Translations under genes and position numbers: made by a program
Assembly (NCBI GenBank): GCA_024228575.1
Contig: JAAETH010000229.1
Span: forward strand, 1 to 51,546
Direction of reading: 5' to 3'
From: Actinomycetes bacterium
GTDB lineage: Bacteria; Actinomycetota; Acidimicrobiia; Acidimicrobiales; Poriferisodalaceae
DNA: 51,546 bases
Shown: positions 1-51,546 of the stretch, piece after piece
Position numbering within the stretch: position 1 is the stretch's first letter
Layout of the letters: each line of letters begins with the position of its first letter
The notes under the pieces: generated by a model
Seen by the model: the letters and a program-made list of their open reading frames with translations, nothing else
The model's database searches: none
What the model was told of the DNA's origin: nothing

Positions 1-1
1 C

Positions 2-136
2 CTCGAAGCCCAAGTACTGGTCGAGGACTGGAGGATCGACTACAACATGAACAGGCCCCACCACGCTCACGGGCTGCTCACACCAGCCGAGTACGCCCAA
101 GCCTGGACGGACCGAAACCAACCACAACTCGCATAG
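2..136 (+). CDS. IS3-type transposase, C-terminal fragment (cut by window edge)
   Basis: The first 135 bases read in frame to a TAG stop and give 44 residues with the pattern W-x-x-DYN-x-x-RPHxxxGxLTPxEYA. This is the usual C-terminus of the DDE (rve) integrase core of IS3-family transposases, just after the catalytic Glu helix. The rest of the gene lies upstream of the window, so intactness cannot be judged. A candidate IS end follows at 141-165. The family (IS3 versus the related IS481) is inferred from the motif only. Confidence 0.75.
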   Translation, partial: LEAQVLVEDWRIDYNMNRPHHAHGLLTPAEYAQAWTDRNQPQLA

Positions 137-140
137 CAAC

Positions 141-165
141 TGGACCCACAACCGGGGCCCGCTCA
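141..165 (+). repeat. Putative right terminal inverted repeat of the IS element
   Basis: Five bases after the transposase stop the sequence runs TGGACC-CACAACCGGGGC and ends in CTCA. G/C-rich ends finishing in CA are typical of IS3-family termini. The matching left end is outside the window, so the call rests on position and similarity of form only. No target duplication can be tested. Confidence 0.4.
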
Positions 166-261
166 CTATACGGATCTCGAAAATCAGTACGGCGCCAATG
201 CGTCCGTTCGATTGGACAACTTGCGAATCGAATGCGTCAACTCCTCAGGATCGGTGTGTAT

Positions 262-1494
262 ATGAGTGTCAAACGATGGTCAAAGATGACGAAGACAGCG
301 TGGGCTCTGTTCGGAGCTCTTGCGCTATTGGTTGCTGCATGCGGGGGAGAAAGTGAAGTTGTCGACTCTAGAGCGCCGAACGCGAAGGAAGCGGGCATGC
401 AACTTAGCGCAGCCGGCGATCTGGCGGCAGCAGCAACCGAGCATGGCTCGTGTGAAGAGACACCTGGTGCGATCATCGATCGAACACGTTCCGGGGACGG
501 CCTTCGTGCGAGGGCGGCGGAACTGACGTGGCATGTCGTCCTTCCGTCGCCCGAGATTGCGGCTCATTTCGACCGCGACGACTGGTTCACCCTGCGCGGC
601 GTGCAGTTCACGGTGGCAGCGATTCCGGTGAGCGATGCTGGTGTCGAATCGACGCTCGCCGGGGCCCAAAGCAGAACGCTGACAGTTGAAATGTCAGGGT
701 TCGGCGGGCGTCAGTGGCCGACCGACCTGCCTGTCTTGGTCGGCTCGGAGACGGTGGAAGATGGCGTGTACGCGCCGGCGTACGCGGCCGCGTTGTACTC
801 GGATGGAATCGCGTTCGTGGGTTGGTGCTCAGCTCCAGCGACGCACGATTGGAACCGGGAGGTGCGCCGACTGCAGCTCGATTCCCACTTTGACATGCTG
901 GACATGCTGATCGCTGATCCAGACAACCCCATGCTCGACGCCCCGCTCGGTCTCGTTGAACAGACCCCAGAGACCAGCCCAACTTGGGAAGCAGTCGACC
1001 CGACCGAGCGCGCATATGAATCCGGACCTGCAGAGGCGAGAGCCAATCTTCAGTACGGAACTGTCGCGGTTCTGGTTCCGACGGATTGGCACGGGAGAAA
1101 CGACACGGGATTGGCCGTCTGCTCGCGTACGCCGGTAGCGGTGGCTGAGTGTGCCGACCTCGATGTTGCTGCCCGACTCGATTCCGGCGGGTGGGGTTGG
1201 GTGCAGCAGTTCTTCGCAGAGCCCGGCCAGCCCGTGATCATCTCTCTCCTCGACCCGGCCCGGGGAATGGTTGACGTGGTTTCGTTCGATCCGTCCGAGT
1301 TCGCAGACCTGACCCTCGACGAAGGGCGAGCGAAACATGACCGCTCTCTTTACGTCGACTTCAGTTCGACGATCGACGTGGCTGCCACCCCTGACGCCCT
1401 GCTCGATATTGCGAATCTTGCCGAATTGGTCGCGACGGGTGCCACGGTGACACCGTCGACCGAGCCCGCAGAGCCTGCACCACCGGGTCCTTAG
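262..1494 (+). CDS. Predicted secreted lipoprotein of unknown function
   Basis: A 410-residue protein. It begins with a short basic stretch and a hydrophobic segment that ends in a lipobox (LLVAAC-GG, about residue 27 from this start), so it is predicted to be lipid-anchored on the outer face of the membrane. An Asp/Glu-rich mature chain follows, ending in a Pro/Glu-rich tail. No catalytic motif or known domain was recognised. An in-frame ATG at 232 would put extra residues ahead of the signal peptide. ATG 262 or 286 places the basic residues directly before the hydrophobic core, and neither has a strong ribosome-binding site. It lies just inside the IS end and is transcribed away from it. 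Confidence 0.7.
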   Translation: MSVKRWSKMTKTAWALFGALALLVAACGGESEVVDSRAPNAKEAGMQLSAAGDLAAAATEHGSCEETPGAIIDRTRSGDGLRARAAELTWHVVLPSPEIAAHFDRDDWFTLRGVQFTVAAIPVSDAGVESTLAGAQSRTLTVEMSGFGGRQWPTDLPVLVGSETVEDGVYAPAYAAALYSDGIAFVGWCSAPATHDWNREVRRLQLDSHFDMLDMLIADPDNPMLDAPLGLVEQTPETSPTWEAVDPTERAYESGPAEARANLQYGTVAVLVPTDWHGRNDTGLAVCSRTPVAVAECADLDVAARLDSGGWGWVQQFFAEPGQPVIISLLDPARGMVDVVSFDPSEFADLTLDEGRAKHDRSLYVDFSSTIDVAATPDALLDIANLAELVATGATVTPSTEPAEPAPPGP

Positions 1495-1724
1495 CCAACC
1501 AACCCCGAGAGATCCACCTCACCTTGTGGTGTGCGACGGGATGATCGAGCTCATATCGCACGAGTTCGGTGGCGGACCGGTCAATCATCAGAACGGATCG
1601 GCTGCACAGTTCGCATAGTGTCCGGCGAGGGGTACAAACACAGACAGGTGTGACCCTGGGCCTGCACTAGCGAGTTCGGGTTCTCGGGGGGCTCAGAGTG
1701 TCTCGACCGTTGAGATCGGGAACA

Positions 1725-1730
1725 TATGCT
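1725..1730 (+). promoter_or_regulatory. Putative -10 box (TATGCT) for the 1737 hydrolase
   Basis: TATGCT fits the actinobacterial TANNNT consensus and ends six bases before ATG 1737. A transcript would therefore begin at or next to the start codon. No clear -35 or Shine-Dalgarno sequence is present. Confidence 0.35.
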
Positions 1731-1736
1731 GACGGC

Positions 1737-2411
1737 ATGGGCAAACGCTCAACCGTAGAGTTGCCAGCGGGAACGTTCTCGTACTTCGAGGAGGGCACGG
1801 GGCCGTCGCTCGTGTTCCTTCACGCCCTCGGTCGTAGCGCCACCGATTGGGCTCCCGTCACCGATCGTCTCTCCAGGAACTGGCGGTGCATCGCTCTCGA
1901 TCAGCGGGGTCACGGCGAGAGCGTTCGCTGTGACCATTACTCGTTCGAGGCCATGGAGAAGGACCTTCGCGCGTTCGTCGATTCCCTCGGCTTGGATCGC
2001 TTCTCATTGGTAGCCCATTCGATGGGGGCCAATGTTGCCTGGCTCTTCGCTACACGGACGCCGGGGCGATTGGAGCGGCTCGTCATCGAAGACACCGCAC
2101 CTCCGTCGCCGGACCGAACACACCGAGAGCCGCCCGAACATCCCGGTGAGCCTGTGAGCTTCGATTGGAACGCGGCCAGGCAGATCATCAGCCAGCTCAA
2201 CCGTCCGGATCCAGACCGGTGGAACGATCTCACCAAAGTCACAGCACCAACGCTCCTGATCTCTGGATCGGCGAACGATGATCTGCTCAACGCAGTGCAT
2301 GCGACATTGCCCGATGGGCAGCTGATCGAGATCGAGGTTGGTCACCACATCCACCAGACCGCTCCCGGCGAGTATTCGAGTTCGGTCGAGCGGTTCTTGC
2401 GGGGCGAGTAG
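1737..2411 (+). CDS. Alpha/beta hydrolase
   Basis: A 224-residue alpha/beta-hydrolase-fold protein. It has the oxyanion-side motif FLHALG, the DQRGHGES strand-turn typical of the family, the nucleophile elbow AHSMGA (Ser near residue 95), and a C-terminal GHH supplying the likely catalytic His. The cap region between the elbow and the C-terminus is short, so the protein is smaller than the common 260-300 residues. No signal peptide is present, so it should be cytoplasmic. ATG 1737 is chosen over the in-frame GTG at 1698 because homologous sequence begins here and a TATGCT box sits six bases upstream. It converges with the carboxylesterase gene, with one base between the stops. The substrate is unknown. 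Confidence 0.85.
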   Translation: MGKRSTVELPAGTFSYFEEGTGPSLVFLHALGRSATDWAPVTDRLSRNWRCIALDQRGHGESVRCDHYSFEAMEKDLRAFVDSLGLDRFSLVAHSMGANVAWLFATRTPGRLERLVIEDTAPPSPDRTHREPPEHPGEPVSFDWNAARQIISQLNRPDPDRWNDLTKVTAPTLLISGSANDDLLNAVHATLPDGQLIEIEVGHHIHQTAPGEYSSSVERFLRGE

Positions 2412-2412
2412 G

Positions 2413-3918
2413 TCAGCGCCGGTCGACCCACAGCTTGCGTGTAGCGGCGTTGGGATCGGTGCGGGGGCTGTTGGATGTGTCGAAACCGTAGGTGACTCTG
2501 GAGTTCGAGTCGTAGTCGATCCATCCCTCGATGTCCGGGTCGCCGTCGGTGGCGAAGCTCGACCAACCTCGGCGCATGATCTGCGACAGTTCCTCTGCGT
2601 CGTCACTCGTTCCACCGAGGAAGACCGATACGCCCGGCCTGTCGAGGGTTCCGAAGACGAACGGGATCTCGAGGGCGTGACACGACCCCAACCTGCCAGC
2701 GAACGCCGTCGATTCGAAACCGAACTCGTATCCGAACGTACGGCCCGGTCGCGAGGTGTGGGCCTCGAGCAAGCGGATGGCCGGGATGCGAAATACGAAG
2801 TCGGTCATCGCGGCATTCCAGATCGCGCGATTCGAGACGTTGATGCTCCGCCCAGCCAACTGGTCTCGGTACTCGACCGTCGCTGCGCTGGAATCGTCTC
2901 CGAACGTCGCTGTCATCCGTCGGTCGAAGCTGTCTTGGGTGATGTCGCCGCGTTCGGCGATGCTGAACAGATCCCACTCGTCGAGATTCCATCCGGCGAC
3001 CACATCGATCCCGTCGGCCGAGCCGTCTGCGATGGCATCGAGCGGGCGTTCGAGCAGGTTTGTTCCGTCGATGACGGGTTGGAAGGCCATGCCGATCGAA
3101 TCGTCGCCGAGGATGTCCTTGAGCTTGTCGCCGATGTGGTTCTGGGCATCGAGGATCTGTTCGACCGTTGCGTGTGAGGCGTCGTGGGCACCGCGTTCGA
3201 CGAGCAAATCGAGGAAGGCGTCTGTCACCTGGCGGGCGTCGTCGTCGGAATGCACGTGGTGGCCCGCCCCGCTCTGCAGAATGGCGCGCCGAAAGAGCCC
3301 CTTTGCCGCCGGTGCTGCGAGCAAGGTGCCCACGCTCATTGCGCCGGCCGACTCACCGAAGACCGTTACGTTCGAGGGATCGCCACCGAACGCCGAGATG
3401 TTGTTGCGGACCCACTCGAGGGCGGCTATCTGATCGAGGATTCCGTTGTTGCCTGAAACCCCGTGGTCGGTGTCGTGGTGCAAGAACCCGAGTGCACCGA
3501 GTCGGTAGTTGATGCTGACGACCACGACACCGTCGCTGGCGAGCGAGGCGCCGTCGTACCAGGGAATGGAAGAGGTTCCGCCGGTGAACCCACCACCGTG
3601 AATCCAGACCATGACCGGCTTTGGTGACTCGCTGGGAGCGCCGGTGGTGACGTTCAGCGAGAGACAGTCCTCGGTCCACTCGATCTTGGTCTGACCCGCC
3701 AACATCTCGGTGATACCGGGGTTCTGCGGTGCCCGAGGTGCCGGCTTCTGACAGTCGAGCGGCTCGACCCAGGGCTCGACCGGGTGGGGAGGCGCGAATC
3801 GCAGGTCGTTCACCGGCGCCGCCGCGTACGGGATTCCGCCGAACAGGGTCGTGTCGCCGCGGTGAGCTCGGCCTCTGACCAGACCAGAGTTTGTGTCGAC
3901 GATTGGTGTGTCACTCAT
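2413..3918 (-). CDS. Type-B carboxylesterase (cholinesterase-like family)
   Basis: A 501-residue protein with the hallmarks of the carboxylesterase type-B family. It has the EDCLSLNV signature in the N-terminal third, the oxyanion GGGF loop, the nucleophile motif VFGESAGAMS, and a C-terminal GSCHALEIPFVFG segment carrying the catalytic His. These hydrolyse carboxylic esters, and the native substrate cannot be read from sequence. There is no signal peptide. ATG 3918 is preferred over an in-frame start at 3999 because it has a GGAG ribosome-binding site and the conserved N-terminus starts there. The start overlaps the stop of the upstream hydrolase by 8 bases, so the two are probably co-translated. 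Confidence 0.9.
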   Translation of the reverse strand: MSDTPIVDTNSGLVRGRAHRGDTTLFGGIPYAAAPVNDLRFAPPHPVEPWVEPLDCQKPAPRAPQNPGITEMLAGQTKIEWTEDCLSLNVTTGAPSESPKPVMVWIHGGGFTGGTSSIPWYDGASLASDGVVVVSINYRLGALGFLHHDTDHGVSGNNGILDQIAALEWVRNNISAFGGDPSNVTVFGESAGAMSVGTLLAAPAAKGLFRRAILQSGAGHHVHSDDDARQVTDAFLDLLVERGAHDASHATVEQILDAQNHIGDKLKDILGDDSIGMAFQPVIDGTNLLERPLDAIADGSADGIDVVAGWNLDEWDLFSIAERGDITQDSFDRRMTATFGDDSSAATVEYRDQLAGRSINVSNRAIWNAAMTDFVFRIPAIRLLEAHTSRPGRTFGYEFGFESTAFAGRLGSCHALEIPFVFGTLDRPGVSVFLGGTSDDAEELSQIMRRGWSSFATDGDPDIEGWIDYDSNSRVTYGFDTSNSPRTDPNAATRKLWVDRR

Positions 3919-4741
3919 CGGTGGCTCCGTGTTGTGTCGAAAGGAAGTTGATGGCGTCTTCCGAGGCCTCGGGGGCCTGGAGGTGAAACAGGTGGCCACC
4001 GTCGTACATCTTCAGGGTCGCTCCTGGGATTTGTGTGGCCAGGACCTTGAGATTCTCCGGCGGAGCGATGCCGTCGAAGCGACCCCCTTGCACGAGACAG
4101 GCACTGTCGATGTGTCCGAGTCGATCGTGGGTGTCGTGACCCGCCCGTGCCTCGAGCTGGTGACGAGCGCCGACCTCGCGACCCGGCTCGCCTGCACCGA
4201 TCTGTTTGCTGGTGAGCACGAAGTCGATCAACTTGGCAAGTAGGCGCGGGTTCTCGGATCGCCATGTTTCGTCGCGGCGGGTGTCCGACCGCTCGATTGA
4301 CTCCACTGCGTCGCGCTGTTCGTCGCCCGACTCGACGAGTGTGTGCAGGGGAAAGCTCGAAGATCCCGGACCTCCTGATGATGTACAGGCGAGGACCAGG
4401 GTTTCGATTCGACCTGGCCAGGTGACCGCCAACTCCTGGGCGACCATGCCGCCGAACGAGATCCCAAATACCGATGCCGAACTCCAGCCAAGGTGATCCA
4501 TGAAGGCGACAGCGTCGGCAGCGTATTCGGCCATCGAGTAGGCCCGATCGGGTTTGGAGGAGCGCCCGAGCCCGCGCTGGTCGTAGGAGGCGACGCAGAA
4601 GTGATCCTCGAAGCGGTCGCGAATCAGGTTTGGCGCTCGGAGATCGCTTCCGGTTCCGCTGATGTAGAGAACGCGACGAGCTGAGGGATCGCCCGCGATG
4701 CGATACTTGATGGTGACATCACCACTGGTGAAATGGGGCAT
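3911..4741 (-). CDS. Alpha/beta hydrolase, first gene of a two-hydrolase operon
   Basis: A 276-residue alpha/beta hydrolase. It has the SYDQRGLGRS turn, the nucleophile motif FGISFGGMVA, an acid residue in the QGGRFDGIAPPEN segment, and a C-terminal GGHLFH His motif. This order matches the family of 3-oxoadipate enol-lactonase-like and related esterases. ATG 4741 is chosen because the longer reading frame (to 4921) adds a Pro/Arg-rich stretch unlike the family. The 3' end overlaps the carboxylesterase start by 8 bases. The pair suggests a small ester-degrading unit, but no transporter or regulator accompanies it. Confidence 0.85.
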   Translation of the reverse strand: MPHFTSGDVTIKYRIAGDPSARRVLYISGTGSDLRAPNLIRDRFEDHFCVASYDQRGLGRSSKPDRAYSMAEYAADAVAFMDHLGWSSASVFGISFGGMVAQELAVTWPGRIETLVLACTSSGGPGSSSFPLHTLVESGDEQRDAVESIERSDTRRDETWRSENPRLLAKLIDFVLTSKQIGAGEPGREVGARHQLEARAGHDTHDRLGHIDSACLVQGGRFDGIAPPENLKVLATQIPGATLKMYDGGHLFHLQAPEASEDAINFLSTQHGATDE

Positions 4742-4790
4742 GTCGGCAAGTGTGACCGACACGAACGGTGACCGCCTAGCCGGCGGGTCC

Positions 4791-6095
4791 TCAACAGGCG
4801 ACGTCGTCGAAGCCGGACAGATCGGCCCGCGGTTGTGACGGTGCCGCACCGGACCAAGAGGGGTTGCCCGTGGAGGCCGAGCGTCCGAAGACCTCTGTGA
4901 CCCACATCTCGCCATCGACACAAGCGACCCCGAGGCCTACCGAAGTGAACGCCGTCTCGGCGATTGCGGCACGATGGGTGGCGCTGTCCATCAGCCACTG
5001 ATGTGCGCTGGACACTCTCGCGTGGTGCCATGAACCCCAGAAGATGTTCTCACCCATGCCCGAGTAGATGGTCGGCATCGAGGCGTTCACGGCATCCAGG
5101 TCGCTGTGTCGCAAGCCGTTGCGGCTCATGTCCGCCGACCAGGTCTCGGCCGCCGCTGCCAGATTCGGATCCCATGCGAGGGCACTGCGGCCACGAAGAG
5201 CGCGCTCGGCGTTTATGCGAGCGAGGAGGTTGGCCTCGGCAACTTCTGGTCCGCTCAAGGTGATTGCATCGCCGAAGCCGATGACCTGGCCGATACTCGA
5301 AGCGACGTAGTAGCCGGCGCCAGAGACGGTGGGCGACAGCGCTGCGATGTCGGAGCGTCCGGTGCCGCCAACCGATCCTAGAAAGGGGGCGTCGCCGAAT
5401 GCGAACACGCCGCCGTCGGATGCGACCATGAAATACCCGGATCCGCTCGTGCTGGTCGTGATGCCGATCACGGGCCGGTCGAGACGGAGGCCCCCGAGCG
5501 AGCCGTGGTATGAGGCGTCGCCGAATGCGAACACGCCGCCGTCAGCGCCTACGAGCCAATATCCCCGGCCGCTGGCCGTGGCGGTGATGTCGACGACGGG
5601 GCTCGCGAGTCCGACGTTGCCCATCGAACCGAGGAACGCGGCGTCGCCAAAACTGAATACGCCGCCGTCTGCGCCTACGAGCCAATAACCCTGGCCGCTG
5701 GCCGTCGTCGCCATCGCGATGATCGGCTGGGCGAGGGTGAGGTGGCTCAGATCGCCTGCGAATGTGGCATCACCGTATGCGTGGACCGAGCCGTTCGCGC
5801 CCACGATCCAGTAGCCATTGCCAGACGGAGTGGCGCTGAGTGCTGCGGCGCGCGGCAGGTCGACATCGCCGCGGTGTGTGGTACCGGAGGCGCGTATCGT
5901 CCCATCGGTGTGCAGGACCAGGTACCCGCTGGGTGTCGCAGAGATGTCGACGACGGGCGCTGACGATGATTCGGAGGCCGAAACCACCTTGGCTCCGAAG
6001 GAGATTGTCGACACCGAGGTAAACACCAAGAACGCCACAACAGCACCAGCAATGGTGCGTGTGGAGCGACGCGTTCTCATATTGGGTGGGTGCAT
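4791..6095 (-). CDS. Secreted protein: six 42-residue repeats plus CAP/SCP domain
   Basis: A 434-residue protein with a cleavable-type signal peptide (MRTRR followed by a hydrophobic run to about residue 40). Six repeats follow, with GY at residues 57, 94, 136, 178, 220 and 261, each built on G-x-GYW-L-V-G-A-DGGVFAFGDA and four of them spaced exactly 42 residues. Residues about 284-403 form a CAP/SCP-PR1 domain: NAERALRG, LAAAAETWSADM, GLRHSD, GENIFWG, WLMDSATHRAAI. CAP domains are secreted and often bind lipids or the cell envelope. ATG 6095 is chosen because GAGG lies about 10 bases upstream. The repeats recur in the GH26 gene at 25.7 kb. The number and length of the repeats suggest a six-bladed beta-propeller; that is inference. 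Confidence 0.88.
   Translation of the reverse strand: MHPPNMRTRRSTRTIAGAVVAFLVFTSVSTISFGAKVVSASESSSAPVVDISATPSGYLVLHTDGTIRASGTTHRGDVDLPRAAALSATPSGNGYWIVGANGSVHAYGDATFAGDLSHLTLAQPIIAMATTASGQGYWLVGADGGVFSFGDAAFLGSMGNVGLASPVVDITATASGRGYWLVGADGGVFAFGDASYHGSLGGLRLDRPVIGITTSTSGSGYFMVASDGGVFAFGDAPFLGSVGGTGRSDIAALSPTVSGAGYYVASSIGQVIGFGDAITLSGPEVAEANLLARINAERALRGRSALAWDPNLAAAAETWSADMSRNGLRHSDLDAVNASMPTIYSGMGENIFWGSWHHARVSSAHQWLMDSATHRAAIAETAFTSVGLGVACVDGEMWVTEVFGRSASTGNPSWSGAAPSQPRADLSGFDDVAC
5259..5957 (-). repeat. Six tandem ~126-bp coding repeats (GYW...DGGVFAFGDA)
   Basis: The N-terminal two thirds of the CAP protein gene consists of six tandem units of about 126 bp coding for 37-42 residues each. 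The central four are the best conserved. The DNA copies differ at many third positions, so this is an old protein-level repeat and not a recent tandem duplication or CRISPR-like array. Confidence 0.85.
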
Positions 6096-6135
6096 GTAGG
6101 ACCTCGTGTCGGGGCGCCCGCTCCGCGCCCGCACA

Positions 6136-6151
6136 GTTACAGGATCGTAAC
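6136..6151. promoter_or_regulatory. Palindrome GTTAC-N6-GTAAC between the divergent CAP and pafB genes
   Basis: A perfect 5-bp inverted repeat with a 6-bp spacer lies 41 bases upstream of the CAP gene start and about 85 bases upstream of pafB. The position suits an operator for either gene. GTAAC half-sites are reminiscent of MtrA-type cell-wall regulator boxes, but those are usually direct repeats, so the regulator is not assigned. Confidence 0.35.
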
Positions 6152-6222
6152 AATAGCGTGTCATGGACGCCGATGCCACCGATGGGCAGGACTCCTACGC
6201 ACCGTCCGGCGGTATTGGCCTC

Positions 6223-6228
6223 TACCAT
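6223..6228 (+). promoter_or_regulatory. Putative -10 box (TACCAT) of the pafBC operon
   Basis: TACCAT fits TANNNT and ends eight bases before GTG 6237, which would give a leaderless or nearly leaderless transcript. No convincing -35 element is present. Confidence 0.35.
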
Positions 6229-6236
6229 GTCGACCT

Positions 6237-7151
6237 GTGGCGGACCGAGTCGAGCGCATCACCGAACTTCTGATGCTCCTGCTCGACACCGAGCAGCCGA
6301 TCACGTTCGATCAGATCGTCGAACGTGGCGAGTTGTATGCGGGTCGCGGGGAGGCGTCGCGCAAGTCCTTCGAACGCGACAAGGCAGTGTTGCGTTCCCT
6401 CGGCATCACGATCGACACACCGATGGACCAGGCGACCGGAACCACCCGGTACACAATTCGGCCCGAGAACTACTTCCTTCCCGACCTCGGCCTGAACGAG
6501 GCCGAACAACTCGGGCTCCAGTTGGCTGCGTCGGTCGTCAGACTCGACGAGTCGTGGGATGACCAGGCGGCTACCAAGATCGGTGGCTCGAAGGTGGCGC
6601 CTCCGATGGTGGTGGCAGAACTCCCCTCACTCGGAGATCTTCCGACCGTCCACACCGCGATCCGCAATCGGGCCCCGGTGACCTTCGAGTACTCGGGCAA
6701 GCGACGGGTCGTCGAGGGTCTCGGCATCTTCTATCGCGAAGGCAACTGGTACCTCAGTGGGCGCGATGAAGGAGTTGTGAAGACCTTTCGCGTCGATCGC
6801 ATCGGTAGCGCTGTCAGGACGGGCAAGCCGGGCAGCTACGAGATGGCAGGCGAGTTCGACTCCCGCGCCGCAATGCCTCGCGACCCGTTGATGATCGGCG
6901 ACGGCGAGGTTGTTGTGGCGCGAGTCTGGATCGATTCCGCGTCAGCCTCCCGTATCGAACGTCTGCGCGGGGTCGAGAGTGTCGCCGAGCGTCGCCCTGA
7001 CGGTTCGGTGGTCGTCGAGGTGCCGGTGCGAAACAGGGATGCTTTCAGATCGTGGGTTCTCGGCCTACGCCACCACGCCGAGGTGTTGGGCCCAATAGAG
7101 CTGCGCCGCGAGATCGTCGCATGGCTCGAAGCGATCGTCGAGGCCAACTGA
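6237..7151 (+). CDS. pafB: PafB, WYL-domain transcriptional regulator
   Basis: A 304-residue protein with a winged-helix N-terminus (VERITELLMLLL through RKSFERDKAVLRSLG), a WYL domain that keeps the W-Y-L triad in GNWYLSGRD, followed by KTFRVDRIGS, and a C-terminal WCX extension. In mycobacteria PafB and PafC act together as the activator of the LexA-independent DNA-damage response. GTG 6237 is chosen because the family begins at 'ADRVERI' and the upstream sequence is non-homologous. The stop overlaps the pafC start (TGATG), so the two subunits are coupled. The usual Pup/proteasome accessory genes are not adjacent here. Confidence 0.92.
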   Translation: MADRVERITELLMLLLDTEQPITFDQIVERGELYAGRGEASRKSFERDKAVLRSLGITIDTPMDQATGTTRYTIRPENYFLPDLGLNEAEQLGLQLAASVVRLDESWDDQAATKIGGSKVAPPMVVAELPSLGDLPTVHTAIRNRAPVTFEYSGKRRVVEGLGIFYREGNWYLSGRDEGVVKTFRVDRIGSAVRTGKPGSYEMAGEFDSRAAMPRDPLMIGDGEVVVARVWIDSASASRIERLRGVESVAERRPDGSVVVEVPVRNRDAFRSWVLGLRHHAEVLGPIELRREIVAWLEAIVEAN

Positions 7152-8083
7152 TGGCCAAACCTTCCGCCGAAGCGAGGCTTGCCCGCCTCCTGGTCATCGT
7201 TCCGTGGGTTGTCGAGCGCGACGGCGCCAGGATCTCCGACATCGCCAACCATTTCGGGGTACCCGAGGGAGACGTTCTCTCGGACCTATCGCTGGTGCAG
7301 TGTTGTGAGATTCCTCCGTATGGACCCGACAACACGCTTGGCATCATCGTCGACGACGACATGGTCATCGTCGAACCCGGTGCCATGCTCGACCGTCCTC
7401 TTCGGCTCGGGCCACAAGAAGGTTTCGGATTGCTCGCTGCGGGCCGCGCAGCTCTCGCGGTGTTGGGCGACACGTCCGGCGCCCTTGCCACAGCGCTCGA
7501 CAAACTCGAGGCTGCTCTCGGCGACCACAGCCCACTCGAGGTCGATGTCGAGCGCCCCGATCTGATCGACGAGCTCGAGGTCGCAACCGCGAATCGGGTC
7601 TCGGTCGACATCGACTACTACACCGCCTACAGGGACGAATCGATGCACCGGCGCATCGATCCGCTGGGGGTGTTGAACCACGATGGCGATTGGTACGTGC
7701 ACGGCTGGTGTCACGTGGCAGGCAGCCTGCGTACGTTCCGCGTCGACCGCATCGAGTCGCTCGTGGTGACGGAGTCAGAGTTCGAGCCGCCCGAGGGTGA
7801 ACTCGCCGCACCCCGCCTGGGACCTGGCGGCGACGGCATCGTGGTCGAGCTGGCCGTGCCGCCGTCTGCGGGCTGGATCGTCGAGGCCTACGAAACCCAA
7901 TCGGTTGTTGCACGAGACGACGGCTCGATCGGCGTCGCAATGCCCATAGCAGGCGATGTGTTCCTCGAACGCCTGCTGTTGCGTGGCGGATCCGATGTTG
8001 TGGTCGAGACCCCCGATTCGCTTCGCTCGACGGGCGCCGAAGCCGCCAGGCGAATCCTCGAGCGGTACGGCTCGACATCGTGA
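7151..8083 (+). CDS. pafC: PafC, WYL-domain transcriptional regulator
   Basis: A 310-residue partner of PafB. It has an N-terminal winged helix (EARLARLLVIVPWVV...ISDIANHFGVPEGDV), a WYL domain (RRIDPLGVLNHDGDWYVHGWC, then LRTFRVDRIESL) and a WCX domain. The central Leu of the WYL triad is replaced by Val. PafB and PafC are known to work as a heterodimer, sometimes fused, in the actinobacterial damage response. The start overlaps the pafB stop by one base and the stop overlaps the next gene by four bases (GTGA). The three genes are therefore almost certainly one translationally coupled operon. Confidence 0.92.
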   Translation: MAKPSAEARLARLLVIVPWVVERDGARISDIANHFGVPEGDVLSDLSLVQCCEIPPYGPDNTLGIIVDDDMVIVEPGAMLDRPLRLGPQEGFGLLAAGRAALAVLGDTSGALATALDKLEAALGDHSPLEVDVERPDLIDELEVATANRVSVDIDYYTAYRDESMHRRIDPLGVLNHDGDWYVHGWCHVAGSLRTFRVDRIESLVVTESEFEPPEGELAAPRLGPGGDGIVVELAVPPSAGWIVEAYETQSVVARDDGSIGVAMPIAGDVFLERLLLRGGSDVVVETPDSLRSTGAEAARRILERYGSTS

Positions 8084-8745
8084 GTGGCGAGACGGTGCGA
8101 GAAGACAGCAGTCTTGTCGTCTGGATCAAGCGCCGGCGCTCGGAGCTCATCCATGGTGTGTGGGAACGGATCAAGCGGTGGGCCGCGGTTGGCACGGGCC
8201 ACCGTGTTGCGAACAGGTTCGGTGCGTTCGGTGAGGGAAGTTATCTGGGATTTCCGACCGGCACGATCTACGGCGAACGCTGGATCCGGGTTGGCAAGGA
8301 CACCTTGCTCGCCGATCACGTGACATTGTCGGCGGGCATGCACCCCGACCAGGAGATGGTCACGAACCCGGTCATTCGCATCGGCGACAGGTGCCTTATC
8401 GGTCGATACAACAGCATCGTCGGCCACTTCTCGATCGAAATCGGCGACGACGTGTTCATGGGCACCGATGTCTACATCACCGATCAGAACCACACCTACA
8501 CCGATGTGGATGAACCAATCGGCCGGCAGATTCCGGTCGAATCGGCGGTGAAGATAGGTCGAGGTTCCTGGCTGGGTTCCGGGGTCGTGATCCTGCCCGG
8601 CTGCCGGATTGGTGAGAACGTCGTAGTAGCCGCAAACTCGGTGGTGCGGGGAGTGATCCCCGATCGCTGTGTGGTCGCCGGGGTGCCGGCCAAGATCGTG
8701 CGTCGACACGACTCCGAGGACGGTTGGCGACGGCCGCCCACCTGA
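8080..8745 (+). CDS. Left-handed beta-helix (hexapeptide-repeat) acyltransferase
   Basis: A 221-residue protein. From about residue 65 to 205 it carries imperfect hexapeptide repeats ([LIV]-G-x-x-x-x), for example VIRIGDRCLIGRYNSI, IEIGDDVFMGTDVYI and VKIGRGSWLGSGVVILPG. It ends in VVAGVPAKIVRR, the usual C-terminus of CoA-dependent O-acetyltransferases of the NodL/CatB/WcaF type. The DQNHTYTD motif carries the likely catalytic His. It would acetylate a sugar or cell-surface precursor; the acceptor is unknown. GTG 8080 overlaps the pafC stop in a GTGA. The tie to a damage-response regulator is unusual and is noted as a finding. Confidence 0.87.
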   Translation: MSGETVREDSSLVVWIKRRRSELIHGVWERIKRWAAVGTGHRVANRFGAFGEGSYLGFPTGTIYGERWIRVGKDTLLADHVTLSAGMHPDQEMVTNPVIRIGDRCLIGRYNSIVGHFSIEIGDDVFMGTDVYITDQNHTYTDVDEPIGRQIPVESAVKIGRGSWLGSGVVILPGCRIGENVVVAANSVVRGVIPDRCVVAGVPAKIVRRHDSEDGWRRPPT

Positions 8746-8785
8746 CGCGCGCCAGAGTGTTGGTGTGAAGCTGTCGTCCGTTCGG

Positions 8786-8803
8786 TTCGAGCGCGGGCTC
8801 GAA
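8786..8803 (+). terminator. Hairpin TTCGAGC-GCGG-GCTCGAA after the pafBC operon
   Basis: A perfect 7-bp stem with a 4-base loop lies 41 bases after the acyltransferase stop and 65 bases before the AlaX start. There is no U-tract, which is common for actinobacterial terminators. It could instead be a protein-binding palindrome for the alaX operon. It is not a LexA box, because the core is GAGC/GCTC in place of GAAC/GTTC. Confidence 0.45.
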
Positions 8804-8868
8804 TGGGCCCCTCACGTATCGCCGAGAGTACCGTTGCCGTGGACAGCCGCGATGGCGAGAGGAGTCCG

Positions 8869-9579
8869 ATGCCGACCGAGATGTTGTTCCTGGAGGATGC
8901 CTACCTGAGGCAGGCCGAGGCGAGTGTTGTCGAAGTCGACGGCGACGCAGTAGCACTCGATCGAACGGTGTTGTACCCGACCGGAGGTGGGCAGCCGCAC
9001 GACACCGGCAAACTCCGGTGGGACGGTGGGTTTGCAGAGGTCGTCGACGTCAGGAAGAAGGGTGACCTGGTCTGGCACACCCTCGTCGGGGAGGGTCCTG
9101 CGGTGGGAGCGCATGTGACGGTCGAAGTCGACTGGGAACGCCGTCATCAGCTCATGCGGACCCACACCGCACTACACATCCTCTGCGGTGTTATCTGGAA
9201 CCGGTGGCAGACAGCGGTTACGGGGGGAAACATGGAGCCGCTGACGGCTCGCATGGACTTCGAGTTCGATCCATTGCCCGAGGGATTCGCCGCCGAGGTC
9301 GAGAAGCTGGTCAACGACGAGATAGCAGCCGATCGGCCCATTGCGGTCTCGTTCCTGGAACGTCCCGAGGCTCTCGCCGACGAGGACCTGATCAGGACCA
9401 AGGTCAACCTCATCCCCGAATCTGTGACGACGATTCGTGTGGTCGACATCGTCGGTCTCGACAAGCAGGCAGATGGTGGTACCCACGTTGTGCAAACTGG
9501 CGAGGTCGGCGCCTTCGAGGTTGTGAAGACCGAGTCGAAGGGCAAGGGGAACAAGCGACTCAGGATCAGGTTGAGCTGA
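8869..9579 (+). CDS. AlaX-type alanyl-tRNA editing protein
   Basis: A 236-residue stand-alone homologue of the alanyl-tRNA synthetase editing domain. It has the N-terminal TVLYPTGGGQPHDTG motif, the zinc-binding HTALHIL (HxxxH) motif, and the second zinc-site region QADGGTHVVQTGEVG. These proteins hydrolyse mischarged Ser- or Gly-tRNA(Ala) in trans. ATG 8869 has a good AGAGGAG ribosome-binding site and fits the family start. The stop overlaps the next gene's ATG (TGATG), so it is co-translated with the M20 peptidase. Confidence 0.9.
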   Translation: MPTEMLFLEDAYLRQAEASVVEVDGDAVALDRTVLYPTGGGQPHDTGKLRWDGGFAEVVDVRKKGDLVWHTLVGEGPAVGAHVTVEVDWERRHQLMRTHTALHILCGVIWNRWQTAVTGGNMEPLTARMDFEFDPLPEGFAAEVEKLVNDEIAADRPIAVSFLERPEALADEDLIRTKVNLIPESVTTIRVVDIVGLDKQADGGTHVVQTGEVGAFEVVKTESKGKGNKRLRIRLS

Positions 9580-10949
9580 TGACGACAGATCACATCGACG
9601 ATGCCTTGACCGGCGAGACGGTCGAACTCCTACGGGCGATGATCCGCAATCGTTGCGTGAACGACGGAACGGCACAGTCCGGCGACGAGATTCGCAACGT
9701 GGAACTTCTCGAGTCCTTCCTTGCCGGTCCCGGTGTCGAGTTCCAAACTTGGGAACCTCTGCCGGGCCGCTCATCACTCGTGGCGAGGATCGAGGGCATC
9801 GATCCGGAAGCACCGTCGGTGTGTCTCATGGGCCACACCGATGTTGTGCCGGCCTCGATCGACGGTTGGGACCGCGATCCTTTCGCGGCGGAGATCCACG
9901 ACGGAGAGGTGTGGGGCCGAGGCGCGGTCGACATGTTGAACCTGACGTCATCGATGGCCGTCGCGTTCCGCCACATCGCCCGCACGGGCCAGCGACCCCA
10001 AGGCGACCTCATCTACTTCGCCGTCGCCGACGAAGAGGCGGGTGGTCGCCACGGAGCTGGCTGGTTCACGGAGAACGACTACGATCCGATTCGTGCCGAC
10101 TACGTCCTCACCGAGTCGGGAGGAACCCCTATCGGGTCCGGCGGCGACGATGTTCGACGCGTCACGGTCACCGTCGCCGAGAAGGGCATCGCATGGCGGC
10201 GACTCACCGTTCGGGGCACACCCGGCCACGGCTCGATGCCTTTCGGAGCCGACAACGCCGTCATCAAGGCTGCCGAGGTCATCCGGCGTCTGGCCGAATA
10301 CCGACCGGGGTCGGTGTTGTCCGACACGTGGACCGGCCAGGTCGAGGCGATGGGATTTGAGGGCCAGCTGAAACAGGCCCTGCTCGACCCAGGGCATGTG
10401 TGGGAGGCAATCGGCGGACTCGAGAACCCAGCCACCGCCAAACGCCTTCACGCGTGTACTCATACGACCTTCTCGCCGAACATCATCAAGGGTGGTTCGA
10501 AGACGAACACGATCCCCGACGAGGTTGTCATCGACGTCGACATCAGGACGGTGCCCGGCGAGAACGCGGTCGAGGTCGAACAGCACCTCCGCAATGCTCT
10601 TGGCGACATGTTCGACACCGTCGAGGTCCGATCGATCAATGACGACCCATCGACTGCGTCGTCGACCGAGACGCCGATGTGGGACACGCTCACCCAGCTG
10701 ACGCGACGCAGCTATCCCGAGGCCGTCTTGGTGCCGACCATGACGACCGGCGGGACCGACTCGCGCTTCTACCGGGCCAAGGGTGCCGAGTGTTATGGGG
10801 CCGGTCTGTTCAGCACACGTTGTCGCTACGAGGATTTCGCGTCCAGATTTCACGGCCGCAACGAACGCGTCGATATCGATTCGTTGGCGCTGACCACGGC
10901 GTTGTGGCTGGGTGTGGTCGAGCAGTTCTGGGATGTCGCGTCGTCGTGA
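9579..10949 (+). CDS. M20-family metallopeptidase / deacylase
   Basis: A 456-residue enzyme with the M20 order of metal ligands: GHTDVVP (His), WGRGAVDM (Asp), ADEEAGG (catalytic Glu and ligand Glu), LTESGG (Asp-equivalent region) and a C-terminal SRFHGRNERV (His). A dimerisation domain is inserted between them (TVRGTPGHGSMPFGADNAV). M20 members cleave peptides or N-acyl amino acids with two metal ions, usually zinc. The substrate cannot be decided; DapE, ArgE-like and dipeptidase members share these motifs. It is cytoplasmic and translationally coupled to the AlaX gene. Confidence 0.9.
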   Translation: MTTDHIDDALTGETVELLRAMIRNRCVNDGTAQSGDEIRNVELLESFLAGPGVEFQTWEPLPGRSSLVARIEGIDPEAPSVCLMGHTDVVPASIDGWDRDPFAAEIHDGEVWGRGAVDMLNLTSSMAVAFRHIARTGQRPQGDLIYFAVADEEAGGRHGAGWFTENDYDPIRADYVLTESGGTPIGSGGDDVRRVTVTVAEKGIAWRRLTVRGTPGHGSMPFGADNAVIKAAEVIRRLAEYRPGSVLSDTWTGQVEAMGFEGQLKQALLDPGHVWEAIGGLENPATAKRLHACTHTTFSPNIIKGGSKTNTIPDEVVIDVDIRTVPGENAVEVEQHLRNALGDMFDTVEVRSINDDPSTASSTETPMWDTLTQLTRRSYPEAVLVPTMTTGGTDSRFYRAKGAECYGAGLFSTRCRYEDFASRFHGRNERVDIDSLALTTALWLGVVEQFWDVASS

Positions 10950-11042
10950 TCAGCCAGGTAGTTCCACGCAAGAGGTCCGGTTAGCACGATCGGAACAGAG
11001 GCCGCGTCCGTTCGTTGGTGTGGCGCGGGGTTTACTGGGCCT

Positions 11043-11762
11043 ATGGAAACCCCCGAACGACTGGCCGGAATGGCCGGCGCATGGTCCGACATCGATCTGC
11101 TGGCGCTCGATGCCGATGACACACTCTGGCACCACGAGCGCTACTTCTCCGGCGTGCAGGAGACGGTCCGCGAGTTGCTTTCGCCATATGTCTCGGCGGA
11201 GGTGCTCGACGAGCGGTTGCTCGCGACCGAACGTCGCAACCTCAAGGTATTCGGCTACGGGGTGAAGGGGTTTGGTCTGTCGCTCATCGAGACGGCCATC
11301 GAGGTGACCGAAGGGCGTGTTTCGTCGCGCGAGATCGAGGCAATGCTCGAATTGGTCCGAGAGCTGATGACCCACCCGATAGATCTTCTGCCCGGTGTCG
11401 CCGAGGCGCTCGATCGGGTTGGTGGAAGGTTCGAGTTGGCCCTCGTCACCAAGGGCGACCTCTTCCACCAGGAGGCCAAGATCGCCGCCTCGGGTCTCGC
11501 CGAACGCTTCGAGCACGTGGCGATCGTCAGCGAGAAGGATCGTTCGACGTACGAGGGCTTGTTCACCTCGTGGGGTGTGCAACCTGACTCGATAGCCATG
11601 GTCGGCAATTCGATTTCGAGCGACGTCGAGCCGGTTCTCGAGGCCGGCGCGCGGGCGGCCTATGTTCCGTCCGGCTACGAATGGGCACTCGACAGGGCTC
11701 CGCTGCCCGATGGGGTGCCGGTCCTCGAGTCCCTCGAGGACCTGATCTACCTCCTCTTCTGA
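11043..11762 (+). CDS. HAD-superfamily hydrolase
   Basis: A 239-residue HAD phosphatase with all four motifs: DADDTLW (nucleophile Asp and acid Asp), LVTKGD (motif II Thr), VSEKDRS (motif III Lys) and VGNSISSD (motif IV acids). An alpha-helical cap lies between motifs I and II. The form resembles YjjG-type nucleotidases, but the substrate is not determined. It starts at ATG 11043, 93 bases after the M20 gene, and has no obvious ribosome-binding site. Confidence 0.85.
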   Translation: METPERLAGMAGAWSDIDLLALDADDTLWHHERYFSGVQETVRELLSPYVSAEVLDERLLATERRNLKVFGYGVKGFGLSLIETAIEVTEGRVSSREIEAMLELVRELMTHPIDLLPGVAEALDRVGGRFELALVTKGDLFHQEAKIAASGLAERFEHVAIVSEKDRSTYEGLFTSWGVQPDSIAMVGNSISSDVEPVLEAGARAAYVPSGYEWALDRAPLPDGVPVLESLEDLIYLLF

Positions 11763-12081
11763 CGTCCTGTCTCCCCCGAGCGGCCGAACCGGTGCCGTAG
11801 ATGTGGACTCCGACCACGTGGAACTTCAACACCGGCAGCGCTGCCTCTTCAAACCGGGTTGAGGCCAGTTCGATCAGCACCCGGTGTGGCGACTCGAGCT
11901 GGTGCACGATCACCGAGGGCTCCCGCCTTGTGCTCGTGGAGTGTTCGGCCCATCTGGTGCCAGACATCGGCCGTGAGCACCGGTGTTCACTCGCGTGCCT
12001 CCTACGCACGACTCGTGCTGTCCGCCAACAGCTGCTGAACGACTGTGCTCGACAATGATGGTCCCTGTTGCCTCGAAGGGA
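11763..12081. other. 319-base intergenic stretch; possible degraded coding remnant on the minus strand
   Basis: No intact gene is convincing between the convergent HAD and TauE/SafE genes. On the minus strand about 11805-11915 one frame has strongly G/C-biased third positions and reads like real protein (VLIELASTRFEEAALPVLKF). It has no good start or homologue that I recognise and runs antisense into the HAD gene. It may be a gene relic or chance. Confidence 0.3.
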
Positions 12082-12816
12082 TCACAGGAAGGAAGTGACG
12101 ACGAGTCGCACGGCGATGAGGGTCAACGTCACCTTGAACAAGGTCGCAAAACCCTCATCGCTGATGCGGTCGAGCATCCGGGCTCCGAGCATCGTTCCGG
12201 CGACGACCGCCAGCGCAGCGGCCGCGATCAGCGTGAGATGGCCCGAGAGATCGAGCCCGTCGGACGTGAACAGGCCGACCTTCACGATGTGACCGATGGT
12301 CTGGGCGGTCGCGAAGGTCGCGATGAATTGGTGCCGTTGGGGCAGAGAAGCTCTGAAGAACGGGGCGATCATCGGTCCGGTGGCACCTATCGGGATGTTG
12401 AGGAATCCCTGTGCGGCGCCCACACCGATGAAGCCGTTGATGGGGAATCCGCCGCTTGGGCGAGGTGTGATCACTCGTGGAAACCAGACGGCGGTCAACG
12501 CGAACACGCCGATGATGGCCCGACCTGCATCTGCGGGAAGCCGGTCTGCTGCGATGAGGCCGAGGAGGCCGGCAGGCACGAGCAAGGCGACATGTCGTAC
12601 GACGATGGTGAGGTCGATGTTGGAACGCAGTCTCAGGGCTCTCGAGGAGTTGGATGCGATCTGGATCGCACCATGGACCGGAATGGCCTCGGCCGGTTCG
12701 AGAAACACCAGCATGATGGTGAGCAAGATGAGGCCACCACCCATGCCGGCGACTGCGGAGAGAGCAGACGTGAACAGCGCCGCAACGACGATTGTGAGTA
12801 CCTCCCAGTCGATCAT
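12082..12816 (-). CDS. TauE/SafE-family membrane permease
   Basis: A 244-residue integral membrane protein with about eight hydrophobic segments in two halves. It has the family's glycine-rich N-terminal motif (SAVAGMGGGLIL) and the repeat-like second-half motif (IGVGAAQGFLNIPIGATGPMIAPF). TauE/SafE proteins are proposed exporters of sulfite, sulfoacetate or other organic anions. ATG 12816 is chosen over 12852 because GAGG precedes it and the first membrane segment begins just after. A second member of the family lies at 30.35 kb. The specificity is unknown. Confidence 0.85.
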   Translation of the reverse strand: MIDWEVLTIVVAALFTSALSAVAGMGGGLILLTIMLVFLEPAEAIPVHGAIQIASNSSRALRLRSNIDLTIVVRHVALLVPAGLLGLIAADRLPADAGRAIIGVFALTAVWFPRVITPRPSGGFPINGFIGVGAAQGFLNIPIGATGPMIAPFFRASLPQRHQFIATFATAQTIGHIVKVGLFTSDGLDLSGHLTLIAAAALAVVAGTMLGARMLDRISDEGFATLFKVTLTLIAVRLVVTSFL

Positions 12817-12864
12817 ATCCTCACCATACAAGGAGCCACAAGTTAAATACAAGTAGAATCATGT

Positions 12865-12885
12865 CATTTCCGGGTTGTGGAAATG
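12865..12885 (+). promoter_or_regulatory. Stem-loop CATTTCC-N7-GGAAATG in the HU upstream region
   Basis: A perfect 7-bp inverted repeat with a 7-base loop, 82 bases before the HU start. A TAGAAT box at about 12855 could be the -10, which would place the hairpin at the 5' end of the HU mRNA. It could act as an operator or as a leader structure. No experimental parallel is claimed. Confidence 0.35.
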
Positions 12886-12966
12886 CTTGATTTCGGGTTC
12901 CCTACCGAGTCGAATGACACCGACGTGGTTCGCTTGTGCGGCCACCCGAATGCACAGGAGATCATC

Positions 12967-13248
12967 ATGGCGAACCTCTCGAAGTCCGACACGGTCAGCG
13001 CAGTGGCGGATGCCACGAACCTCACCAAGGCTCAGGCCGAGGCGGCCATCGATGCCTTCTGTGCCGCGTGTGTGTCGGCAGCCGGCAATGACGACAAGTT
13101 GAGCTGGCCGGGCTTTGGGTCGTTCCAGGCCTCACATCGTGCTGCCCGCACCGGGCGCAACCCGCGCACCGGCGAGCCCGTCGACATCGCCGCCAGTACT
13201 GGCCTCAAGTTCACCGCGGCGAAGGCCGTCAAGGATGCCTTGAACTAG
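12967..13248 (+). CDS. HU-family DNA-binding protein
   Basis: A 93-residue nucleoid protein of standard HU length without the Lys/Ala-rich tail of mycobacterial HupB. It has the N-terminal helices (LSKSDTVSAVADATNLT...AEAAIDAF) and the HU/IHF signature GFGSFQASHRAARTGRNPRTG, whose Arg/Pro arm inserts into the DNA minor groove. ATG 12967 is chosen over the ORF start at 12877 because AGGAG precedes it and it matches the HU N-terminus. The upstream frame to 12877 is leader sequence. Confidence 0.95.
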   Translation: MANLSKSDTVSAVADATNLTKAQAEAAIDAFCAACVSAAGNDDKLSWPGFGSFQASHRAARTGRNPRTGEPVDIAASTGLKFTAAKAVKDALN

Positions 13249-13272
13249 GTCACTCGTCAGAAGGCACCTCGG

Positions 13273-13309
13273 TTCGGGCTTGGCAGGGACATACCAGGCT
13301 GAGCCCGAA
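13273..13309. terminator. Bidirectional hairpin between HU and the PIG-L deacetylase
   Basis: TTCGGGCT at 13273 pairs perfectly with AGCCCGAA at 13302, enclosing about 21 bases that can pair further (TGG/CCA). It lies in the 75-base gap between two convergent genes, which suits a shared terminator. There is no long U-tract. Confidence 0.5.
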
Positions 13310-13323
13310 AGCGAGCGTTCGAC

Positions 13324-14049
13324 CTAGAGATCGTCGATCACCTTGAAAAGTTCGGCGTGCTCAAATCCTGCGGTCTCACCTCCCTCAGCAAGTGTGAAGT
13401 CGACCCAGCCCGAGAAACGCTCGCGCTGGTTGTCGTTCGAGGCGTCGACAATGTCGTGGGTCGTCTCGAACTGTGATTCGTGAGCGAGTAGGGCAGCGGT
13501 CTTGTGTTCGGCGAATCCGGCGACGTCGATGGCGAGGTCGGGCTCGTCGCTCTCGAACAACAGCAAGGCGTTCGGGCGGTGGTGTGCGATGTCGTGTTCG
13601 GGGAAGAAGAACGGATCTCGCGCCGCTACGACCCCGTCGCACGCGAGCCATCCAGCGTTTCGATGGTCGGGGTGTAGGCGCCAGCGCTTCCACGGGTCGT
13701 GACCGAGCACGACCGCCGGCCTGAGTTTGCGGATCCAATAGGCGACCTGTGAACGCTGTCGAAGGCCGCTGTCGAGTTCTCCATCGGGCCAGCCGAGGAA
13801 TATGACCGACCCGGTAGCGCCCAGTTCCGCTGCGGCTGCCCTCTGTTCGGTCTGGCGTGTGGCAACGAGCCGGGCCTGATCGGAGTTGACGTCCCAGGTT
13901 CCCTTCGACCCATCGGTACAGATCAGATGGCTGACGACAGTTCCCGAAGCAGACCACTTCGCCAGCGTCGCGCCGCACTGAAACTCGGCGTCGTCGGGGT
14001 GGGCGACGATTGCGAGGGCCGAAGAAGGCACCGGGAAGTCGACCCTCAC
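13324..14049 (-). CDS. PIG-L/LmbE-family zinc deacetylase
   Basis: A 241-residue protein with the zinc-binding AHPDDAEF motif near the N-terminus (Asp as catalytic base) and the distal HPDHR motif carrying the third ligand. CTDGSKG follows the first strand as in the family. PIG-L proteins remove acetyl or acyl groups from N-acetylglucosaminyl conjugates, including MshB and Mca of mycothiol metabolism. This member is shorter and not clearly either one. GTG 14049 overlaps the cofC stop in a GTGA, so it is coupled to the F420 gene. A much longer reading frame upstream is only the shadow of cofC. Confidence 0.88.
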   Translation of the reverse strand: MRVDFPVPSSALAIVAHPDDAEFQCGATLAKWSASGTVVSHLICTDGSKGTWDVNSDQARLVATRQTEQRAAAAELGATGSVIFLGWPDGELDSGLRQRSQVAYWIRKLRPAVVLGHDPWKRWRLHPDHRNAGWLACDGVVAARDPFFFPEHDIAHHRPNALLLFESDEPDLAIDVAGFAEHKTAALLAHESQFETTHDIVDASNDNQRERFSGWVDFTLAEGGETAGFEHAELFKVIDDL

Positions 14050-14684
14050 ACCGATGCCCCAAACGCTGGGTCCTTGCCGATGATGTACGCAAGATCGGGC
14101 GGCAGGCTGTCGGCGGCCAACTCGATGTCGGCCGGTTCGTCCAGATCCCATGCGAGGTCGGCGTCTTTCCTGACGACCAGTGGCAAGCCGAGGCGCAGAG
14201 CCTCGATGCGGTGGCGATGGAATGATCCGGGTCCGTAGGACCATCTGAAGTCGAAGCCGGTCGGAACCGCGATGATGTTGGTCCCGTCCACATGGCGGTC
14301 GGGAACGATGATCACTCCCCGGCATTGAGGGCGGTCGACCGCATCGAGGTCGTGGACCAATGGGATATCGCCATGGGCCACCACCACACGATCGAAGCCT
14401 GCCCGATGCAGATGGTCGATCCCCGTGGCGACCGCGATGTTCAAGCCAGGCACGAGACACTCGATGACCTGGGCGCCCTGTTCCTTGGCGGTGATGGTCA
14501 CATCGGGGTCGCCTGTGACAACAAAGGGCTCGAGTGCTCCTGCGGCACCGATGGTCTTCGCGAGCATCGCCTCAGCCAGCTGGGCTCGCTGGTTGGGGTT
14601 GAGCATCGAGTCGAGCCGGGTCTTGGCGCCACGCAACGATCTCGACGGGACGAGCAGTGCCGTTCGGGGGGCTATCTCACTCAT
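14046..14684 (-). CDS. cofC: CofC/FbiD guanylyltransferase of coenzyme F420 synthesis
   Basis: A 212-residue nucleotidyltransferase with the CofC pattern: GAKTRL near residue 19 (nucleotide-binding Lys/Arg), VVAHGDIPLV (metal-binding Asp), PDRHVDGTNIIAVP and YGPGSFHRH. CofC, or FbiD in mycobacteria, joins GTP to 2-phospho-L-lactate or phosphoenolpyruvate to make the activated precursor for F420. Which of the two it uses cannot be told from sequence. The other F420 genes (fbiA, fbiB, fbiC) are not in the window. It is divergent from the 14727 gene with 42 bases between the starts. Confidence 0.9.
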   Translation of the reverse strand: MSEIAPRTALLVPSRSLRGAKTRLDSMLNPNQRAQLAEAMLAKTIGAAGALEPFVVTGDPDVTITAKEQGAQVIECLVPGLNIAVATGIDHLHRAGFDRVVVAHGDIPLVHDLDAVDRPQCRGVIIVPDRHVDGTNIIAVPTGFDFRWSYGPGSFHRHRIEALRLGLPLVVRKDADLAWDLDEPADIELAADSLPPDLAYIIGKDPAFGASV

Positions 14685-14726
14685 GGAGGAACAAGTCTAT
14701 GGGGGACCCACTAGCCTCCATCCACC

Positions 14727-16904
14727 GTGAATCGTCGTGTACGCCGTCAAGCTGAAGCCACCGGCTCGCTGGTCGGGCGCGGATGGCTTCAGCCTCATTG
14801 GCTCGAACGCCAAGCCGACCCCGACTCGCCTGCATACACGGTCGGGGGCGCCGATCCGAGCAACACGACCGGCCGCAACTGGACCATTCTGGGGGCGGTA
14901 GCAACACGTGGGCGCGGTGCTGTCGATCCTCGTGGTCTCGTGGTGACCGGCGGCAGCTATTCGATCGACTGGTGGGTCAAGGGACCCGACGGATGGCGGT
15001 TTCCATCACGAACTGCTGCGGTGCGGCAATCGCTGCTCGATGAAACGCCGGTCGTCGAGACGCGCATGCGGATCGGGAACGGCGATGTGGTTCACCGCAC
15101 ATATGCGATCTCAGGAGGAGATGGGACCGCTGTCATCGAGATAGAGAATGCGACGTCCGAGGCCGTAGCCATCGGTGTCGCTCTGCGTCCCTACGATCTG
15201 ATCGGGCCCGGAAGGATCGACGAGATCTCCTATGACACCGACACGATGGGGGTGGCCGTCGATGGCGAAGTTGCGCTGTTCATGTCGCGCGAACCCGGTG
15301 CCATCTGGGGGTCGAACCTGGCGTTGGGTGATCTCGCCGAACTGCTCGAGCACCGAACCGACGCAGATGATCCAGCCCCGGCATCGGGCATATTGCCTGT
15401 CGAGTGTGGCTCTGGTCTCGGGCAGGCTGTGGTGGTCTTCCCTCTGGTTCACTCGACATCGCTGAAGTTCACGGCCCCATTTCGCGTCAGCGAGCCTTCG
15501 GTGGGCGAAACGCCAAAGCCCTCGGACGTGCCGGCACCTGTGAACGTGGCCAAGGGATGGCTGTCTCAGTCGTCGGCCGGCGCCGAGTTCGATCTTCCCG
15601 CTGGCCCCATCGCCGACACCTTTGCTGCTGCGCGCCGACACCTGATGTTGTTCAAGGTCGGCGCGACGTTCGAGTCGGAACCGATTGGAAGGCCCGGCGT
15701 CGATTGGAACGATGTTGCCCCGATTCTCATGGCGGTGGATCAGATGGGATGGCATCGCGATGCGGCCGAGGCCTTGGTCGGACTCGGCGACCATCAGCGC
15801 CGTTCTGGCGAGATCGAGGGGAGCGGTGGCAAGACGGAGGGAACCGCAGCGGCGCTTGCGGCTCTCGGTCACCACATCCGGCTCAGCCGTGTCGAGGCGA
15901 TGGCGGTCGACCAGGCAGATGTGGTCGTCGGCGCAGTGCGTTTCCTCGATAAACGCCGTCGCAAGGGCGATCGTGACGAGCTGACGGTCGGCCTCCTGCC
16001 TGCGCGCGAAGTGGCTGGGCACCACGAGTTCCGCTACGCCGACAACTTCTGGGCGCTGCGTGCCCTGCTCGATGCCGTCGAGATCCTGACTCTCGCTGGC
16101 GAGACCGAAGCTTCGTCAGATGTAGCCGCAATAGCCGCCGATCTGCGGGTCGACCTTCTCAACTCCTTCGAGGCCGTCATCGACCGATTCGGTTCGGATG
16201 TATTGCCCGCTACTCCGCACAGGTCGATGGACGAGAGGGGGGTCGACTCGCTCGTCGCCGTCTGGCCGACCAGGGTGCTTCGCCCGGAACACCCGATGAT
16301 GGCAGCGACCGCCGACGAGGTCAGACGTCGTTTCATGTACGGGGCCGCCCACCACAACTCGATAGGACCGCGTGGCCTCGCCACCCACCGGACCATGCGG
16401 CTTGCGATGTTCGAACTGCTGGCCGGCGACGACACGTGTCTCGAACGGCTGCGCTGGATGGTCGAGGTCGCCAGTCCGACCTACACCTGGCCCCGCACCA
16501 TCCACCCCCGACTTGGAACCGGCACCTCCGGCGATGGTCACCATGGGTCGGCTACCGCTCATTTTGTGAGCCTCGTGCGCTCGTTGCTCGTTCACTCGCC
16601 GCCTGGCGACGAGCCAGCCCTGACCTTGTTCGGCGTGTTCCCACCCGAGTGGCTCGGTCAACCGATCGAGGTTCACAAAGCCCCGACGGAACATGGGCTT
16701 CTTTCGTTTGCGATCCGTTGGCACGGAGCTCGCCCGGCCATCTTGTGGGAACTCGAGCCGTCCACAAAACGAGGCGTGACCTTGACCATTCCCGGTCTCG
16801 ATCCAACCTGGTCGACGAACCAGATCAAGGGTGATGCACTGCTGGGCGAGCCGCCGGACGACCTCACCGATCAGGTGGCCGATCCGGGTCAGGGTTTCAG
16901 CTGA
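14727..16904 (+). CDS. Predicted (alpha/alpha)6-toroid glycosidase-like protein
   Basis: A 725-residue cytoplasmic protein. The first 280 or so residues look like a beta-sandwich (YTVGGADPSNTTGRNW, then VVETRMRIGNGDVVHRTYAI with repeated beta-strand spacing). The rest is helical, with motifs seen in six-hairpin glycosidases: WNDVAPILMAVDQMGW, YADNFWALRALLDAV and GDGHHGSATAHFVSLVRSLLVH. This layout matches glucoamylase- and debranching-enzyme-like proteins, but catalytic residues cannot be placed with confidence. It starts at GTG 14727 and has no signal peptide. It may act on an intracellular polysaccharide; function unknown. Confidence 0.65.
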   Translation: MNRRVRRQAEATGSLVGRGWLQPHWLERQADPDSPAYTVGGADPSNTTGRNWTILGAVATRGRGAVDPRGLVVTGGSYSIDWWVKGPDGWRFPSRTAAVRQSLLDETPVVETRMRIGNGDVVHRTYAISGGDGTAVIEIENATSEAVAIGVALRPYDLIGPGRIDEISYDTDTMGVAVDGEVALFMSREPGAIWGSNLALGDLAELLEHRTDADDPAPASGILPVECGSGLGQAVVVFPLVHSTSLKFTAPFRVSEPSVGETPKPSDVPAPVNVAKGWLSQSSAGAEFDLPAGPIADTFAAARRHLMLFKVGATFESEPIGRPGVDWNDVAPILMAVDQMGWHRDAAEALVGLGDHQRRSGEIEGSGGKTEGTAAALAALGHHIRLSRVEAMAVDQADVVVGAVRFLDKRRRKGDRDELTVGLLPAREVAGHHEFRYADNFWALRALLDAVEILTLAGETEASSDVAAIAADLRVDLLNSFEAVIDRFGSDVLPATPHRSMDERGVDSLVAVWPTRVLRPEHPMMAATADEVRRRFMYGAAHHNSIGPRGLATHRTMRLAMFELLAGDDTCLERLRWMVEVASPTYTWPRTIHPRLGTGTSGDGHHGSATAHFVSLVRSLLVHSPPGDEPALTLFGVFPPEWLGQPIEVHKAPTEHGLLSFAIRWHGARPAILWELEPSTKRGVTLTIPGLDPTWSTNQIKGDALLGEPPDDLTDQVADPGQGFS

Positions 16905-16936
16905 CCTCGCGCGGCCTTTCCCTCGGGTGTCGGTTC

Positions 16937-17344
16937 TCAAGAAGTGTTGTGGTCGCGGCGCTCCTCGGCATCTCGTGCGAGCCAGTAGGCAACAGTCGAG
17001 CTTCGATCGGCCAGCGATCGCATCAATAGCGACGGCATCTGGACGGTACGTACGTTGGTGACGGCGACAGCGGTAGCGGACACGCGAGCGGACCCGGCAA
17101 CTATGGCGCCGAGCAATGTGCCGCGACCCGCGTGGCCCACCGTTGCATCGTCGACGAACAGCTCGACAACACCGTCGAGCACGATTAGTACCCGCCTGTC
17201 GACGTGGCCTTGCTCGATGATCATCGTTCCTTCGACAAAAGCCATGGCGTGTGACGAACGAATGATCAAGCGACGGTCTCTGGCCGACAATTCCGAGAAA
17301 CCGGGAAGCCGGAACACATTGCTGCGTACGGGCTTGGGGAGCAT
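16937..17344 (-). CDS. Single-domain cyclic-nucleotide-binding protein
   Basis: A 135-residue protein made up almost entirely of a CRP-type cNMP-binding beta-roll: IIEQGHVDRRVLIVLDGVVELFVDD, then GTLLGAIVAGSARVSATAVAVTNVRTVQM. It has no helix-turn-helix or other output domain. The phosphate-binding cassette is not a good match to the RSA-containing consensus, so cAMP binding is uncertain. It is divergent from the pentapeptide lipoprotein gene. Its stop lies 32 bases from the convergent 14727 gene. A TAACGT box sits six bases upstream of the start. Confidence 0.75.
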   Translation of the reverse strand: MLPKPVRSNVFRLPGFSELSARDRRLIIRSSHAMAFVEGTMIIEQGHVDRRVLIVLDGVVELFVDDATVGHAGRGTLLGAIVAGSARVSATAVAVTNVRTVQMPSLLMRSLADRSSTVAYWLARDAEERRDHNTS

Positions 17345-17350
17345 GGCCCC

Positions 17351-17356
17351 ACGTTA
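17351..17356 (-). promoter_or_regulatory. Putative -10 box (TAACGT) for the cNMP-binding gene
   Basis: On the minus strand TAACGT fits TANNNT and ends six bases before ATG 17344, suggesting a leaderless transcript. There is no Shine-Dalgarno sequence. Confidence 0.35.
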
Positions 17357-17449
17357 GAAGAACAACCATCGCCCGTCGAAACCCTCACAGAGGTAGGGGT
17401 TACGTCCGATTGGAGTGGTGTTCGTGTCGAGAGAAGATGGAGACGACAC

Positions 17450-18640
17450 GTGGTCATTCGTCGCATTTCCACAATCGCCGCAGCCCTCGGGTTGCTCGCT
17501 GCCTCCTGCGGGGGTGGTGGGACAACGCCCTCGGGTGCCGCCGACCTCGAGCTGACCACGTCAGAGCCCGAGGTGGCTATCGAGGCCGATATCGAGGTCG
17601 ACACGGTCGATCGCGCCTTGGCCGGAGTCGACATGGACATTGAGGCTGCTCTTGAACTCGCCGTGATCGCCCTCGATGAGCTCGCGTTGGAGTGTGAGAA
17701 CTCCGAGGCTGAGCCGCATCAGAACTCCGACCTGTCCAACCGAGTGTTCACTGGGCCCGATGTGCGTTGTGTCGACTTCTCGGGCACCAACCTCGAGAAC
17801 GCTGTTCTCGAGGGTGTCGATCTCTCGGGGGCCAACTTCGCCGGTGCGAACCTGACCGGAGCCAAGCTCGACGTCATCGCGATGGGTGCAGACTTCACTA
17901 ACGCGATCATCGATGGAACCGACTTCGGCAGTTCGGAGCTGGTCGGAGCCCGCTTTGCCGGAGCTACGATCACAGCCACCGACTTCCCGGACAACCCGGT
18001 TTCCTTGTCGATGGCCGACTTCACTGGCGCAGCGATCGGTTGCAGCCGTCTGAGCGGCGGTCCTGGCGTGATTCTCGCCGATGTGTTGTTCCTGGAAGAG
18101 TGCACTTCGTTGGCCAACTACGAGCGCATCACACTGGGCGGCAGCTTCTACGGTGCCGACCTGCGAGGTGTCGATCTCGCTGCCACATCGCTGCAGACCG
18201 GCGACTTCCGCAGGTCCAACCTCAGCGGCGCCACGTTTGCCGGGTATGGCGTGCTGCCAACGGGTGCCGACTTCTCGGGCTCGGCCATGGTCGGTGTTCA
18301 GATGTCGAACAATGCGATCTACGATGCCGCCTTCGTCGGTGCCGACCTGACCCAGGCAGGGCTCTCACAGATGCTCATCTCGGGTTCGGATCTCGGTGGC
18401 GCGATCCTCGACGGAGCAGACATGTCGAGCACGGTCAGCGAGCGAAATGCCTACGTCGGAGCCAGCTTCGTCGGGACCGTCATGTCGGATGCGAGCGTGT
18501 CGTACGACGATTTCTCGGGAGCGGTATTTGAGGGTGTCGTCGCAGAGGGCCTGGCCGTCGACACGATTTCTTGCCCAGGTGCTGTCTCGAATACCAGCTT
18601 CGGCCTGTGTCTGGAAGAAGCGAGCGAGCGAGTCTTCTAG
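17450..18640 (+). CDS. Secreted pentapeptide-repeat lipoprotein
   Basis: A 396-residue protein. A lipoprotein signal (RRIS followed by a hydrophobic run and the lipobox LLAASC-GGG at about residue 20) is followed by an acidic linker. From about residue 100 to the end there are many A(D/N)[LF]xx pentapeptide repeats, for example NLENAVLEGVDLSGANFAGA. These form a right-handed quadrilateral beta-helix. Four Cys in the mature part (about C81, C107, C200, C219) could form disulfides. GTG 17450 has GGAG nine bases upstream. Most pentapeptide-repeat proteins are cytoplasmic or gyrase-protecting; an envelope lipoprotein version points to a structural or binding role. No function is assigned. Confidence 0.85.
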   Translation: MVIRRISTIAAALGLLAASCGGGGTTPSGAADLELTTSEPEVAIEADIEVDTVDRALAGVDMDIEAALELAVIALDELALECENSEAEPHQNSDLSNRVFTGPDVRCVDFSGTNLENAVLEGVDLSGANFAGANLTGAKLDVIAMGADFTNAIIDGTDFGSSELVGARFAGATITATDFPDNPVSLSMADFTGAAIGCSRLSGGPGVILADVLFLEECTSLANYERITLGGSFYGADLRGVDLAATSLQTGDFRRSNLSGATFAGYGVLPTGADFSGSAMVGVQMSNNAIYDAAFVGADLTQAGLSQMLISGSDLGGAILDGADMSSTVSERNAYVGASFVGTVMSDASVSYDDFSGAVFEGVVAEGLAVDTISCPGAVSNTSFGLCLEEASERVF

Positions 18641-18652
18641 AACCCTGGCGGG

Positions 18653-18658
18653 TACTGT
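18653..18658 (+). promoter_or_regulatory. Putative -10 box (TACTGT) for rnhB
   Basis: TACTGT fits TANNNT and ends seven bases before ATG 18666, which would start the transcript at the start codon. It lies just after the pentapeptide gene stop, so rnhB may have its own promoter. Confidence 0.35.
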
Positions 18659-18665
18659 GGCGCCG

Positions 18666-19334
18666 ATGGCCGCCACCAAAGCTCCGGGTCTGCGCCACGA
18701 GCGGGCGCTCTGGGGCTGTGGCGAGATCGTCGTCGGCATCGACGAGGTCGGTCGTGGCTCCTGGGCCGGTCCTCTGACCCTTGCGGCTGTCGTCTTGCCC
18801 AGCGACAGGCGTGTCAACAACGTCAGGGACTCCAAACAGCTTTCGACGGCGCGTCGCGAACATCTCTACGACAAGATCGTCGATTGGGTGACGTCCTGGT
18901 CGGTCGGGCACGCCTCGGCGCTCGAATGTGACCAGCTGGGTATGTCGGCCGCTCAGCGACTGGCTGCTTCAAGAACGTTGGATGGTTTGGGCGTCGACGC
19001 CGATCATGTGTTGGTCGATGGCCCCTGGGACTTCGTAGGCACCCACCGAACGACATGCATCGTCAAAGGCGACCGGGTCTCATTGTCGATCGCAGCAGCA
19101 TCGGTAATAGCGAAGGTCACCCGCGACCGCATCATGGTCGAGGAAGCGACTCACTTCCCCGCCTACGGGTTCGAGAGCAACAAGGGTTATCCGGCCCCAG
19201 CACACGTTGCAGCTCTCGCCGGATATGGTCCGAGCAGCATCCACAGACGCAGCTGGGCATTCATGGATTCGCTTCCATGGAGCGCACTCGACCGCTACGA
19301 CCGCGAGGCCGCTGCGCAACCGGCGCTCTTCTAG
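18666..19334 (+). CDS. rnhB: Ribonuclease HII
   Basis: A 222-residue RNase HII with the expected motifs: GIDEVGRGSWAGPL (catalytic Asp26 and Glu27), RDSKQL, VLVDGPWDF (third acidic residue) and SLSIAAASVIAKVTRDR. The fourth carboxylate lies in the following helix. The enzyme removes RNA primers and misincorporated ribonucleotides from DNA. ATG 18666 is chosen because the family starts just before the first motif. The longer reading frame from 18396 overlaps the pentapeptide gene. A PPK2 gene follows 18 bases downstream. Confidence 0.93.
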   Translation: MAATKAPGLRHERALWGCGEIVVGIDEVGRGSWAGPLTLAAVVLPSDRRVNNVRDSKQLSTARREHLYDKIVDWVTSWSVGHASALECDQLGMSAAQRLAASRTLDGLGVDADHVLVDGPWDFVGTHRTTCIVKGDRVSLSIAAASVIAKVTRDRIMVEEATHFPAYGFESNKGYPAPAHVAALAGYGPSSIHRRSWAFMDSLPWSALDRYDREAAAQPALF

Positions 19335-19352
19335 ACACGCACAGAGGTACTC

Positions 19353-20168
19353 ATGGGCACCAAGTTCGACAGGTATCGGGTTCGGGAGGGCGACAAGGTC
19401 GATCTCTGCGAGATCGACGCCGACGACAACTCGGCCTTCGACGGCGGCAAGGAGGCCGCAACCGCGAAACTCGACGAGGTTCGCGACGACATTGCTGTAC
19501 TTCAGGAGAGGCTCTACGCCGAGGACAAACACAAGGTGCTCGTGGTGCTTCAGGCGATGGATACCGCAGGCAAGGACAGCACCATTCGCGATGTATTCAA
19601 GGAGACAAGCCCAAACGGTGTGCACACGTTCGCGTTCGGTCGGCCGAGCACCGAGGAGCTGGCTCACGACTACCTCTGGCGAACGCATCAACACACACCT
19701 GGGTCGGGTCAGATCCATATCTTCAACCGCAGTCATTACGAGGACGTTCTGGTCGTGCGGGTCAACGAGTTGGTTCCAGAGAAGACGTGGAAGCGTCGCT
19801 ACGAACACATCAGCAACTTCGAACAGATGCTGGCCGACGAGGGCACGACCATCCTCAAGTTCTTCCTGAACATCAGCCGGGACGAGCAGCGTGAACGCCT
19901 CCAGGAACGGGTCGACCTTCGCGAGAAGAACTGGAAATTCGATCCGGGCGACCTGCCCGTGCGCGCCCGGTGGAACGACTACATGTCGGCGTATGAGGAC
20001 GCCATCGAGAAGACCTCGACCGAGCAGGCGCCGTGGTTTGTGATTCCAGCGAACCGTCGTTGGTATCGCAAGCTGGCGGTGGCCGAGATCGTGAGTGAGG
20101 CGTTGAGAGATCTCGACCCCCGGTTTCCGCCGCCGGCCGCAGGCATCGAAGGGCTGGTGATCGAATGA
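19353..20168 (+). CDS. ppk2: Polyphosphate kinase 2 family protein (probably class III)
   Basis: A 271-residue protein with the PPK2 Walker A motif (AMDTAGKDS, about residue 69), the lid region and the Walker B-side motif FNRSHYEDVLVVRV. It continues with KRRYEHISNFEQMLADEG, DLREKNWKFDPGDL and WFVIPANRRWYRKLAVAEIV. FNRSHYEDVLV is characteristic of the polyphosphate:AMP/NDP phosphotransferases. It would use polyphosphate to phosphorylate AMP and/or ADP. It starts 18 bases after rnhB, and its stop overlaps the methyltransferase start (ATGA). The three genes may be co-transcribed. Confidence 0.92.
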   Translation: MGTKFDRYRVREGDKVDLCEIDADDNSAFDGGKEAATAKLDEVRDDIAVLQERLYAEDKHKVLVVLQAMDTAGKDSTIRDVFKETSPNGVHTFAFGRPSTEELAHDYLWRTHQHTPGSGQIHIFNRSHYEDVLVVRVNELVPEKTWKRRYEHISNFEQMLADEGTTILKFFLNISRDEQRERLQERVDLREKNWKFDPGDLPVRARWNDYMSAYEDAIEKTSTEQAPWFVIPANRRWYRKLAVAEIVSEALRDLDPRFPPPAAGIEGLVIE

Positions 20169-21019
20169 CAAGCGATAGCGGTTCCTCCGCACCAAACGAT
20201 GCGCAGATCAGGTACTGGAACGGGCCCGGAGCCGACGACTGGACCCTCGCCCAGGATCGAATCGAACTCATGCTCGCCCCGTTTGATTCGCTACTACTCG
20301 ACTACGTGGGGTTGGAGGAAGGCCAGAGCGTGCTCGATGTGGGATGTGGTTGTGGATCGACATCGCTGGCGGTTGCTGATGTGATCGGGCCAGATGGCAG
20401 CGTCATCGGCGTCGATGTCAGTACTCCAATGCTCGACCGGGCCAGGATTCGAGCCGGGCGTGGTAGCAACATCAATTTCATCGAGGCCGACGCTCAGACG
20501 ACCGACTTCAAGTCTCTTGGGGTCGATCACATCGTGTCTCGGTTCGGCGTGATGTTCTTCGACAATCCTGTCGCAGCGTTCTCGAACATCGCAACGGCCG
20601 GCGGTCCTGGAGCGCGATTGAGCTTCCTGTGTTGGCGGTCGCCAAAACTGAACCCCTGGTTTGGCTTCGCCGGCAGGGCCGTGAGGGATTTTGTCGAGTT
20701 GCCGCGCCCCGACCGGGGCGGCCCCGGGCCGTTCGCGATGGCCGATCACGAGGTGATCGCCGGCACCGTATTGGGAGCCGGATTCGCAGATCTCGAGATA
20801 TCGGAGCACGAGGTCGAGATCAGTTTCGGAGGTGGAGGTGAGATCGACGAGCTCGTCGACTTCGCCATGGGGTTCGGCCCGGTCGGGCGAGCCGTGGCGG
20901 GCGACGACGACCAGAGCGCCAGGGCTCGCGACGCCCTCACCTCAGCCATCGGTGAACTGTGGAGTGACCGGGCGATCCGTTTCGATGGCTCGTGTTGGTT
21001 GGTTCAGGCGAGGGTCTGA
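20165..21019 (+). CDS. SAM-dependent class I methyltransferase
   Basis: A 284-residue Rossmann-fold methyltransferase with motif I VLDVGCGCGSTSLAVAD (SAM-binding glycine-rich loop, about residue 56), motif II VIGVDVSTPML and the later VSRFGVMFFDNPVAAF. This matches the UbiE/methyltransferase-11 group. The substrate is unknown. ATG 20165 overlaps the ppk2 stop by four bases. Confidence 0.88.
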   Translation: MTSDSGSSAPNDAQIRYWNGPGADDWTLAQDRIELMLAPFDSLLLDYVGLEEGQSVLDVGCGCGSTSLAVADVIGPDGSVIGVDVSTPMLDRARIRAGRGSNINFIEADAQTTDFKSLGVDHIVSRFGVMFFDNPVAAFSNIATAGGPGARLSFLCWRSPKLNPWFGFAGRAVRDFVELPRPDRGGPGPFAMADHEVIAGTVLGAGFADLEISEHEVEISFGGGGEIDELVDFAMGFGPVGRAVAGDDDQSARARDALTSAIGELWSDRAIRFDGSCWLVQARV

Positions 21020-21040
21020 GCTCCGGGGGAAATCTAGGAG

Positions 21041-21046
21041 TACGAT
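21041..21046 (+). promoter_or_regulatory. Putative -10 box (TACGAT) for the NifU-N gene
   Basis: TACGAT fits TANNNT and ends seven bases before ATG 21054. A GGAG at about 21037-21040 could instead be a distant ribosome-binding site, so the leaderless reading is not certain. Confidence 0.3.
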
Positions 21047-21053
21047 CTCGGAC

Positions 21054-21344
21054 ATGGGCCAGAGCGTTCGAGTGGTCGAGAAGAAGTCAGAAGTTTTTCC
21101 CGGCACGGTCCGGTACGAAACAGATCGACCGCTCAGCGGCACAGGGCACAAGACGTATACAAATGCCGAGGGAGCGATCAACGATCTCGACCCGGCCGAT
21201 GTTCTTGCTCGACGGTTGTTCGAACGTGGTGGCATTGAACACGTTCATGTGAACGGCAACATCATCACCATCAGGTACGAACGAGGTTCCGATTCCGACG
21301 GGGTGGTCGAACTGGTCGAGAACCTGTTCCTTCACTACACCTGA
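21054..21344 (+). CDS. Stand-alone NifU N-terminal (Nfu-N-like) domain protein
   Basis: A 96-residue protein matching the Nfu N-terminal domain pattern: FPGTVRYETDRPL, then DLDPADVLARRLFERGGIEHVHVNGNIITIRY. In Nfu scaffolds this domain sits before the CxxC domain that holds the iron-sulfur cluster. Here no Cys is present at all, so it cannot ligate a cluster by itself. Similar single-domain proteins are common in actinobacteria and have no settled function. ATG 21054 is chosen because the longer frame from 20832 overlaps the methyltransferase gene. Confidence 0.8.
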   Translation: MGQSVRVVEKKSEVFPGTVRYETDRPLSGTGHKTYTNAEGAINDLDPADVLARRLFERGGIEHVHVNGNIITIRYERGSDSDGVVELVENLFLHYT

Positions 21345-21357
21345 CCCCCTCGCCCTA

Positions 21358-21386
21358 TTGTCAGTCGAACTGATGTTCGATAGATT
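21358..21386 (+). promoter_or_regulatory. SOS (LexA) promoter of imuA-imuB
   Basis: The 16-bp palindrome TCGAACTGATGTTCGA at 21365-21380 is a perfect match to the actinobacterial LexA box TCGAAC-N4-GTTCGA. It fills the 17-bp spacer between a -35-like TTGTCA (21358-21363) and a -10 TAGATT (21381-21386). Bound LexA would block RNA polymerase directly. The imuA start codon lies seven bases after the -10 box, so the transcript is probably leaderless. Confidence 0.88.
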
Positions 21387-21392
21387 TGAGGG

Positions 21393-22151
21393 GTGAGCAA
21401 AGGTTCGGTAGCTCGGCAACTGAGGTCTGTCACCTCTCCTCTCACGCTTGCTCGTGACAACGTCTTGCCTCTGGACGATGCCCTCGCCACAGTCATGCCC
21501 GGAGGAGTACTACGTCGAGGCACCTCGGTCGTGCTCGACGGCGTTGTCGCAACTTCTCTTGCTCTCGGTCTCGCCTCGCGGGCCAGCGTCGAAGGGTCGT
21601 GGGTCGCATTTGTTGGTCTTGACCTCCTGTGTCTGCCGACCGCAGAAGAGTTCGGCCTCGACCTGACCCATGTCGCACTTGTGGACGATCCCGGCGACCA
21701 ATGGGCAAATGTCATGTCGACTCTTGTCGGAGCGATCGACGTCGTCGTCACCTCAACACCAGAAAGGATCAGGGCACGGGATGGGAGAAGACTTGCGGCC
21801 CGTCTGCGCGAACGCGGCAGCGTCATCATCGAGCTCAAGTGTGGCCCCAGGTCGGCGATGCAGGGGGACGTTGTGCTCTCAGTCGACCGTCAGCGTTGGT
21901 ATGGGCTCGGGTGGGGTCATGGTTGCCTGCGCAGCCGCAGGGTCACCGTCAATGTGTCCGGGCGCGGGGCGGCGTCGATGTCGCGGGCTGTCGACCTGTT
22001 GTTGCCCGGCGATTCCGGCCGTCCTGAAGCCGTCGAACAGGCGGCGGCTCCAGAGGTGTTCCAGACATACGACACCGTTGCCGATGTCGCCGACCTGACC
22101 GCTCGTCTGGCAACGAAGGTTGCAGCCCGAACCGTCGAAGCCGGAGCATAG
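21393..22151 (+). CDS. imuA: ImuA-like mutasome protein (RecA fold)
   Basis: A 252-residue protein upstream of imuB. The pattern LPLDDALATVMPGGVLRRGTSVVLDG, then SWVAFVGLDLLCLPTAEEFGLDL and VDVVVTSTPERI is typical of the RecA-related ImuA/ImuA' accessory proteins of actinobacteria. The Walker A position reads DGVVATSLAL and lacks the GKT/S needed for ATP binding, so ATPase activity is unlikely. In mycobacteria ImuA' works with ImuB and DnaE2 in damage-induced mutagenesis. GTG 21393 is chosen because it is 12 bases after a perfect SOS box and seven after the -10. The stop touches the imuB start. Confidence 0.85.
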   Translation: MSKGSVARQLRSVTSPLTLARDNVLPLDDALATVMPGGVLRRGTSVVLDGVVATSLALGLASRASVEGSWVAFVGLDLLCLPTAEEFGLDLTHVALVDDPGDQWANVMSTLVGAIDVVVTSTPERIRARDGRRLAARLRERGSVIIELKCGPRSAMQGDVVLSVDRQRWYGLGWGHGCLRSRRVTVNVSGRGAASMSRAVDLLLPGDSGRPEAVEQAAAPEVFQTYDTVADVADLTARLATKVAARTVEAGA

Positions 22152-23795
22152 GTGTCGAAGGGTCGATCTACTACCAGGACGATGGTTGTCATCGCTCCAC
22201 ACTGGCCTCTGGCTGCAGCGGCTGTCACCCCTGGTATTCCTGCTGTGGTCGTCAGGGCAAATCGGGTCATTGCGGCCAATCCCGCCGCCCGGCTCCATCA
22301 TGTCGAGCCGGGTATGCGCCGTCGTGAATCGCAGGGCAGATGTCCACAGCTAGAGGTGTTAGAGCACGATCCAGATCGCGATGCGAGGCGCTTCGAGTCA
22401 GTTGTCTCAGCACTCGAGCAGTTCACCCCGCGGGTCGAGATTCTCGGACCCGGCCGATGTTCGTTCCCAACGCGCGGGCCTTCCCGCTATTTCGGCGGAG
22501 ACACCTCTCTCGGCGAACAGGTGGCCTCTGTCGTCGATTCCGAGATCGCCCATGTCTTCGGCGAGTCTGACTGTCCACCGGGGTTTCGGGCATGTGTCGG
22601 GGTAGCCGATGGCTTGTTCGCCGCGTCGCTTGCTGCCGAGATCCTTTCATCCGCTCCATCGGGTCGCAGCGATCGATCTCACCTCGTTGTGCCGGCGAAC
22701 ACCAGCAACAAGTTCCTTGCGCCGATGCCCGTATCGGCGCTCAGGCGTTGGTCGGCGCCCATCGACGATGGGGAACATCTGGTCGACCTGTTGTGGCGCC
22801 TTGGCCTGCGCACCCTTGGCGACGTTGCCTCCCTTCCCGCCTCCGACATGCTCGCCCGATTCGGAACCGACGGGGCTCGAGCCCATCGGCTTGCGTCGGG
22901 ACACGACGAGCGACCACCCGACACCCGCCCCGTTCCGCCTGAGTCGACAATCGAGACCGAACTCGACCCTCCGGCCGAGCGGGTCGACACGGCAAGCTTC
23001 GTTGCAAAGACCATGGCCGACGAGATGCACGCCCGGCTCGCCCGCGATGGTTTGGCATGTACACGGATCATCGTTGAGGCAATTACTGGAGCGGGAGAAT
23101 CGCTCAGCCGAACGTGGCGCCACGAAGGTGCATTATCTGCAAACGATGTAGCCGACCGCATGCGCTGGCAGCTGGATGGATGGCTTTCATCACGTCACAA
23201 GCCGACGTCTGGCATCACCTTGTTGAGGCTGGCCCCAGACGAGGTCGTCGCCGACGTTGGCAGGCAGCTCGGGTTCTGGGGAGGCCAGGCCCTCGAAACC
23301 GAGAGAGCGGCCAGGGCGCTGGCCAGAGTGCAGGGGCTGCTTGGCCCCGATGCTGTGTCGCTGCCCGAGAGGCGTGGGGGAAGGGGGCTCGGTGAGGCAA
23401 TTGGCAAGGTACCGCTTCCATTTGTCGACCTGAACGATCCGGACCGCAAGGTCGATTCCCCGTCGGCCGATGCGCCGTGGCCCGGCCGTCTTCCGGCTCC
23501 TTCGCCTGCGGTGTTGGGTTGTAGGTCTGTCGCCGAAGTTGTCGATGCGAATGGTGAGATGGTTTCTGTCAGCGGCAGGGGGGACCTGAGCGCAGATCCT
23601 GCGGTTGTTGTCTGGTCCGATGGTTCAAAATCTGCTGTCGTCTCGTGGGCCGGTCCGTGGCCGCTCGACGAGAAGTGGTGGGAACCACAACAGCACCGCC
23701 GGTTGGCCCGGTTCCAGGTGGTGCTGTCCGACGGCGGCGCCCACGTCATGTCGATCTCGAACCGGCGATGGCAACACGAGGGTGAGTACCAATAA
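22152..23795 (+). CDS. imuB: ImuB, Y-family polymerase-like mutasome subunit
   Basis: A 547-residue DinB/UmuC-type protein. The N-terminal strand where active Y-family polymerases carry their first metal-binding Asp reads VVIAPHWPLAAA, and the SxDE motif is replaced by PSRYFGG, so it should be catalytically dead, as expected for ImuB. The HhH-like segment LWRLGLRTLGDVASLPASDMLARFG is present. Residues 372-377 read QLGFWG, matching the clamp-binding motif known in mycobacterial ImuB (QLPLWG). It would tether DnaE2 to the sliding clamp. The GTG start is directly adjacent to the imuA stop, and there is no separate promoter. Confidence 0.92.
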   Translation: MSKGRSTTRTMVVIAPHWPLAAAAVTPGIPAVVVRANRVIAANPAARLHHVEPGMRRRESQGRCPQLEVLEHDPDRDARRFESVVSALEQFTPRVEILGPGRCSFPTRGPSRYFGGDTSLGEQVASVVDSEIAHVFGESDCPPGFRACVGVADGLFAASLAAEILSSAPSGRSDRSHLVVPANTSNKFLAPMPVSALRRWSAPIDDGEHLVDLLWRLGLRTLGDVASLPASDMLARFGTDGARAHRLASGHDERPPDTRPVPPESTIETELDPPAERVDTASFVAKTMADEMHARLARDGLACTRIIVEAITGAGESLSRTWRHEGALSANDVADRMRWQLDGWLSSRHKPTSGITLLRLAPDEVVADVGRQLGFWGGQALETERAARALARVQGLLGPDAVSLPERRGGRGLGEAIGKVPLPFVDLNDPDRKVDSPSADAPWPGRLPAPSPAVLGCRSVAEVVDANGEMVSVSGRGDLSADPAVVVWSDGSKSAVVSWAGPWPLDEKWWEPQQHRRLARFQVVLSDGGAHVMSISNRRWQHEGEYQ

Positions 23796-23818
23796 CAGCC
23801 AGGCGTATCGGTCGCCGC

Positions 23819-23824
23819 TACTAT
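23819..23824 (+). promoter_or_regulatory. Putative -10 box (TACTAT) for the 23832 HAD gene
   Basis: TACTAT fits TANNNT and ends seven bases before ATG 23832. It lies in the 36-base gap after imuB, so the HAD gene may be transcribed on its own and leaderless. Confidence 0.35.
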
Positions 23825-23831
23825 CCCGCTG

Positions 23832-24494
23832 ATGCGGTTGGCGGTCATATTTGATGTCGGTGGTGTCCTGGTCGAGTCTCCCTTCTTGGCCGCCATGCGT
23901 TGGCGCGACGAGATGAACCTGCCCAACGAGATGTTGCACATCTTCTTCGAGGAGTACGCCAAGGTTCCCGAACCGGGAACCGAGCCGCCGATGTGGCACC
24001 AGGTCGAGATGGGAAAGGCCACCATCGAGGAGTTCCTGGATCGCGTCCGTCCCGGTCTCGATGGATTGGTCGCTGACGATCATCCGGTTCATTCGGTGAG
24101 CGGGGACGACTTCAATGTGTTTCGCGAAGCGGGCGCCCACTGGCAGATGGTTCACAAGGTCAGGCAGCTGAGGGAGGCGGGGCACAAGACCGCCATTCTC
24201 ACGAACAACGTCCACGAATGGAGAGCTTGGCGAGAGGTCATTCCCGTCGACTGGTTCGACGTTGTGATCGATTCATCCGAAGTCGGCTTACGCAAGCCCG
24301 ATCCCGCCATCTGGCAGCTGACTCTCGAACGCCTCGGATGTTCCGCCGAGTGTTCGGTCTTCCTCGACGATCATCCGGCCAACGTCGAAGCCGCTGCCGA
24401 ACTCGGGATCGCAGGGGTGGTGGTTGGACCAGACATTGCAGCGGCCTTGGACGAGCTGGATGAAACGGTCGAGGCGATGATGCGGAGCGTGTGA
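23832..24494 (+). CDS. HAD-superfamily hydrolase (subclass IA)
   Basis: A 220-residue HAD protein with motif I VIFDVGGVLVE, a helical cap of about 100 residues, motif II ILTNNVHEW, motif III RKPDPAIW and motif IV VFLDDHPANVEAA. The second motif-I acidic residue is replaced by Gly (DxGG for DxD). That change is common in the branch related to the N-terminal domain of soluble epoxide hydrolase and to haloacid dehalogenases, and it makes ordinary phosphatase activity less certain. The stop overlaps the following membrane-protein start. Confidence 0.85.
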   Translation: MRLAVIFDVGGVLVESPFLAAMRWRDEMNLPNEMLHIFFEEYAKVPEPGTEPPMWHQVEMGKATIEEFLDRVRPGLDGLVADDHPVHSVSGDDFNVFREAGAHWQMVHKVRQLREAGHKTAILTNNVHEWRAWREVIPVDWFDVVIDSSEVGLRKPDPAIWQLTLERLGCSAECSVFLDDHPANVEAAAELGIAGVVVGPDIAAALDELDETVEAMMRSV

Positions 24495-25654
24495 TGGTGG
24501 CGGGGCTCGATCCTCACATCCAGCGCGATACCGAACGCTGGTTCCTCCACCGAGGTATCCCCCATTTCATCGACAGGTACAACGCTGCGGAGGACGTCTT
24601 CACACGCGCCCTTCCCGTACTCTCGCTGGCGTTCATGGCCGAGTTTGTCGCAGCCGCAGACACCGAATGGGACTGGTGGCACAATCTGCTGGCGATGGCC
24701 GGCGGCTTTGTGCTGCTCGTCGGCATGTATTCGGCGTTCAACATCTTGCGCGGTCGACGCCCCCTTCAACGTCCGAACGATGTTGGCACCCCCGAGTTGA
24801 TCGCCTTTGTGACGATTCCGGCCCTGCTGCCGCTGATCATCGGTGGGCGCTGGCGCACCGCCATGTTGACCGTGGTTGTCAACATCGTCGTTCTGATCGT
24901 CGTGTACGTGATCCTGTTGTACGGGCTCATACCGACCGCTCGATGGGCGCTCTCGCACATGTTCAGGCAGCTTGGGGGTGTGGGTCGGCTGATGGCCAGA
25001 TCGTTGCCCCTGGTGTTGGTGTTCTCGATGTTCATCTTCTTGAATGCCGAGATATGGCAGGTTGCGGCCGACTTCACCGGTACCTACTTCGGCATCAGTG
25101 TTGGTGTCCTTCTCGGCATCGCATCGGTATTTGTTCTGTTCCGGCTGCCGCGTGAGGTCGATTCGTTGCGGCGATTTCGCTCTTGGGAAGAGGTCGCGTC
25201 GCAGCTGTCGGATGCTCCGCTGGAGCCCGAGGACTGCGAGGGTCTCGAGGGGAAACCCGACCCACCGTCATTGACGAGAGCCGATTGGCTCAACGTCGGC
25301 ATGGTCTGGTGGTTCAGCCAGCTCGTTCAAGTCCTGCTCGTCGGTGCAGTGATCGCCGCTTTCTACATCTTGTTCGGCGTGTTCACCGTCCGCGAAGCCA
25401 CGATCCTGCAGTGGACCGAAAACGGTTCGGTTTCGGGATGGGATATCTCGGGAACCGACCTGACGGTCACATGGGAACTCGTCACGGTGGCCGGTTTCAT
25501 CGGCGCCTTCTCCGCATTGCAGTTTGCGATTTCGGCGGTTACCGACGAAACCTACCGAGAGGAGTTCCTCGGCGAACTCGTACACGACGTTCGTGAAGCC
25601 TTCGCCGTGCGTGCCGTGTATCTGGCCAGGCTTGGAGTAACCGTCAGCCGGTGA
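24494..25654 (+). CDS. Polytopic membrane protein of unknown function
   Basis: A 386-residue protein with about seven predicted membrane segments. There are groups of hydrophobic runs near residues 35-80, 95-145, 165-215, 270-300 and 325-345, with charged loops between. The conserved-looking LHRGIPHFIDRYNAAEDVFTR stretch precedes the first segment. No transport or catalytic motif was recognised. The start is ATG 24494 (TGATG with the HAD stop) or GTG 24491 (GTGA). Either way it is coupled to the HAD gene, so the two may work together. Confidence 0.75.
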   Translation: MVAGLDPHIQRDTERWFLHRGIPHFIDRYNAAEDVFTRALPVLSLAFMAEFVAAADTEWDWWHNLLAMAGGFVLLVGMYSAFNILRGRRPLQRPNDVGTPELIAFVTIPALLPLIIGGRWRTAMLTVVVNIVVLIVVYVILLYGLIPTARWALSHMFRQLGGVGRLMARSLPLVLVFSMFIFLNAEIWQVAADFTGTYFGISVGVLLGIASVFVLFRLPREVDSLRRFRSWEEVASQLSDAPLEPEDCEGLEGKPDPPSLTRADWLNVGMVWWFSQLVQVLLVGAVIAAFYILFGVFTVREATILQWTENGSVSGWDISGTDLTVTWELVTVAGFIGAFSALQFAISAVTDETYREEFLGELVHDVREAFAVRAVYLARLGVTVSR

Positions 25655-25707
25655 CAACGGGACGGACCGTCAGTGGTGATGAGTGGACAGGTGACCGCAT
25701 TGCGTGA

Positions 25708-27453
25708 TTGAATCAGCAATCTGTGGCTGTACGGAAGAATCCCAGCAGATCGTTGAAACGCGCCTTGGTGTCGGCTCTCGCCATTGTGGCGGTGCTGTCC
25801 ATCGACGCGCCTGTTGGTGCGCGCGAGGGAACCTCCAGGGGCTCAGAGATCGAGATCTGGTCGGCCGTTTCTGCGGTCGGAACCGGCGCCAGCCTTCCGG
25901 AGTTGGCACGCCCGGTGACATCGATCGCGGCAAACCCCGCCGGTGAGGGTTACTGGCTCGCGGCGGGCGATGGTGGTGTGTTCGCGTTCGGTGACGTCGG
26001 ATTCTTCGGGTCCGCTGGCTCGATCGAGCTGGCGGGTGATGTGGTCTCGATGGCTGCTCACATCGATGGTGCCGGCTATTGGCTGGCTACCGATGCGGGC
26101 GCTGTGCTCGCGTTCGGTTCGGCCCCCTTTGTCGGTTCGGTCAGCCACTTGCGGCTCGACGGGCTGGTCGTATCGATTGCTCCTACCACGGATGGGTTGG
26201 GGTACTGGCTGCTCGGCAGCGACGGTGGGGTGTTCGCATTCGGCTCAGCCGGCTACCACGGCTCTGGGTCCGGCCGGATGCAGCGACCCGCTGTAGATCT
26301 GGTTCCGACCGCGACAGGCGATGGCTATTGGCTCGTCGACGCCGACGGGAACATCCACGGGTTCGGCGATGCCCACCAGCTCGCCGCACCCACCAGCCGG
26401 CGAGGCAGCGTCACCGGTGCCGTTCGAAACGGAGCCGGTCTCGTCCTCGCCTGGGACTCGGGAGTTGTCGACGAGATAGGGCGTCGCCGCGCCGACCGGT
26501 CGGCGCTGGCGAACCTTCGAGAGGTTGTCGACATCGACAAGGGCGGCGCCGGGTTCGTCTTTGCGGCCGCGGGCGACCTGATCAGACGGCTCGGACCGAG
26601 CGTCGGCGTACGCGGATCCGCGGCACTCGACCAATTCGGTGAAGCGTCGCAAGCCCAGATGGGGGTCGCGGCGTTCTACGCGAGTTTTGCCAACGACCCG
26701 CACCTGCCGATCCGCATGCTCGATCAAATCCACGCAGAGGGTGCCATTCCGTTCATCACCTGGGAACCTTGGGACCCCGAGCAGAGCCGACAAGTCCAGC
26801 CACGTTTCCAGTTGAGAGACATCGTCGATGGACGCCACGACGAACTGATCTGGCGATGGGCGACCGAGGCGGCTTGGTACAACAAACCCTTCATGATCCG
26901 ATTCGCCCACGAGATGAACGGCGATTGGTACCCGTGGTCCGAGACCGTCAACGGAAACGAGCCGGGTGAGTTCGTCGCAGCGTGGCGACACGTGCACTCG
27001 ATCTTCGCGCGGGCGGGTGCTGACAACGTGACCTGGGTCTGGAATCCCAACGTCGAGGCACCATCGTCGATTCCTCTCGCCGACCTCTTCCCTGGTCATG
27101 ACGTCGTCGATTTCGTTGCAATCGATGGCTACAACGCGGGTTCCGCCCTGTCGTGGGGTGGATGGCGAAGTGCCGAGTCGGTGTTTTCGCGAGCCCTCGA
27201 CGAGTTGCGCGGGGCAGCCCCGGGTATCCCGGTCATCATCGGCGAGACCTCCAGCACCGAGTCCGGTGGCAACAAGGGGCAGTGGATTCGTGAGCTGTTC
27301 GCCTGGCTCGAGAGCGACAATCCCGACATCTCGATGGTCGTCTGGTTCGACGAGTCGAAGGAGACGACCTGGTGGGTTGGCAGCTCTCGATGGGCGTCGC
27401 AGTCGTTCGTCGAGGCCGGAACAGAGGCCTGGTGCGGCTGTCGAGCCGACTGA
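25708..27453 (+). CDS. Secreted GH26-type glycoside hydrolase with N-terminal six-repeat domain
   Basis: A 581-residue protein with a signal peptide (about residues 16-38). Repeats of the GYWLxxGDGGVFAFGxA type follow, with clear copies at residues 81, 123, 165 and 206 and two decayed copies at about 244 and 283, making six as in the CAP protein. Residues about 310-575 are a GH26-like TIM barrel: FITWEPWDPEQ, FMIRFAHEMNGDWYPW (acid/base Glu402) and PVIIGETSS (nucleophile Glu513). GH26 enzymes mainly cleave beta-mannans or related beta-glycans. The start is uncertain: TTG 25708 is listed, and GTG 25723 is equally possible. Expected to be extracellular or envelope-bound. Confidence 0.87.
   Translation: MNQQSVAVRKNPSRSLKRALVSALAIVAVLSIDAPVGAREGTSRGSEIEIWSAVSAVGTGASLPELARPVTSIAANPAGEGYWLAAGDGGVFAFGDVGFFGSAGSIELAGDVVSMAAHIDGAGYWLATDAGAVLAFGSAPFVGSVSHLRLDGLVVSIAPTTDGLGYWLLGSDGGVFAFGSAGYHGSGSGRMQRPAVDLVPTATGDGYWLVDADGNIHGFGDAHQLAAPTSRRGSVTGAVRNGAGLVLAWDSGVVDEIGRRRADRSALANLREVVDIDKGGAGFVFAAAGDLIRRLGPSVGVRGSAALDQFGEASQAQMGVAAFYASFANDPHLPIRMLDQIHAEGAIPFITWEPWDPEQSRQVQPRFQLRDIVDGRHDELIWRWATEAAWYNKPFMIRFAHEMNGDWYPWSETVNGNEPGEFVAAWRHVHSIFARAGADNVTWVWNPNVEAPSSIPLADLFPGHDVVDFVAIDGYNAGSALSWGGWRSAESVFSRALDELRGAAPGIPVIIGETSSTESGGNKGQWIRELFAWLESDNPDISMVVWFDESKETTWWVGSSRWASQSFVEAGTEAWCGCRAD
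25912..26382 (+). repeat. Four clear ~126-bp coding repeats of the GYW/DGGVFAFG type
   Basis: Tandem units at 42-, 42- and 41-residue spacing with the same core as the CAP protein repeats at 5259-5957. Two degenerate units follow to about 26600 (AGLVLAWDSGVVDEIG and AGFVFAAAGDLIRRLG). Confidence 0.8.
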
Positions 27454-27533
27454 CGCCATTCAGCGCGCCCCGGTTGAGCGGTCGGGCATGTCGCCTCTAC
27501 ACACCCGGACCGGGTTGGTGAGACACTGCAGGA

Positions 27534-29459
27534 GTGGATCCACACTTCGTGCTCGATGTCCGCGCCGAGGTCCCCGAGACCGTGCACTTCGACGACCTCG
27601 GCGACCAGCTTCGGCTAGCGGCAAAGGAACCGATGCGCGGCTTTGCCACCGGTCGCTTCGACAGGTCGAACATCACCGTCACGATCGACCTCGACGACAT
27701 GTACGAAGGTGTCACCGTCCTCGGCTTCGCCTTCACCCAATTTGCAATGCCGGTCATCGGGTCGCGTCGCTCGGCGATCGATTTCGCACCCACTCCGCAG
27801 CTTCAATCGCCCGCGGCCATGCTCCCAGCACTTCTGCGACGAAGCGACGGCATGGTGTGCCTGCTTGCCCCGCTCGACTCGTGGCATGAGCAGATCATCA
27901 CTGTCGATCAGGACGATCAGGGTGTTCACCGATTGCGGTGGGGATGGCACGGCGATCTCGATCGGGTAGAAGAGGAGTTCTCGACGACGCTCGGTATCTA
28001 CCGAGGATTGTCGGCGACCGAGGTGTTCGCGGCCTGGCGGGACGAACTCGACACTGCCGGGGAACTGGTCGAGCGTTCGGACGATGCCGATCCTGTTGTC
28101 AGCCACCTTTCATATTGGACAGACAACGGCGCCGCCTATTGGTACCGAACCGAACCCGGAATCGATATCGCCGGCACACTCGAGGCCAAGCTCGAGGAGC
28201 TAGAGCAACTGGGTGTGCAGGTCGGATCGGTCGAGTTGGACTCGTGGTTCTATCCACACGAGGTGGGCAGACCCGTCGTCGACGATGGTTACCTGCCCGA
28301 TGTGCCACCGACCGGGATGCTCGAATGGCTCCCCCGGCCCGACGTGTTGCCCCGTGGGTTCGATGGCCTAGGCCCGCGGCTTGCCGCGAAACCCCTGATC
28401 TTGCACAGCCGCCATATCTCACCGCAATCGCCCTACCTGGAGGAGGGTGAATGGTGGGTCGATTGGGCCGCTCATCCCGTCGATCAGGACTTCTTCGCCA
28501 GATGGTTCGATTCGGCTCGCAGCTGGGGCGCGACCTGTGTGGAACAGGACTGGATGATGCTGGCCTGGTTCGGTGTTCGACAGTTGCGCGAGGTGCCGGG
28601 ACGGGCGGCGGAGTGGCTAAACGCTCTCGCTCGGCATGCCGCGGAAGCAGAGATGTCGCTCATCTGGTGTATGTCGACCCCCGCGGACATGATCGCTGCG
28701 GCCGGGCTCGATCGCGTCTGTGCAGTACGTACCAGCGACGACTATCGCTTCGCCGACGACCCGGCCAGATTGTGGCACTGGTTCGTGACGGTCAATCGTT
28801 TGATCGACACCCTGGGTCTCGTCGCGTTCAAGGATTGTTTCTTCACGGCCGATCTCGAGGGTGCAACCGAGTCGATCGATGGTGACGAACACCGCGAAGT
28901 CGAAGCCCTGCTGGCGGCGATGTCGGCTGGGGTTGTCGGAATCGGTGACCGAATCGGTCGGAGCGACCCCGTCATCATCGACCGTCTGTGTCGACCCGAT
29001 GGGCTGCTGGCGAAGCCCGATCGCCCGCTGGCGATCGCCGATCAGAGCATCTTTCGGGACTGGGCCGACTCTGGGGGCATCTGTTGGTCGACGACCTCCT
29101 CCGGTGAGTGGCTCTATGTGGTCGCACTTCACACGGCCGATACCGACGCGGCAATCGTCGACCGTTTCGACCTTCCTTCGAAGATGCTCGTATATGACTG
29201 GCGCACAGGCGAAGCGTCACCCGACATGGTGATCGACATCGAGCTCGGGCGACGAGATTGGGCCCTTTTTGTCTGTTGCCCCCTGGAGGAGCGTGGCGGT
29301 CGGAGGCGATCTCTGATCGGCGATGCCTCCAAGTACGCGACGATGAGCCGTCAGCGGGTCCGCTACGACGGCGAGACCGGCACATGCCTGCTCGCTGCCG
29401 GCGAAGCCCCAGCGAAGCTGCGCTGGTGGATCGAGGGCGAGGGCGTTCTCGACCGATGA
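27534..29459 (+). CDS. Glycosidase-like TIM-barrel protein (melibiase/GH36-like)
   Basis: A 641-residue protein without a signal peptide. A beta-rich N-terminal domain (to about residue 190) precedes a barrel with HLSYWTDNGAAYWYR, VGSVELDSWFYPHE, CVEQDWMMLAWFG (candidate nucleophile Asp) and VRTSDDYRF (candidate acid/base Asp). A C-terminal beta-domain follows. The order resembles the GH27/GH36/GH31 clan, but the exact family was not recognised, so the substrate is open. It starts at GTG 27534, 80 bases after the GH26 gene on the same strand. A shared role in glycan breakdown is inferred from this position only. Confidence 0.65.
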   Translation: MDPHFVLDVRAEVPETVHFDDLGDQLRLAAKEPMRGFATGRFDRSNITVTIDLDDMYEGVTVLGFAFTQFAMPVIGSRRSAIDFAPTPQLQSPAAMLPALLRRSDGMVCLLAPLDSWHEQIITVDQDDQGVHRLRWGWHGDLDRVEEEFSTTLGIYRGLSATEVFAAWRDELDTAGELVERSDDADPVVSHLSYWTDNGAAYWYRTEPGIDIAGTLEAKLEELEQLGVQVGSVELDSWFYPHEVGRPVVDDGYLPDVPPTGMLEWLPRPDVLPRGFDGLGPRLAAKPLILHSRHISPQSPYLEEGEWWVDWAAHPVDQDFFARWFDSARSWGATCVEQDWMMLAWFGVRQLREVPGRAAEWLNALARHAAEAEMSLIWCMSTPADMIAAAGLDRVCAVRTSDDYRFADDPARLWHWFVTVNRLIDTLGLVAFKDCFFTADLEGATESIDGDEHREVEALLAAMSAGVVGIGDRIGRSDPVIIDRLCRPDGLLAKPDRPLAIADQSIFRDWADSGGICWSTTSSGEWLYVVALHTADTDAAIVDRFDLPSKMLVYDWRTGEASPDMVIDIELGRRDWALFVCCPLEERGGRRRSLIGDASKYATMSRQRVRYDGETGTCLLAAGEAPAKLRWWIEGEGVLDR

Positions 29460-29471
29460 CTCCTGTCGCCG

Positions 29472-29817
29472 TTACGTCGTAGGAGCCATGTCGGCGAGGC
29501 AGTAGGTCATGGCGGCTGGGTCGCTCATGACCGTCCAGTGTTCGAACCGCTCGATGGGTGACGCTCCGAGTTGTCGGTGAGCTGCCACCACCTCGTCTCG
29601 GTGTGGTCCGCACCCGACATCGAGATGGGTCCGGGTGGCCTCGATGTCGTCGACGTGAAGATCGACATGGATCCGCGGCCCCTCCGATGTGTGTTGCACT
29701 CGCAGGTACGCGTCACCCTCATCGGGTAGGAGTGTTGCGAACTGTTGCCTGTCGCCGCGCGGTGTCGAAGGCCGTCGAAGCCTGATCGATGAAGGCCGTG
29801 AGCCAGCGGACGGTCAT
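29472..29817 (-). pseudogene. VOC/glyoxalase-like protein gene, broken by an internal deletion and frameshift
   Basis: Reading from ATG 29817 gives MTVRWLTAFIDQASTAFDT, the usual start of actinobacterial VOC proteins, but this frame stops after 32 codons. A second frame begins at about 29758 with RGDRQQFATLLPDEGDAYLRVQ and continues through HVDLHVDDIEATRTH to the stop at 29472. In intact relatives these two parts are joined by about 20 residues containing an FW...VTG segment, which is missing here. A deletion of a length not divisible by three explains both changes. It lies three bases after the stop of the upstream gene on the same strand. Confidence 0.75.
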
Positions 29818-29820
29818 TGC

Positions 29821-30204
29821 CTACCGGTCCGTCAGTGCGGCCATCTGCTTCTGGTACACGCCCATGTCGAAGTAGTCGCGCCAGAGAGAGATCCTGCCCT
29901 CGTCGTCGACTTCGAACACACCGGCGATGGGCAGCTCGAGCCATCCGTCTCCGATCTTGAACCGGTCGAGGCGCTCGTTGACGACGGTGTTGCCCATCGT
30001 CCATTCGCGCAGGACGGGCCATTCGACCTCTGACGCCGGAGCCAGGAAGGCGTTGAGGGTTGCAGCCATCGCCTCGCGGCCCACTATCGGGTCCATCGGC
30101 ATGTTCTCGTATGAGATGTCTGGGGCGGCCAGGGAGGCGGCCGCACCGACGTCCTTGCGTTCGATGGCGGCGATAAAGGCACTCACAACTTCGCTCGGTG
30201 TCAT
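29821..30204 (-). CDS. Limonene-1,2-epoxide-hydrolase/NTF2-like protein
   Basis: A 127-residue protein of the NTF2-like cone fold closest to the LEH group: FIAAIERKDVGAAASLAAPDISYENMPMDPIVGREAM, then VLREWTMGNTVVNERLDRF, ISLWRDYFDMG. LEH enzymes use an Asp-Arg-Asp triad to open epoxides, and the RLDRF and WRDYFD segments are in the right order to supply it. The reaction and substrate remain inferred. ATG 30204 is chosen; a far longer open frame upstream on this strand is antisense to real genes. The broken VOC gene follows three bases downstream. Confidence 0.82.
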   Translation of the reverse strand: MTPSEVVSAFIAAIERKDVGAAASLAAPDISYENMPMDPIVGREAMAATLNAFLAPASEVEWPVLREWTMGNTVVNERLDRFKIGDGWLELPIAGVFEVDDEGRISLWRDYFDMGVYQKQMAALTDR

Positions 30205-30351
30205 GGATCGACAGTAGTTCAGCCCTCCGGGAGGTCGACCATCAGCTCCCTTGTGCTGCTGGTCGGATGACCAGAGTCTCCGTCCAGGCGAGTATCGAGG
30301 TGGGCCCCGAACAGCGATCCGACTCCAGTTAGGATCCGAACGCTCGATCCG

Positions 30352-31077
30352 ATGCCGGGAGTTCCGCTGTCTACCTATTTGTTCGCGTTCGCCATGGTCG
30401 CGCTCGGCTGCTGTGTGCAGAGTTCTGTCGGCTTCGGGGCAAACCTCGTCGCGATGCCGACGATCGCGCTGCTGGCCCCCGAACTCGTGCCTGGAGCGGC
30501 ATTGTTCGCGATAAGCATCATGAACATCTTGATGTTTCTCCGCGATTGGCACGGTCTCGAGCTGAAGCCCGTCGGCGACGCATTGATGGGACGGGTTGTC
30601 GGGACCGTGATCGGTGCCAGCCTCCTGGGGAAGTTGTCCGAGGATGGTCTGCGACTGCTCATCGCCATCGTGGTGCTCCTCATCGTGGTGATCTCCCTCG
30701 TGTCGATCGCCCCACGCCGCACACGCGTCAACATGATCACAGCCGGGACCGTGTCGGGGTTCGGCGCTTCCACGGCGGGGATAGGTGGCCCGCCGGTCGC
30801 CCTGATGTTCCAGAACGCGAAGGGTCACAACATCCGCGGCTCGATGGCCGGCTTTTTTATGGTCGGAACGGTGATGACTCTCATCGGGCTCACCTTCGCA
30901 GGCGAGTTCGGTACCCACGAGCTGAAATGGGGCGCCTCGTTGGTTCCGGCGGCGGTCGTCGGGTTTGCCGCCAGCCGCTTTGCCATTCCATACGTGGACC
31001 GGGGCTACACGCGTCCGGCCATCCTGATCCTGTCGAGTACCGCCGCAGTTGTTCTCGTGCTCCGGGTACTGCTGTAA
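30352..31077 (+). CDS. TauE/SafE-family membrane permease (second copy)
   Basis: A 241-residue membrane protein with about eight hydrophobic segments. It has the N-terminal family motif (CVQSSVGFGANLVAMP) and the second-half copy (GTVSGFGASTAGIGGPPVALMFQ). Proposed to export or import sulfite or other small organic anions. It is only distantly similar to the copy at 12.1 kb, so it is not a recent duplicate. The LLM oxidoreductase gene follows within 10 bases on the same strand. Confidence 0.85.
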   Translation: MPGVPLSTYLFAFAMVALGCCVQSSVGFGANLVAMPTIALLAPELVPGAALFAISIMNILMFLRDWHGLELKPVGDALMGRVVGTVIGASLLGKLSEDGLRLLIAIVVLLIVVISLVSIAPRRTRVNMITAGTVSGFGASTAGIGGPPVALMFQNAKGHNIRGSMAGFFMVGTVMTLIGLTFAGEFGTHELKWGASLVPAAVVGFAASRFAIPYVDRGYTRPAILILSSTAAVVLVLRVLL

Positions 31078-31086
31078 TCGGTGGTC

Positions 31087-32127
31087 ATGCGCATCAAGGC
31101 CGGCCTCGCGAACGACGACCTGAAGGCGGTACCAGAACACATCGCTGCGATCGAGTCGGCTGGGTTCGACGGTGTGACGGTCGCCGAGAACGCACACGAC
31201 CCGTTCCTGCCGTTGGCGGTGGCTGCGGTCAACAGCGAGAGGATCGGCCTCGAGACGGGTGTGGCGATCGCCTTTCCGCGCAGCCCGATGATGGCGGCGA
31301 ACGTGGCCTGGGACTTGCAGGCAGCCTCGAATGGACGATTTGTGCTGGGCCTGGGATCCCAGATCAAGGCTCACAACGAGCGGCGTTTCTCGACAACCTG
31401 GTCGGCGCCGGCTCCGAGGATGCGCGAGTACGTGGCGGCGGTTCGAGCCATCTGGCGGACCTGGCAGAACGGTGACCGTCTCGACTTTCGGGGTGATCAC
31501 TACACGTTCACTCTCATGACCCCGAACTTCTCGCCGGCCCCTCTCGATGTTTCGGCTCCGCCGATCAAGATCTCGGCCGTGGGACCAAATATGTTGAAGC
31601 TCGCCGGTGAGGTGTGTGACGGTGTGTCGCTCCACGGCTTCTGTACGCGCGACTACATCGCAAACCAGATCATGCCGAGCCTCGAGCAGGGGATGGCGCG
31701 TACCGACCGTAGGCGCGAACACTTCGAAGTCTCCGGTGGTGGTTTCGTCGCAACGGGCGCGACCGATGAGGATGTCGCCAAGGCCGTCGAGTGGATCAGG
31801 ATCCGGGTCGGCTTCTATGGCTCGACCCGTGCGTATTGGCCGGTGCTGGCCGAGCACGGTCTCGAAGATCTGGGACACAAGTTGCTCGACATGTCCAAGA
31901 CCGGAGGTTGGGAACAGATGGCTGGTGAGGTGAGCGACGATGTGGTGCGCCTCTTCGCTGCCGTCGGCCGCCACGACGAGCTCGAGGATGCGATCGAGGA
32001 GCGTTTCGGCGGCCTGGTTGATGCGATCAACCCGACCACACCTCCGTCGCCGCCCAACAGCCTTCCGGCCGATCTCATCGGGGACCTCAAGAAGATCGAA
32101 TGCCCGTTCCAGGCATTCGCCACCTAG
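31087..32127 (+). CDS. LLM-class (F420-dependent-type) oxidoreductase
   Basis: A 346-residue luciferase-like TIM barrel: IAAIESAGFDGVTVAENAHDPFLPLAVAA, GLETGVAIAFPRSPMMAANVAWDLQAAS, GRFVLGLGSQIKAHNERRF and PPIKISAVGPNMLKLAGEVCDGV. This pattern fits the actinobacterial LLM enzymes that use F420 in place of FMN. Cofactor choice is inferred from family and from cofC being in the window. ATG 31087 is preferred; GTG 31081, six bases earlier, is possible. The substrate is unknown. Confidence 0.87.
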   Translation: MRIKAGLANDDLKAVPEHIAAIESAGFDGVTVAENAHDPFLPLAVAAVNSERIGLETGVAIAFPRSPMMAANVAWDLQAASNGRFVLGLGSQIKAHNERRFSTTWSAPAPRMREYVAAVRAIWRTWQNGDRLDFRGDHYTFTLMTPNFSPAPLDVSAPPIKISAVGPNMLKLAGEVCDGVSLHGFCTRDYIANQIMPSLEQGMARTDRRREHFEVSGGGFVATGATDEDVAKAVEWIRIRVGFYGSTRAYWPVLAEHGLEDLGHKLLDMSKTGGWEQMAGEVSDDVVRLFAAVGRHDELEDAIEERFGGLVDAINPTTPPSPPNSLPADLIGDLKKIECPFQAFAT

Positions 32128-32153
32128 ATCGAGCGCCTCCTCCCAAATCGGGG

Positions 32154-32183
32154 TTGACAAGGAGCGAACAAATGTTCGATCAT
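32154..32183 (+). promoter_or_regulatory. SOS (LexA) promoter of dnaE2
   Basis: GCGAACAAATGTTCGA at 32164-32179 matches the LexA box TCGAAC-N4-GTTCGA at all but the first base. It lies between a perfect -35 TTGACA (32154-32159) and a weak -10 candidate GATCAT (32178-32183), 18 bp apart. The dnaE2 ATG begins eight bases after the -10, so the mRNA may be leaderless. The -10 assignment is weaker than at imuA. Confidence 0.82.
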
Positions 32184-32190
32184 CGAGAAC

Positions 32191-35100
32191 ATGGGCTTCA
32201 GCAATCCCGGCGTTTCGTGGACCGAACTCGAGGCTCGATTGTCGGGTCGTTTCGACGGTTCGAGAGCAGATGGTGGAGACGCCCCGGCCTGGTCTCAGAA
32301 GAGGGCTTCATTCGAAGTTCCGAGCTTCTCGCGCCACCGGTCGGGCACCCCGTACGCAGAGCTTCACTGCCACTCGAACTTCAGCTTCCTCGACGGCGCC
32401 TCACACCCTGAGGAACTCGTGACCGAGGCTGCAAGGCTCGACCTCGAGGCTCTGGCAATCACCGACCACAATGGTTTCTACGGGGTGGTCAGGTTCGCCG
32501 AAGCAGCCCGCGAGGTTGGTATGGCGACCGTGTTCGGTTGTGAATTGTCACTCGGCATGACGGCTCCACAGAACGGGGTGGCTGACCCGGAAGGTGAGCA
32601 TCAGATCATCCTCGCCAGGGATCCGCAGGGGTACGCCGCTCTCGGCTCGCTCATCTCAAGAGCCCAGATGGCCGGCGAGAAAGGGGCACCTCTTTGTTCG
32701 ATGGACGACGTTGCCGAAGCTGCTGCTGCGGGTGCTGCTGACCACTGGGTGTTGCTGACCGGCGGCCGAAAGGGACGCGTGCCGAGAACCCTCGTCGAAC
32801 GTGGGCCCTCTGCGGCCGGTGTCGAGCTACAGCGTCTGGTCGACATGGTCGGCCGTCACAACGTATGTGTCGAGCTGTGGGATCACGGCGACCCTCTCGA
32901 CGGGGCGCGCAACGACGACCTCGCCCGACTCGCTGCCCGGTGCGGAACCGGCCTGGTCGCAACCAACAACGTCCACTACGCAACCCCGGCCAGGCGGAGG
33001 CTGGCGACAGCCCTTGCCGCCGTCAGAGCCCGGCGGAGCCTCGAGGATCTCGATGGGTGGTTCCCGCCCTCTGCTGCGGCTCACATGCGCTCTGGTGACG
33101 AACAGGCCAGACGGTTCGTTCGTTATCCCGGAGTTGTCGAAGCCGCTGCCGAACTCGGACGCGAGTGTGCATTTGATCTGAAGCTCGTCGCCCCGAACCT
33201 GCCACCGTTTCCATGCCCTTCGGGTCACAGCGAGATGAGCTGGTTGCGCGAGATCGTCAGGCAAGGGGCCGTGAAACGCTACGGACCCCGCGATGACGAG
33301 TGGGTTCCAGGGGCTTGGGGACAGGTCGAACGTGAGCTCGACGTCATCGAAGAGCTTGGGTTCCCCGGCTATTTCCTGGTCGTCTGGGACATCGTCGAGT
33401 TCTGTCGGGTCAACGACATCTTGTGCCAGGGCAGAGGTTCGGCAGCGAACTCGGCCGTGTGTTACGTGCTCGGGGTCACCAAGGCCGATTCGGTCAGCCT
33501 AGGCCTACTGTTCGAACGGTTCCTGTCACCCGAACGTGATGGGCCGCCCGATATCGATATCGATATCGAGAGTGGACGTCGAGAAGAGGTCATTCAGTAC
33601 GTCTACAAACGGCACGGCAGAGCCCATGCCGCCCAGGTCGCCAACGTCATCACCTACCGTGCGAAATCGTCCATCCGAGACATGGCCAAGGCGCTCGGTT
33701 ATGCGACCGGTCAACAGGATGCGTTCGCAAAACAACTCGATCGTTGGGGTGCCCTGTCGGAGATCGTCGAAGGCAAGGCCGAGCAGAACACCGCAGGCGA
33801 CTCGCAGATCCCCATCGATGTCCTCGAGCTCGCCGCCCAGGTCGAACACTTCCCCCGTCATCTCGGTATCCATTCGGGAGGGATGGTCATGTGCGACAGG
33901 CCGGTCGTAGAGGTCTGCCCGGTCGAGTGGGGACGGATGGCGGACCGCAGCGTCCTCCAGTGGGACAAGGAGGACTGCGCCGCGGCTGGGCTCGTCAAGT
34001 TCGACCTTCTCGGCCTCGGCATGCTCACCGCCTTACACCTGTCGGTCGACCTGATCGCTCAACACCACGATGTCGACATCGACATAGCGACCCTCCCTCA
34101 GGACTCCGAGGTGTACGACATGTTGTGCGCCGCCGACTCGGTCGGTGTCTTTCAGGTCGAATCGCGCGCCCAGATGGCGACCCTTCCGCGCCTGCGGCCA
34201 CGGAACTTCTACGACCTTGTCGTGGAGGTCGCCCTCATCCGCCCCGGGCCCATCCAGGGTGGATCGGTCCATCCCTACATCCGCCGGCGAAACGGCAAGG
34301 AACCGGTCACCTATTTGCACCCACTGCTCGAGAACTCTCTGCAGAAGACACTCGGTATTCCCCTGTTCCAGGAACAGCTGATGCAGATGGCCATCGATGT
34401 TGCCGGGTTCACGCCGGCGGAGTCCGACGAACTCCGTCAGGCCATGGGGTCGAAGCGCTCGCAGGAACGTATGGCCCGTCTCGAACAGCGCCTCTACAAA
34501 GGCATGGCAGAGCGTGGAATAACCGGGGCGATAGCCGACGAGATCTTCGACAAGATGGCCGCCTTCTCGAACTACGGATTCCCCGAGAGCCACTCGGTCT
34601 CGTTCGCCTACCTGGTCTACGCATCCAGCTGGATCAAGCTGCGTTACCCAGCCGCGTTCTGTACGGGTCTGTTGAACGCCCAACCGATGGGATTCTATTC
34701 GCCGCAGTCGCTGGTGCTCGATGCCCGCCGCCACGGTGTTGTCGTCAACACACCCGACCTGAATGCCTCGGCAGACCAGGCGATCCTCGAGCCCTGCGAG
34801 GAGTCCTTCGGTGGTGTCGCTGTGAGGTTGGGTCTGTCGTCGGTGCGTGGAATAGGCGATGACCTTGCGGCCCAGATTGCCGAGAACGGCCCCTACGGGT
34901 CGATGGAGGATCTTGTCAGGCGAGCCGACGTGAACATCAACCATGTTGAAGCCCTGGCGACGGCGGGTGCGTTCGGTTGTCTGGGGCTCGAGAGGCGGGC
35001 GGCACTTTGGCAGGCAGGGGCGGTCATCCAATCGCGCTCCGATCGTCTACCCGGAATCATCACAGGCACCCACGCACCACAACTCCCCGGCATGAGCGAG

Positions 35101-35505
35101 CAGGAGGAGGCCATTGCCGACCTGTGGGCAACAGGGATTTCCCCCGATGGACACCCGACCACATTTCTTCGCGAGGATCTCGATCGAATGGGTGCGACCA
35201 CGGCTGTTGGCCTCCGCAGTATCAACAGTGGAACCCGTGTGTGGGTCGGTGGGGTGGTGACACATCGTCAGAGGCCTGCGACCGCCGGGGGAACACTTTT
35301 TATCAACCTCGAGGACGAGACGGGGTTGATAAACGTCGTCTGCAGCAAGGGGTGCTGGATACGCCACCGGCGGGTTGCCCGTAGCCAGCCCGCTCTGCTC
35401 ATTCGGGGGCGCCTCGAAGCCACTGAGGGTGTCTACAACGTGATCGCAGAAAGGATCGAGCCCTTGGCGGTGGCAGCCTCGGTGCCGTCGCGCGATTTTC
35501 GTTGA
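32191..35505 (+). CDS. dnaE2: Error-prone DNA polymerase DnaE2
   Basis: A 1104-residue C-family polymerase of DnaE2 length. The PHP domain starts with AELHCHSNFSFLDGASHP (His59, His61). The palm carries PPDIDIDIESGRR (Asp residues near 454-458) and the third acid lies further on. KDMAKALGY-like and GDS/SFAYLVYASSWIK finger motifs are present, with an OB fold near the C-terminus (GTRVWVGGVVTHRQRPATAGGTLFINLEDETG). The shorter C-terminus separates it from replicative DnaE1. In mycobacteria DnaE2 performs damage-induced translesion synthesis with ImuA' and ImuB. It has its own LexA box 11 bases upstream and is 8.4 kb from imuB. Confidence 0.95.
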   Translation: MGFSNPGVSWTELEARLSGRFDGSRADGGDAPAWSQKRASFEVPSFSRHRSGTPYAELHCHSNFSFLDGASHPEELVTEAARLDLEALAITDHNGFYGVVRFAEAAREVGMATVFGCELSLGMTAPQNGVADPEGEHQIILARDPQGYAALGSLISRAQMAGEKGAPLCSMDDVAEAAAAGAADHWVLLTGGRKGRVPRTLVERGPSAAGVELQRLVDMVGRHNVCVELWDHGDPLDGARNDDLARLAARCGTGLVATNNVHYATPARRRLATALAAVRARRSLEDLDGWFPPSAAAHMRSGDEQARRFVRYPGVVEAAAELGRECAFDLKLVAPNLPPFPCPSGHSEMSWLREIVRQGAVKRYGPRDDEWVPGAWGQVERELDVIEELGFPGYFLVVWDIVEFCRVNDILCQGRGSAANSAVCYVLGVTKADSVSLGLLFERFLSPERDGPPDIDIDIESGRREEVIQYVYKRHGRAHAAQVANVITYRAKSSIRDMAKALGYATGQQDAFAKQLDRWGALSEIVEGKAEQNTAGDSQIPIDVLELAAQVEHFPRHLGIHSGGMVMCDRPVVEVCPVEWGRMADRSVLQWDKEDCAAAGLVKFDLLGLGMLTALHLSVDLIAQHHDVDIDIATLPQDSEVYDMLCAADSVGVFQVESRAQMATLPRLRPRNFYDLVVEVALIRPGPIQGGSVHPYIRRRNGKEPVTYLHPLLENSLQKTLGIPLFQEQLMQMAIDVAGFTPAESDELRQAMGSKRSQERMARLEQRLYKGMAERGITGAIADEIFDKMAAFSNYGFPESHSVSFAYLVYASSWIKLRYPAAFCTGLLNAQPMGFYSPQSLVLDARRHGVVVNTPDLNASADQAILEPCEESFGGVAVRLGLSSVRGIGDDLAAQIAENGPYGSMEDLVRRADVNINHVEALATAGAFGCLGLERRAALWQAGAVIQSRSDRLPGIITGTHAPQLPGMSEQEEAIADLWATGISPDGHPTTFLREDLDRMGATTAVGLRSINSGTRVWVGGVVTHRQRPATAGGTLFINLEDETGLINVVCSKGCWIRHRRVARSQPALLIRGRLEATEGVYNVIAERIEPLAVAASVPSRDFR

Positions 35506-35612
35506 GGCACAAGATCTGAGACATCGAAGCCGAACGGGAACGATTTGTCGAGCCAGGTAGTTGAAGGGGGAGTACAGGCCCTCTTGCTGGGCCAGAGGAG
35601 ATACGGAAAGAC

Positions 35613-35804
35613 ATGACGGGGGACACGAACAACCGCAGGGCCGAACGCCGTCTCCGCAGGAGAGCCAACCACCTGCGATGCGAGGCAAACAACAAGCTCC
35701 AGCCGTTGGCAGACGCACTCAGGCGCCGAGCTTCAGAGCTCGAACTAGAGGCGGCGATCCTCGGCCAACAGCTTCGTCCGATTCCCTTGAGGACCGGCCG
35801 ATAG
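35613..35804 (+). CDS. Small Arg-rich helical protein, unknown
   Basis: A 63-residue ORF with a GAGGAG ribosome-binding site about 14 bases before ATG 35613. It is predicted all-helical, with a very basic first half (RRAERRLRRRANHLR) and an amphipathic second half (LADALRRRASELELEAAILGQQL). No homologue was recognised. It lies between dnaE2 and the metallopeptidase gene, on the same strand. It could be a nucleic-acid-binding peptide or chance coding; the ribosome-binding site and the heptad-like spacing favour a real gene. Confidence 0.5.
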   Translation: MTGDTNNRRAERRLRRRANHLRCEANNKLQPLADALRRRASELELEAAILGQQLRPIPLRTGR

Positions 35805-35849
35805 ATCGAGGTGGCGGGTCCTTGCCCATCACACTGATTGACAACGAGA

Positions 35850-35855
35850 TAACTT
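35850..35855 (+). promoter_or_regulatory. Putative -10 box (TAACTT) for the metallopeptidase gene
   Basis: TAACTT fits TANNNT and ends seven bases before GTG 35863, giving a leaderless layout. A TTGACA at 35838 is too close to act as its -35. Confidence 0.35.
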
Positions 35856-35862
35856 CTCGACG

Positions 35863-38040
35863 GTGCGGAACCGTCTTGTGATCGCTGCCTTCTTGACATC
35901 GGTGACACTTGTCGGTCTGCTCTTCAGCGCGAATCACCGAGCCTCAGCTCGAGACGATGTGGGTATCGGCGAACAGGTGGTATTCGACGACGACTTCGTT
36001 CTCGAGGGCGTCGGCCCGGGCACGTGTTTCCCCGAGGTCGCCGTTGCGGGATCGACGGTCGAGTGTCGATTCCCGCTGATTGGTCGAATCCAGGAACTGT
36101 CCGACTGGCAGGGTGCCGTCACCGTCTCCCAAGACACAGATCACTCTCAGGACCACGGTGTCGCTTGCCGATTCGACCGAACCGAGCTCTGGTGCCCCCA
36201 CGTGCCGGTCGCCTACGACCCTGGACCGGTCGAGGTCTCGCTCGAACTCGACGGCGACACCCGACCGCTCGCTTCCTACGAAGCTGTCGACACATTCGAG
36301 TACGACTTCTCGTTGTTCCTCGTGGGTGGGGAGGAACCTGTCGCCTTTCCGGATCGGCCGCTGAACATCAGCTTGTGGCGCAACGAGCTCGAATCGACCA
36401 ACGAGGCCTGGGTGCTACTGCGCCGCAGAACGCGTGAGGTGGGCAACGATCCTTTTGAGACGGTATCTGTCGACAAGCTCGTGTTGCCCGAGGTCGGCTC
36501 CCATGTATCCAGCGAGACTTCGGTCGATGCCCCGGTAGACCCCGGGCGATACGTCGCTGTTCTCTGCGTCGGGGTGTCGGTGGCCGAGTGTTCGCTGGTG
36601 CCGGGGCACTATCCGTTCCAGGTGATCGATCCGGCCCTGAGTGAACTCGTGACGGGGCACAACAGAACCGATGCTGCTCGGATCAACCTCGTCTTCGTCG
36701 GGTCCAACTTGTCCAGCGACCTGCCGGTTGTCGATCTGGCGACAGACTTGTTGACGATCGGGGCTCCAGCGGTTCTCGACTTCGAGAACCGCCTTTCACT
36801 TCTCGACGATGAGACCGATCCGCGGAGTGTTTCGCAGATCTTCTTCGGTCCGTTTGCGACAGAGCCGCTGCGCTCCTCGGTCGACCGGTTCAACCTGTGG
36901 TATCTCGATGCCGACCTGGTCGACGAGCGTGCCCTGTTCCACAACAGCGACCCCGAATTCTCTCGTGGGGACGAGTTGGCGGGCTTCGATCTGCCCAACA
37001 CAGCAATAGTGACCCTCCATCTCAGGCCCAACGGAATCTCTGGCCGGTCCGAATCGTGGTGGACCAGTTTCAGGGGTCGCGAAGATGTGCCAACTCGCGA
37101 CGAGATGGTGTTTGCCGGTGCCTACGTTTCGTTCAACGCCGAGGCCCCGATGTGGGCTGCTTCAACCCTGACGCACGAATTGGGGCACGCCCTGTTCGAC
37201 CTGCGTGACGAGTACGTGGAAGACGAGCGATCGACCCAATACGGATACCCCAATTGTGCTGAGAGCTACGAGCAGGCCGAGGAGTGGTGGGGCGAACTCG
37301 AGGGACGGGTCGACCCGTTCGTGAGCGAATACACAACCGTGATGCAGGAGTTGAACTTCTGGGTGCCGGACAGCCTCGTGGACGACGTGACGGTCGGCTT
37401 TGTCGAGGGGGGATGTTATGGAAGCGGAGGGTTGGCCGTGCGCCCCACCGTCGACGGTCTCATGAACAGCGAAATTCCGATCTTCGGTGCGGTCAACCGG
37501 GCCCGCATAGAAGACCTGCTCGACAACTTCGAAGCCAGGGTCGACATCGGATCCCCCGATGACATCGACCTGCGTTGCTTCCCTGCGATCTCCGCCAGCC
37601 CTGGCGACACCGTCAGGTGCAACGGGGCCCTCGCCCGGTTTGTTGATGCGGCACCGGGTGCGATCGAGCTGAGCATGCCGGGCCAGGTCGTGCGCTGCTC
37701 GGTCGATCGTGTGGACGAACTCGGAGTGCGCGGCGTGTCTTGTCCCGAGTTGACGACAACAGGTGCAGGCCCGTGGACGATTGTTGTGTCGATCGACGAT
37801 GGGCGCGGCGATGTTGTTGCCCGAATCCAGAGCGACGAGGTCGAGGAACCCCAACCCGAGGCTTCGACCATGACGACACTCGTGGAGACCGCCACGACTG
37901 AACCAGAGGGTCCTTCAGATGGTGTTGCCGGCGATGCCAACTACCCGTTGGGCTGGGTCATCATCTCGGGCCTCGGCGCACTGGTGGTCGCAGTCGGTGG
38001 CTGGCTGTTGCTGCGTTGGGCCACCAACGACGATGGGTGA
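35863..38040 (+). CDS. Membrane-anchored M64-like zinc metallopeptidase
   Basis: A 725-residue protein with an N-terminal signal peptide (about residues 4-30). Two beta-rich domains with paired Cys follow. A central peptidase region has THELGHALFDLRDEY (His438, Glu439, His442, with Asp449 a possible third ligand), and a later DGLMNSE segment is reminiscent of a Met-turn. The HELGH...L.DEY pattern is that of the M64 (IgA-protease-like) family. After another Cys-containing beta-domain and a Thr/Glu-rich linker, a single C-terminal membrane segment (about 695-715) ends in RWATNDDG. It is therefore an outward-facing, membrane-tethered protease. The target is unknown. Confidence 0.8.
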   Translation: MRNRLVIAAFLTSVTLVGLLFSANHRASARDDVGIGEQVVFDDDFVLEGVGPGTCFPEVAVAGSTVECRFPLIGRIQELSDWQGAVTVSQDTDHSQDHGVACRFDRTELWCPHVPVAYDPGPVEVSLELDGDTRPLASYEAVDTFEYDFSLFLVGGEEPVAFPDRPLNISLWRNELESTNEAWVLLRRRTREVGNDPFETVSVDKLVLPEVGSHVSSETSVDAPVDPGRYVAVLCVGVSVAECSLVPGHYPFQVIDPALSELVTGHNRTDAARINLVFVGSNLSSDLPVVDLATDLLTIGAPAVLDFENRLSLLDDETDPRSVSQIFFGPFATEPLRSSVDRFNLWYLDADLVDERALFHNSDPEFSRGDELAGFDLPNTAIVTLHLRPNGISGRSESWWTSFRGREDVPTRDEMVFAGAYVSFNAEAPMWAASTLTHELGHALFDLRDEYVEDERSTQYGYPNCAESYEQAEEWWGELEGRVDPFVSEYTTVMQELNFWVPDSLVDDVTVGFVEGGCYGSGGLAVRPTVDGLMNSEIPIFGAVNRARIEDLLDNFEARVDIGSPDDIDLRCFPAISASPGDTVRCNGALARFVDAAPGAIELSMPGQVVRCSVDRVDELGVRGVSCPELTTTGAGPWTIVVSIDDGRGDVVARIQSDEVEEPQPEASTMTTLVETATTEPEGPSDGVAGDANYPLGWVIISGLGALVVAVGGWLLLRWATNDDG

Positions 38041-38088
38041 GAGAAGAAGCCTCGCTGGCCGCAGGAAATGGCGTCCGGGCCCAGAGGG

Positions 38089-39096
38089 TCACGCCATCGG
38101 GCGGCCGAAGGGCCGTTCCGTCCAGCTTCCGATGAACTCCTCGGCGGCGATACATGCTTCCAGGTATGGGCCGGCATCGTCGCCGATAATGCGTTCAAGA
38201 ATCCCGCCCATGACCTCTTCGGCTTGTGATCTGAGCGTGGCGCCGTCGATGTCGCTCGACATCGTGTCGATGATGCGCCGACCAAGCGATGTGACAAAGG
38301 CGGGGACGATGTTTCCGCCGGCGTTGCGCGACATGGCGATGGCCTTGGTCGATACCGGTGAGACGCCATAACAGACGACCGGGGTGTCGCCGAGAAGACC
38401 TGCACCCTGGTGGGTCAAGGCACCGATCTTCGAGCCGGCGATCGCAAGGTCCATGCCCTCGCTCTTCCACATCGACCATGCCGCAGCAGTCTCGCCGTGG
38501 CTGTTCAGGGCCTCGGCATCGCCCGCCAGGCGCTCGGCCAGCGCCGATGCCGGGATCGACCCGGTGATTGTCTGCCGACCATCCGTGACTCTGACGATCG
38601 AAGCGCCACCCGCCGACAGCAGTGCCGCCGCTGCCGATGTCACACCGTTCACACCATCGATACCGATGTGTTTGCCGTCGAGGTCGCCGAGCAATGCGGT
38701 CGCGGCCTCGGCGATGCCCGCTGCCTCCAGTTCGTCGCCGATATCGAGCCTGTCGGAGGGACGAGGGTCGTTCGTGGACAGCGCCTTCAGGGTTGCCCCT
38801 GGCATACGAAGGCCGGGGTCGAACATCAGTCGTCCGTCGCCGAGTTCGTCGGCCAGTTCGACCGCAACCGCCTGCACTGTTTCTTCCCGGTCGTCGGGAG
38901 ACACCTTGAGGCCAAGTGTTGCGCCTCCCCGCTTGGCCTGGAGAAGGCCGAAGCCGTATGTGACTTCCCTGGCGTAGCCGACGGCATTCGAAGGCACGAG
39001 CTTCTCGCCGAGCCGAGCGGGGCCAACAGAATGTTCGGCAGCGGGCAGGTCGACGATGAGGAAGCCTTTGGCTGAGGTCAGGGTTCTTGTATCCAC
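38089..39096 (-). CDS. Divergent Glu/Leu/Phe/Val dehydrogenase homologue
   Basis: A 335-residue protein whose second half matches the ELFV dehydrogenase dinucleotide domain: LDGKHIGIDGVNGVTSAAAALLSAGGASIVRVTD, MDLAIAGSKIGALTHQGAGLL, then VVCYGVSPVSTKA...NAGGNIVPAFVTSLG, equivalent to the EGAN/PD..ANAGG region. The first half keeps the spacing (VTYGFGLLQAKRGGATLGL), but the two active-site Lys of the family align with Gly and Thr. Amino-acid dehydrogenase chemistry is thus doubtful. The dinucleotide loop GVNGVTSAA is also altered from GxGNVG. GTG 39096. It follows the HDAC-family gene by 12 bases on the same strand. Confidence 0.6.
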   Translation of the reverse strand: MDTRTLTSAKGFLIVDLPAAEHSVGPARLGEKLVPSNAVGYAREVTYGFGLLQAKRGGATLGLKVSPDDREETVQAVAVELADELGDGRLMFDPGLRMPGATLKALSTNDPRPSDRLDIGDELEAAGIAEAATALLGDLDGKHIGIDGVNGVTSAAAALLSAGGASIVRVTDGRQTITGSIPASALAERLAGDAEALNSHGETAAAWSMWKSEGMDLAIAGSKIGALTHQGAGLLGDTPVVCYGVSPVSTKAIAMSRNAGGNIVPAFVTSLGRRIIDTMSSDIDGATLRSQAEEVMGGILERIIGDDAGPYLEACIAAEEFIGSWTERPFGRPMA

Positions 39097-39108
39097 ACCC
39101 CAATCTTG

Positions 39109-40128
39109 TCAGCTGGAGGAGGCTGCTTCCCACCTGCGCCTGGCCTCTTCGACGACATCGTCACCCGGGCCACCCGACGATGGCTCCTCACGGTCGGATT
39201 TGATGCCTACGAGGCGGTCGACTGTTGCATTCACCGAGGCGACGAGCGCCCGCAGGTCGTAGCCGCCTTCGACGAAGAACACCGTCTTGGTTCGGTCGCC
39301 GAACTCGAGCACCTTGTCCGTGAACGATGCGTAGTCGCCGGCTGTCAGGTTCACGTTTGCCAGAGGGTCGGCTCTGTGGCCGTCGTAGCCTGCCGAGACG
39401 AGTATCCATCCGGCATCGAAGTTCTCGACCGCAGGCAGGACCAGACGATCGAAGGCGCGTCGGTAGACATCGCCCGTCGCCCCCGCCGGCATGGGCACAT
39501 TGATGGTCGTCCCAGGAGCATTTGGTCCACCTGTCTCGTGTACCCATCCCGAACCGGGGTAGATGCCCGCTTCATGGAGTGAAACGAACAACACATCGGG
39601 ATCGTCCCAGAAGATGTCCTGTGTGCCGTTGCCGTGGTGCACGTCCCAATCGATGATCGCCACCCGCTGGCCCAGCGACCTGAGTCGTGCAGCGGCAACC
39701 GCGACGTTGTTGAAGAGACAGAACCCCATCGACTGCCCTGGTGTGGCGTGGTGTCCTGGAGGCCGTACCACGACGAATGCGTTGCTCGCTCGGCGGCGAT
39801 CGATCGCCTCGATGGCGGTCAGACCCGCACCGGCCGCAGCCAGAGCAGCATCGAGTGAACGTTCCGACATCAAGGTGTCGCCGTCGATGGCCCCGCCACC
39901 CTGCCTGCCCATCTCTGTGATCTGCTCGATCAATCGTGGCGAATGGACCAGCTCCAGGTCGGACGCAGCCGCTTCGCCGGCGGTCAGATTGATGGTGGAG
40001 GTCACATGTTCGGGAGCGCTACCGAGCCCTTCGAGCGCCTTGATGCGCCTGACCGACTCGGGATGCCAAGCGCCGGTGTCGTGTTCTGCCGATGAAGGGT
40101 GTGTGACGATGGCTAACTCGGCGGTCAT
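39109..40128 (-). CDS. Histone-deacetylase-superfamily (AcuC/acetylpolyamine type) deacetylase
   Basis: A 339-residue zinc amidohydrolase with RPPGHHATPGQSMGFCLFNN (catalytic His pair), AIIDWDVHHGNGTQ (zinc-binding Asp and His), SLHEAGIYPGSG, VSAGYDGHRADPLANVNL (second zinc Asp) and FVEGGYD (catalytic Tyr region). Bacterial members deacetylate acetyl-CoA synthetase, polyamines or other acetyl-amides. ATG 40128 is chosen with GGGGA upstream; a longer frame is a shadow. It probably forms a transcription unit with the ELFV-like gene 12 bases downstream, and with the PEBP gene 19 bases upstream. Confidence 0.92.
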   Translation of the reverse strand: MTAELAIVTHPSSAEHDTGAWHPESVRRIKALEGLGSAPEHVTSTINLTAGEAAASDLELVHSPRLIEQITEMGRQGGGAIDGDTLMSERSLDAALAAAGAGLTAIEAIDRRRASNAFVVVRPPGHHATPGQSMGFCLFNNVAVAAARLRSLGQRVAIIDWDVHHGNGTQDIFWDDPDVLFVSLHEAGIYPGSGWVHETGGPNAPGTTINVPMPAGATGDVYRRAFDRLVLPAVENFDAGWILVSAGYDGHRADPLANVNLTAGDYASFTDKVLEFGDRTKTVFFVEGGYDLRALVASVNATVDRLVGIKSDREEPSSGGPGDDVVEEARRRWEAASSS

Positions 40129-40147
40129 GTCCCCATCATGCCCGGCC

Positions 40148-40762
40148 TCATCCGTAGAACGCGAACAGCTCCGCGATAGCGATGGCTTTGGCTTCCAGAA
40201 GCTGGATTGTCTCGTATCCGTCCAGGCCGGCTTCCACATCGACGGCGCTTTCGCCGAGAGCGAAGAGTCGGAAGAGATAGAGGTGAGCGGGTTCGCCGTC
40301 AGGTGGTGCGGGCCCGGCGTAGCCAATATCGCCGAAGTCGTTTGTTGCCTGCAGCGCTTCGGCGGGGACCTGTCCGGTGTCGAGCCCTGGCGAGAACGGG
40401 TCGATGCCCCAGATCACCCAATGTACAAATCCGCTCGCATTCGGATCGGTCATCACGAGTGCCAGTTCGACCGTTTCGGCCGGGACGCCCTTCCACGCCA
40501 ACGGAGGGGAGACGTTGTCGCCATCGCGGCGGCTGTAGGCAGGTGGGATGGTGCCCTCGTGCTCGAACGCGTGGCTCGCCAGCTCGAACGAGGAAGGATC
40601 GCTGTCGTCGAACAGTGGTTGAGGTTCTGCCGACACGACGATGGTTGTGTCGGTGGCGCCGTTGGTTCCGGGTTCGCGCAGCGGATTGCCGTCCGAGCAT
40701 GCAGTCGCTGCAACGAGTGTGAATGTGGTGACGACCAGCAAAACCTGTCTTGGAAGAGGCAC
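40148..40762 (-). CDS. PEBP (YbhB/YbcL, Raf-kinase-inhibitor-like) lipoprotein
   Basis: A 204-residue protein with a lipoprotein signal (lipobox LVAATAC, about Cys22) and a YbhB/YbcL-type PEBP domain: IPPAYSRRDGDNVSPPLAWKGVP, LALVMTDPNASGFVHWVIWGI, then GYAGPAPPDGEPAHLYLFRLFAL. The DPNAS...HWV pocket binds anionic phospholipid-like or phosphate ligands in the family. The role in bacteria is unclear. GTG 40762. Divergent from the MgtE-like gene. Confidence 0.9.
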   Translation of the reverse strand: MPLPRQVLLVVTTFTLVAATACSDGNPLREPGTNGATDTTIVVSAEPQPLFDDSDPSSFELASHAFEHEGTIPPAYSRRDGDNVSPPLAWKGVPAETVELALVMTDPNASGFVHWVIWGIDPFSPGLDTGQVPAEALQATNDFGDIGYAGPAPPDGEPAHLYLFRLFALGESAVDVEAGLDGYETIQLLEAKAIAIAELFAFYG

Positions 40763-40803
40763 GGTGTGAGTGTGGCATGCGTCGCGTGCGCCATGCTTGT
40801 CGC

Positions 40804-42042
40804 GTGAGCAGAGTCGGACGTTCGATGCGAGATCGTGTTCCAGCGGTCTGGAACCTCCTCGGCCACGACGCGGCCGGAGTTCTCCAAAGCCTCACAGCGC
40901 TCGTCATCTCGTCCATTACCGCCGTTGGCGCCGGCCTCGCGCTCTCGGCGATGACCGGCACCCTGGCCGAGATCCCTGGGCTTCTCGTACTGGTTCCAGC
41001 GGCCATCGGCATGCGTGGAAACATCTTCGGTGCGCTGGGCAGTCGCCTTGCCACCGCGATCCACACGGGATCGTTCGTGATATCGCGAAGGCCGGACACG
41101 GTGGTGGGCCAGAACATCTTGGGGGCCCTTGTTCTTTCGGCATCGACAGCGGTCATGCTCGGCGTGTTGGCGCGTATCGTTGCCGCCGGCTTCGGACTCG
41201 AATCTGCATCGGTCGTCGATCTCGTGATCGTGTCGTTCCTCGGAGCCACCCTGGCTTCGGTTGTCGTATTGCTTGTCACCCTCGGACTCGCCGCAACGTC
41301 GGCGTCGAGGGGATGGGATCTCGACAATGTCAACGCCCCGCTGGTTTCTGCGGTCGGTGATGTGGTGACCCTTCCCGCCCTGTTTCTGGGAACAAAACTC
41401 GTGGGAATCGACATCTTCTCGAGTGGGCTTTTTGTGGTCACCGTTGTGGCTGCGGGTTTGTCGGTGATCCTCGCATTGCGATCGAAACTTGGGTTGCTGA
41501 TCGGCATAGTCAAGGAATCTCTGCCGATTCTTGTGGTGGCGGGTCTTGTGTTGTCGGTGGCCGGAGTGGTCATCGAACACCGATTTGAGTCTTTCGCGGC
41601 CCAGCCTGCGCTGCTGATCCTGGTTCCCGCGGCGCTCAGCGGGGCTGGTGCCATCGGCGGGATCCTTGCAAGTCAGCTGGCGAGCAAGCTGCATCTCGGT
41701 GTCATCGAGACCGCCAGCATTCCTCAGACGGCGGCGCGGCGAGACATCGGTGTCGCGGTTGGTGTCGCCATTCCGGTTTTTGCCCTCAACGGTGCACTCG
41801 CTCACCTGGCCGCAGTCGTTGCCAACAGGCCGGGACCCGGCTTCGCCGACATGGTTGCCATCTCGGTGACGGGTGGCGCGCTGGCCACCGTCGCGGTCGT
41901 GTTCATCGCCTACTACGGAGCGGTCGCCGCCGTTCGATTTGGTGTTGATCCCGACACGTATGGCATCCCGCTCGTCACCAGCGTCGTCGACCTGGTCGGC
42001 GCGTACGCCCTCGTCAGCGCGATCACCTTGTGGGGAGCGTAG
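40804..42042 (+). CDS. MgtE-like divalent-cation permease with two tandem MgtE domains
   Basis: A 412-residue integral membrane protein made of two similar halves, each with an MgtE-type transmembrane domain of about five helices. The signature PAAIGMRGNIFGALGSRLATAIHTG in half one corresponds to PAALSGAGAIGGILASQLASKLHLG in half two. The cytoplasmic N and CBS domains of classical MgtE are absent. Classical MgtE works as a dimer of one-domain chains, so this is a single-chain version. GTG 40804 is chosen because CATGCT, close to TANNNT, ends six bases upstream. The next gene encodes a soluble PhoU/TrkA_C protein likely to regulate it. Confidence 0.83.
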   Translation: MSRVGRSMRDRVPAVWNLLGHDAAGVLQSLTALVISSITAVGAGLALSAMTGTLAEIPGLLVLVPAAIGMRGNIFGALGSRLATAIHTGSFVISRRPDTVVGQNILGALVLSASTAVMLGVLARIVAAGFGLESASVVDLVIVSFLGATLASVVVLLVTLGLAATSASRGWDLDNVNAPLVSAVGDVVTLPALFLGTKLVGIDIFSSGLFVVTVVAAGLSVILALRSKLGLLIGIVKESLPILVVAGLVLSVAGVVIEHRFESFAAQPALLILVPAALSGAGAIGGILASQLASKLHLGVIETASIPQTAARRDIGVAVGVAIPVFALNGALAHLAAVVANRPGPGFADMVAISVTGGALATVAVVFIAYYGAVAAVRFGVDPDTYGIPLVTSVVDLVGAYALVSAITLWGA

Positions 42043-42084
42043 TGACCCCGTCTAGTCTCTGGAACTCAGGAGCCACACATCGGT

Positions 42085-43305
42085 ATGGATGACAAACCGA
42101 GAAACGTAAAGACGCTCTTGGCCGAGGCCAAGGACATGTCCGAGCTGATGGTCGATCTCGCCTATGCAGCCGTCTACTTCGGAGACGAGGGCATGGCCGA
42201 CGCGGTCGTCGATCTCGAAGAGGACATGTCCGAGACCGTTGCCGAGATGAGAGCGTTGTCGCTGCTGGCGGTGCGCAACAGACGAGAAGCCGAGGAGATG
42301 ACGTGGGTGCTACGCATCGTTTCGGCCATCGAACGTATCGCCAACTCGGCCGTCGACATCGGCCAGATCGTCACCCGCAACCTCGGCATCCCGCAGGTTC
42401 TCGTCGCCGACCTCGCCGGGGCGGCCGAAGTCTCACATCGGCTGGTCGTGCGCGAGGGGAGCCATTTGGCAAACCGCCCGCTCAGCGACATGGAATTGCC
42501 GGTTGTAGTCGGCATGAGGGTTGTCGCCATCCAGAGCGGTAGACGATGGAACACCCACGTCGATGGTGACACCATCGTCGAGCCGGGTGACGTGTTGTTC
42601 ATGCGCGGCGAACCCGCTGGCATCGTGAGGCTGCGTGAGTTGGCAGCAGCTCCGCGCTGGGAGCCCCCGGCCCTCGACGATCCGACCACGCTCACGGACC
42701 TCGACCGGGCGGTCGACACCCTGGTCGAGATGAAGAACCTGTCGGAGACCGCCGTGGGCCTGGCCTATTCGTGTCTGGTGTTGCGCGACAAGGGCCTGGC
42801 ACGTGAGATAAAGGGCCTCGAGGCACGACTCGACGAGATGAAGTCCTCGCTCCAGACCTGGGTGCTCCGAGCCGGTCAGGAGAACCTCGACCCGTCGCCT
42901 CTCCGCGGGCTTCTGCACTTGGCGGAGGCCGCCGAGGACATCGGAGACCAGGCGTTGGAGATGGTCGCTGTCGTGCTCGACGACGGGGAGTTGCACGGCA
43001 TCGTGACCCTCGCTCTAGGCGATACCGACGAGGTGGTTGTCTCCATGCCGGTCGCGCCTCACAGCGAGGCCGATACCGCCGCGCTGGGATCGCTGGGCCT
43101 CAACCTCGATCCGGGGTTCCACGTCTTGGCGGTCAGGCGAGGTGCCTCGTACCTCTACAACCCGCGCAAGTACGTCGTGCTGCACGCTGGTGACGAGGTT
43201 CTCGCTTCGGGACCTGAAGAGGGCCAGGGGCGCCTGGCCGCCCGGTTCGGCTACCGGCTCGAAGAAGACGACGAGACCGGGGTCGACGAGCTCATCCCCT
43301 TGTGA
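42085..43305 (+). CDS. PhoU-TrkA_C-PhoU-TrkA_C regulatory protein
   Basis: A 406-residue cytoplasmic protein with an internal duplication. A PhoU-like helical bundle (residues about 5-110: LAEAKDMSELMVDLAYAAV...LEEDMSETVAEM) is followed by a TrkA_C domain (about 130-190: LANRPLSDMEL...DGDTIVEPGDVLFMRG). A second PhoU-like bundle (about 215-305: VEMKNLSETAVGLAYSCL) is followed by a second TrkA_C (about 315-395: LGLNLDPGFHVLAVRRG...LHAGDEVLASG). TrkA_C domains bind ligands such as cyclic di-AMP in several channels; binding here is inferred. It has a CAGGAG ribosome-binding site 20 bases upstream and lies 42 bases after the permease. It converges with and overlaps the E3 gene by 14 bases. Confidence 0.85.
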   Translation: MDDKPRNVKTLLAEAKDMSELMVDLAYAAVYFGDEGMADAVVDLEEDMSETVAEMRALSLLAVRNRREAEEMTWVLRIVSAIERIANSAVDIGQIVTRNLGIPQVLVADLAGAAEVSHRLVVREGSHLANRPLSDMELPVVVGMRVVAIQSGRRWNTHVDGDTIVEPGDVLFMRGEPAGIVRLRELAAAPRWEPPALDDPTTLTDLDRAVDTLVEMKNLSETAVGLAYSCLVLRDKGLAREIKGLEARLDEMKSSLQTWVLRAGQENLDPSPLRGLLHLAEAAEDIGDQALEMVAVVLDDGELHGIVTLALGDTDEVVVSMPVAPHSEADTAALGSLGLNLDPGFHVLAVRRGASYLYNPRKYVVLHAGDEVLASGPEEGQGRLAARFGYRLEEDDETGVDELIPL

Positions 43306-44689
43306 CGTGGAGCGGTCGGCCGTCCAGACCGAGGGCCGCTTCCATCACCGCCTCCGACATCGACGGATGTGGGTGGATGGTGTCGGCCAGTTCTGCGGCA
43401 GTAGCTGCCATCTCGATGCCGTGTGCGATCTCGCCGACCAGCTCGGAGACACCAAAACCCGCCAGTTGTGCCCCGATGAGGGTGCCGGCATCGTCGGCGA
43501 TCAGTTGAACGAATCCCGAGTTGTCATCGATGGTGGCGGCCCTCGAGCCTGCGGCGAACGGGAAGCGGAAGGTCGAGGTCTTCATGCCGGCTTCCTCGGC
43601 CGAGGTCAACGTGTGCCCGACCGATGCCAGCTCGGGATCACAGAAGACAACCTCGGGGATGGCGGCCGGATCAAACTCGACTACCTGACCGGCGATGGCT
43701 GCTGCGGCCACCGATGCTTCGGCTGTTGCCTTGTGGGCGAGCGCCGGGCCGCTGGTGATGTCGCCGATGGCGTAGATATGTGGCGCTGCCTTCCTGGAAC
43801 CGTCGACCTGCACGAGGCCCGCGGGGTCCAGCCGTGCCCCTACGACATCGAGTCCGAGGTCTTCGGTGTTTGGCTGCCGGCCGACCGCCACCACGACAAG
43901 ATCGGTTCTGATGTGTTCGGCGGTGTCACCCGACTGGATGGTCAGCTGACCATCGCCGGCTTCGAGCGCAAGGGTCGAGAGGCGCAGGTCGACGTCGAGC
44001 TGGCGCAGCCGACGGGCGACGAGACGGCCGAGCCGCACGTCCATCTGGGGGAGCACCCTGTCGGTCGCCTCGATGAGCGTGACGACCGAGCCGAGCTTCG
44101 CATACGCGGTTCCCAGTTCGACACCGATGTAGCCGGCGCCGACCACTGCGAGACGTGTGGGTATATGGTCCAGTCCGAGGGCACCTGCTGAGTCGGTGAC
44201 CAGGGGATTTGTCCAATCGAGTCCTGGCAATTCGATCGGTCTCGAACCGGTGGCGACGATCGCGTCTGTGAACTCGAGATGTCGGGGGGCTTCTCCGTCG
44301 GACTCGATCACCAATCGATTCCTGCGAGCGAAGCGTGCGGTTCCCTTCCACACCTCGACCCCGGCAGTCCTCAACAAGTGCGACACGCCGCTGGTCAGAC
44401 CACCGACGACTTCTCGCCGATGCATCTTCATTGCGGCGGCGTCGACACTGGTGCTGACATCGATGCCAGTGTTTGCGGTTCGATCGGGTAGCGACGCTAG
44501 ATCGGCCGCGTGGATGAGCACCTTCGAGGGGATACACCCGACGTTCAGGCAGGTGCCACCCACCCGAGTGCGTTCGACGAGAACCACCGACTTTCCCGCC
44601 TGGGCACATCGGATCGCAGCTGTGTAGCCGCCGGGCCCTGCACCGACGATGGCTACATCGGTTCGTTCGGAGACCTCACCGACGACCAT
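43292..44689 (-). CDS. lpdA: Dihydrolipoyl dehydrogenase (E3)
   Basis: A 465-residue flavoprotein disulfide reductase. It has the FAD-binding VAIVGAGPGGYTAAIRCAQ, the redox disulfide GGTCLNVGCIPSK, the NAD-binding VVGAGYIGVELGTAYAKLG, YAIGDITSGPALAHKA and a C-terminal HPHPSMSEAV with the catalytic His. It reoxidises the lipoyl group of E2 and reduces NAD+. ATG 44689 overlaps the E2 stop (TGATG). It is the last gene of the complete E1alpha-E1beta-E2-E3 operon and the 3' end overlaps the convergent PhoU/TrkA_C gene by 14 bases. Confidence 0.95.
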   Translation of the reverse strand: MVVGEVSERTDVAIVGAGPGGYTAAIRCAQAGKSVVLVERTRVGGTCLNVGCIPSKVLIHAADLASLPDRTANTGIDVSTSVDAAAMKMHRREVVGGLTSGVSHLLRTAGVEVWKGTARFARRNRLVIESDGEAPRHLEFTDAIVATGSRPIELPGLDWTNPLVTDSAGALGLDHIPTRLAVVGAGYIGVELGTAYAKLGSVVTLIEATDRVLPQMDVRLGRLVARRLRQLDVDLRLSTLALEAGDGQLTIQSGDTAEHIRTDLVVVAVGRQPNTEDLGLDVVGARLDPAGLVQVDGSRKAAPHIYAIGDITSGPALAHKATAEASVAAAAIAGQVVEFDPAAIPEVVFCDPELASVGHTLTSAEEAGMKTSTFRFPFAAGSRAATIDDNSGFVQLIADDAGTLIGAQLAGFGVSELVGEIAHGIEMAATAAELADTIHPHPSMSEAVMEAALGLDGRPLHVTRG

Positions 44690-45855
44690 CAGCGTGCCAG
44701 CATGACTGCGGGGTTCCCAAGACTGGCGATGATGCGTTCCTGGAACGCTGTCATGAGGTCGCCATCGATGAGGCGGTGGTCGACTCCAACGGCGATGGGA
44801 AGTGTAGGACGAGCGACGACCTGCCCTCCGACGGCGATGGGGCGTTCGCGAATTGAGCCGAACCCCACGATGGCGGCTTCGGGGGCACGGATGATCGGTG
44901 TGGCGTGCCGGCCGCCGAGGCTGCCGTAGTTGGTGACGGTGCACGTGCCATCGGACATGTCGGCGGTGGTGATCGCTCCGTCGCGGGCCAGCGACGACAA
45001 TCGGGCGATCTCGCCCGCCAGGTCGAACAGGCCACGCTGGTCGGCGTCGGCGATGACGGGAACGATCAACCCCTGGGGTGCTGCGACGGCTATGCCGATG
45101 TTGATGCCGGGGTGAACCGTGACGGTTTGTGCGTCGGTGTCTATCGAGGCGTTGACGGTCGGGTATGTGCGCAAGGACTCGGCGACCGCCATCACGAAGA
45201 AGGCGAGAGGGGTCAGTCTCGCGGCGAGGTCGGGGTGACGTTGTTTGATATCGCTGCGTGCATGGAGCAGGGGTGAAGCGTCGAACTCGTCGTGCCCGTG
45301 GATGTGGGGGATCTGCCACGAGCGCTCCATCGCTGCCGCCGTGACACGGCGGATGCCCCTGAGCGGATGTGTGCCAGGTGCCATGTGGCCGAGATCGGAT
45401 GGCACGCGAGGTTGCGCCGGGACAGGCAACTGGGGTTTCGCTGGCCGGGTGAGGTGTTTGTCGAGGTCGTCTGCCGTGATCCGTCCACCAGGACCCGTGC
45501 CAGGCACAGCGTCTAGCGCGATGCCTGCCCTCAGCGCCCTCTTGCGTACCGCTGGCGACGCCTTCGGTCTCCGAATGGTGGAGGGAGTGGTGATAGCAGT
45601 GGTAGGTGCTTCGGCCTCGACGGAACCTTCGTAGCTGACGACCAGTGCGCCCACGTCGATGATGTCGCCGACGTTGCCGCCCAGTGCCGTGACGACTCCG
45701 CCGATCGGTGAAGGGAGCTGGGTCTGGCTCTTGTCGGTGAGGATTTCGACGAGTGGTTGATCACGTTTGACGGTGTCGCCCACTGCAACAAGCCACTCGA
45801 CTATCTCGGCCTGTTCGAGACCTTCGCCCACATCTGGAAGCAGGAAGTCGCTCAC
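44689..45855 (-). CDS. 2-oxoacid dehydrogenase E2 (lipoyl acyltransferase)
   Basis: A 388-residue E2 with a single N-terminal lipoyl domain (DVGEGLEQAEIVEW; lipoyl Lys42 in LTDKSQTQ), a peripheral subunit-binding domain (ASPAVRKRALRAGIALDAVPGTGPGGRITADDL, about 110-145) and the catalytic domain ending in GVDHRLIDGD (active-site His). A single lipoyl domain and the 'VGEGLEQAE' start are common in branched-chain-type E2s. GTG 45855 overlaps the E1beta stop (GTGA). The acyl substrate is not determined by sequence alone. Confidence 0.93.
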   Translation of the reverse strand: MSDFLLPDVGEGLEQAEIVEWLVAVGDTVKRDQPLVEILTDKSQTQLPSPIGGVVTALGGNVGDIIDVGALVVSYEGSVEAEAPTTAITTPSTIRRPKASPAVRKRALRAGIALDAVPGTGPGGRITADDLDKHLTRPAKPQLPVPAQPRVPSDLGHMAPGTHPLRGIRRVTAAAMERSWQIPHIHGHDEFDASPLLHARSDIKQRHPDLAARLTPLAFFVMAVAESLRTYPTVNASIDTDAQTVTVHPGINIGIAVAAPQGLIVPVIADADQRGLFDLAGEIARLSSLARDGAITTADMSDGTCTVTNYGSLGGRHATPIIRAPEAAIVGFGSIRERPIAVGGQVVARPTLPIAVGVDHRLIDGDLMTAFQERIIASLGNPAVMLAR

Positions 45856-46865
45856 GGCGTTTCCACCACACGTCGAACCGCCGCCACGACACGTCCGACA
45901 TCGGGGACGTAGAAGTCCTCCAGTTGGCCGGTCGGATAGGGGGCATCCCACCCCGACACCCTCTCGACGGGAGCCTCGAGCGAATAGAACGAGGTGTCGT
46001 TGATCGTTGCGATCACTTCGGATGCAAAACCGTTCGTTTCGGGTGCCTCTTGAACCACAACTACCCGTCCGCAGTCTTCGACCGCCTGGGCGATGGCCTC
46101 GGTGTCGAGCGGGACTATCGATCGAAGGTCGACGATCCGCGCCGAGATGCCCTCGTTGGCCAGTTCGGTCGCCGCACGCATGGCGACATCGACCATGTAG
46201 CTCCACGCGATGATCACCACGTCGGAACCGTCGGAGACGGTCCTCGCCTTGCCCAATTCGACCAGGTGTTCGCCGAGAGGAACCTCGTCCTTGATCATTC
46301 GGTATCCGCGGAGCGGCTCGAGGAAGAGCACAGGGTCGGGGTCGCGAATTGCAGTCGCCAACATGCCCTTGGCGTCGGATGCGCTCGACGGGGCGACGAT
46401 CTTGAGACCGGGCACATTGGCGAACTGGCTGAGGATCGAATCGCTGTGTAGTTCGGGCGTGCGAACACCTCCACCGAACGGCGACCGGATCGTGATCCGA
46501 GCCTGGAATCTGCCTCGCGTCCTGAAACGTAGGCGGGCAGCCTGTCCGGCGATCTGGTGCATCGCTTGATATGCAAACCCCAGGAACTGGATCTCGGCGA
46601 CCGGAATCTGGCCCGCAGCCGCCAACCCGACCGAGGTTCCGACGATGACCGCTTCGGCCAGGGGAGTATCGACCACGCGGTCGCCGCCGAACTCTGTGTG
46701 CAGGCCATCGGTAGCCCGGAACACACCACCGTTGTGACCGACATCCTCACCCAGAACCATGACCCGTTCGTCGCGCCTCATCTCCTGATGCAACGTGTGG
46801 TTGATGGCCTCGAGCATGTTCATCTCTTGCGAAGCGTCGTCGGGAATCTCCTCCACGTGGCTCAT
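45852..46865 (-). CDS. 2-oxoacid dehydrogenase E1 beta subunit
   Basis: A 337-residue transketolase-like beta subunit: MLEAINHTLHQEMRRDERVMVLGEDVGHNGGVFRATDGL, TPLAEAVIVGTSVGLAAAGQIPVAEIQF, FRTRGRF...TIRSPFGGGVRTPELHSDS, then a C-terminal domain with DLRSIVPLDTEAI. It forms the alpha2beta2 E1 with the neighbouring alpha subunit and completes the thiamine diphosphate site (the conserved Glu lies in VLGEDVG). Branched-chain-type spacing. ATG 46865 overlaps the E1alpha stop (ATGA). Confidence 0.94.
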   Translation of the reverse strand: MSHVEEIPDDASQEMNMLEAINHTLHQEMRRDERVMVLGEDVGHNGGVFRATDGLHTEFGGDRVVDTPLAEAVIVGTSVGLAAAGQIPVAEIQFLGFAYQAMHQIAGQAARLRFRTRGRFQARITIRSPFGGGVRTPELHSDSILSQFANVPGLKIVAPSSASDAKGMLATAIRDPDPVLFLEPLRGYRMIKDEVPLGEHLVELGKARTVSDGSDVVIIAWSYMVDVAMRAATELANEGISARIVDLRSIVPLDTEAIAQAVEDCGRVVVVQEAPETNGFASEVIATINDTSFYSLEAPVERVSGWDAPYPTGQLEDFYVPDVGRVVAAVRRVVETP

Positions 46866-47869
46866 CGGGGATCCTCGCCGTAGTGGTCGATCCACTCTCG
46901 ACGCTGTCGTTCCAGACGGGTTGTCCGGATCGCATGGACGTGATCGAACAACTCGATCGGGTTCGCCCTGTCTGCCTCGGCGGCCTGGATTGCGGCCTCC
47001 ATCACCGCGTCGGCATCGGCCTCGGCCCTGGTGGTGTCGTCGTCGGACCAGAGGCCTCGCCCCGATAGCTCCTTCTGGAAACGTGTGAGTGGATCGCGTC
47101 CCCTGGCGGCAACAAGCTCGTCGTCGGGCATGTATCGGGTTGGGTCATCGGCCGTCGTGTGTGGCGCGAGACGGTACGTAACCGCTTCGATGAGGGTCGG
47201 ACCGGCTCCCGACACCGCCCGCTCGCGGGCCTCGCTGACGACCTCGTACACCGCGAGGATGTCAGTGCCGTCGACCGTGGTGCCAGGGAACCCGAAGGCG
47301 TGCGACTTGGCTGCGAAGTTCTTGGCCGCTGTCTGGCTCGCGACCGGGGTCGAGATGGCCCACCCATTGTTCACGACAACAAAGATGACCGGTGCTCGAA
47401 GCACGCCGGCGAAGTTGGCGGCTTCGTAGAAGTCACCTTCGGACGTCGATCCATCGCCAAGGAACACCAGAGCGCAGCCGGTTTCGCCAGTGCGCTTCAT
47501 GCCCCACGCCATGCCGACAGCGTGAGGAACCTGGGTGGCAAGGCTGATCTGTGGTGGCCAGACCCGCACCGGTTCGGGAATGTGGCCACCGTCGGGATCG
47601 CCGAGGATGTAGCGGACGTAGCTCTCGAGGACCTCGGGGCCGAAACGCTGAAGCGCCACGGGTTCGCGATACTGCGGAAGGACCCAGTCGGCTGTGGGAT
47701 CGAGTGCGCGGGCCGCGCCGACGACGATGGCTTCGCTGCCGTCGATCGGCGCGTTCGTTCCTGCCCGACCTTGTCGTTGTAGATTGAATGCCCGTTGGGA
47801 CGAGACCCTGGCCCCGATCATGTGGGTCATCATCGCCCGGAGATCGTCGTCTGAGAGCGGTCGAGTCAT
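46862..47869 (-). CDS. 2-oxoacid dehydrogenase E1 alpha subunit
   Basis: A 335-residue thiamine-diphosphate-binding subunit with the TPP motif GDGSTSEGDFYEAANFA...VVNNGWAIS and LPQYREPVALQRFG, the form seen in branched-chain 2-oxoacid (and some acetyl-transferring) E1 alpha subunits. The phosphorylation-loop-like PHTTADDPTRY is present. First gene of the operon. ATG 47869 is preferred because the family starts at 'LSDDDLRAM'. The AGGAT sequence about 11 bases upstream may be the ribosome-binding site. The serpin gene starts 41 bases away on the other strand, so the two promoters share this short gap. Confidence 0.93.
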   Translation of the reverse strand: MTRPLSDDDLRAMMTHMIGARVSSQRAFNLQRQGRAGTNAPIDGSEAIVVGAARALDPTADWVLPQYREPVALQRFGPEVLESYVRYILGDPDGGHIPEPVRVWPPQISLATQVPHAVGMAWGMKRTGETGCALVFLGDGSTSEGDFYEAANFAGVLRAPVIFVVVNNGWAISTPVASQTAAKNFAAKSHAFGFPGTTVDGTDILAVYEVVSEARERAVSGAGPTLIEAVTYRLAPHTTADDPTRYMPDDELVAARGRDPLTRFQKELSGRGLWSDDDTTRAEADADAVMEAAIQAAEADRANPIELFDHVHAIRTTRLERQRREWIDHYGEDPR

Positions 47870-47910
47870 GGTGTCGCCATCCTGCCTCACCCCTGAATCT
47901 GGAGCAACCG

Positions 47911-49212
47911 ATGGAATCAACACCGGGTGGGTGGTGCCGGCGAGCGGTGTCGATTGCGCTCTTGGCGGCGATTGCCATGGCGTCGGCTTGTGGATCCGAT
48001 GCCTCGGACGAGGATGTGGATCGGTCCGAGCCGCCGGGTTCGACGATCGGCCCCTCCGAGGGCCTCGAACGGGCTGCCTCAGATCCTGGGGAGCCAGTCG
48101 GAGAACTTGTCGCCGGCTTCAGCGAGGCCGGGTTCGATCTGATGAGAGCACAACCGGCGGACGAGAATCTGGTCTTCAGCCCCCTCAGCATCGGTCATGC
48201 CCTGCTGATGGCCCGGGGCGCCGCCGACGAGACCACCGGCGAAGCCATCGATGTCGCCCTCGGCCTGCCAGAGGGTATGGCCGCCCATGGCGCGTGGAAC
48301 ACACTCGATCTGGCCCTCGCCGCCGACTCGGGAACGCAGACGGCTCTCGACGGGACCGAGTCGCCGATCGTCACGTTGGCCGACCGGTTGTGGCCGTCCA
48401 CGACTGCGACCCCCGATCAGGGTTGGATCGATCTCATGGCCACCCATCACGGTGCTGGCGTCGAGTCGTTCGACCCGTCGGATCCCGAGGTTTCCCGGGA
48501 ACGCATCAACGGTTGGGTATCTGACCAGACCAACGAGCTGATCCCCGAACTGCTGCCTCCCGGGTTCATCGGGCCCGACACCGTGCTGGTGCTCACCGAC
48601 ACGGTGTATTTCAAGGCCCAGTGGCGGTCCATCTTCGGCAAGTACGGCTCTGAGATTGGCCCGTTCACGCGCCTCGACGGCACCGAGGTGGATGTCCCCT
48701 TCCTGGTAGACCTCGAGCAACCCGGTCCCCGCGGCTCTGGAGATGGCTTCGTGGGTGCCGAGATCCCCTATCTCGGCGATGGTTTCTCCATACTGCTCAT
48801 CGTGCCGGACGAGGGCCGATTCGAGGAGATCCGGGAGCGGCTGTCGGTCGATCTACTGGCCGAGATAGATGCCGCCTTCACAACCGGTCCCTACGAACTG
48901 CGCATGCCGGAGTGGGAGACGACCACCGCCTTCGACTTCCTCGATTGGCTGAAGGGTCTGGGGATCGCGCCCGGGAACTATCCAGGCATCGCCCCCGATG
49001 CGTTCCTCGCTGGGGCTGTTCACGGAGCCGACATAACAGTGGACGAGCTGGGCACGGAAGCCGCTGCGGCTACGGCGCTTGGCTTCGTTGAGTCCGGATC
49101 GCCCCAGCCGGAGATTGTGGTCGCTGCTGATCGGCCGTTCTTCTATCTGGTGCGCCACGTTGGTACAGGAGCGATCCTGTTCGCGGGGCAGGTGACCGAC
49201 CCGACTTCATAG
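47911..49212 (+). CDS. Serpin-family protease inhibitor, lipoprotein
   Basis: A 433-residue serpin behind a lipoprotein signal (lipobox AMASAC, about Cys27), so it should be anchored outside the cell. Serpin landmarks are present: NLVFSPLSIGHALLMARGAADETT, VLTDTVYFKAQW, LDGTEVDVPFL, and the C-terminal RPFFYLVRHVGTGAILFAGQV. The reactive loop hinge reads DELGTEAAAATA, which matches the inhibitory consensus (small residues P12-P9), followed by LGFVESGSP. P1 is probably the Ser, or the Glu before it, by counting from P15; this is approximate. Inhibitory activity against an extracellular protease is inferred. ATG 47911 has GGAG upstream. Confidence 0.93.
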   Translation: MESTPGGWCRRAVSIALLAAIAMASACGSDASDEDVDRSEPPGSTIGPSEGLERAASDPGEPVGELVAGFSEAGFDLMRAQPADENLVFSPLSIGHALLMARGAADETTGEAIDVALGLPEGMAAHGAWNTLDLALAADSGTQTALDGTESPIVTLADRLWPSTTATPDQGWIDLMATHHGAGVESFDPSDPEVSRERINGWVSDQTNELIPELLPPGFIGPDTVLVLTDTVYFKAQWRSIFGKYGSEIGPFTRLDGTEVDVPFLVDLEQPGPRGSGDGFVGAEIPYLGDGFSILLIVPDEGRFEEIRERLSVDLLAEIDAAFTTGPYELRMPEWETTTAFDFLDWLKGLGIAPGNYPGIAPDAFLAGAVHGADITVDELGTEAAAATALGFVESGSPQPEIVVAADRPFFYLVRHVGTGAILFAGQVTDPTS

Positions 49213-49230
49213 CCGGCGTCGGTCGACCCC

Positions 49231-49245
49231 GCCTCAGTCTGAGGC
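49231..49245. terminator. Hairpin GCCTCA-GTC-TGAGGC between convergent serpin and SPFH genes
   Basis: A perfect 6-bp stem with a 3-base loop in the 42-base gap. It is framed by a longer GCCGGCG (49212) / CGCCGGC (49263) pair. The position suits termination in both directions. No U-tract. Confidence 0.5.
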
Positions 49246-49254
49246 AATCCAGCG

Positions 49255-50223
49255 CTACTCGTCGCCGGCGGGGGGCCTCACGGCGACGTCGTCGGTCTTC
49301 ATCGCCTCTGCGATGCCTGCAACGGCCCCGAGAACGCCGGCGAAGTCTGCCGGGACGACGAGTTTGGTGGCCCGGCCGTCGGCGATCGCGTGGAGCGCTT
49401 CGAGGTACTTGATCGCCAACAGATCCTGGGTCGGCTGGCCGTCGTGGATGGCTCCGTACACGGCCCTGGTTGCGTCGGCTTCGCCGGCCGCGACCGTCTG
49501 CAGCCTGAACTGCTCGGCTTCTGCAACGGTCCGGACCGCTTCGGCATCGCCCTCGGCCTTGAGGATCGCCGACCTCTTGTGGCCTTCTGCGGAGAGAATC
49601 GCAGCCGCCTTCTCGCCCTCGGCTCTGAGGATGTCGGCCTCGCGGACACCTTCGGCCTCGGTGACGACAGCACGCCTCGTGCGCTCTGCTTTCATCTGCT
49701 CGTGCATCGCAGAAACGACCTCGGCAGGGGGATCGATTCGCTGGATCTCGACACGAACGACACGCACACCCCACTTGTCGGTGGCGTCGTCGAGGATGTT
49801 GCGCAATGCTGCGTTGATCGTGTCTCGCGAAGTCAGTGCGGCGTCGAGGTCGAGATCGCCGACCAGGTTTCTGAGGTTGGTCTGGGCCAGCTTGGTGATC
49901 GCCAGCACGAAGTTCGCGATGTTGTAGACGAGGCGTTGGGGATCTGTCGGCTCGTAGAACACAACAGCGTCGACGGCTACGACGACGTTGTCCTTGGTGA
50001 TGACCTCCTGTGGCGGAACGTCGACGACCTGCTCTCGCATGTCGACCACTCGCATGGTGTCGATGAACGGGATGATGATCTGGAGGCCGGGATCGGTCGT
50101 CAGCTTGTACTTGCCAAGACGTTCGACGATGCCCCTCTGGTAGGGCCGCACGATCTTGACTGCCGCTGCCAGAAACAGCAGCACCATTACGGCGATTACC
50201 GCCAGGATGATTACGGCGATCAT
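49255..50223 (-). CDS. SPFH/band-7 (stomatin-like) membrane protein
   Basis: A 322-residue protein with an N-terminal membrane anchor (residues about 2-24), then a band-7 domain: [79 protein letters not shown] helical Glu/Ala-rich region follows ([13 protein letters not shown]...[24 protein letters not shown]). Such proteins form large membrane rings with NfeD partners. It lies one base downstream of the NfeD gene, which is the usual pairing. Confidence 0.93.
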
Positions 50224-50224
50224 G

Positions 50225-50692
50225 TCAGCTCGTTCCTTTTGTGCTTGTTTTGGGGACGACGATTACGCGGGTCCCCTTCACCTCTACGACCTCGACGACG
50301 GTGCCATCTGAGATCTGCGCCTGGTCGGCGCTTTCGGCTATCCATTCTTCGGCTCCGAGCATGACCCGGCCCGTGTTGGTCGGTCCTGCGGGAACAGCCG
50401 CGATGATTGGTCCGGTCTCGCCCAGCAGCCGATCGACTCCGACACCCGTTGGTAGCTGGGTGTCGGACTCGTGTTTCTTGAAGTACTTCAGGAACCAGTA
50501 GGCCGAGCCGGCGCCGAGAACGATGAACACAACCCATTGGACCGCTACGGGAACCCCCACTAGGGCCAGCACGAGAGCCGCCGCAGCCGAGATCCCGAAT
50601 GGCAGCAGGTAGAACCCCGGGGAGACCATTTCTCCCACGACGAACATTCCCGCGACGATCAGCCAGATCAACACCCACGTATCTGGATCCAT
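50225..50692 (-). CDS. NfeD-family membrane protein
   Basis: A 155-residue protein with three to four hydrophobic segments ([55 protein letters not shown]) and a C-terminal OB-fold domain ([33 protein letters not shown]...[16 protein letters not shown]). NfeD proteins act with SPFH/stomatin-like partners in membrane-protein quality control or microdomains. ATG 50692 has GGGAGG upstream, and the SPFH gene follows after one base. Confidence 0.93.
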
Positions 50693-50783
50693 GTCCTACC
50701 TCCCGGCCTCGCAGCGGGTTCCTGCACGAACAGCAATCAACCCGCTGGTTCCACTGTAGGGGCACAACGAAACCAGAGCAGCG

Positions 50784-50811
50784 TTGGTTCCCTGAATCGG
50801 GTTGCTAGCGT
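50784..50811 (+). promoter_or_regulatory. Putative promoter of mca (TTGGTT-N16-TAGCGT)
   Basis: A TTGGTT -35 and TAGCGT -10 lie 16 bases apart. The -10 ends seven bases before ATG 50819, so the transcript is probably leaderless. It lies in the 126-base divergent gap with the NfeD gene. Confidence 0.45.
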
Positions 50812-50818
50812 CGCTTCG

Positions 50819-51546
50819 ATGTCGGATACAAGCGCAACGTCGACACAACCTCTTGCCGGCGACAAGACGCCGCTTTCGATTTTGGCAATCCACGCTCATC
50901 CCGACGACGAGAGCTCGAAGGGGCCAGGAACCATCCGCCGTTTGGCTGACGCCGGCGTCCGCACGACATTGGTGTGTTGCACCGGCGGTGAGGCGGGCGA
51001 CATCTTGAATCCGGCGATGGACCGCCCCGAGGTCGTCGAGAACCTCGCCGAGGTCCGGGAGGCCGAGCTTCAGAGCGCAGCCGACATCATCGGATATGGA
51101 GAGGTCGTTTGGCTCGGTCATCGCGACAGCGGCATGCCGGACTCGGATCACAATCACCATCACGAGTCGTTCGCCCAGGTTCCGGTCGACGAGGCGGTTC
51201 GCGATCTCGTCGAGATCGTTCGGCGAGTACGTCCCCAGGTCATCGTGACCTACCCGGAGGATCAGTCGCGTTATCCGCACCCAGACCATTTGAAGGTCAC
51301 CCAGATCTCGCTGCCCGCGTGGGATCTGGCGGGTGATCCGGATGCATTTCCCGAACTGGGCGAACCATGGACGCCGCTGAAGCTGTATTGCACGATGTGG
51401 AGTCGCAAGCGGATGGTGCTCGTGCACGAGAAGTTCGGCGAGCTCGGACTCGAGTCGCCCTTCGACGAGAAGTGGTTCGAGCGCCCCGGCCAGGACGACA
51501 AGATCACCACGGTCATCGAGGTTGACAACTCGATTCGGAGGCGGGC
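50819..51546 (+). CDS. mca: Mycothiol S-conjugate amidase (Mca), 5' part, cut by window edge
   Basis: The frame from ATG 50819 stays open to the end of the window and gives 242 residues of a family that is normally about 290 long. The PIG-L zinc motif AHPDDESSKG, the stretch CTGGEAGDILNPAMDRPEV, TYPEDQSRYPHPDH and GEPWTPLKLY match Mca closely. Mca cleaves mycothiol S-conjugates to release mercapturic acids for export, so the organism probably makes mycothiol. Its paralogue MshB is shorter and lacks the GEPWxPLKLY region. The 3' end lies beyond the window. Confidence 0.9.
   Translation, partial: MSDTSATSTQPLAGDKTPLSILAIHAHPDDESSKGPGTIRRLADAGVRTTLVCCTGGEAGDILNPAMDRPEVVENLAEVREAELQSAADIIGYGEVVWLGHRDSGMPDSDHNHHHESFAQVPVDEAVRDLVEIVRRVRPQVIVTYPEDQSRYPHPDHLKVTQISLPAWDLAGDPDAFPELGEPWTPLKLYCTMWSRKRMVLVHEKFGELGLESPFDEKWFERPGQDDKITTVIEVDNSIRRR

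Follow-up and report, generated by a model that had tools for sequence, protein, structure and literature searches.

Acidimicrobiales are known largely from assembled metagenomes, and a 51,546-nt stretch of DNA from one such bacterium (the whole stretch analysed, hereafter the window) raises the question of whether the parts of a mutasome that lie apart are tied together by LexA, and whether that tie is kept among relatives. An earlier note on this DNA had placed imuA-imuB and dnaE2 8.4 kb apart, in two LexA-controlled units; the distance from the imuB stop to the dnaE2 start measures 8,395 nt. The features on which the argument depends are the following.

21358..21386, + strand: predicted imuA' promoter, TTGTCA-17-TAGATT, from a sigma70 consensus scan; box 1 fills its spacer
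21365..21380, no strand: LexA box 1, TCGAACTGATGTTCGA, 0 mismatches, ending 12 nt 5' of the imuA' GTG
21393..22151, + strand: imuA', Rv3395c-type RecA-like accessory factor, 252 aa; NF058630 124.7 bits, cut-off 65
22152..23795, + strand: imuB, inactive Y-family polymerase homologue, 547 aa; PF00817 38 bits, cut-off 23.2
23832..24494, + strand: HAD-family hydrolase (phosphatase), PF00702 62.9 bits, 36 nt past imuB; possible third gene of unit 1
24491..25654, + strand: multi-pass membrane protein with no assigned family, 387 aa, 4-nt overlap with the HAD gene; possible fourth gene of unit 1
32154..32183, + strand: predicted dnaE2 promoter, TTGACA-18-GATCAT, from the same type of scan; encloses box 2
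32164..32179, no strand: LexA box 2, GCGAACAAATGTTCGA, 1 mismatch, ending 11 nt 5' of the dnaE2 ATG
32191..35505, + strand: dnaE2, error-prone C-family polymerase, 1104 aa; NF004225 1456.5 bits, cut-off 939

Mutasome genes and their LexA sites

Judged by their sequences, the genes at 21393-23795 and 32191-35505 are those of an ImuA'-ImuB-DnaE2 mutasome. ImuA' is of the Rv3395c type by its NF058630 score, which lies over the cut-off, and imuB abuts imuA' directly. Aligned with two DinB proteins from the same genome, the window's ImuB retains none of the catalytic Asp and Glu residues: Ile, Pro, Gly and Arg occupy the positions of the first motif's two acids and of Asp and Glu in SIDEA. Across all 65 aligned ImuB sequences, the SIDEA aspartate is Gly; as a point against the identification, 9 of the 65 have Glu where the first catalytic Asp would align. 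The candidate clamp-binding motif of ImuB, GKVPLPF, is a plausible match at best, and many relatives carry QRVPL, QRLPF or RLVPWG at that place. In DnaE2, the PDIDID and KFDLLGL stretches match Pol III alpha in an alignment to Pol III alpha structures, and the polymerase aspartates are intact.

Both boxes are as the earlier note had described them, box 1 being perfect and box 2 matching at 15 of 16 positions, and its placement of them beside the start codons and over the promoters agrees with the gaps of 12 and 11 nt and with the enclosure of one box by each predicted promoter. A sigma70 scan of 20800-36000 on both strands returned two promoter-like sites, each around one box; because this number is at the shuffle level (mean 2.2), the coincidence of promoter and box alone is informative. 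At the usual -10 spacing the predicted imuA' transcription start coincides with the GTG, and the position of the boxes inside promoters, 11-12 nt before start codons, suggests that the imuA' and dnaE2 mRNAs are leaderless.

Could the boxes be chance palindromes before constitutive genes? Loose matches (≤2 mismatches) are not rare, with 15 in the window, against 4.35 on average and 12 at most when the window was dinucleotide-shuffled 100 times. The strict 14-base core CGAACNNNNGTTCG, however, occurs just 33 times in the 6.15-Mb assembly (reversed pattern, 6 times), precedes mutasome genes in many coded families and tracks the split or fused state described below, and we consider a chance origin barely credible. 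The window's only two strict cores are boxes 1 and 2, where our own arithmetic gives an expectation of ~0.28 per 51.5 kb at the genome-wide rate.

The genome encodes one LexA, on contig C302 at 11265-11882 (223.2 bits, cut-off 110.95). LexA-type sites precede recA (ACGAACAGGCGTTCGA, core exact), a dinB, and lexA itself, the last with two overlapping sites that each depart from the 16-base palindrome by 2 mismatches; the recA and lexA sites lie well upstream of the coding starts. The genome's own LexA, together with CGAAC-N4-GTTCG-type sites in front of both recA and lexA, matches an actinobacterial-type LexA regulon. The protein identities, this regulon and the conservation of both window sites in relatives bear out the description of the mutasome as two LexA-controlled units.

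Two further candidates elsewhere in the assembly were set aside. The third perfect 16-base site (C603) sits within a long frame that is RpoB-like by eye, and we therefore do not count it as a promoter. A second dnaE2 on C576, with a perfect box 12 nt upstream, was considered as a paralogue and is probably foreign, because it shares 92% identity with the G062 dnaE2, from another coded family, while the others among its best 12 matches reach at most 74%; the assembly spans 6.15 Mb versus 3.9 Mb (77% complete) for the genus-mate G001. Acquisition of this gene by recent transfer is a possible alternative.

In the mechanism that we propose, LexA in an undamaged cell would occupy the palindrome in each promoter, over the -35/-10 spacer, and block RNA polymerase. 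RecA filaments on single-stranded DNA would bring about LexA self-cleavage, opening both promoters and yielding mRNAs that probably start at the start codon. ImuA' and ImuB, the latter a Y-family scaffold that lacks catalytic activity, would then assist DnaE2 in error-prone synthesis across lesions. Repression, induction, complex formation and mutagenesis are here what we infer from the known families.

The earlier note had the two units tied together by LexA alone, which is too strong: both might also be driven by PafBC, or by transcription running on from genes upstream. The PafBC motif has the consensus TTGTCRGTG-N8-TANNNT. Searched with this consensus (≤1 mismatch allowed in its first half-site, spacers of 7-9), the 300-nt stretches upstream of imuA' and dnaE2 gave 0 motifs in 142, a number that includes a few loci twice and the foreign contig C576; we accordingly set PafBC co-control aside on the motif evidence from these stretches. 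On the other side, mycobacterial split cassettes are described as controlled by LexA and PafBC in the excerpted part of PMC10421592, the window carries a PafB/PafC-like pair of WYL-domain genes at 6090-8083, one with the PafC helix-turn-helix, and an oxidoreductase gene on the same strand ends just 63 nt before dnaE2. Additional control of this kind is in our judgment unlikely, if still worth keeping in mind.

Conservation of the sites and splitting of the cassette

In a first set of 80 genomes we scored the exact core GAAC-N4-GTTC in the 260 nt that precede the first aligned codon, a pattern with a background of 0.05 per 260 nt, real sites counted in. The core precedes imuA' in 62 of 71 scorable genomes and dnaE2 in 59 of 69. 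Box-to-start spacing is 10-14 nt in 47/62 imuA' and 39/59 dnaE2 cases, where the start picked by our start-codon rule was in frame but in contact with the box in 2 and 7 cases, respectively; the variation of this spacing in some families counts against the proposed mechanism. TANNNT starting -2 to +3 nt from the box end was found in 45/62 imuA' and 24/59 dnaE2 cases, compared with 5% and 7% for shuffled flanks, and the -35-like TTGAC, TTGCC or TTGTC upstream of the box, which occurs in just 15/62 and 31/59, is a further point against that mechanism. The exact imuA' core is absent in all nine scorable genomes of genus g4. An altered LexA motif in that genus, in its simple form, does not account for these degenerate cores, given that recA retains CGAAC-N4-GTTCG in 9/9 g4 stretches.

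The split arrangement is not peculiar to this genome: 47 of the 56 classable genomes in the first set are split and 9 are fused, the other 24 being unclassable because the parts fell on separate contigs, contigs were cut or imuB was not found. The exact core precedes dnaE2 in 46/47 split and 0/9 fused genomes. A second set of 80 named loci, 32 of them unclassable for the same reasons, gave 25/29 split and 1/12 fused after removal of loci overlapping the first set. When all 97 loci in which a single contig carries both parts are pooled, our own included, 71/76 split and 1/21 fused loci have the exact dnaE2 core. The fused exception is L289; the split loci that lack it by our rule are L292, L299, L305, and two that the 260-nt limit misses: in G069 a core falls ~30 nt within the aligned part, and the alignment of L259 starts at residue 53.

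On a DnaE2 tree (n=95, two of the 97 rows being too short), the split or fused state changes at least 11 times. Ten independent split/fused pairs differ in the same direction in 6.5 cases on average, in the opposite direction in 0 and not at all in 3.5, leaving the core unchanged by splitting in about a third of the pairs, and the tree-corrected median sign-test p of 0.03 is modest. In a count of one locus per family, the window's own family falls in both groups. These counts, which do not tell whether the dnaE2 box was gained or lost, show that a separate dnaE2 nearly always has its own LexA site and that a dnaE2 fused to imuB rarely does; selection therefore appears to keep co-induction of the mutasome halves, not their co-transcription.

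Extent of the first unit

The earlier note had set an imuA-imuB pair apart from dnaE2, with unrelated metabolic genes between. The separation into two units is supported, and the description of the intervening genes fits the GH26-like, TauE/SafE and F420-dependent oxidoreductase genes nearer dnaE2; it may not hold for the HAD and membrane-protein genes. The 36-nt gap after imuB, the 4-nt overlap of these two genes and a terminator scan at chance level (8 sites against 7.9 expected) imply that unit 1 may hold four genes, in which case the SOS response would raise the phosphatase and the membrane protein too.

Comparative evidence leaves this four-gene operon evenly balanced. In 20 genomes a HAD relative is located between imuB and dnaE2, and membrane-protein matches occur in 25/80, our own included in both counts. 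The order HAD then membrane gene recurs after imuB in G008 (directly) and G009 (one extra frame between); in G040, G043, G054 and G065, too, the membrane gene is placed between imuB and dnaE2 and shares their strand. Among the 80 named loci, 6 have it upstream of a dnaE2 with the same orientation, one being the G009 sequence and three showing no imuB in the stretch searched. However, the membrane gene is located elsewhere in G044, G067, G078 and genus g4, and is present in G072 and G037, both without ImuA' over the cut-off and without a good DnaE2; the HAD gene lies beyond opposite-strand genes in most of the listed genomes of the window's family; and a weak terminator-like site at 23826-23844 spans the HAD start. 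The membrane protein matched no Pfam family above cut-off (LPG_synthase_TM weakly, below its own) and no PDB sequence at E ≤ 1; its fold model from 7 sequences (mean pLDDT 77.1, pTM 0.65) gave no Foldseek match in the PDB at E ≤ 0.001.

A known design in Acidimicrobiales

The term split cassette reportedly originates with Erill 2006. Contiguous imuA-imuB-dnaE2 operons usually have one box, and ImuA instead of ImuA'. Excerpts of PMC3919608 and PMC6511836 describe these operons of other bacteria as LexA-regulated; they provide the same three functions, but in one operon, a form also seen in the fused relatives here. A split, LexA-controlled imuA'-imuB/dnaE2 cassette is known from mycobacteria (PMC10421592, PMC6511836 and PMC3919608, in excerpt). 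As far as these excerpts go, the M. tuberculosis and M. smegmatis version shares with ours ImuA' beside ImuB, a separate dnaE2 and LexA control of both (predicted here), whereas in our genome the two halves share a strand within 8.4 kb of each other, and the search for a PafBC-type motif found none. Because the design is already known in mycobacteria, this locus is another case of that kind, with an Acidimicrobiales bacterium as host. The M. tuberculosis lexA mRNA is leaderless, its transcription start being the start codon (PMC2897130, in excerpt); in our genome it is the mutasome genes that are predicted to be leaderless.

The observations made here (gene identities, loss of the ImuB acids, boxes that lie within consensus promoters and are conserved, and the association of a split cassette with a second box) are consistent with a reading that we hold with high confidence, in which the locus is an SOS-induced translesion mutasome ImuA'-ImuB-DnaE2 in two neighbouring, co-directional LexA-blocked units. 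A wider reading, tentative and on balance doubtful, is that an order-wide cassette repeatedly opens and closes with order, strand and proximity kept, that dnaE2 gains or loses, in step with this, a ~30-nt module of LexA operator and leaderless promoter that runs up to the start codon, and that the SOS unit of the window's subgroup also took in an uncharacterised membrane protein. If true, the mutasome response of that subgroup would have a membrane-linked arm. Binding of LexA at both sites and transcripts that start at the start codon are testable predictions. The relatives constitute a natural experiment on splitting versus an own LexA site, and the split design, described for mycobacteria in the sources excerpted above, is now documented across Acidimicrobiales.

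The mutasome genes and their LexA boxes

The earlier note had described imuA-imuB and dnaE2 as two transcription units, each behind a LexA box, and a pattern scan of the window recovered both boxes (box 1, 21365-21380, before imuA'; box 2, 32164-32179, before dnaE2). Across the genome there are 33 copies of the exact 14-base core CGAACNNNNGTTCG, compared with 6 of the reversed pattern. The window holds only two of the 33, in boxes 1 and 2, and these boxes are enclosed by the two sigma70-like sites reported by a scan of both strands of 20800-36000. The assembly that holds the window as contig C229 comprises 960 contigs and 6.15 Mb (completeness 96.9%, contamination 3.47%).

Mutasome genes and the genes between imuB and dnaE2
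21393-22151, imuA', start GTG; NF058630, the Rv3395c-type ImuA' model, 124.7 bits against a cut-off of 65
22152-23795, imuB; Y-family domain PF00817, 38 bits
23832-24494, HAD-family hydrolase, directly 3' of imuB
24491-25654, + strand, 387-aa multi-pass membrane protein, 4-nt overlap with the HAD gene
25708-27453, GH26-like protein
27534-29459, 641-aa frame without Pfam match
30352-31077, TauE/SafE-like protein
31081-32127, F420-dependent oxidoreductase
32191-35505, dnaE2; NF004225 error-prone polymerase, 1456.5 bits against a cut-off of 939

Several DNA polymerase IV models also match imuB below their cut-offs. Comparison with two DinB proteins encoded by this genome showed that the catalytic acids are gone from the window's ImuB; across 65 aligned ImuB sequences the SIDEA Asp is Gly in every one and the first catalytic Asp column holds Glu in 9. 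Alignment of DnaE2, which is 87% identical to that of a genus-mate (locus L227), with solved Pol III alpha subunits revealed that it retains both PDIDID and the region of the third Asp, where the catalytic residues lie.

The 16-base box ends 12 nt before the start codon in imuA' and 11 nt before it in dnaE2. In relatives whose core is exact, this distance is 10-14 nt in 47/62 imuA' and 39/59 dnaE2 promoters, and the box end carries TANNNT in 45/62 and 24/59 (5% and 7% in shuffled flanks), with a -35-like TTGAC, TTGCC or TTGTC 5' of the box in 15/62 and 31/59, respectively. A -10 element usually lies 6-8 nt from the transcription start; at the observed spacing the transcription start would fall on the start codon itself, and the imuA' and dnaE2 transcripts are predicted to be leaderless. 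The M. tuberculosis lexA transcript is described as leaderless (PMC2897130).

The genome encodes LexA. Upstream of lexA lie two overlapping 2-mismatch LexA-type sites, the nearer some 90 nt from where the LexA match begins, and upstream of recA lies one 1-mismatch site, 143 nt from the rule-chosen start, the open frame extending at most 22 codons further up; short spacing is therefore not general among this genome's SOS genes. The sites named below are some of the 33 exact cores.

Further exact cores near start codons
C310, dinB (named from PF00817), core abuts the ATG
C553, apparent ruvC (sequence read by eye), core overlaps the GTG
C57 (L310), HNH-type protein (sequence read by eye), strict core 14 nt before the start
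C552 (L331), 110-aa frame, function unassigned, strict core 15 nt before the start

By these cores, the last two are candidate further SOS genes with similarly short spacing. Contig C576 (L122, 5831-7482) carries the start of another dnaE2 behind a perfect LexA box; its product is 92% identical to that of a genome of another coded family, and the contig is therefore probably foreign.

Other genes in and around the predicted LexA units

Two tandem WYL-domain regulators lie on the + strand at 6090-8083, 13 kb from imuA', the second carrying a PafC helix-turn-helix (PF19187, 82.9 bits); judged by domain content they are a PafB/PafC-like pair, PafBC being the regulator that acts beside LexA in the DNA-damage response of actinobacteria. 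The earlier view that LexA alone ties the two units together was worded too strongly.

That imuA' and imuB adjoin is correct, but "gene pair" for the first unit and "unrelated" for the intervening genes both claim too much, since the HAD hydrolase and membrane-protein genes that follow imuB may be part of the LexA unit. Of 80 genomes of the order (own genome included), 25 have a match to the membrane protein. In several coded families its gene sits between imuB and dnaE2, on the same strand as both in several relatives, and in others it lies elsewhere. Because placement varies and two genomes (G072, G037) carry the protein without ImuA' above cut-off, its link to the mutasome is only suggestive. 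Though conserved, it was assigned no family, and a PDB structure search gave no match at E <= 0.001.

Split and fused loci among relatives

ImuA' exceeded its cut-off in 73 of these 80 genomes; the mutasome may have been lost in G037 and G038 (90% and 84% complete). In 56 genomes both imuB and dnaE2 were located on a single contig, and in all of them imuB lies 5' of dnaE2 on the same strand. With the boundary at 300 nt, 47 loci are split (imuB-dnaE2 distance 938 to 8,531 nt) and the other 9, at -155 to 82 nt, are fused. Inserted genes vary by family. Only the window's family often has inserts in common among its members, although a few (clusters 10, 24 and 32) are shared between families.

Counting an exact GAAC-N4-GTTC at most 260 nt upstream, we found the dnaE2 core in 46/47 split versus 0/9 fused loci (Fisher p 1.3e-9, kinship ignored), or 20/21 versus 0/9 per family (p 7e-7, the window's family being in both groups). 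A second set of 80 named loci fetched with DnaE2 included 10 sequences of the first; among the other 70, 41 were classable, with the core in 25/29 split versus 1/12 fused (p 4.6e-6), which brings both sets to 71/76 versus 1/21.

In a quick maximum-likelihood tree of 95 DnaE2 sequences (LG+G4, no mixture), there are at least 11 changes of the split/fused state and 12 of core presence. Across 10 independent pairs differing in splitting, the core follows in 6.5 on average, opposes in 0 and is the same in 3.5 (sign test, median p 0.031, range 0.016-0.063). Kinship therefore does not account for the association by itself, although the statistical weight is modest, and the counts are compatible with either gain or loss of the dnaE2 box.

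The imuA' core is exact in 62/71, all 9 misses belonging to one genus, g4, whose imuA' sites consist of degenerate GTTCGT repeats in tandem and whose recA site stays canonical. In the g4 dnaE2 promoter, GAAC-N4-GTTC-like sites recur two or three times, spaced 15-16 nt apart (L063, L070, L077, L080, L083, L084, L086, L088). In a fused g4 locus (G004), degenerate 1-mismatch sites still precede dnaE2, and the sequence looks as if the imuB-dnaE2 gap had closed recently.

A LexA-regulated imuA/imuA', imuB, dnaE2 cassette, contiguous or split, is described in PMC3919608, PMC6511836 and PMC10421592, and the window's system is a further case. Papers found for the SOS response and Acidimicrobiia were environmental by title, the LexA/dnaE2 matches listed do not mention Acidimicrobiia, and the literature searched, where most subscription papers are lacking, yielded no account relating the split or fused state to the box. 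The observation of the earlier note is borne out, and so is the main line of its interpretation. The system itself is ordinary; the relation between the split or fused state and the dnaE2 box is the one comparative result of modest interest.
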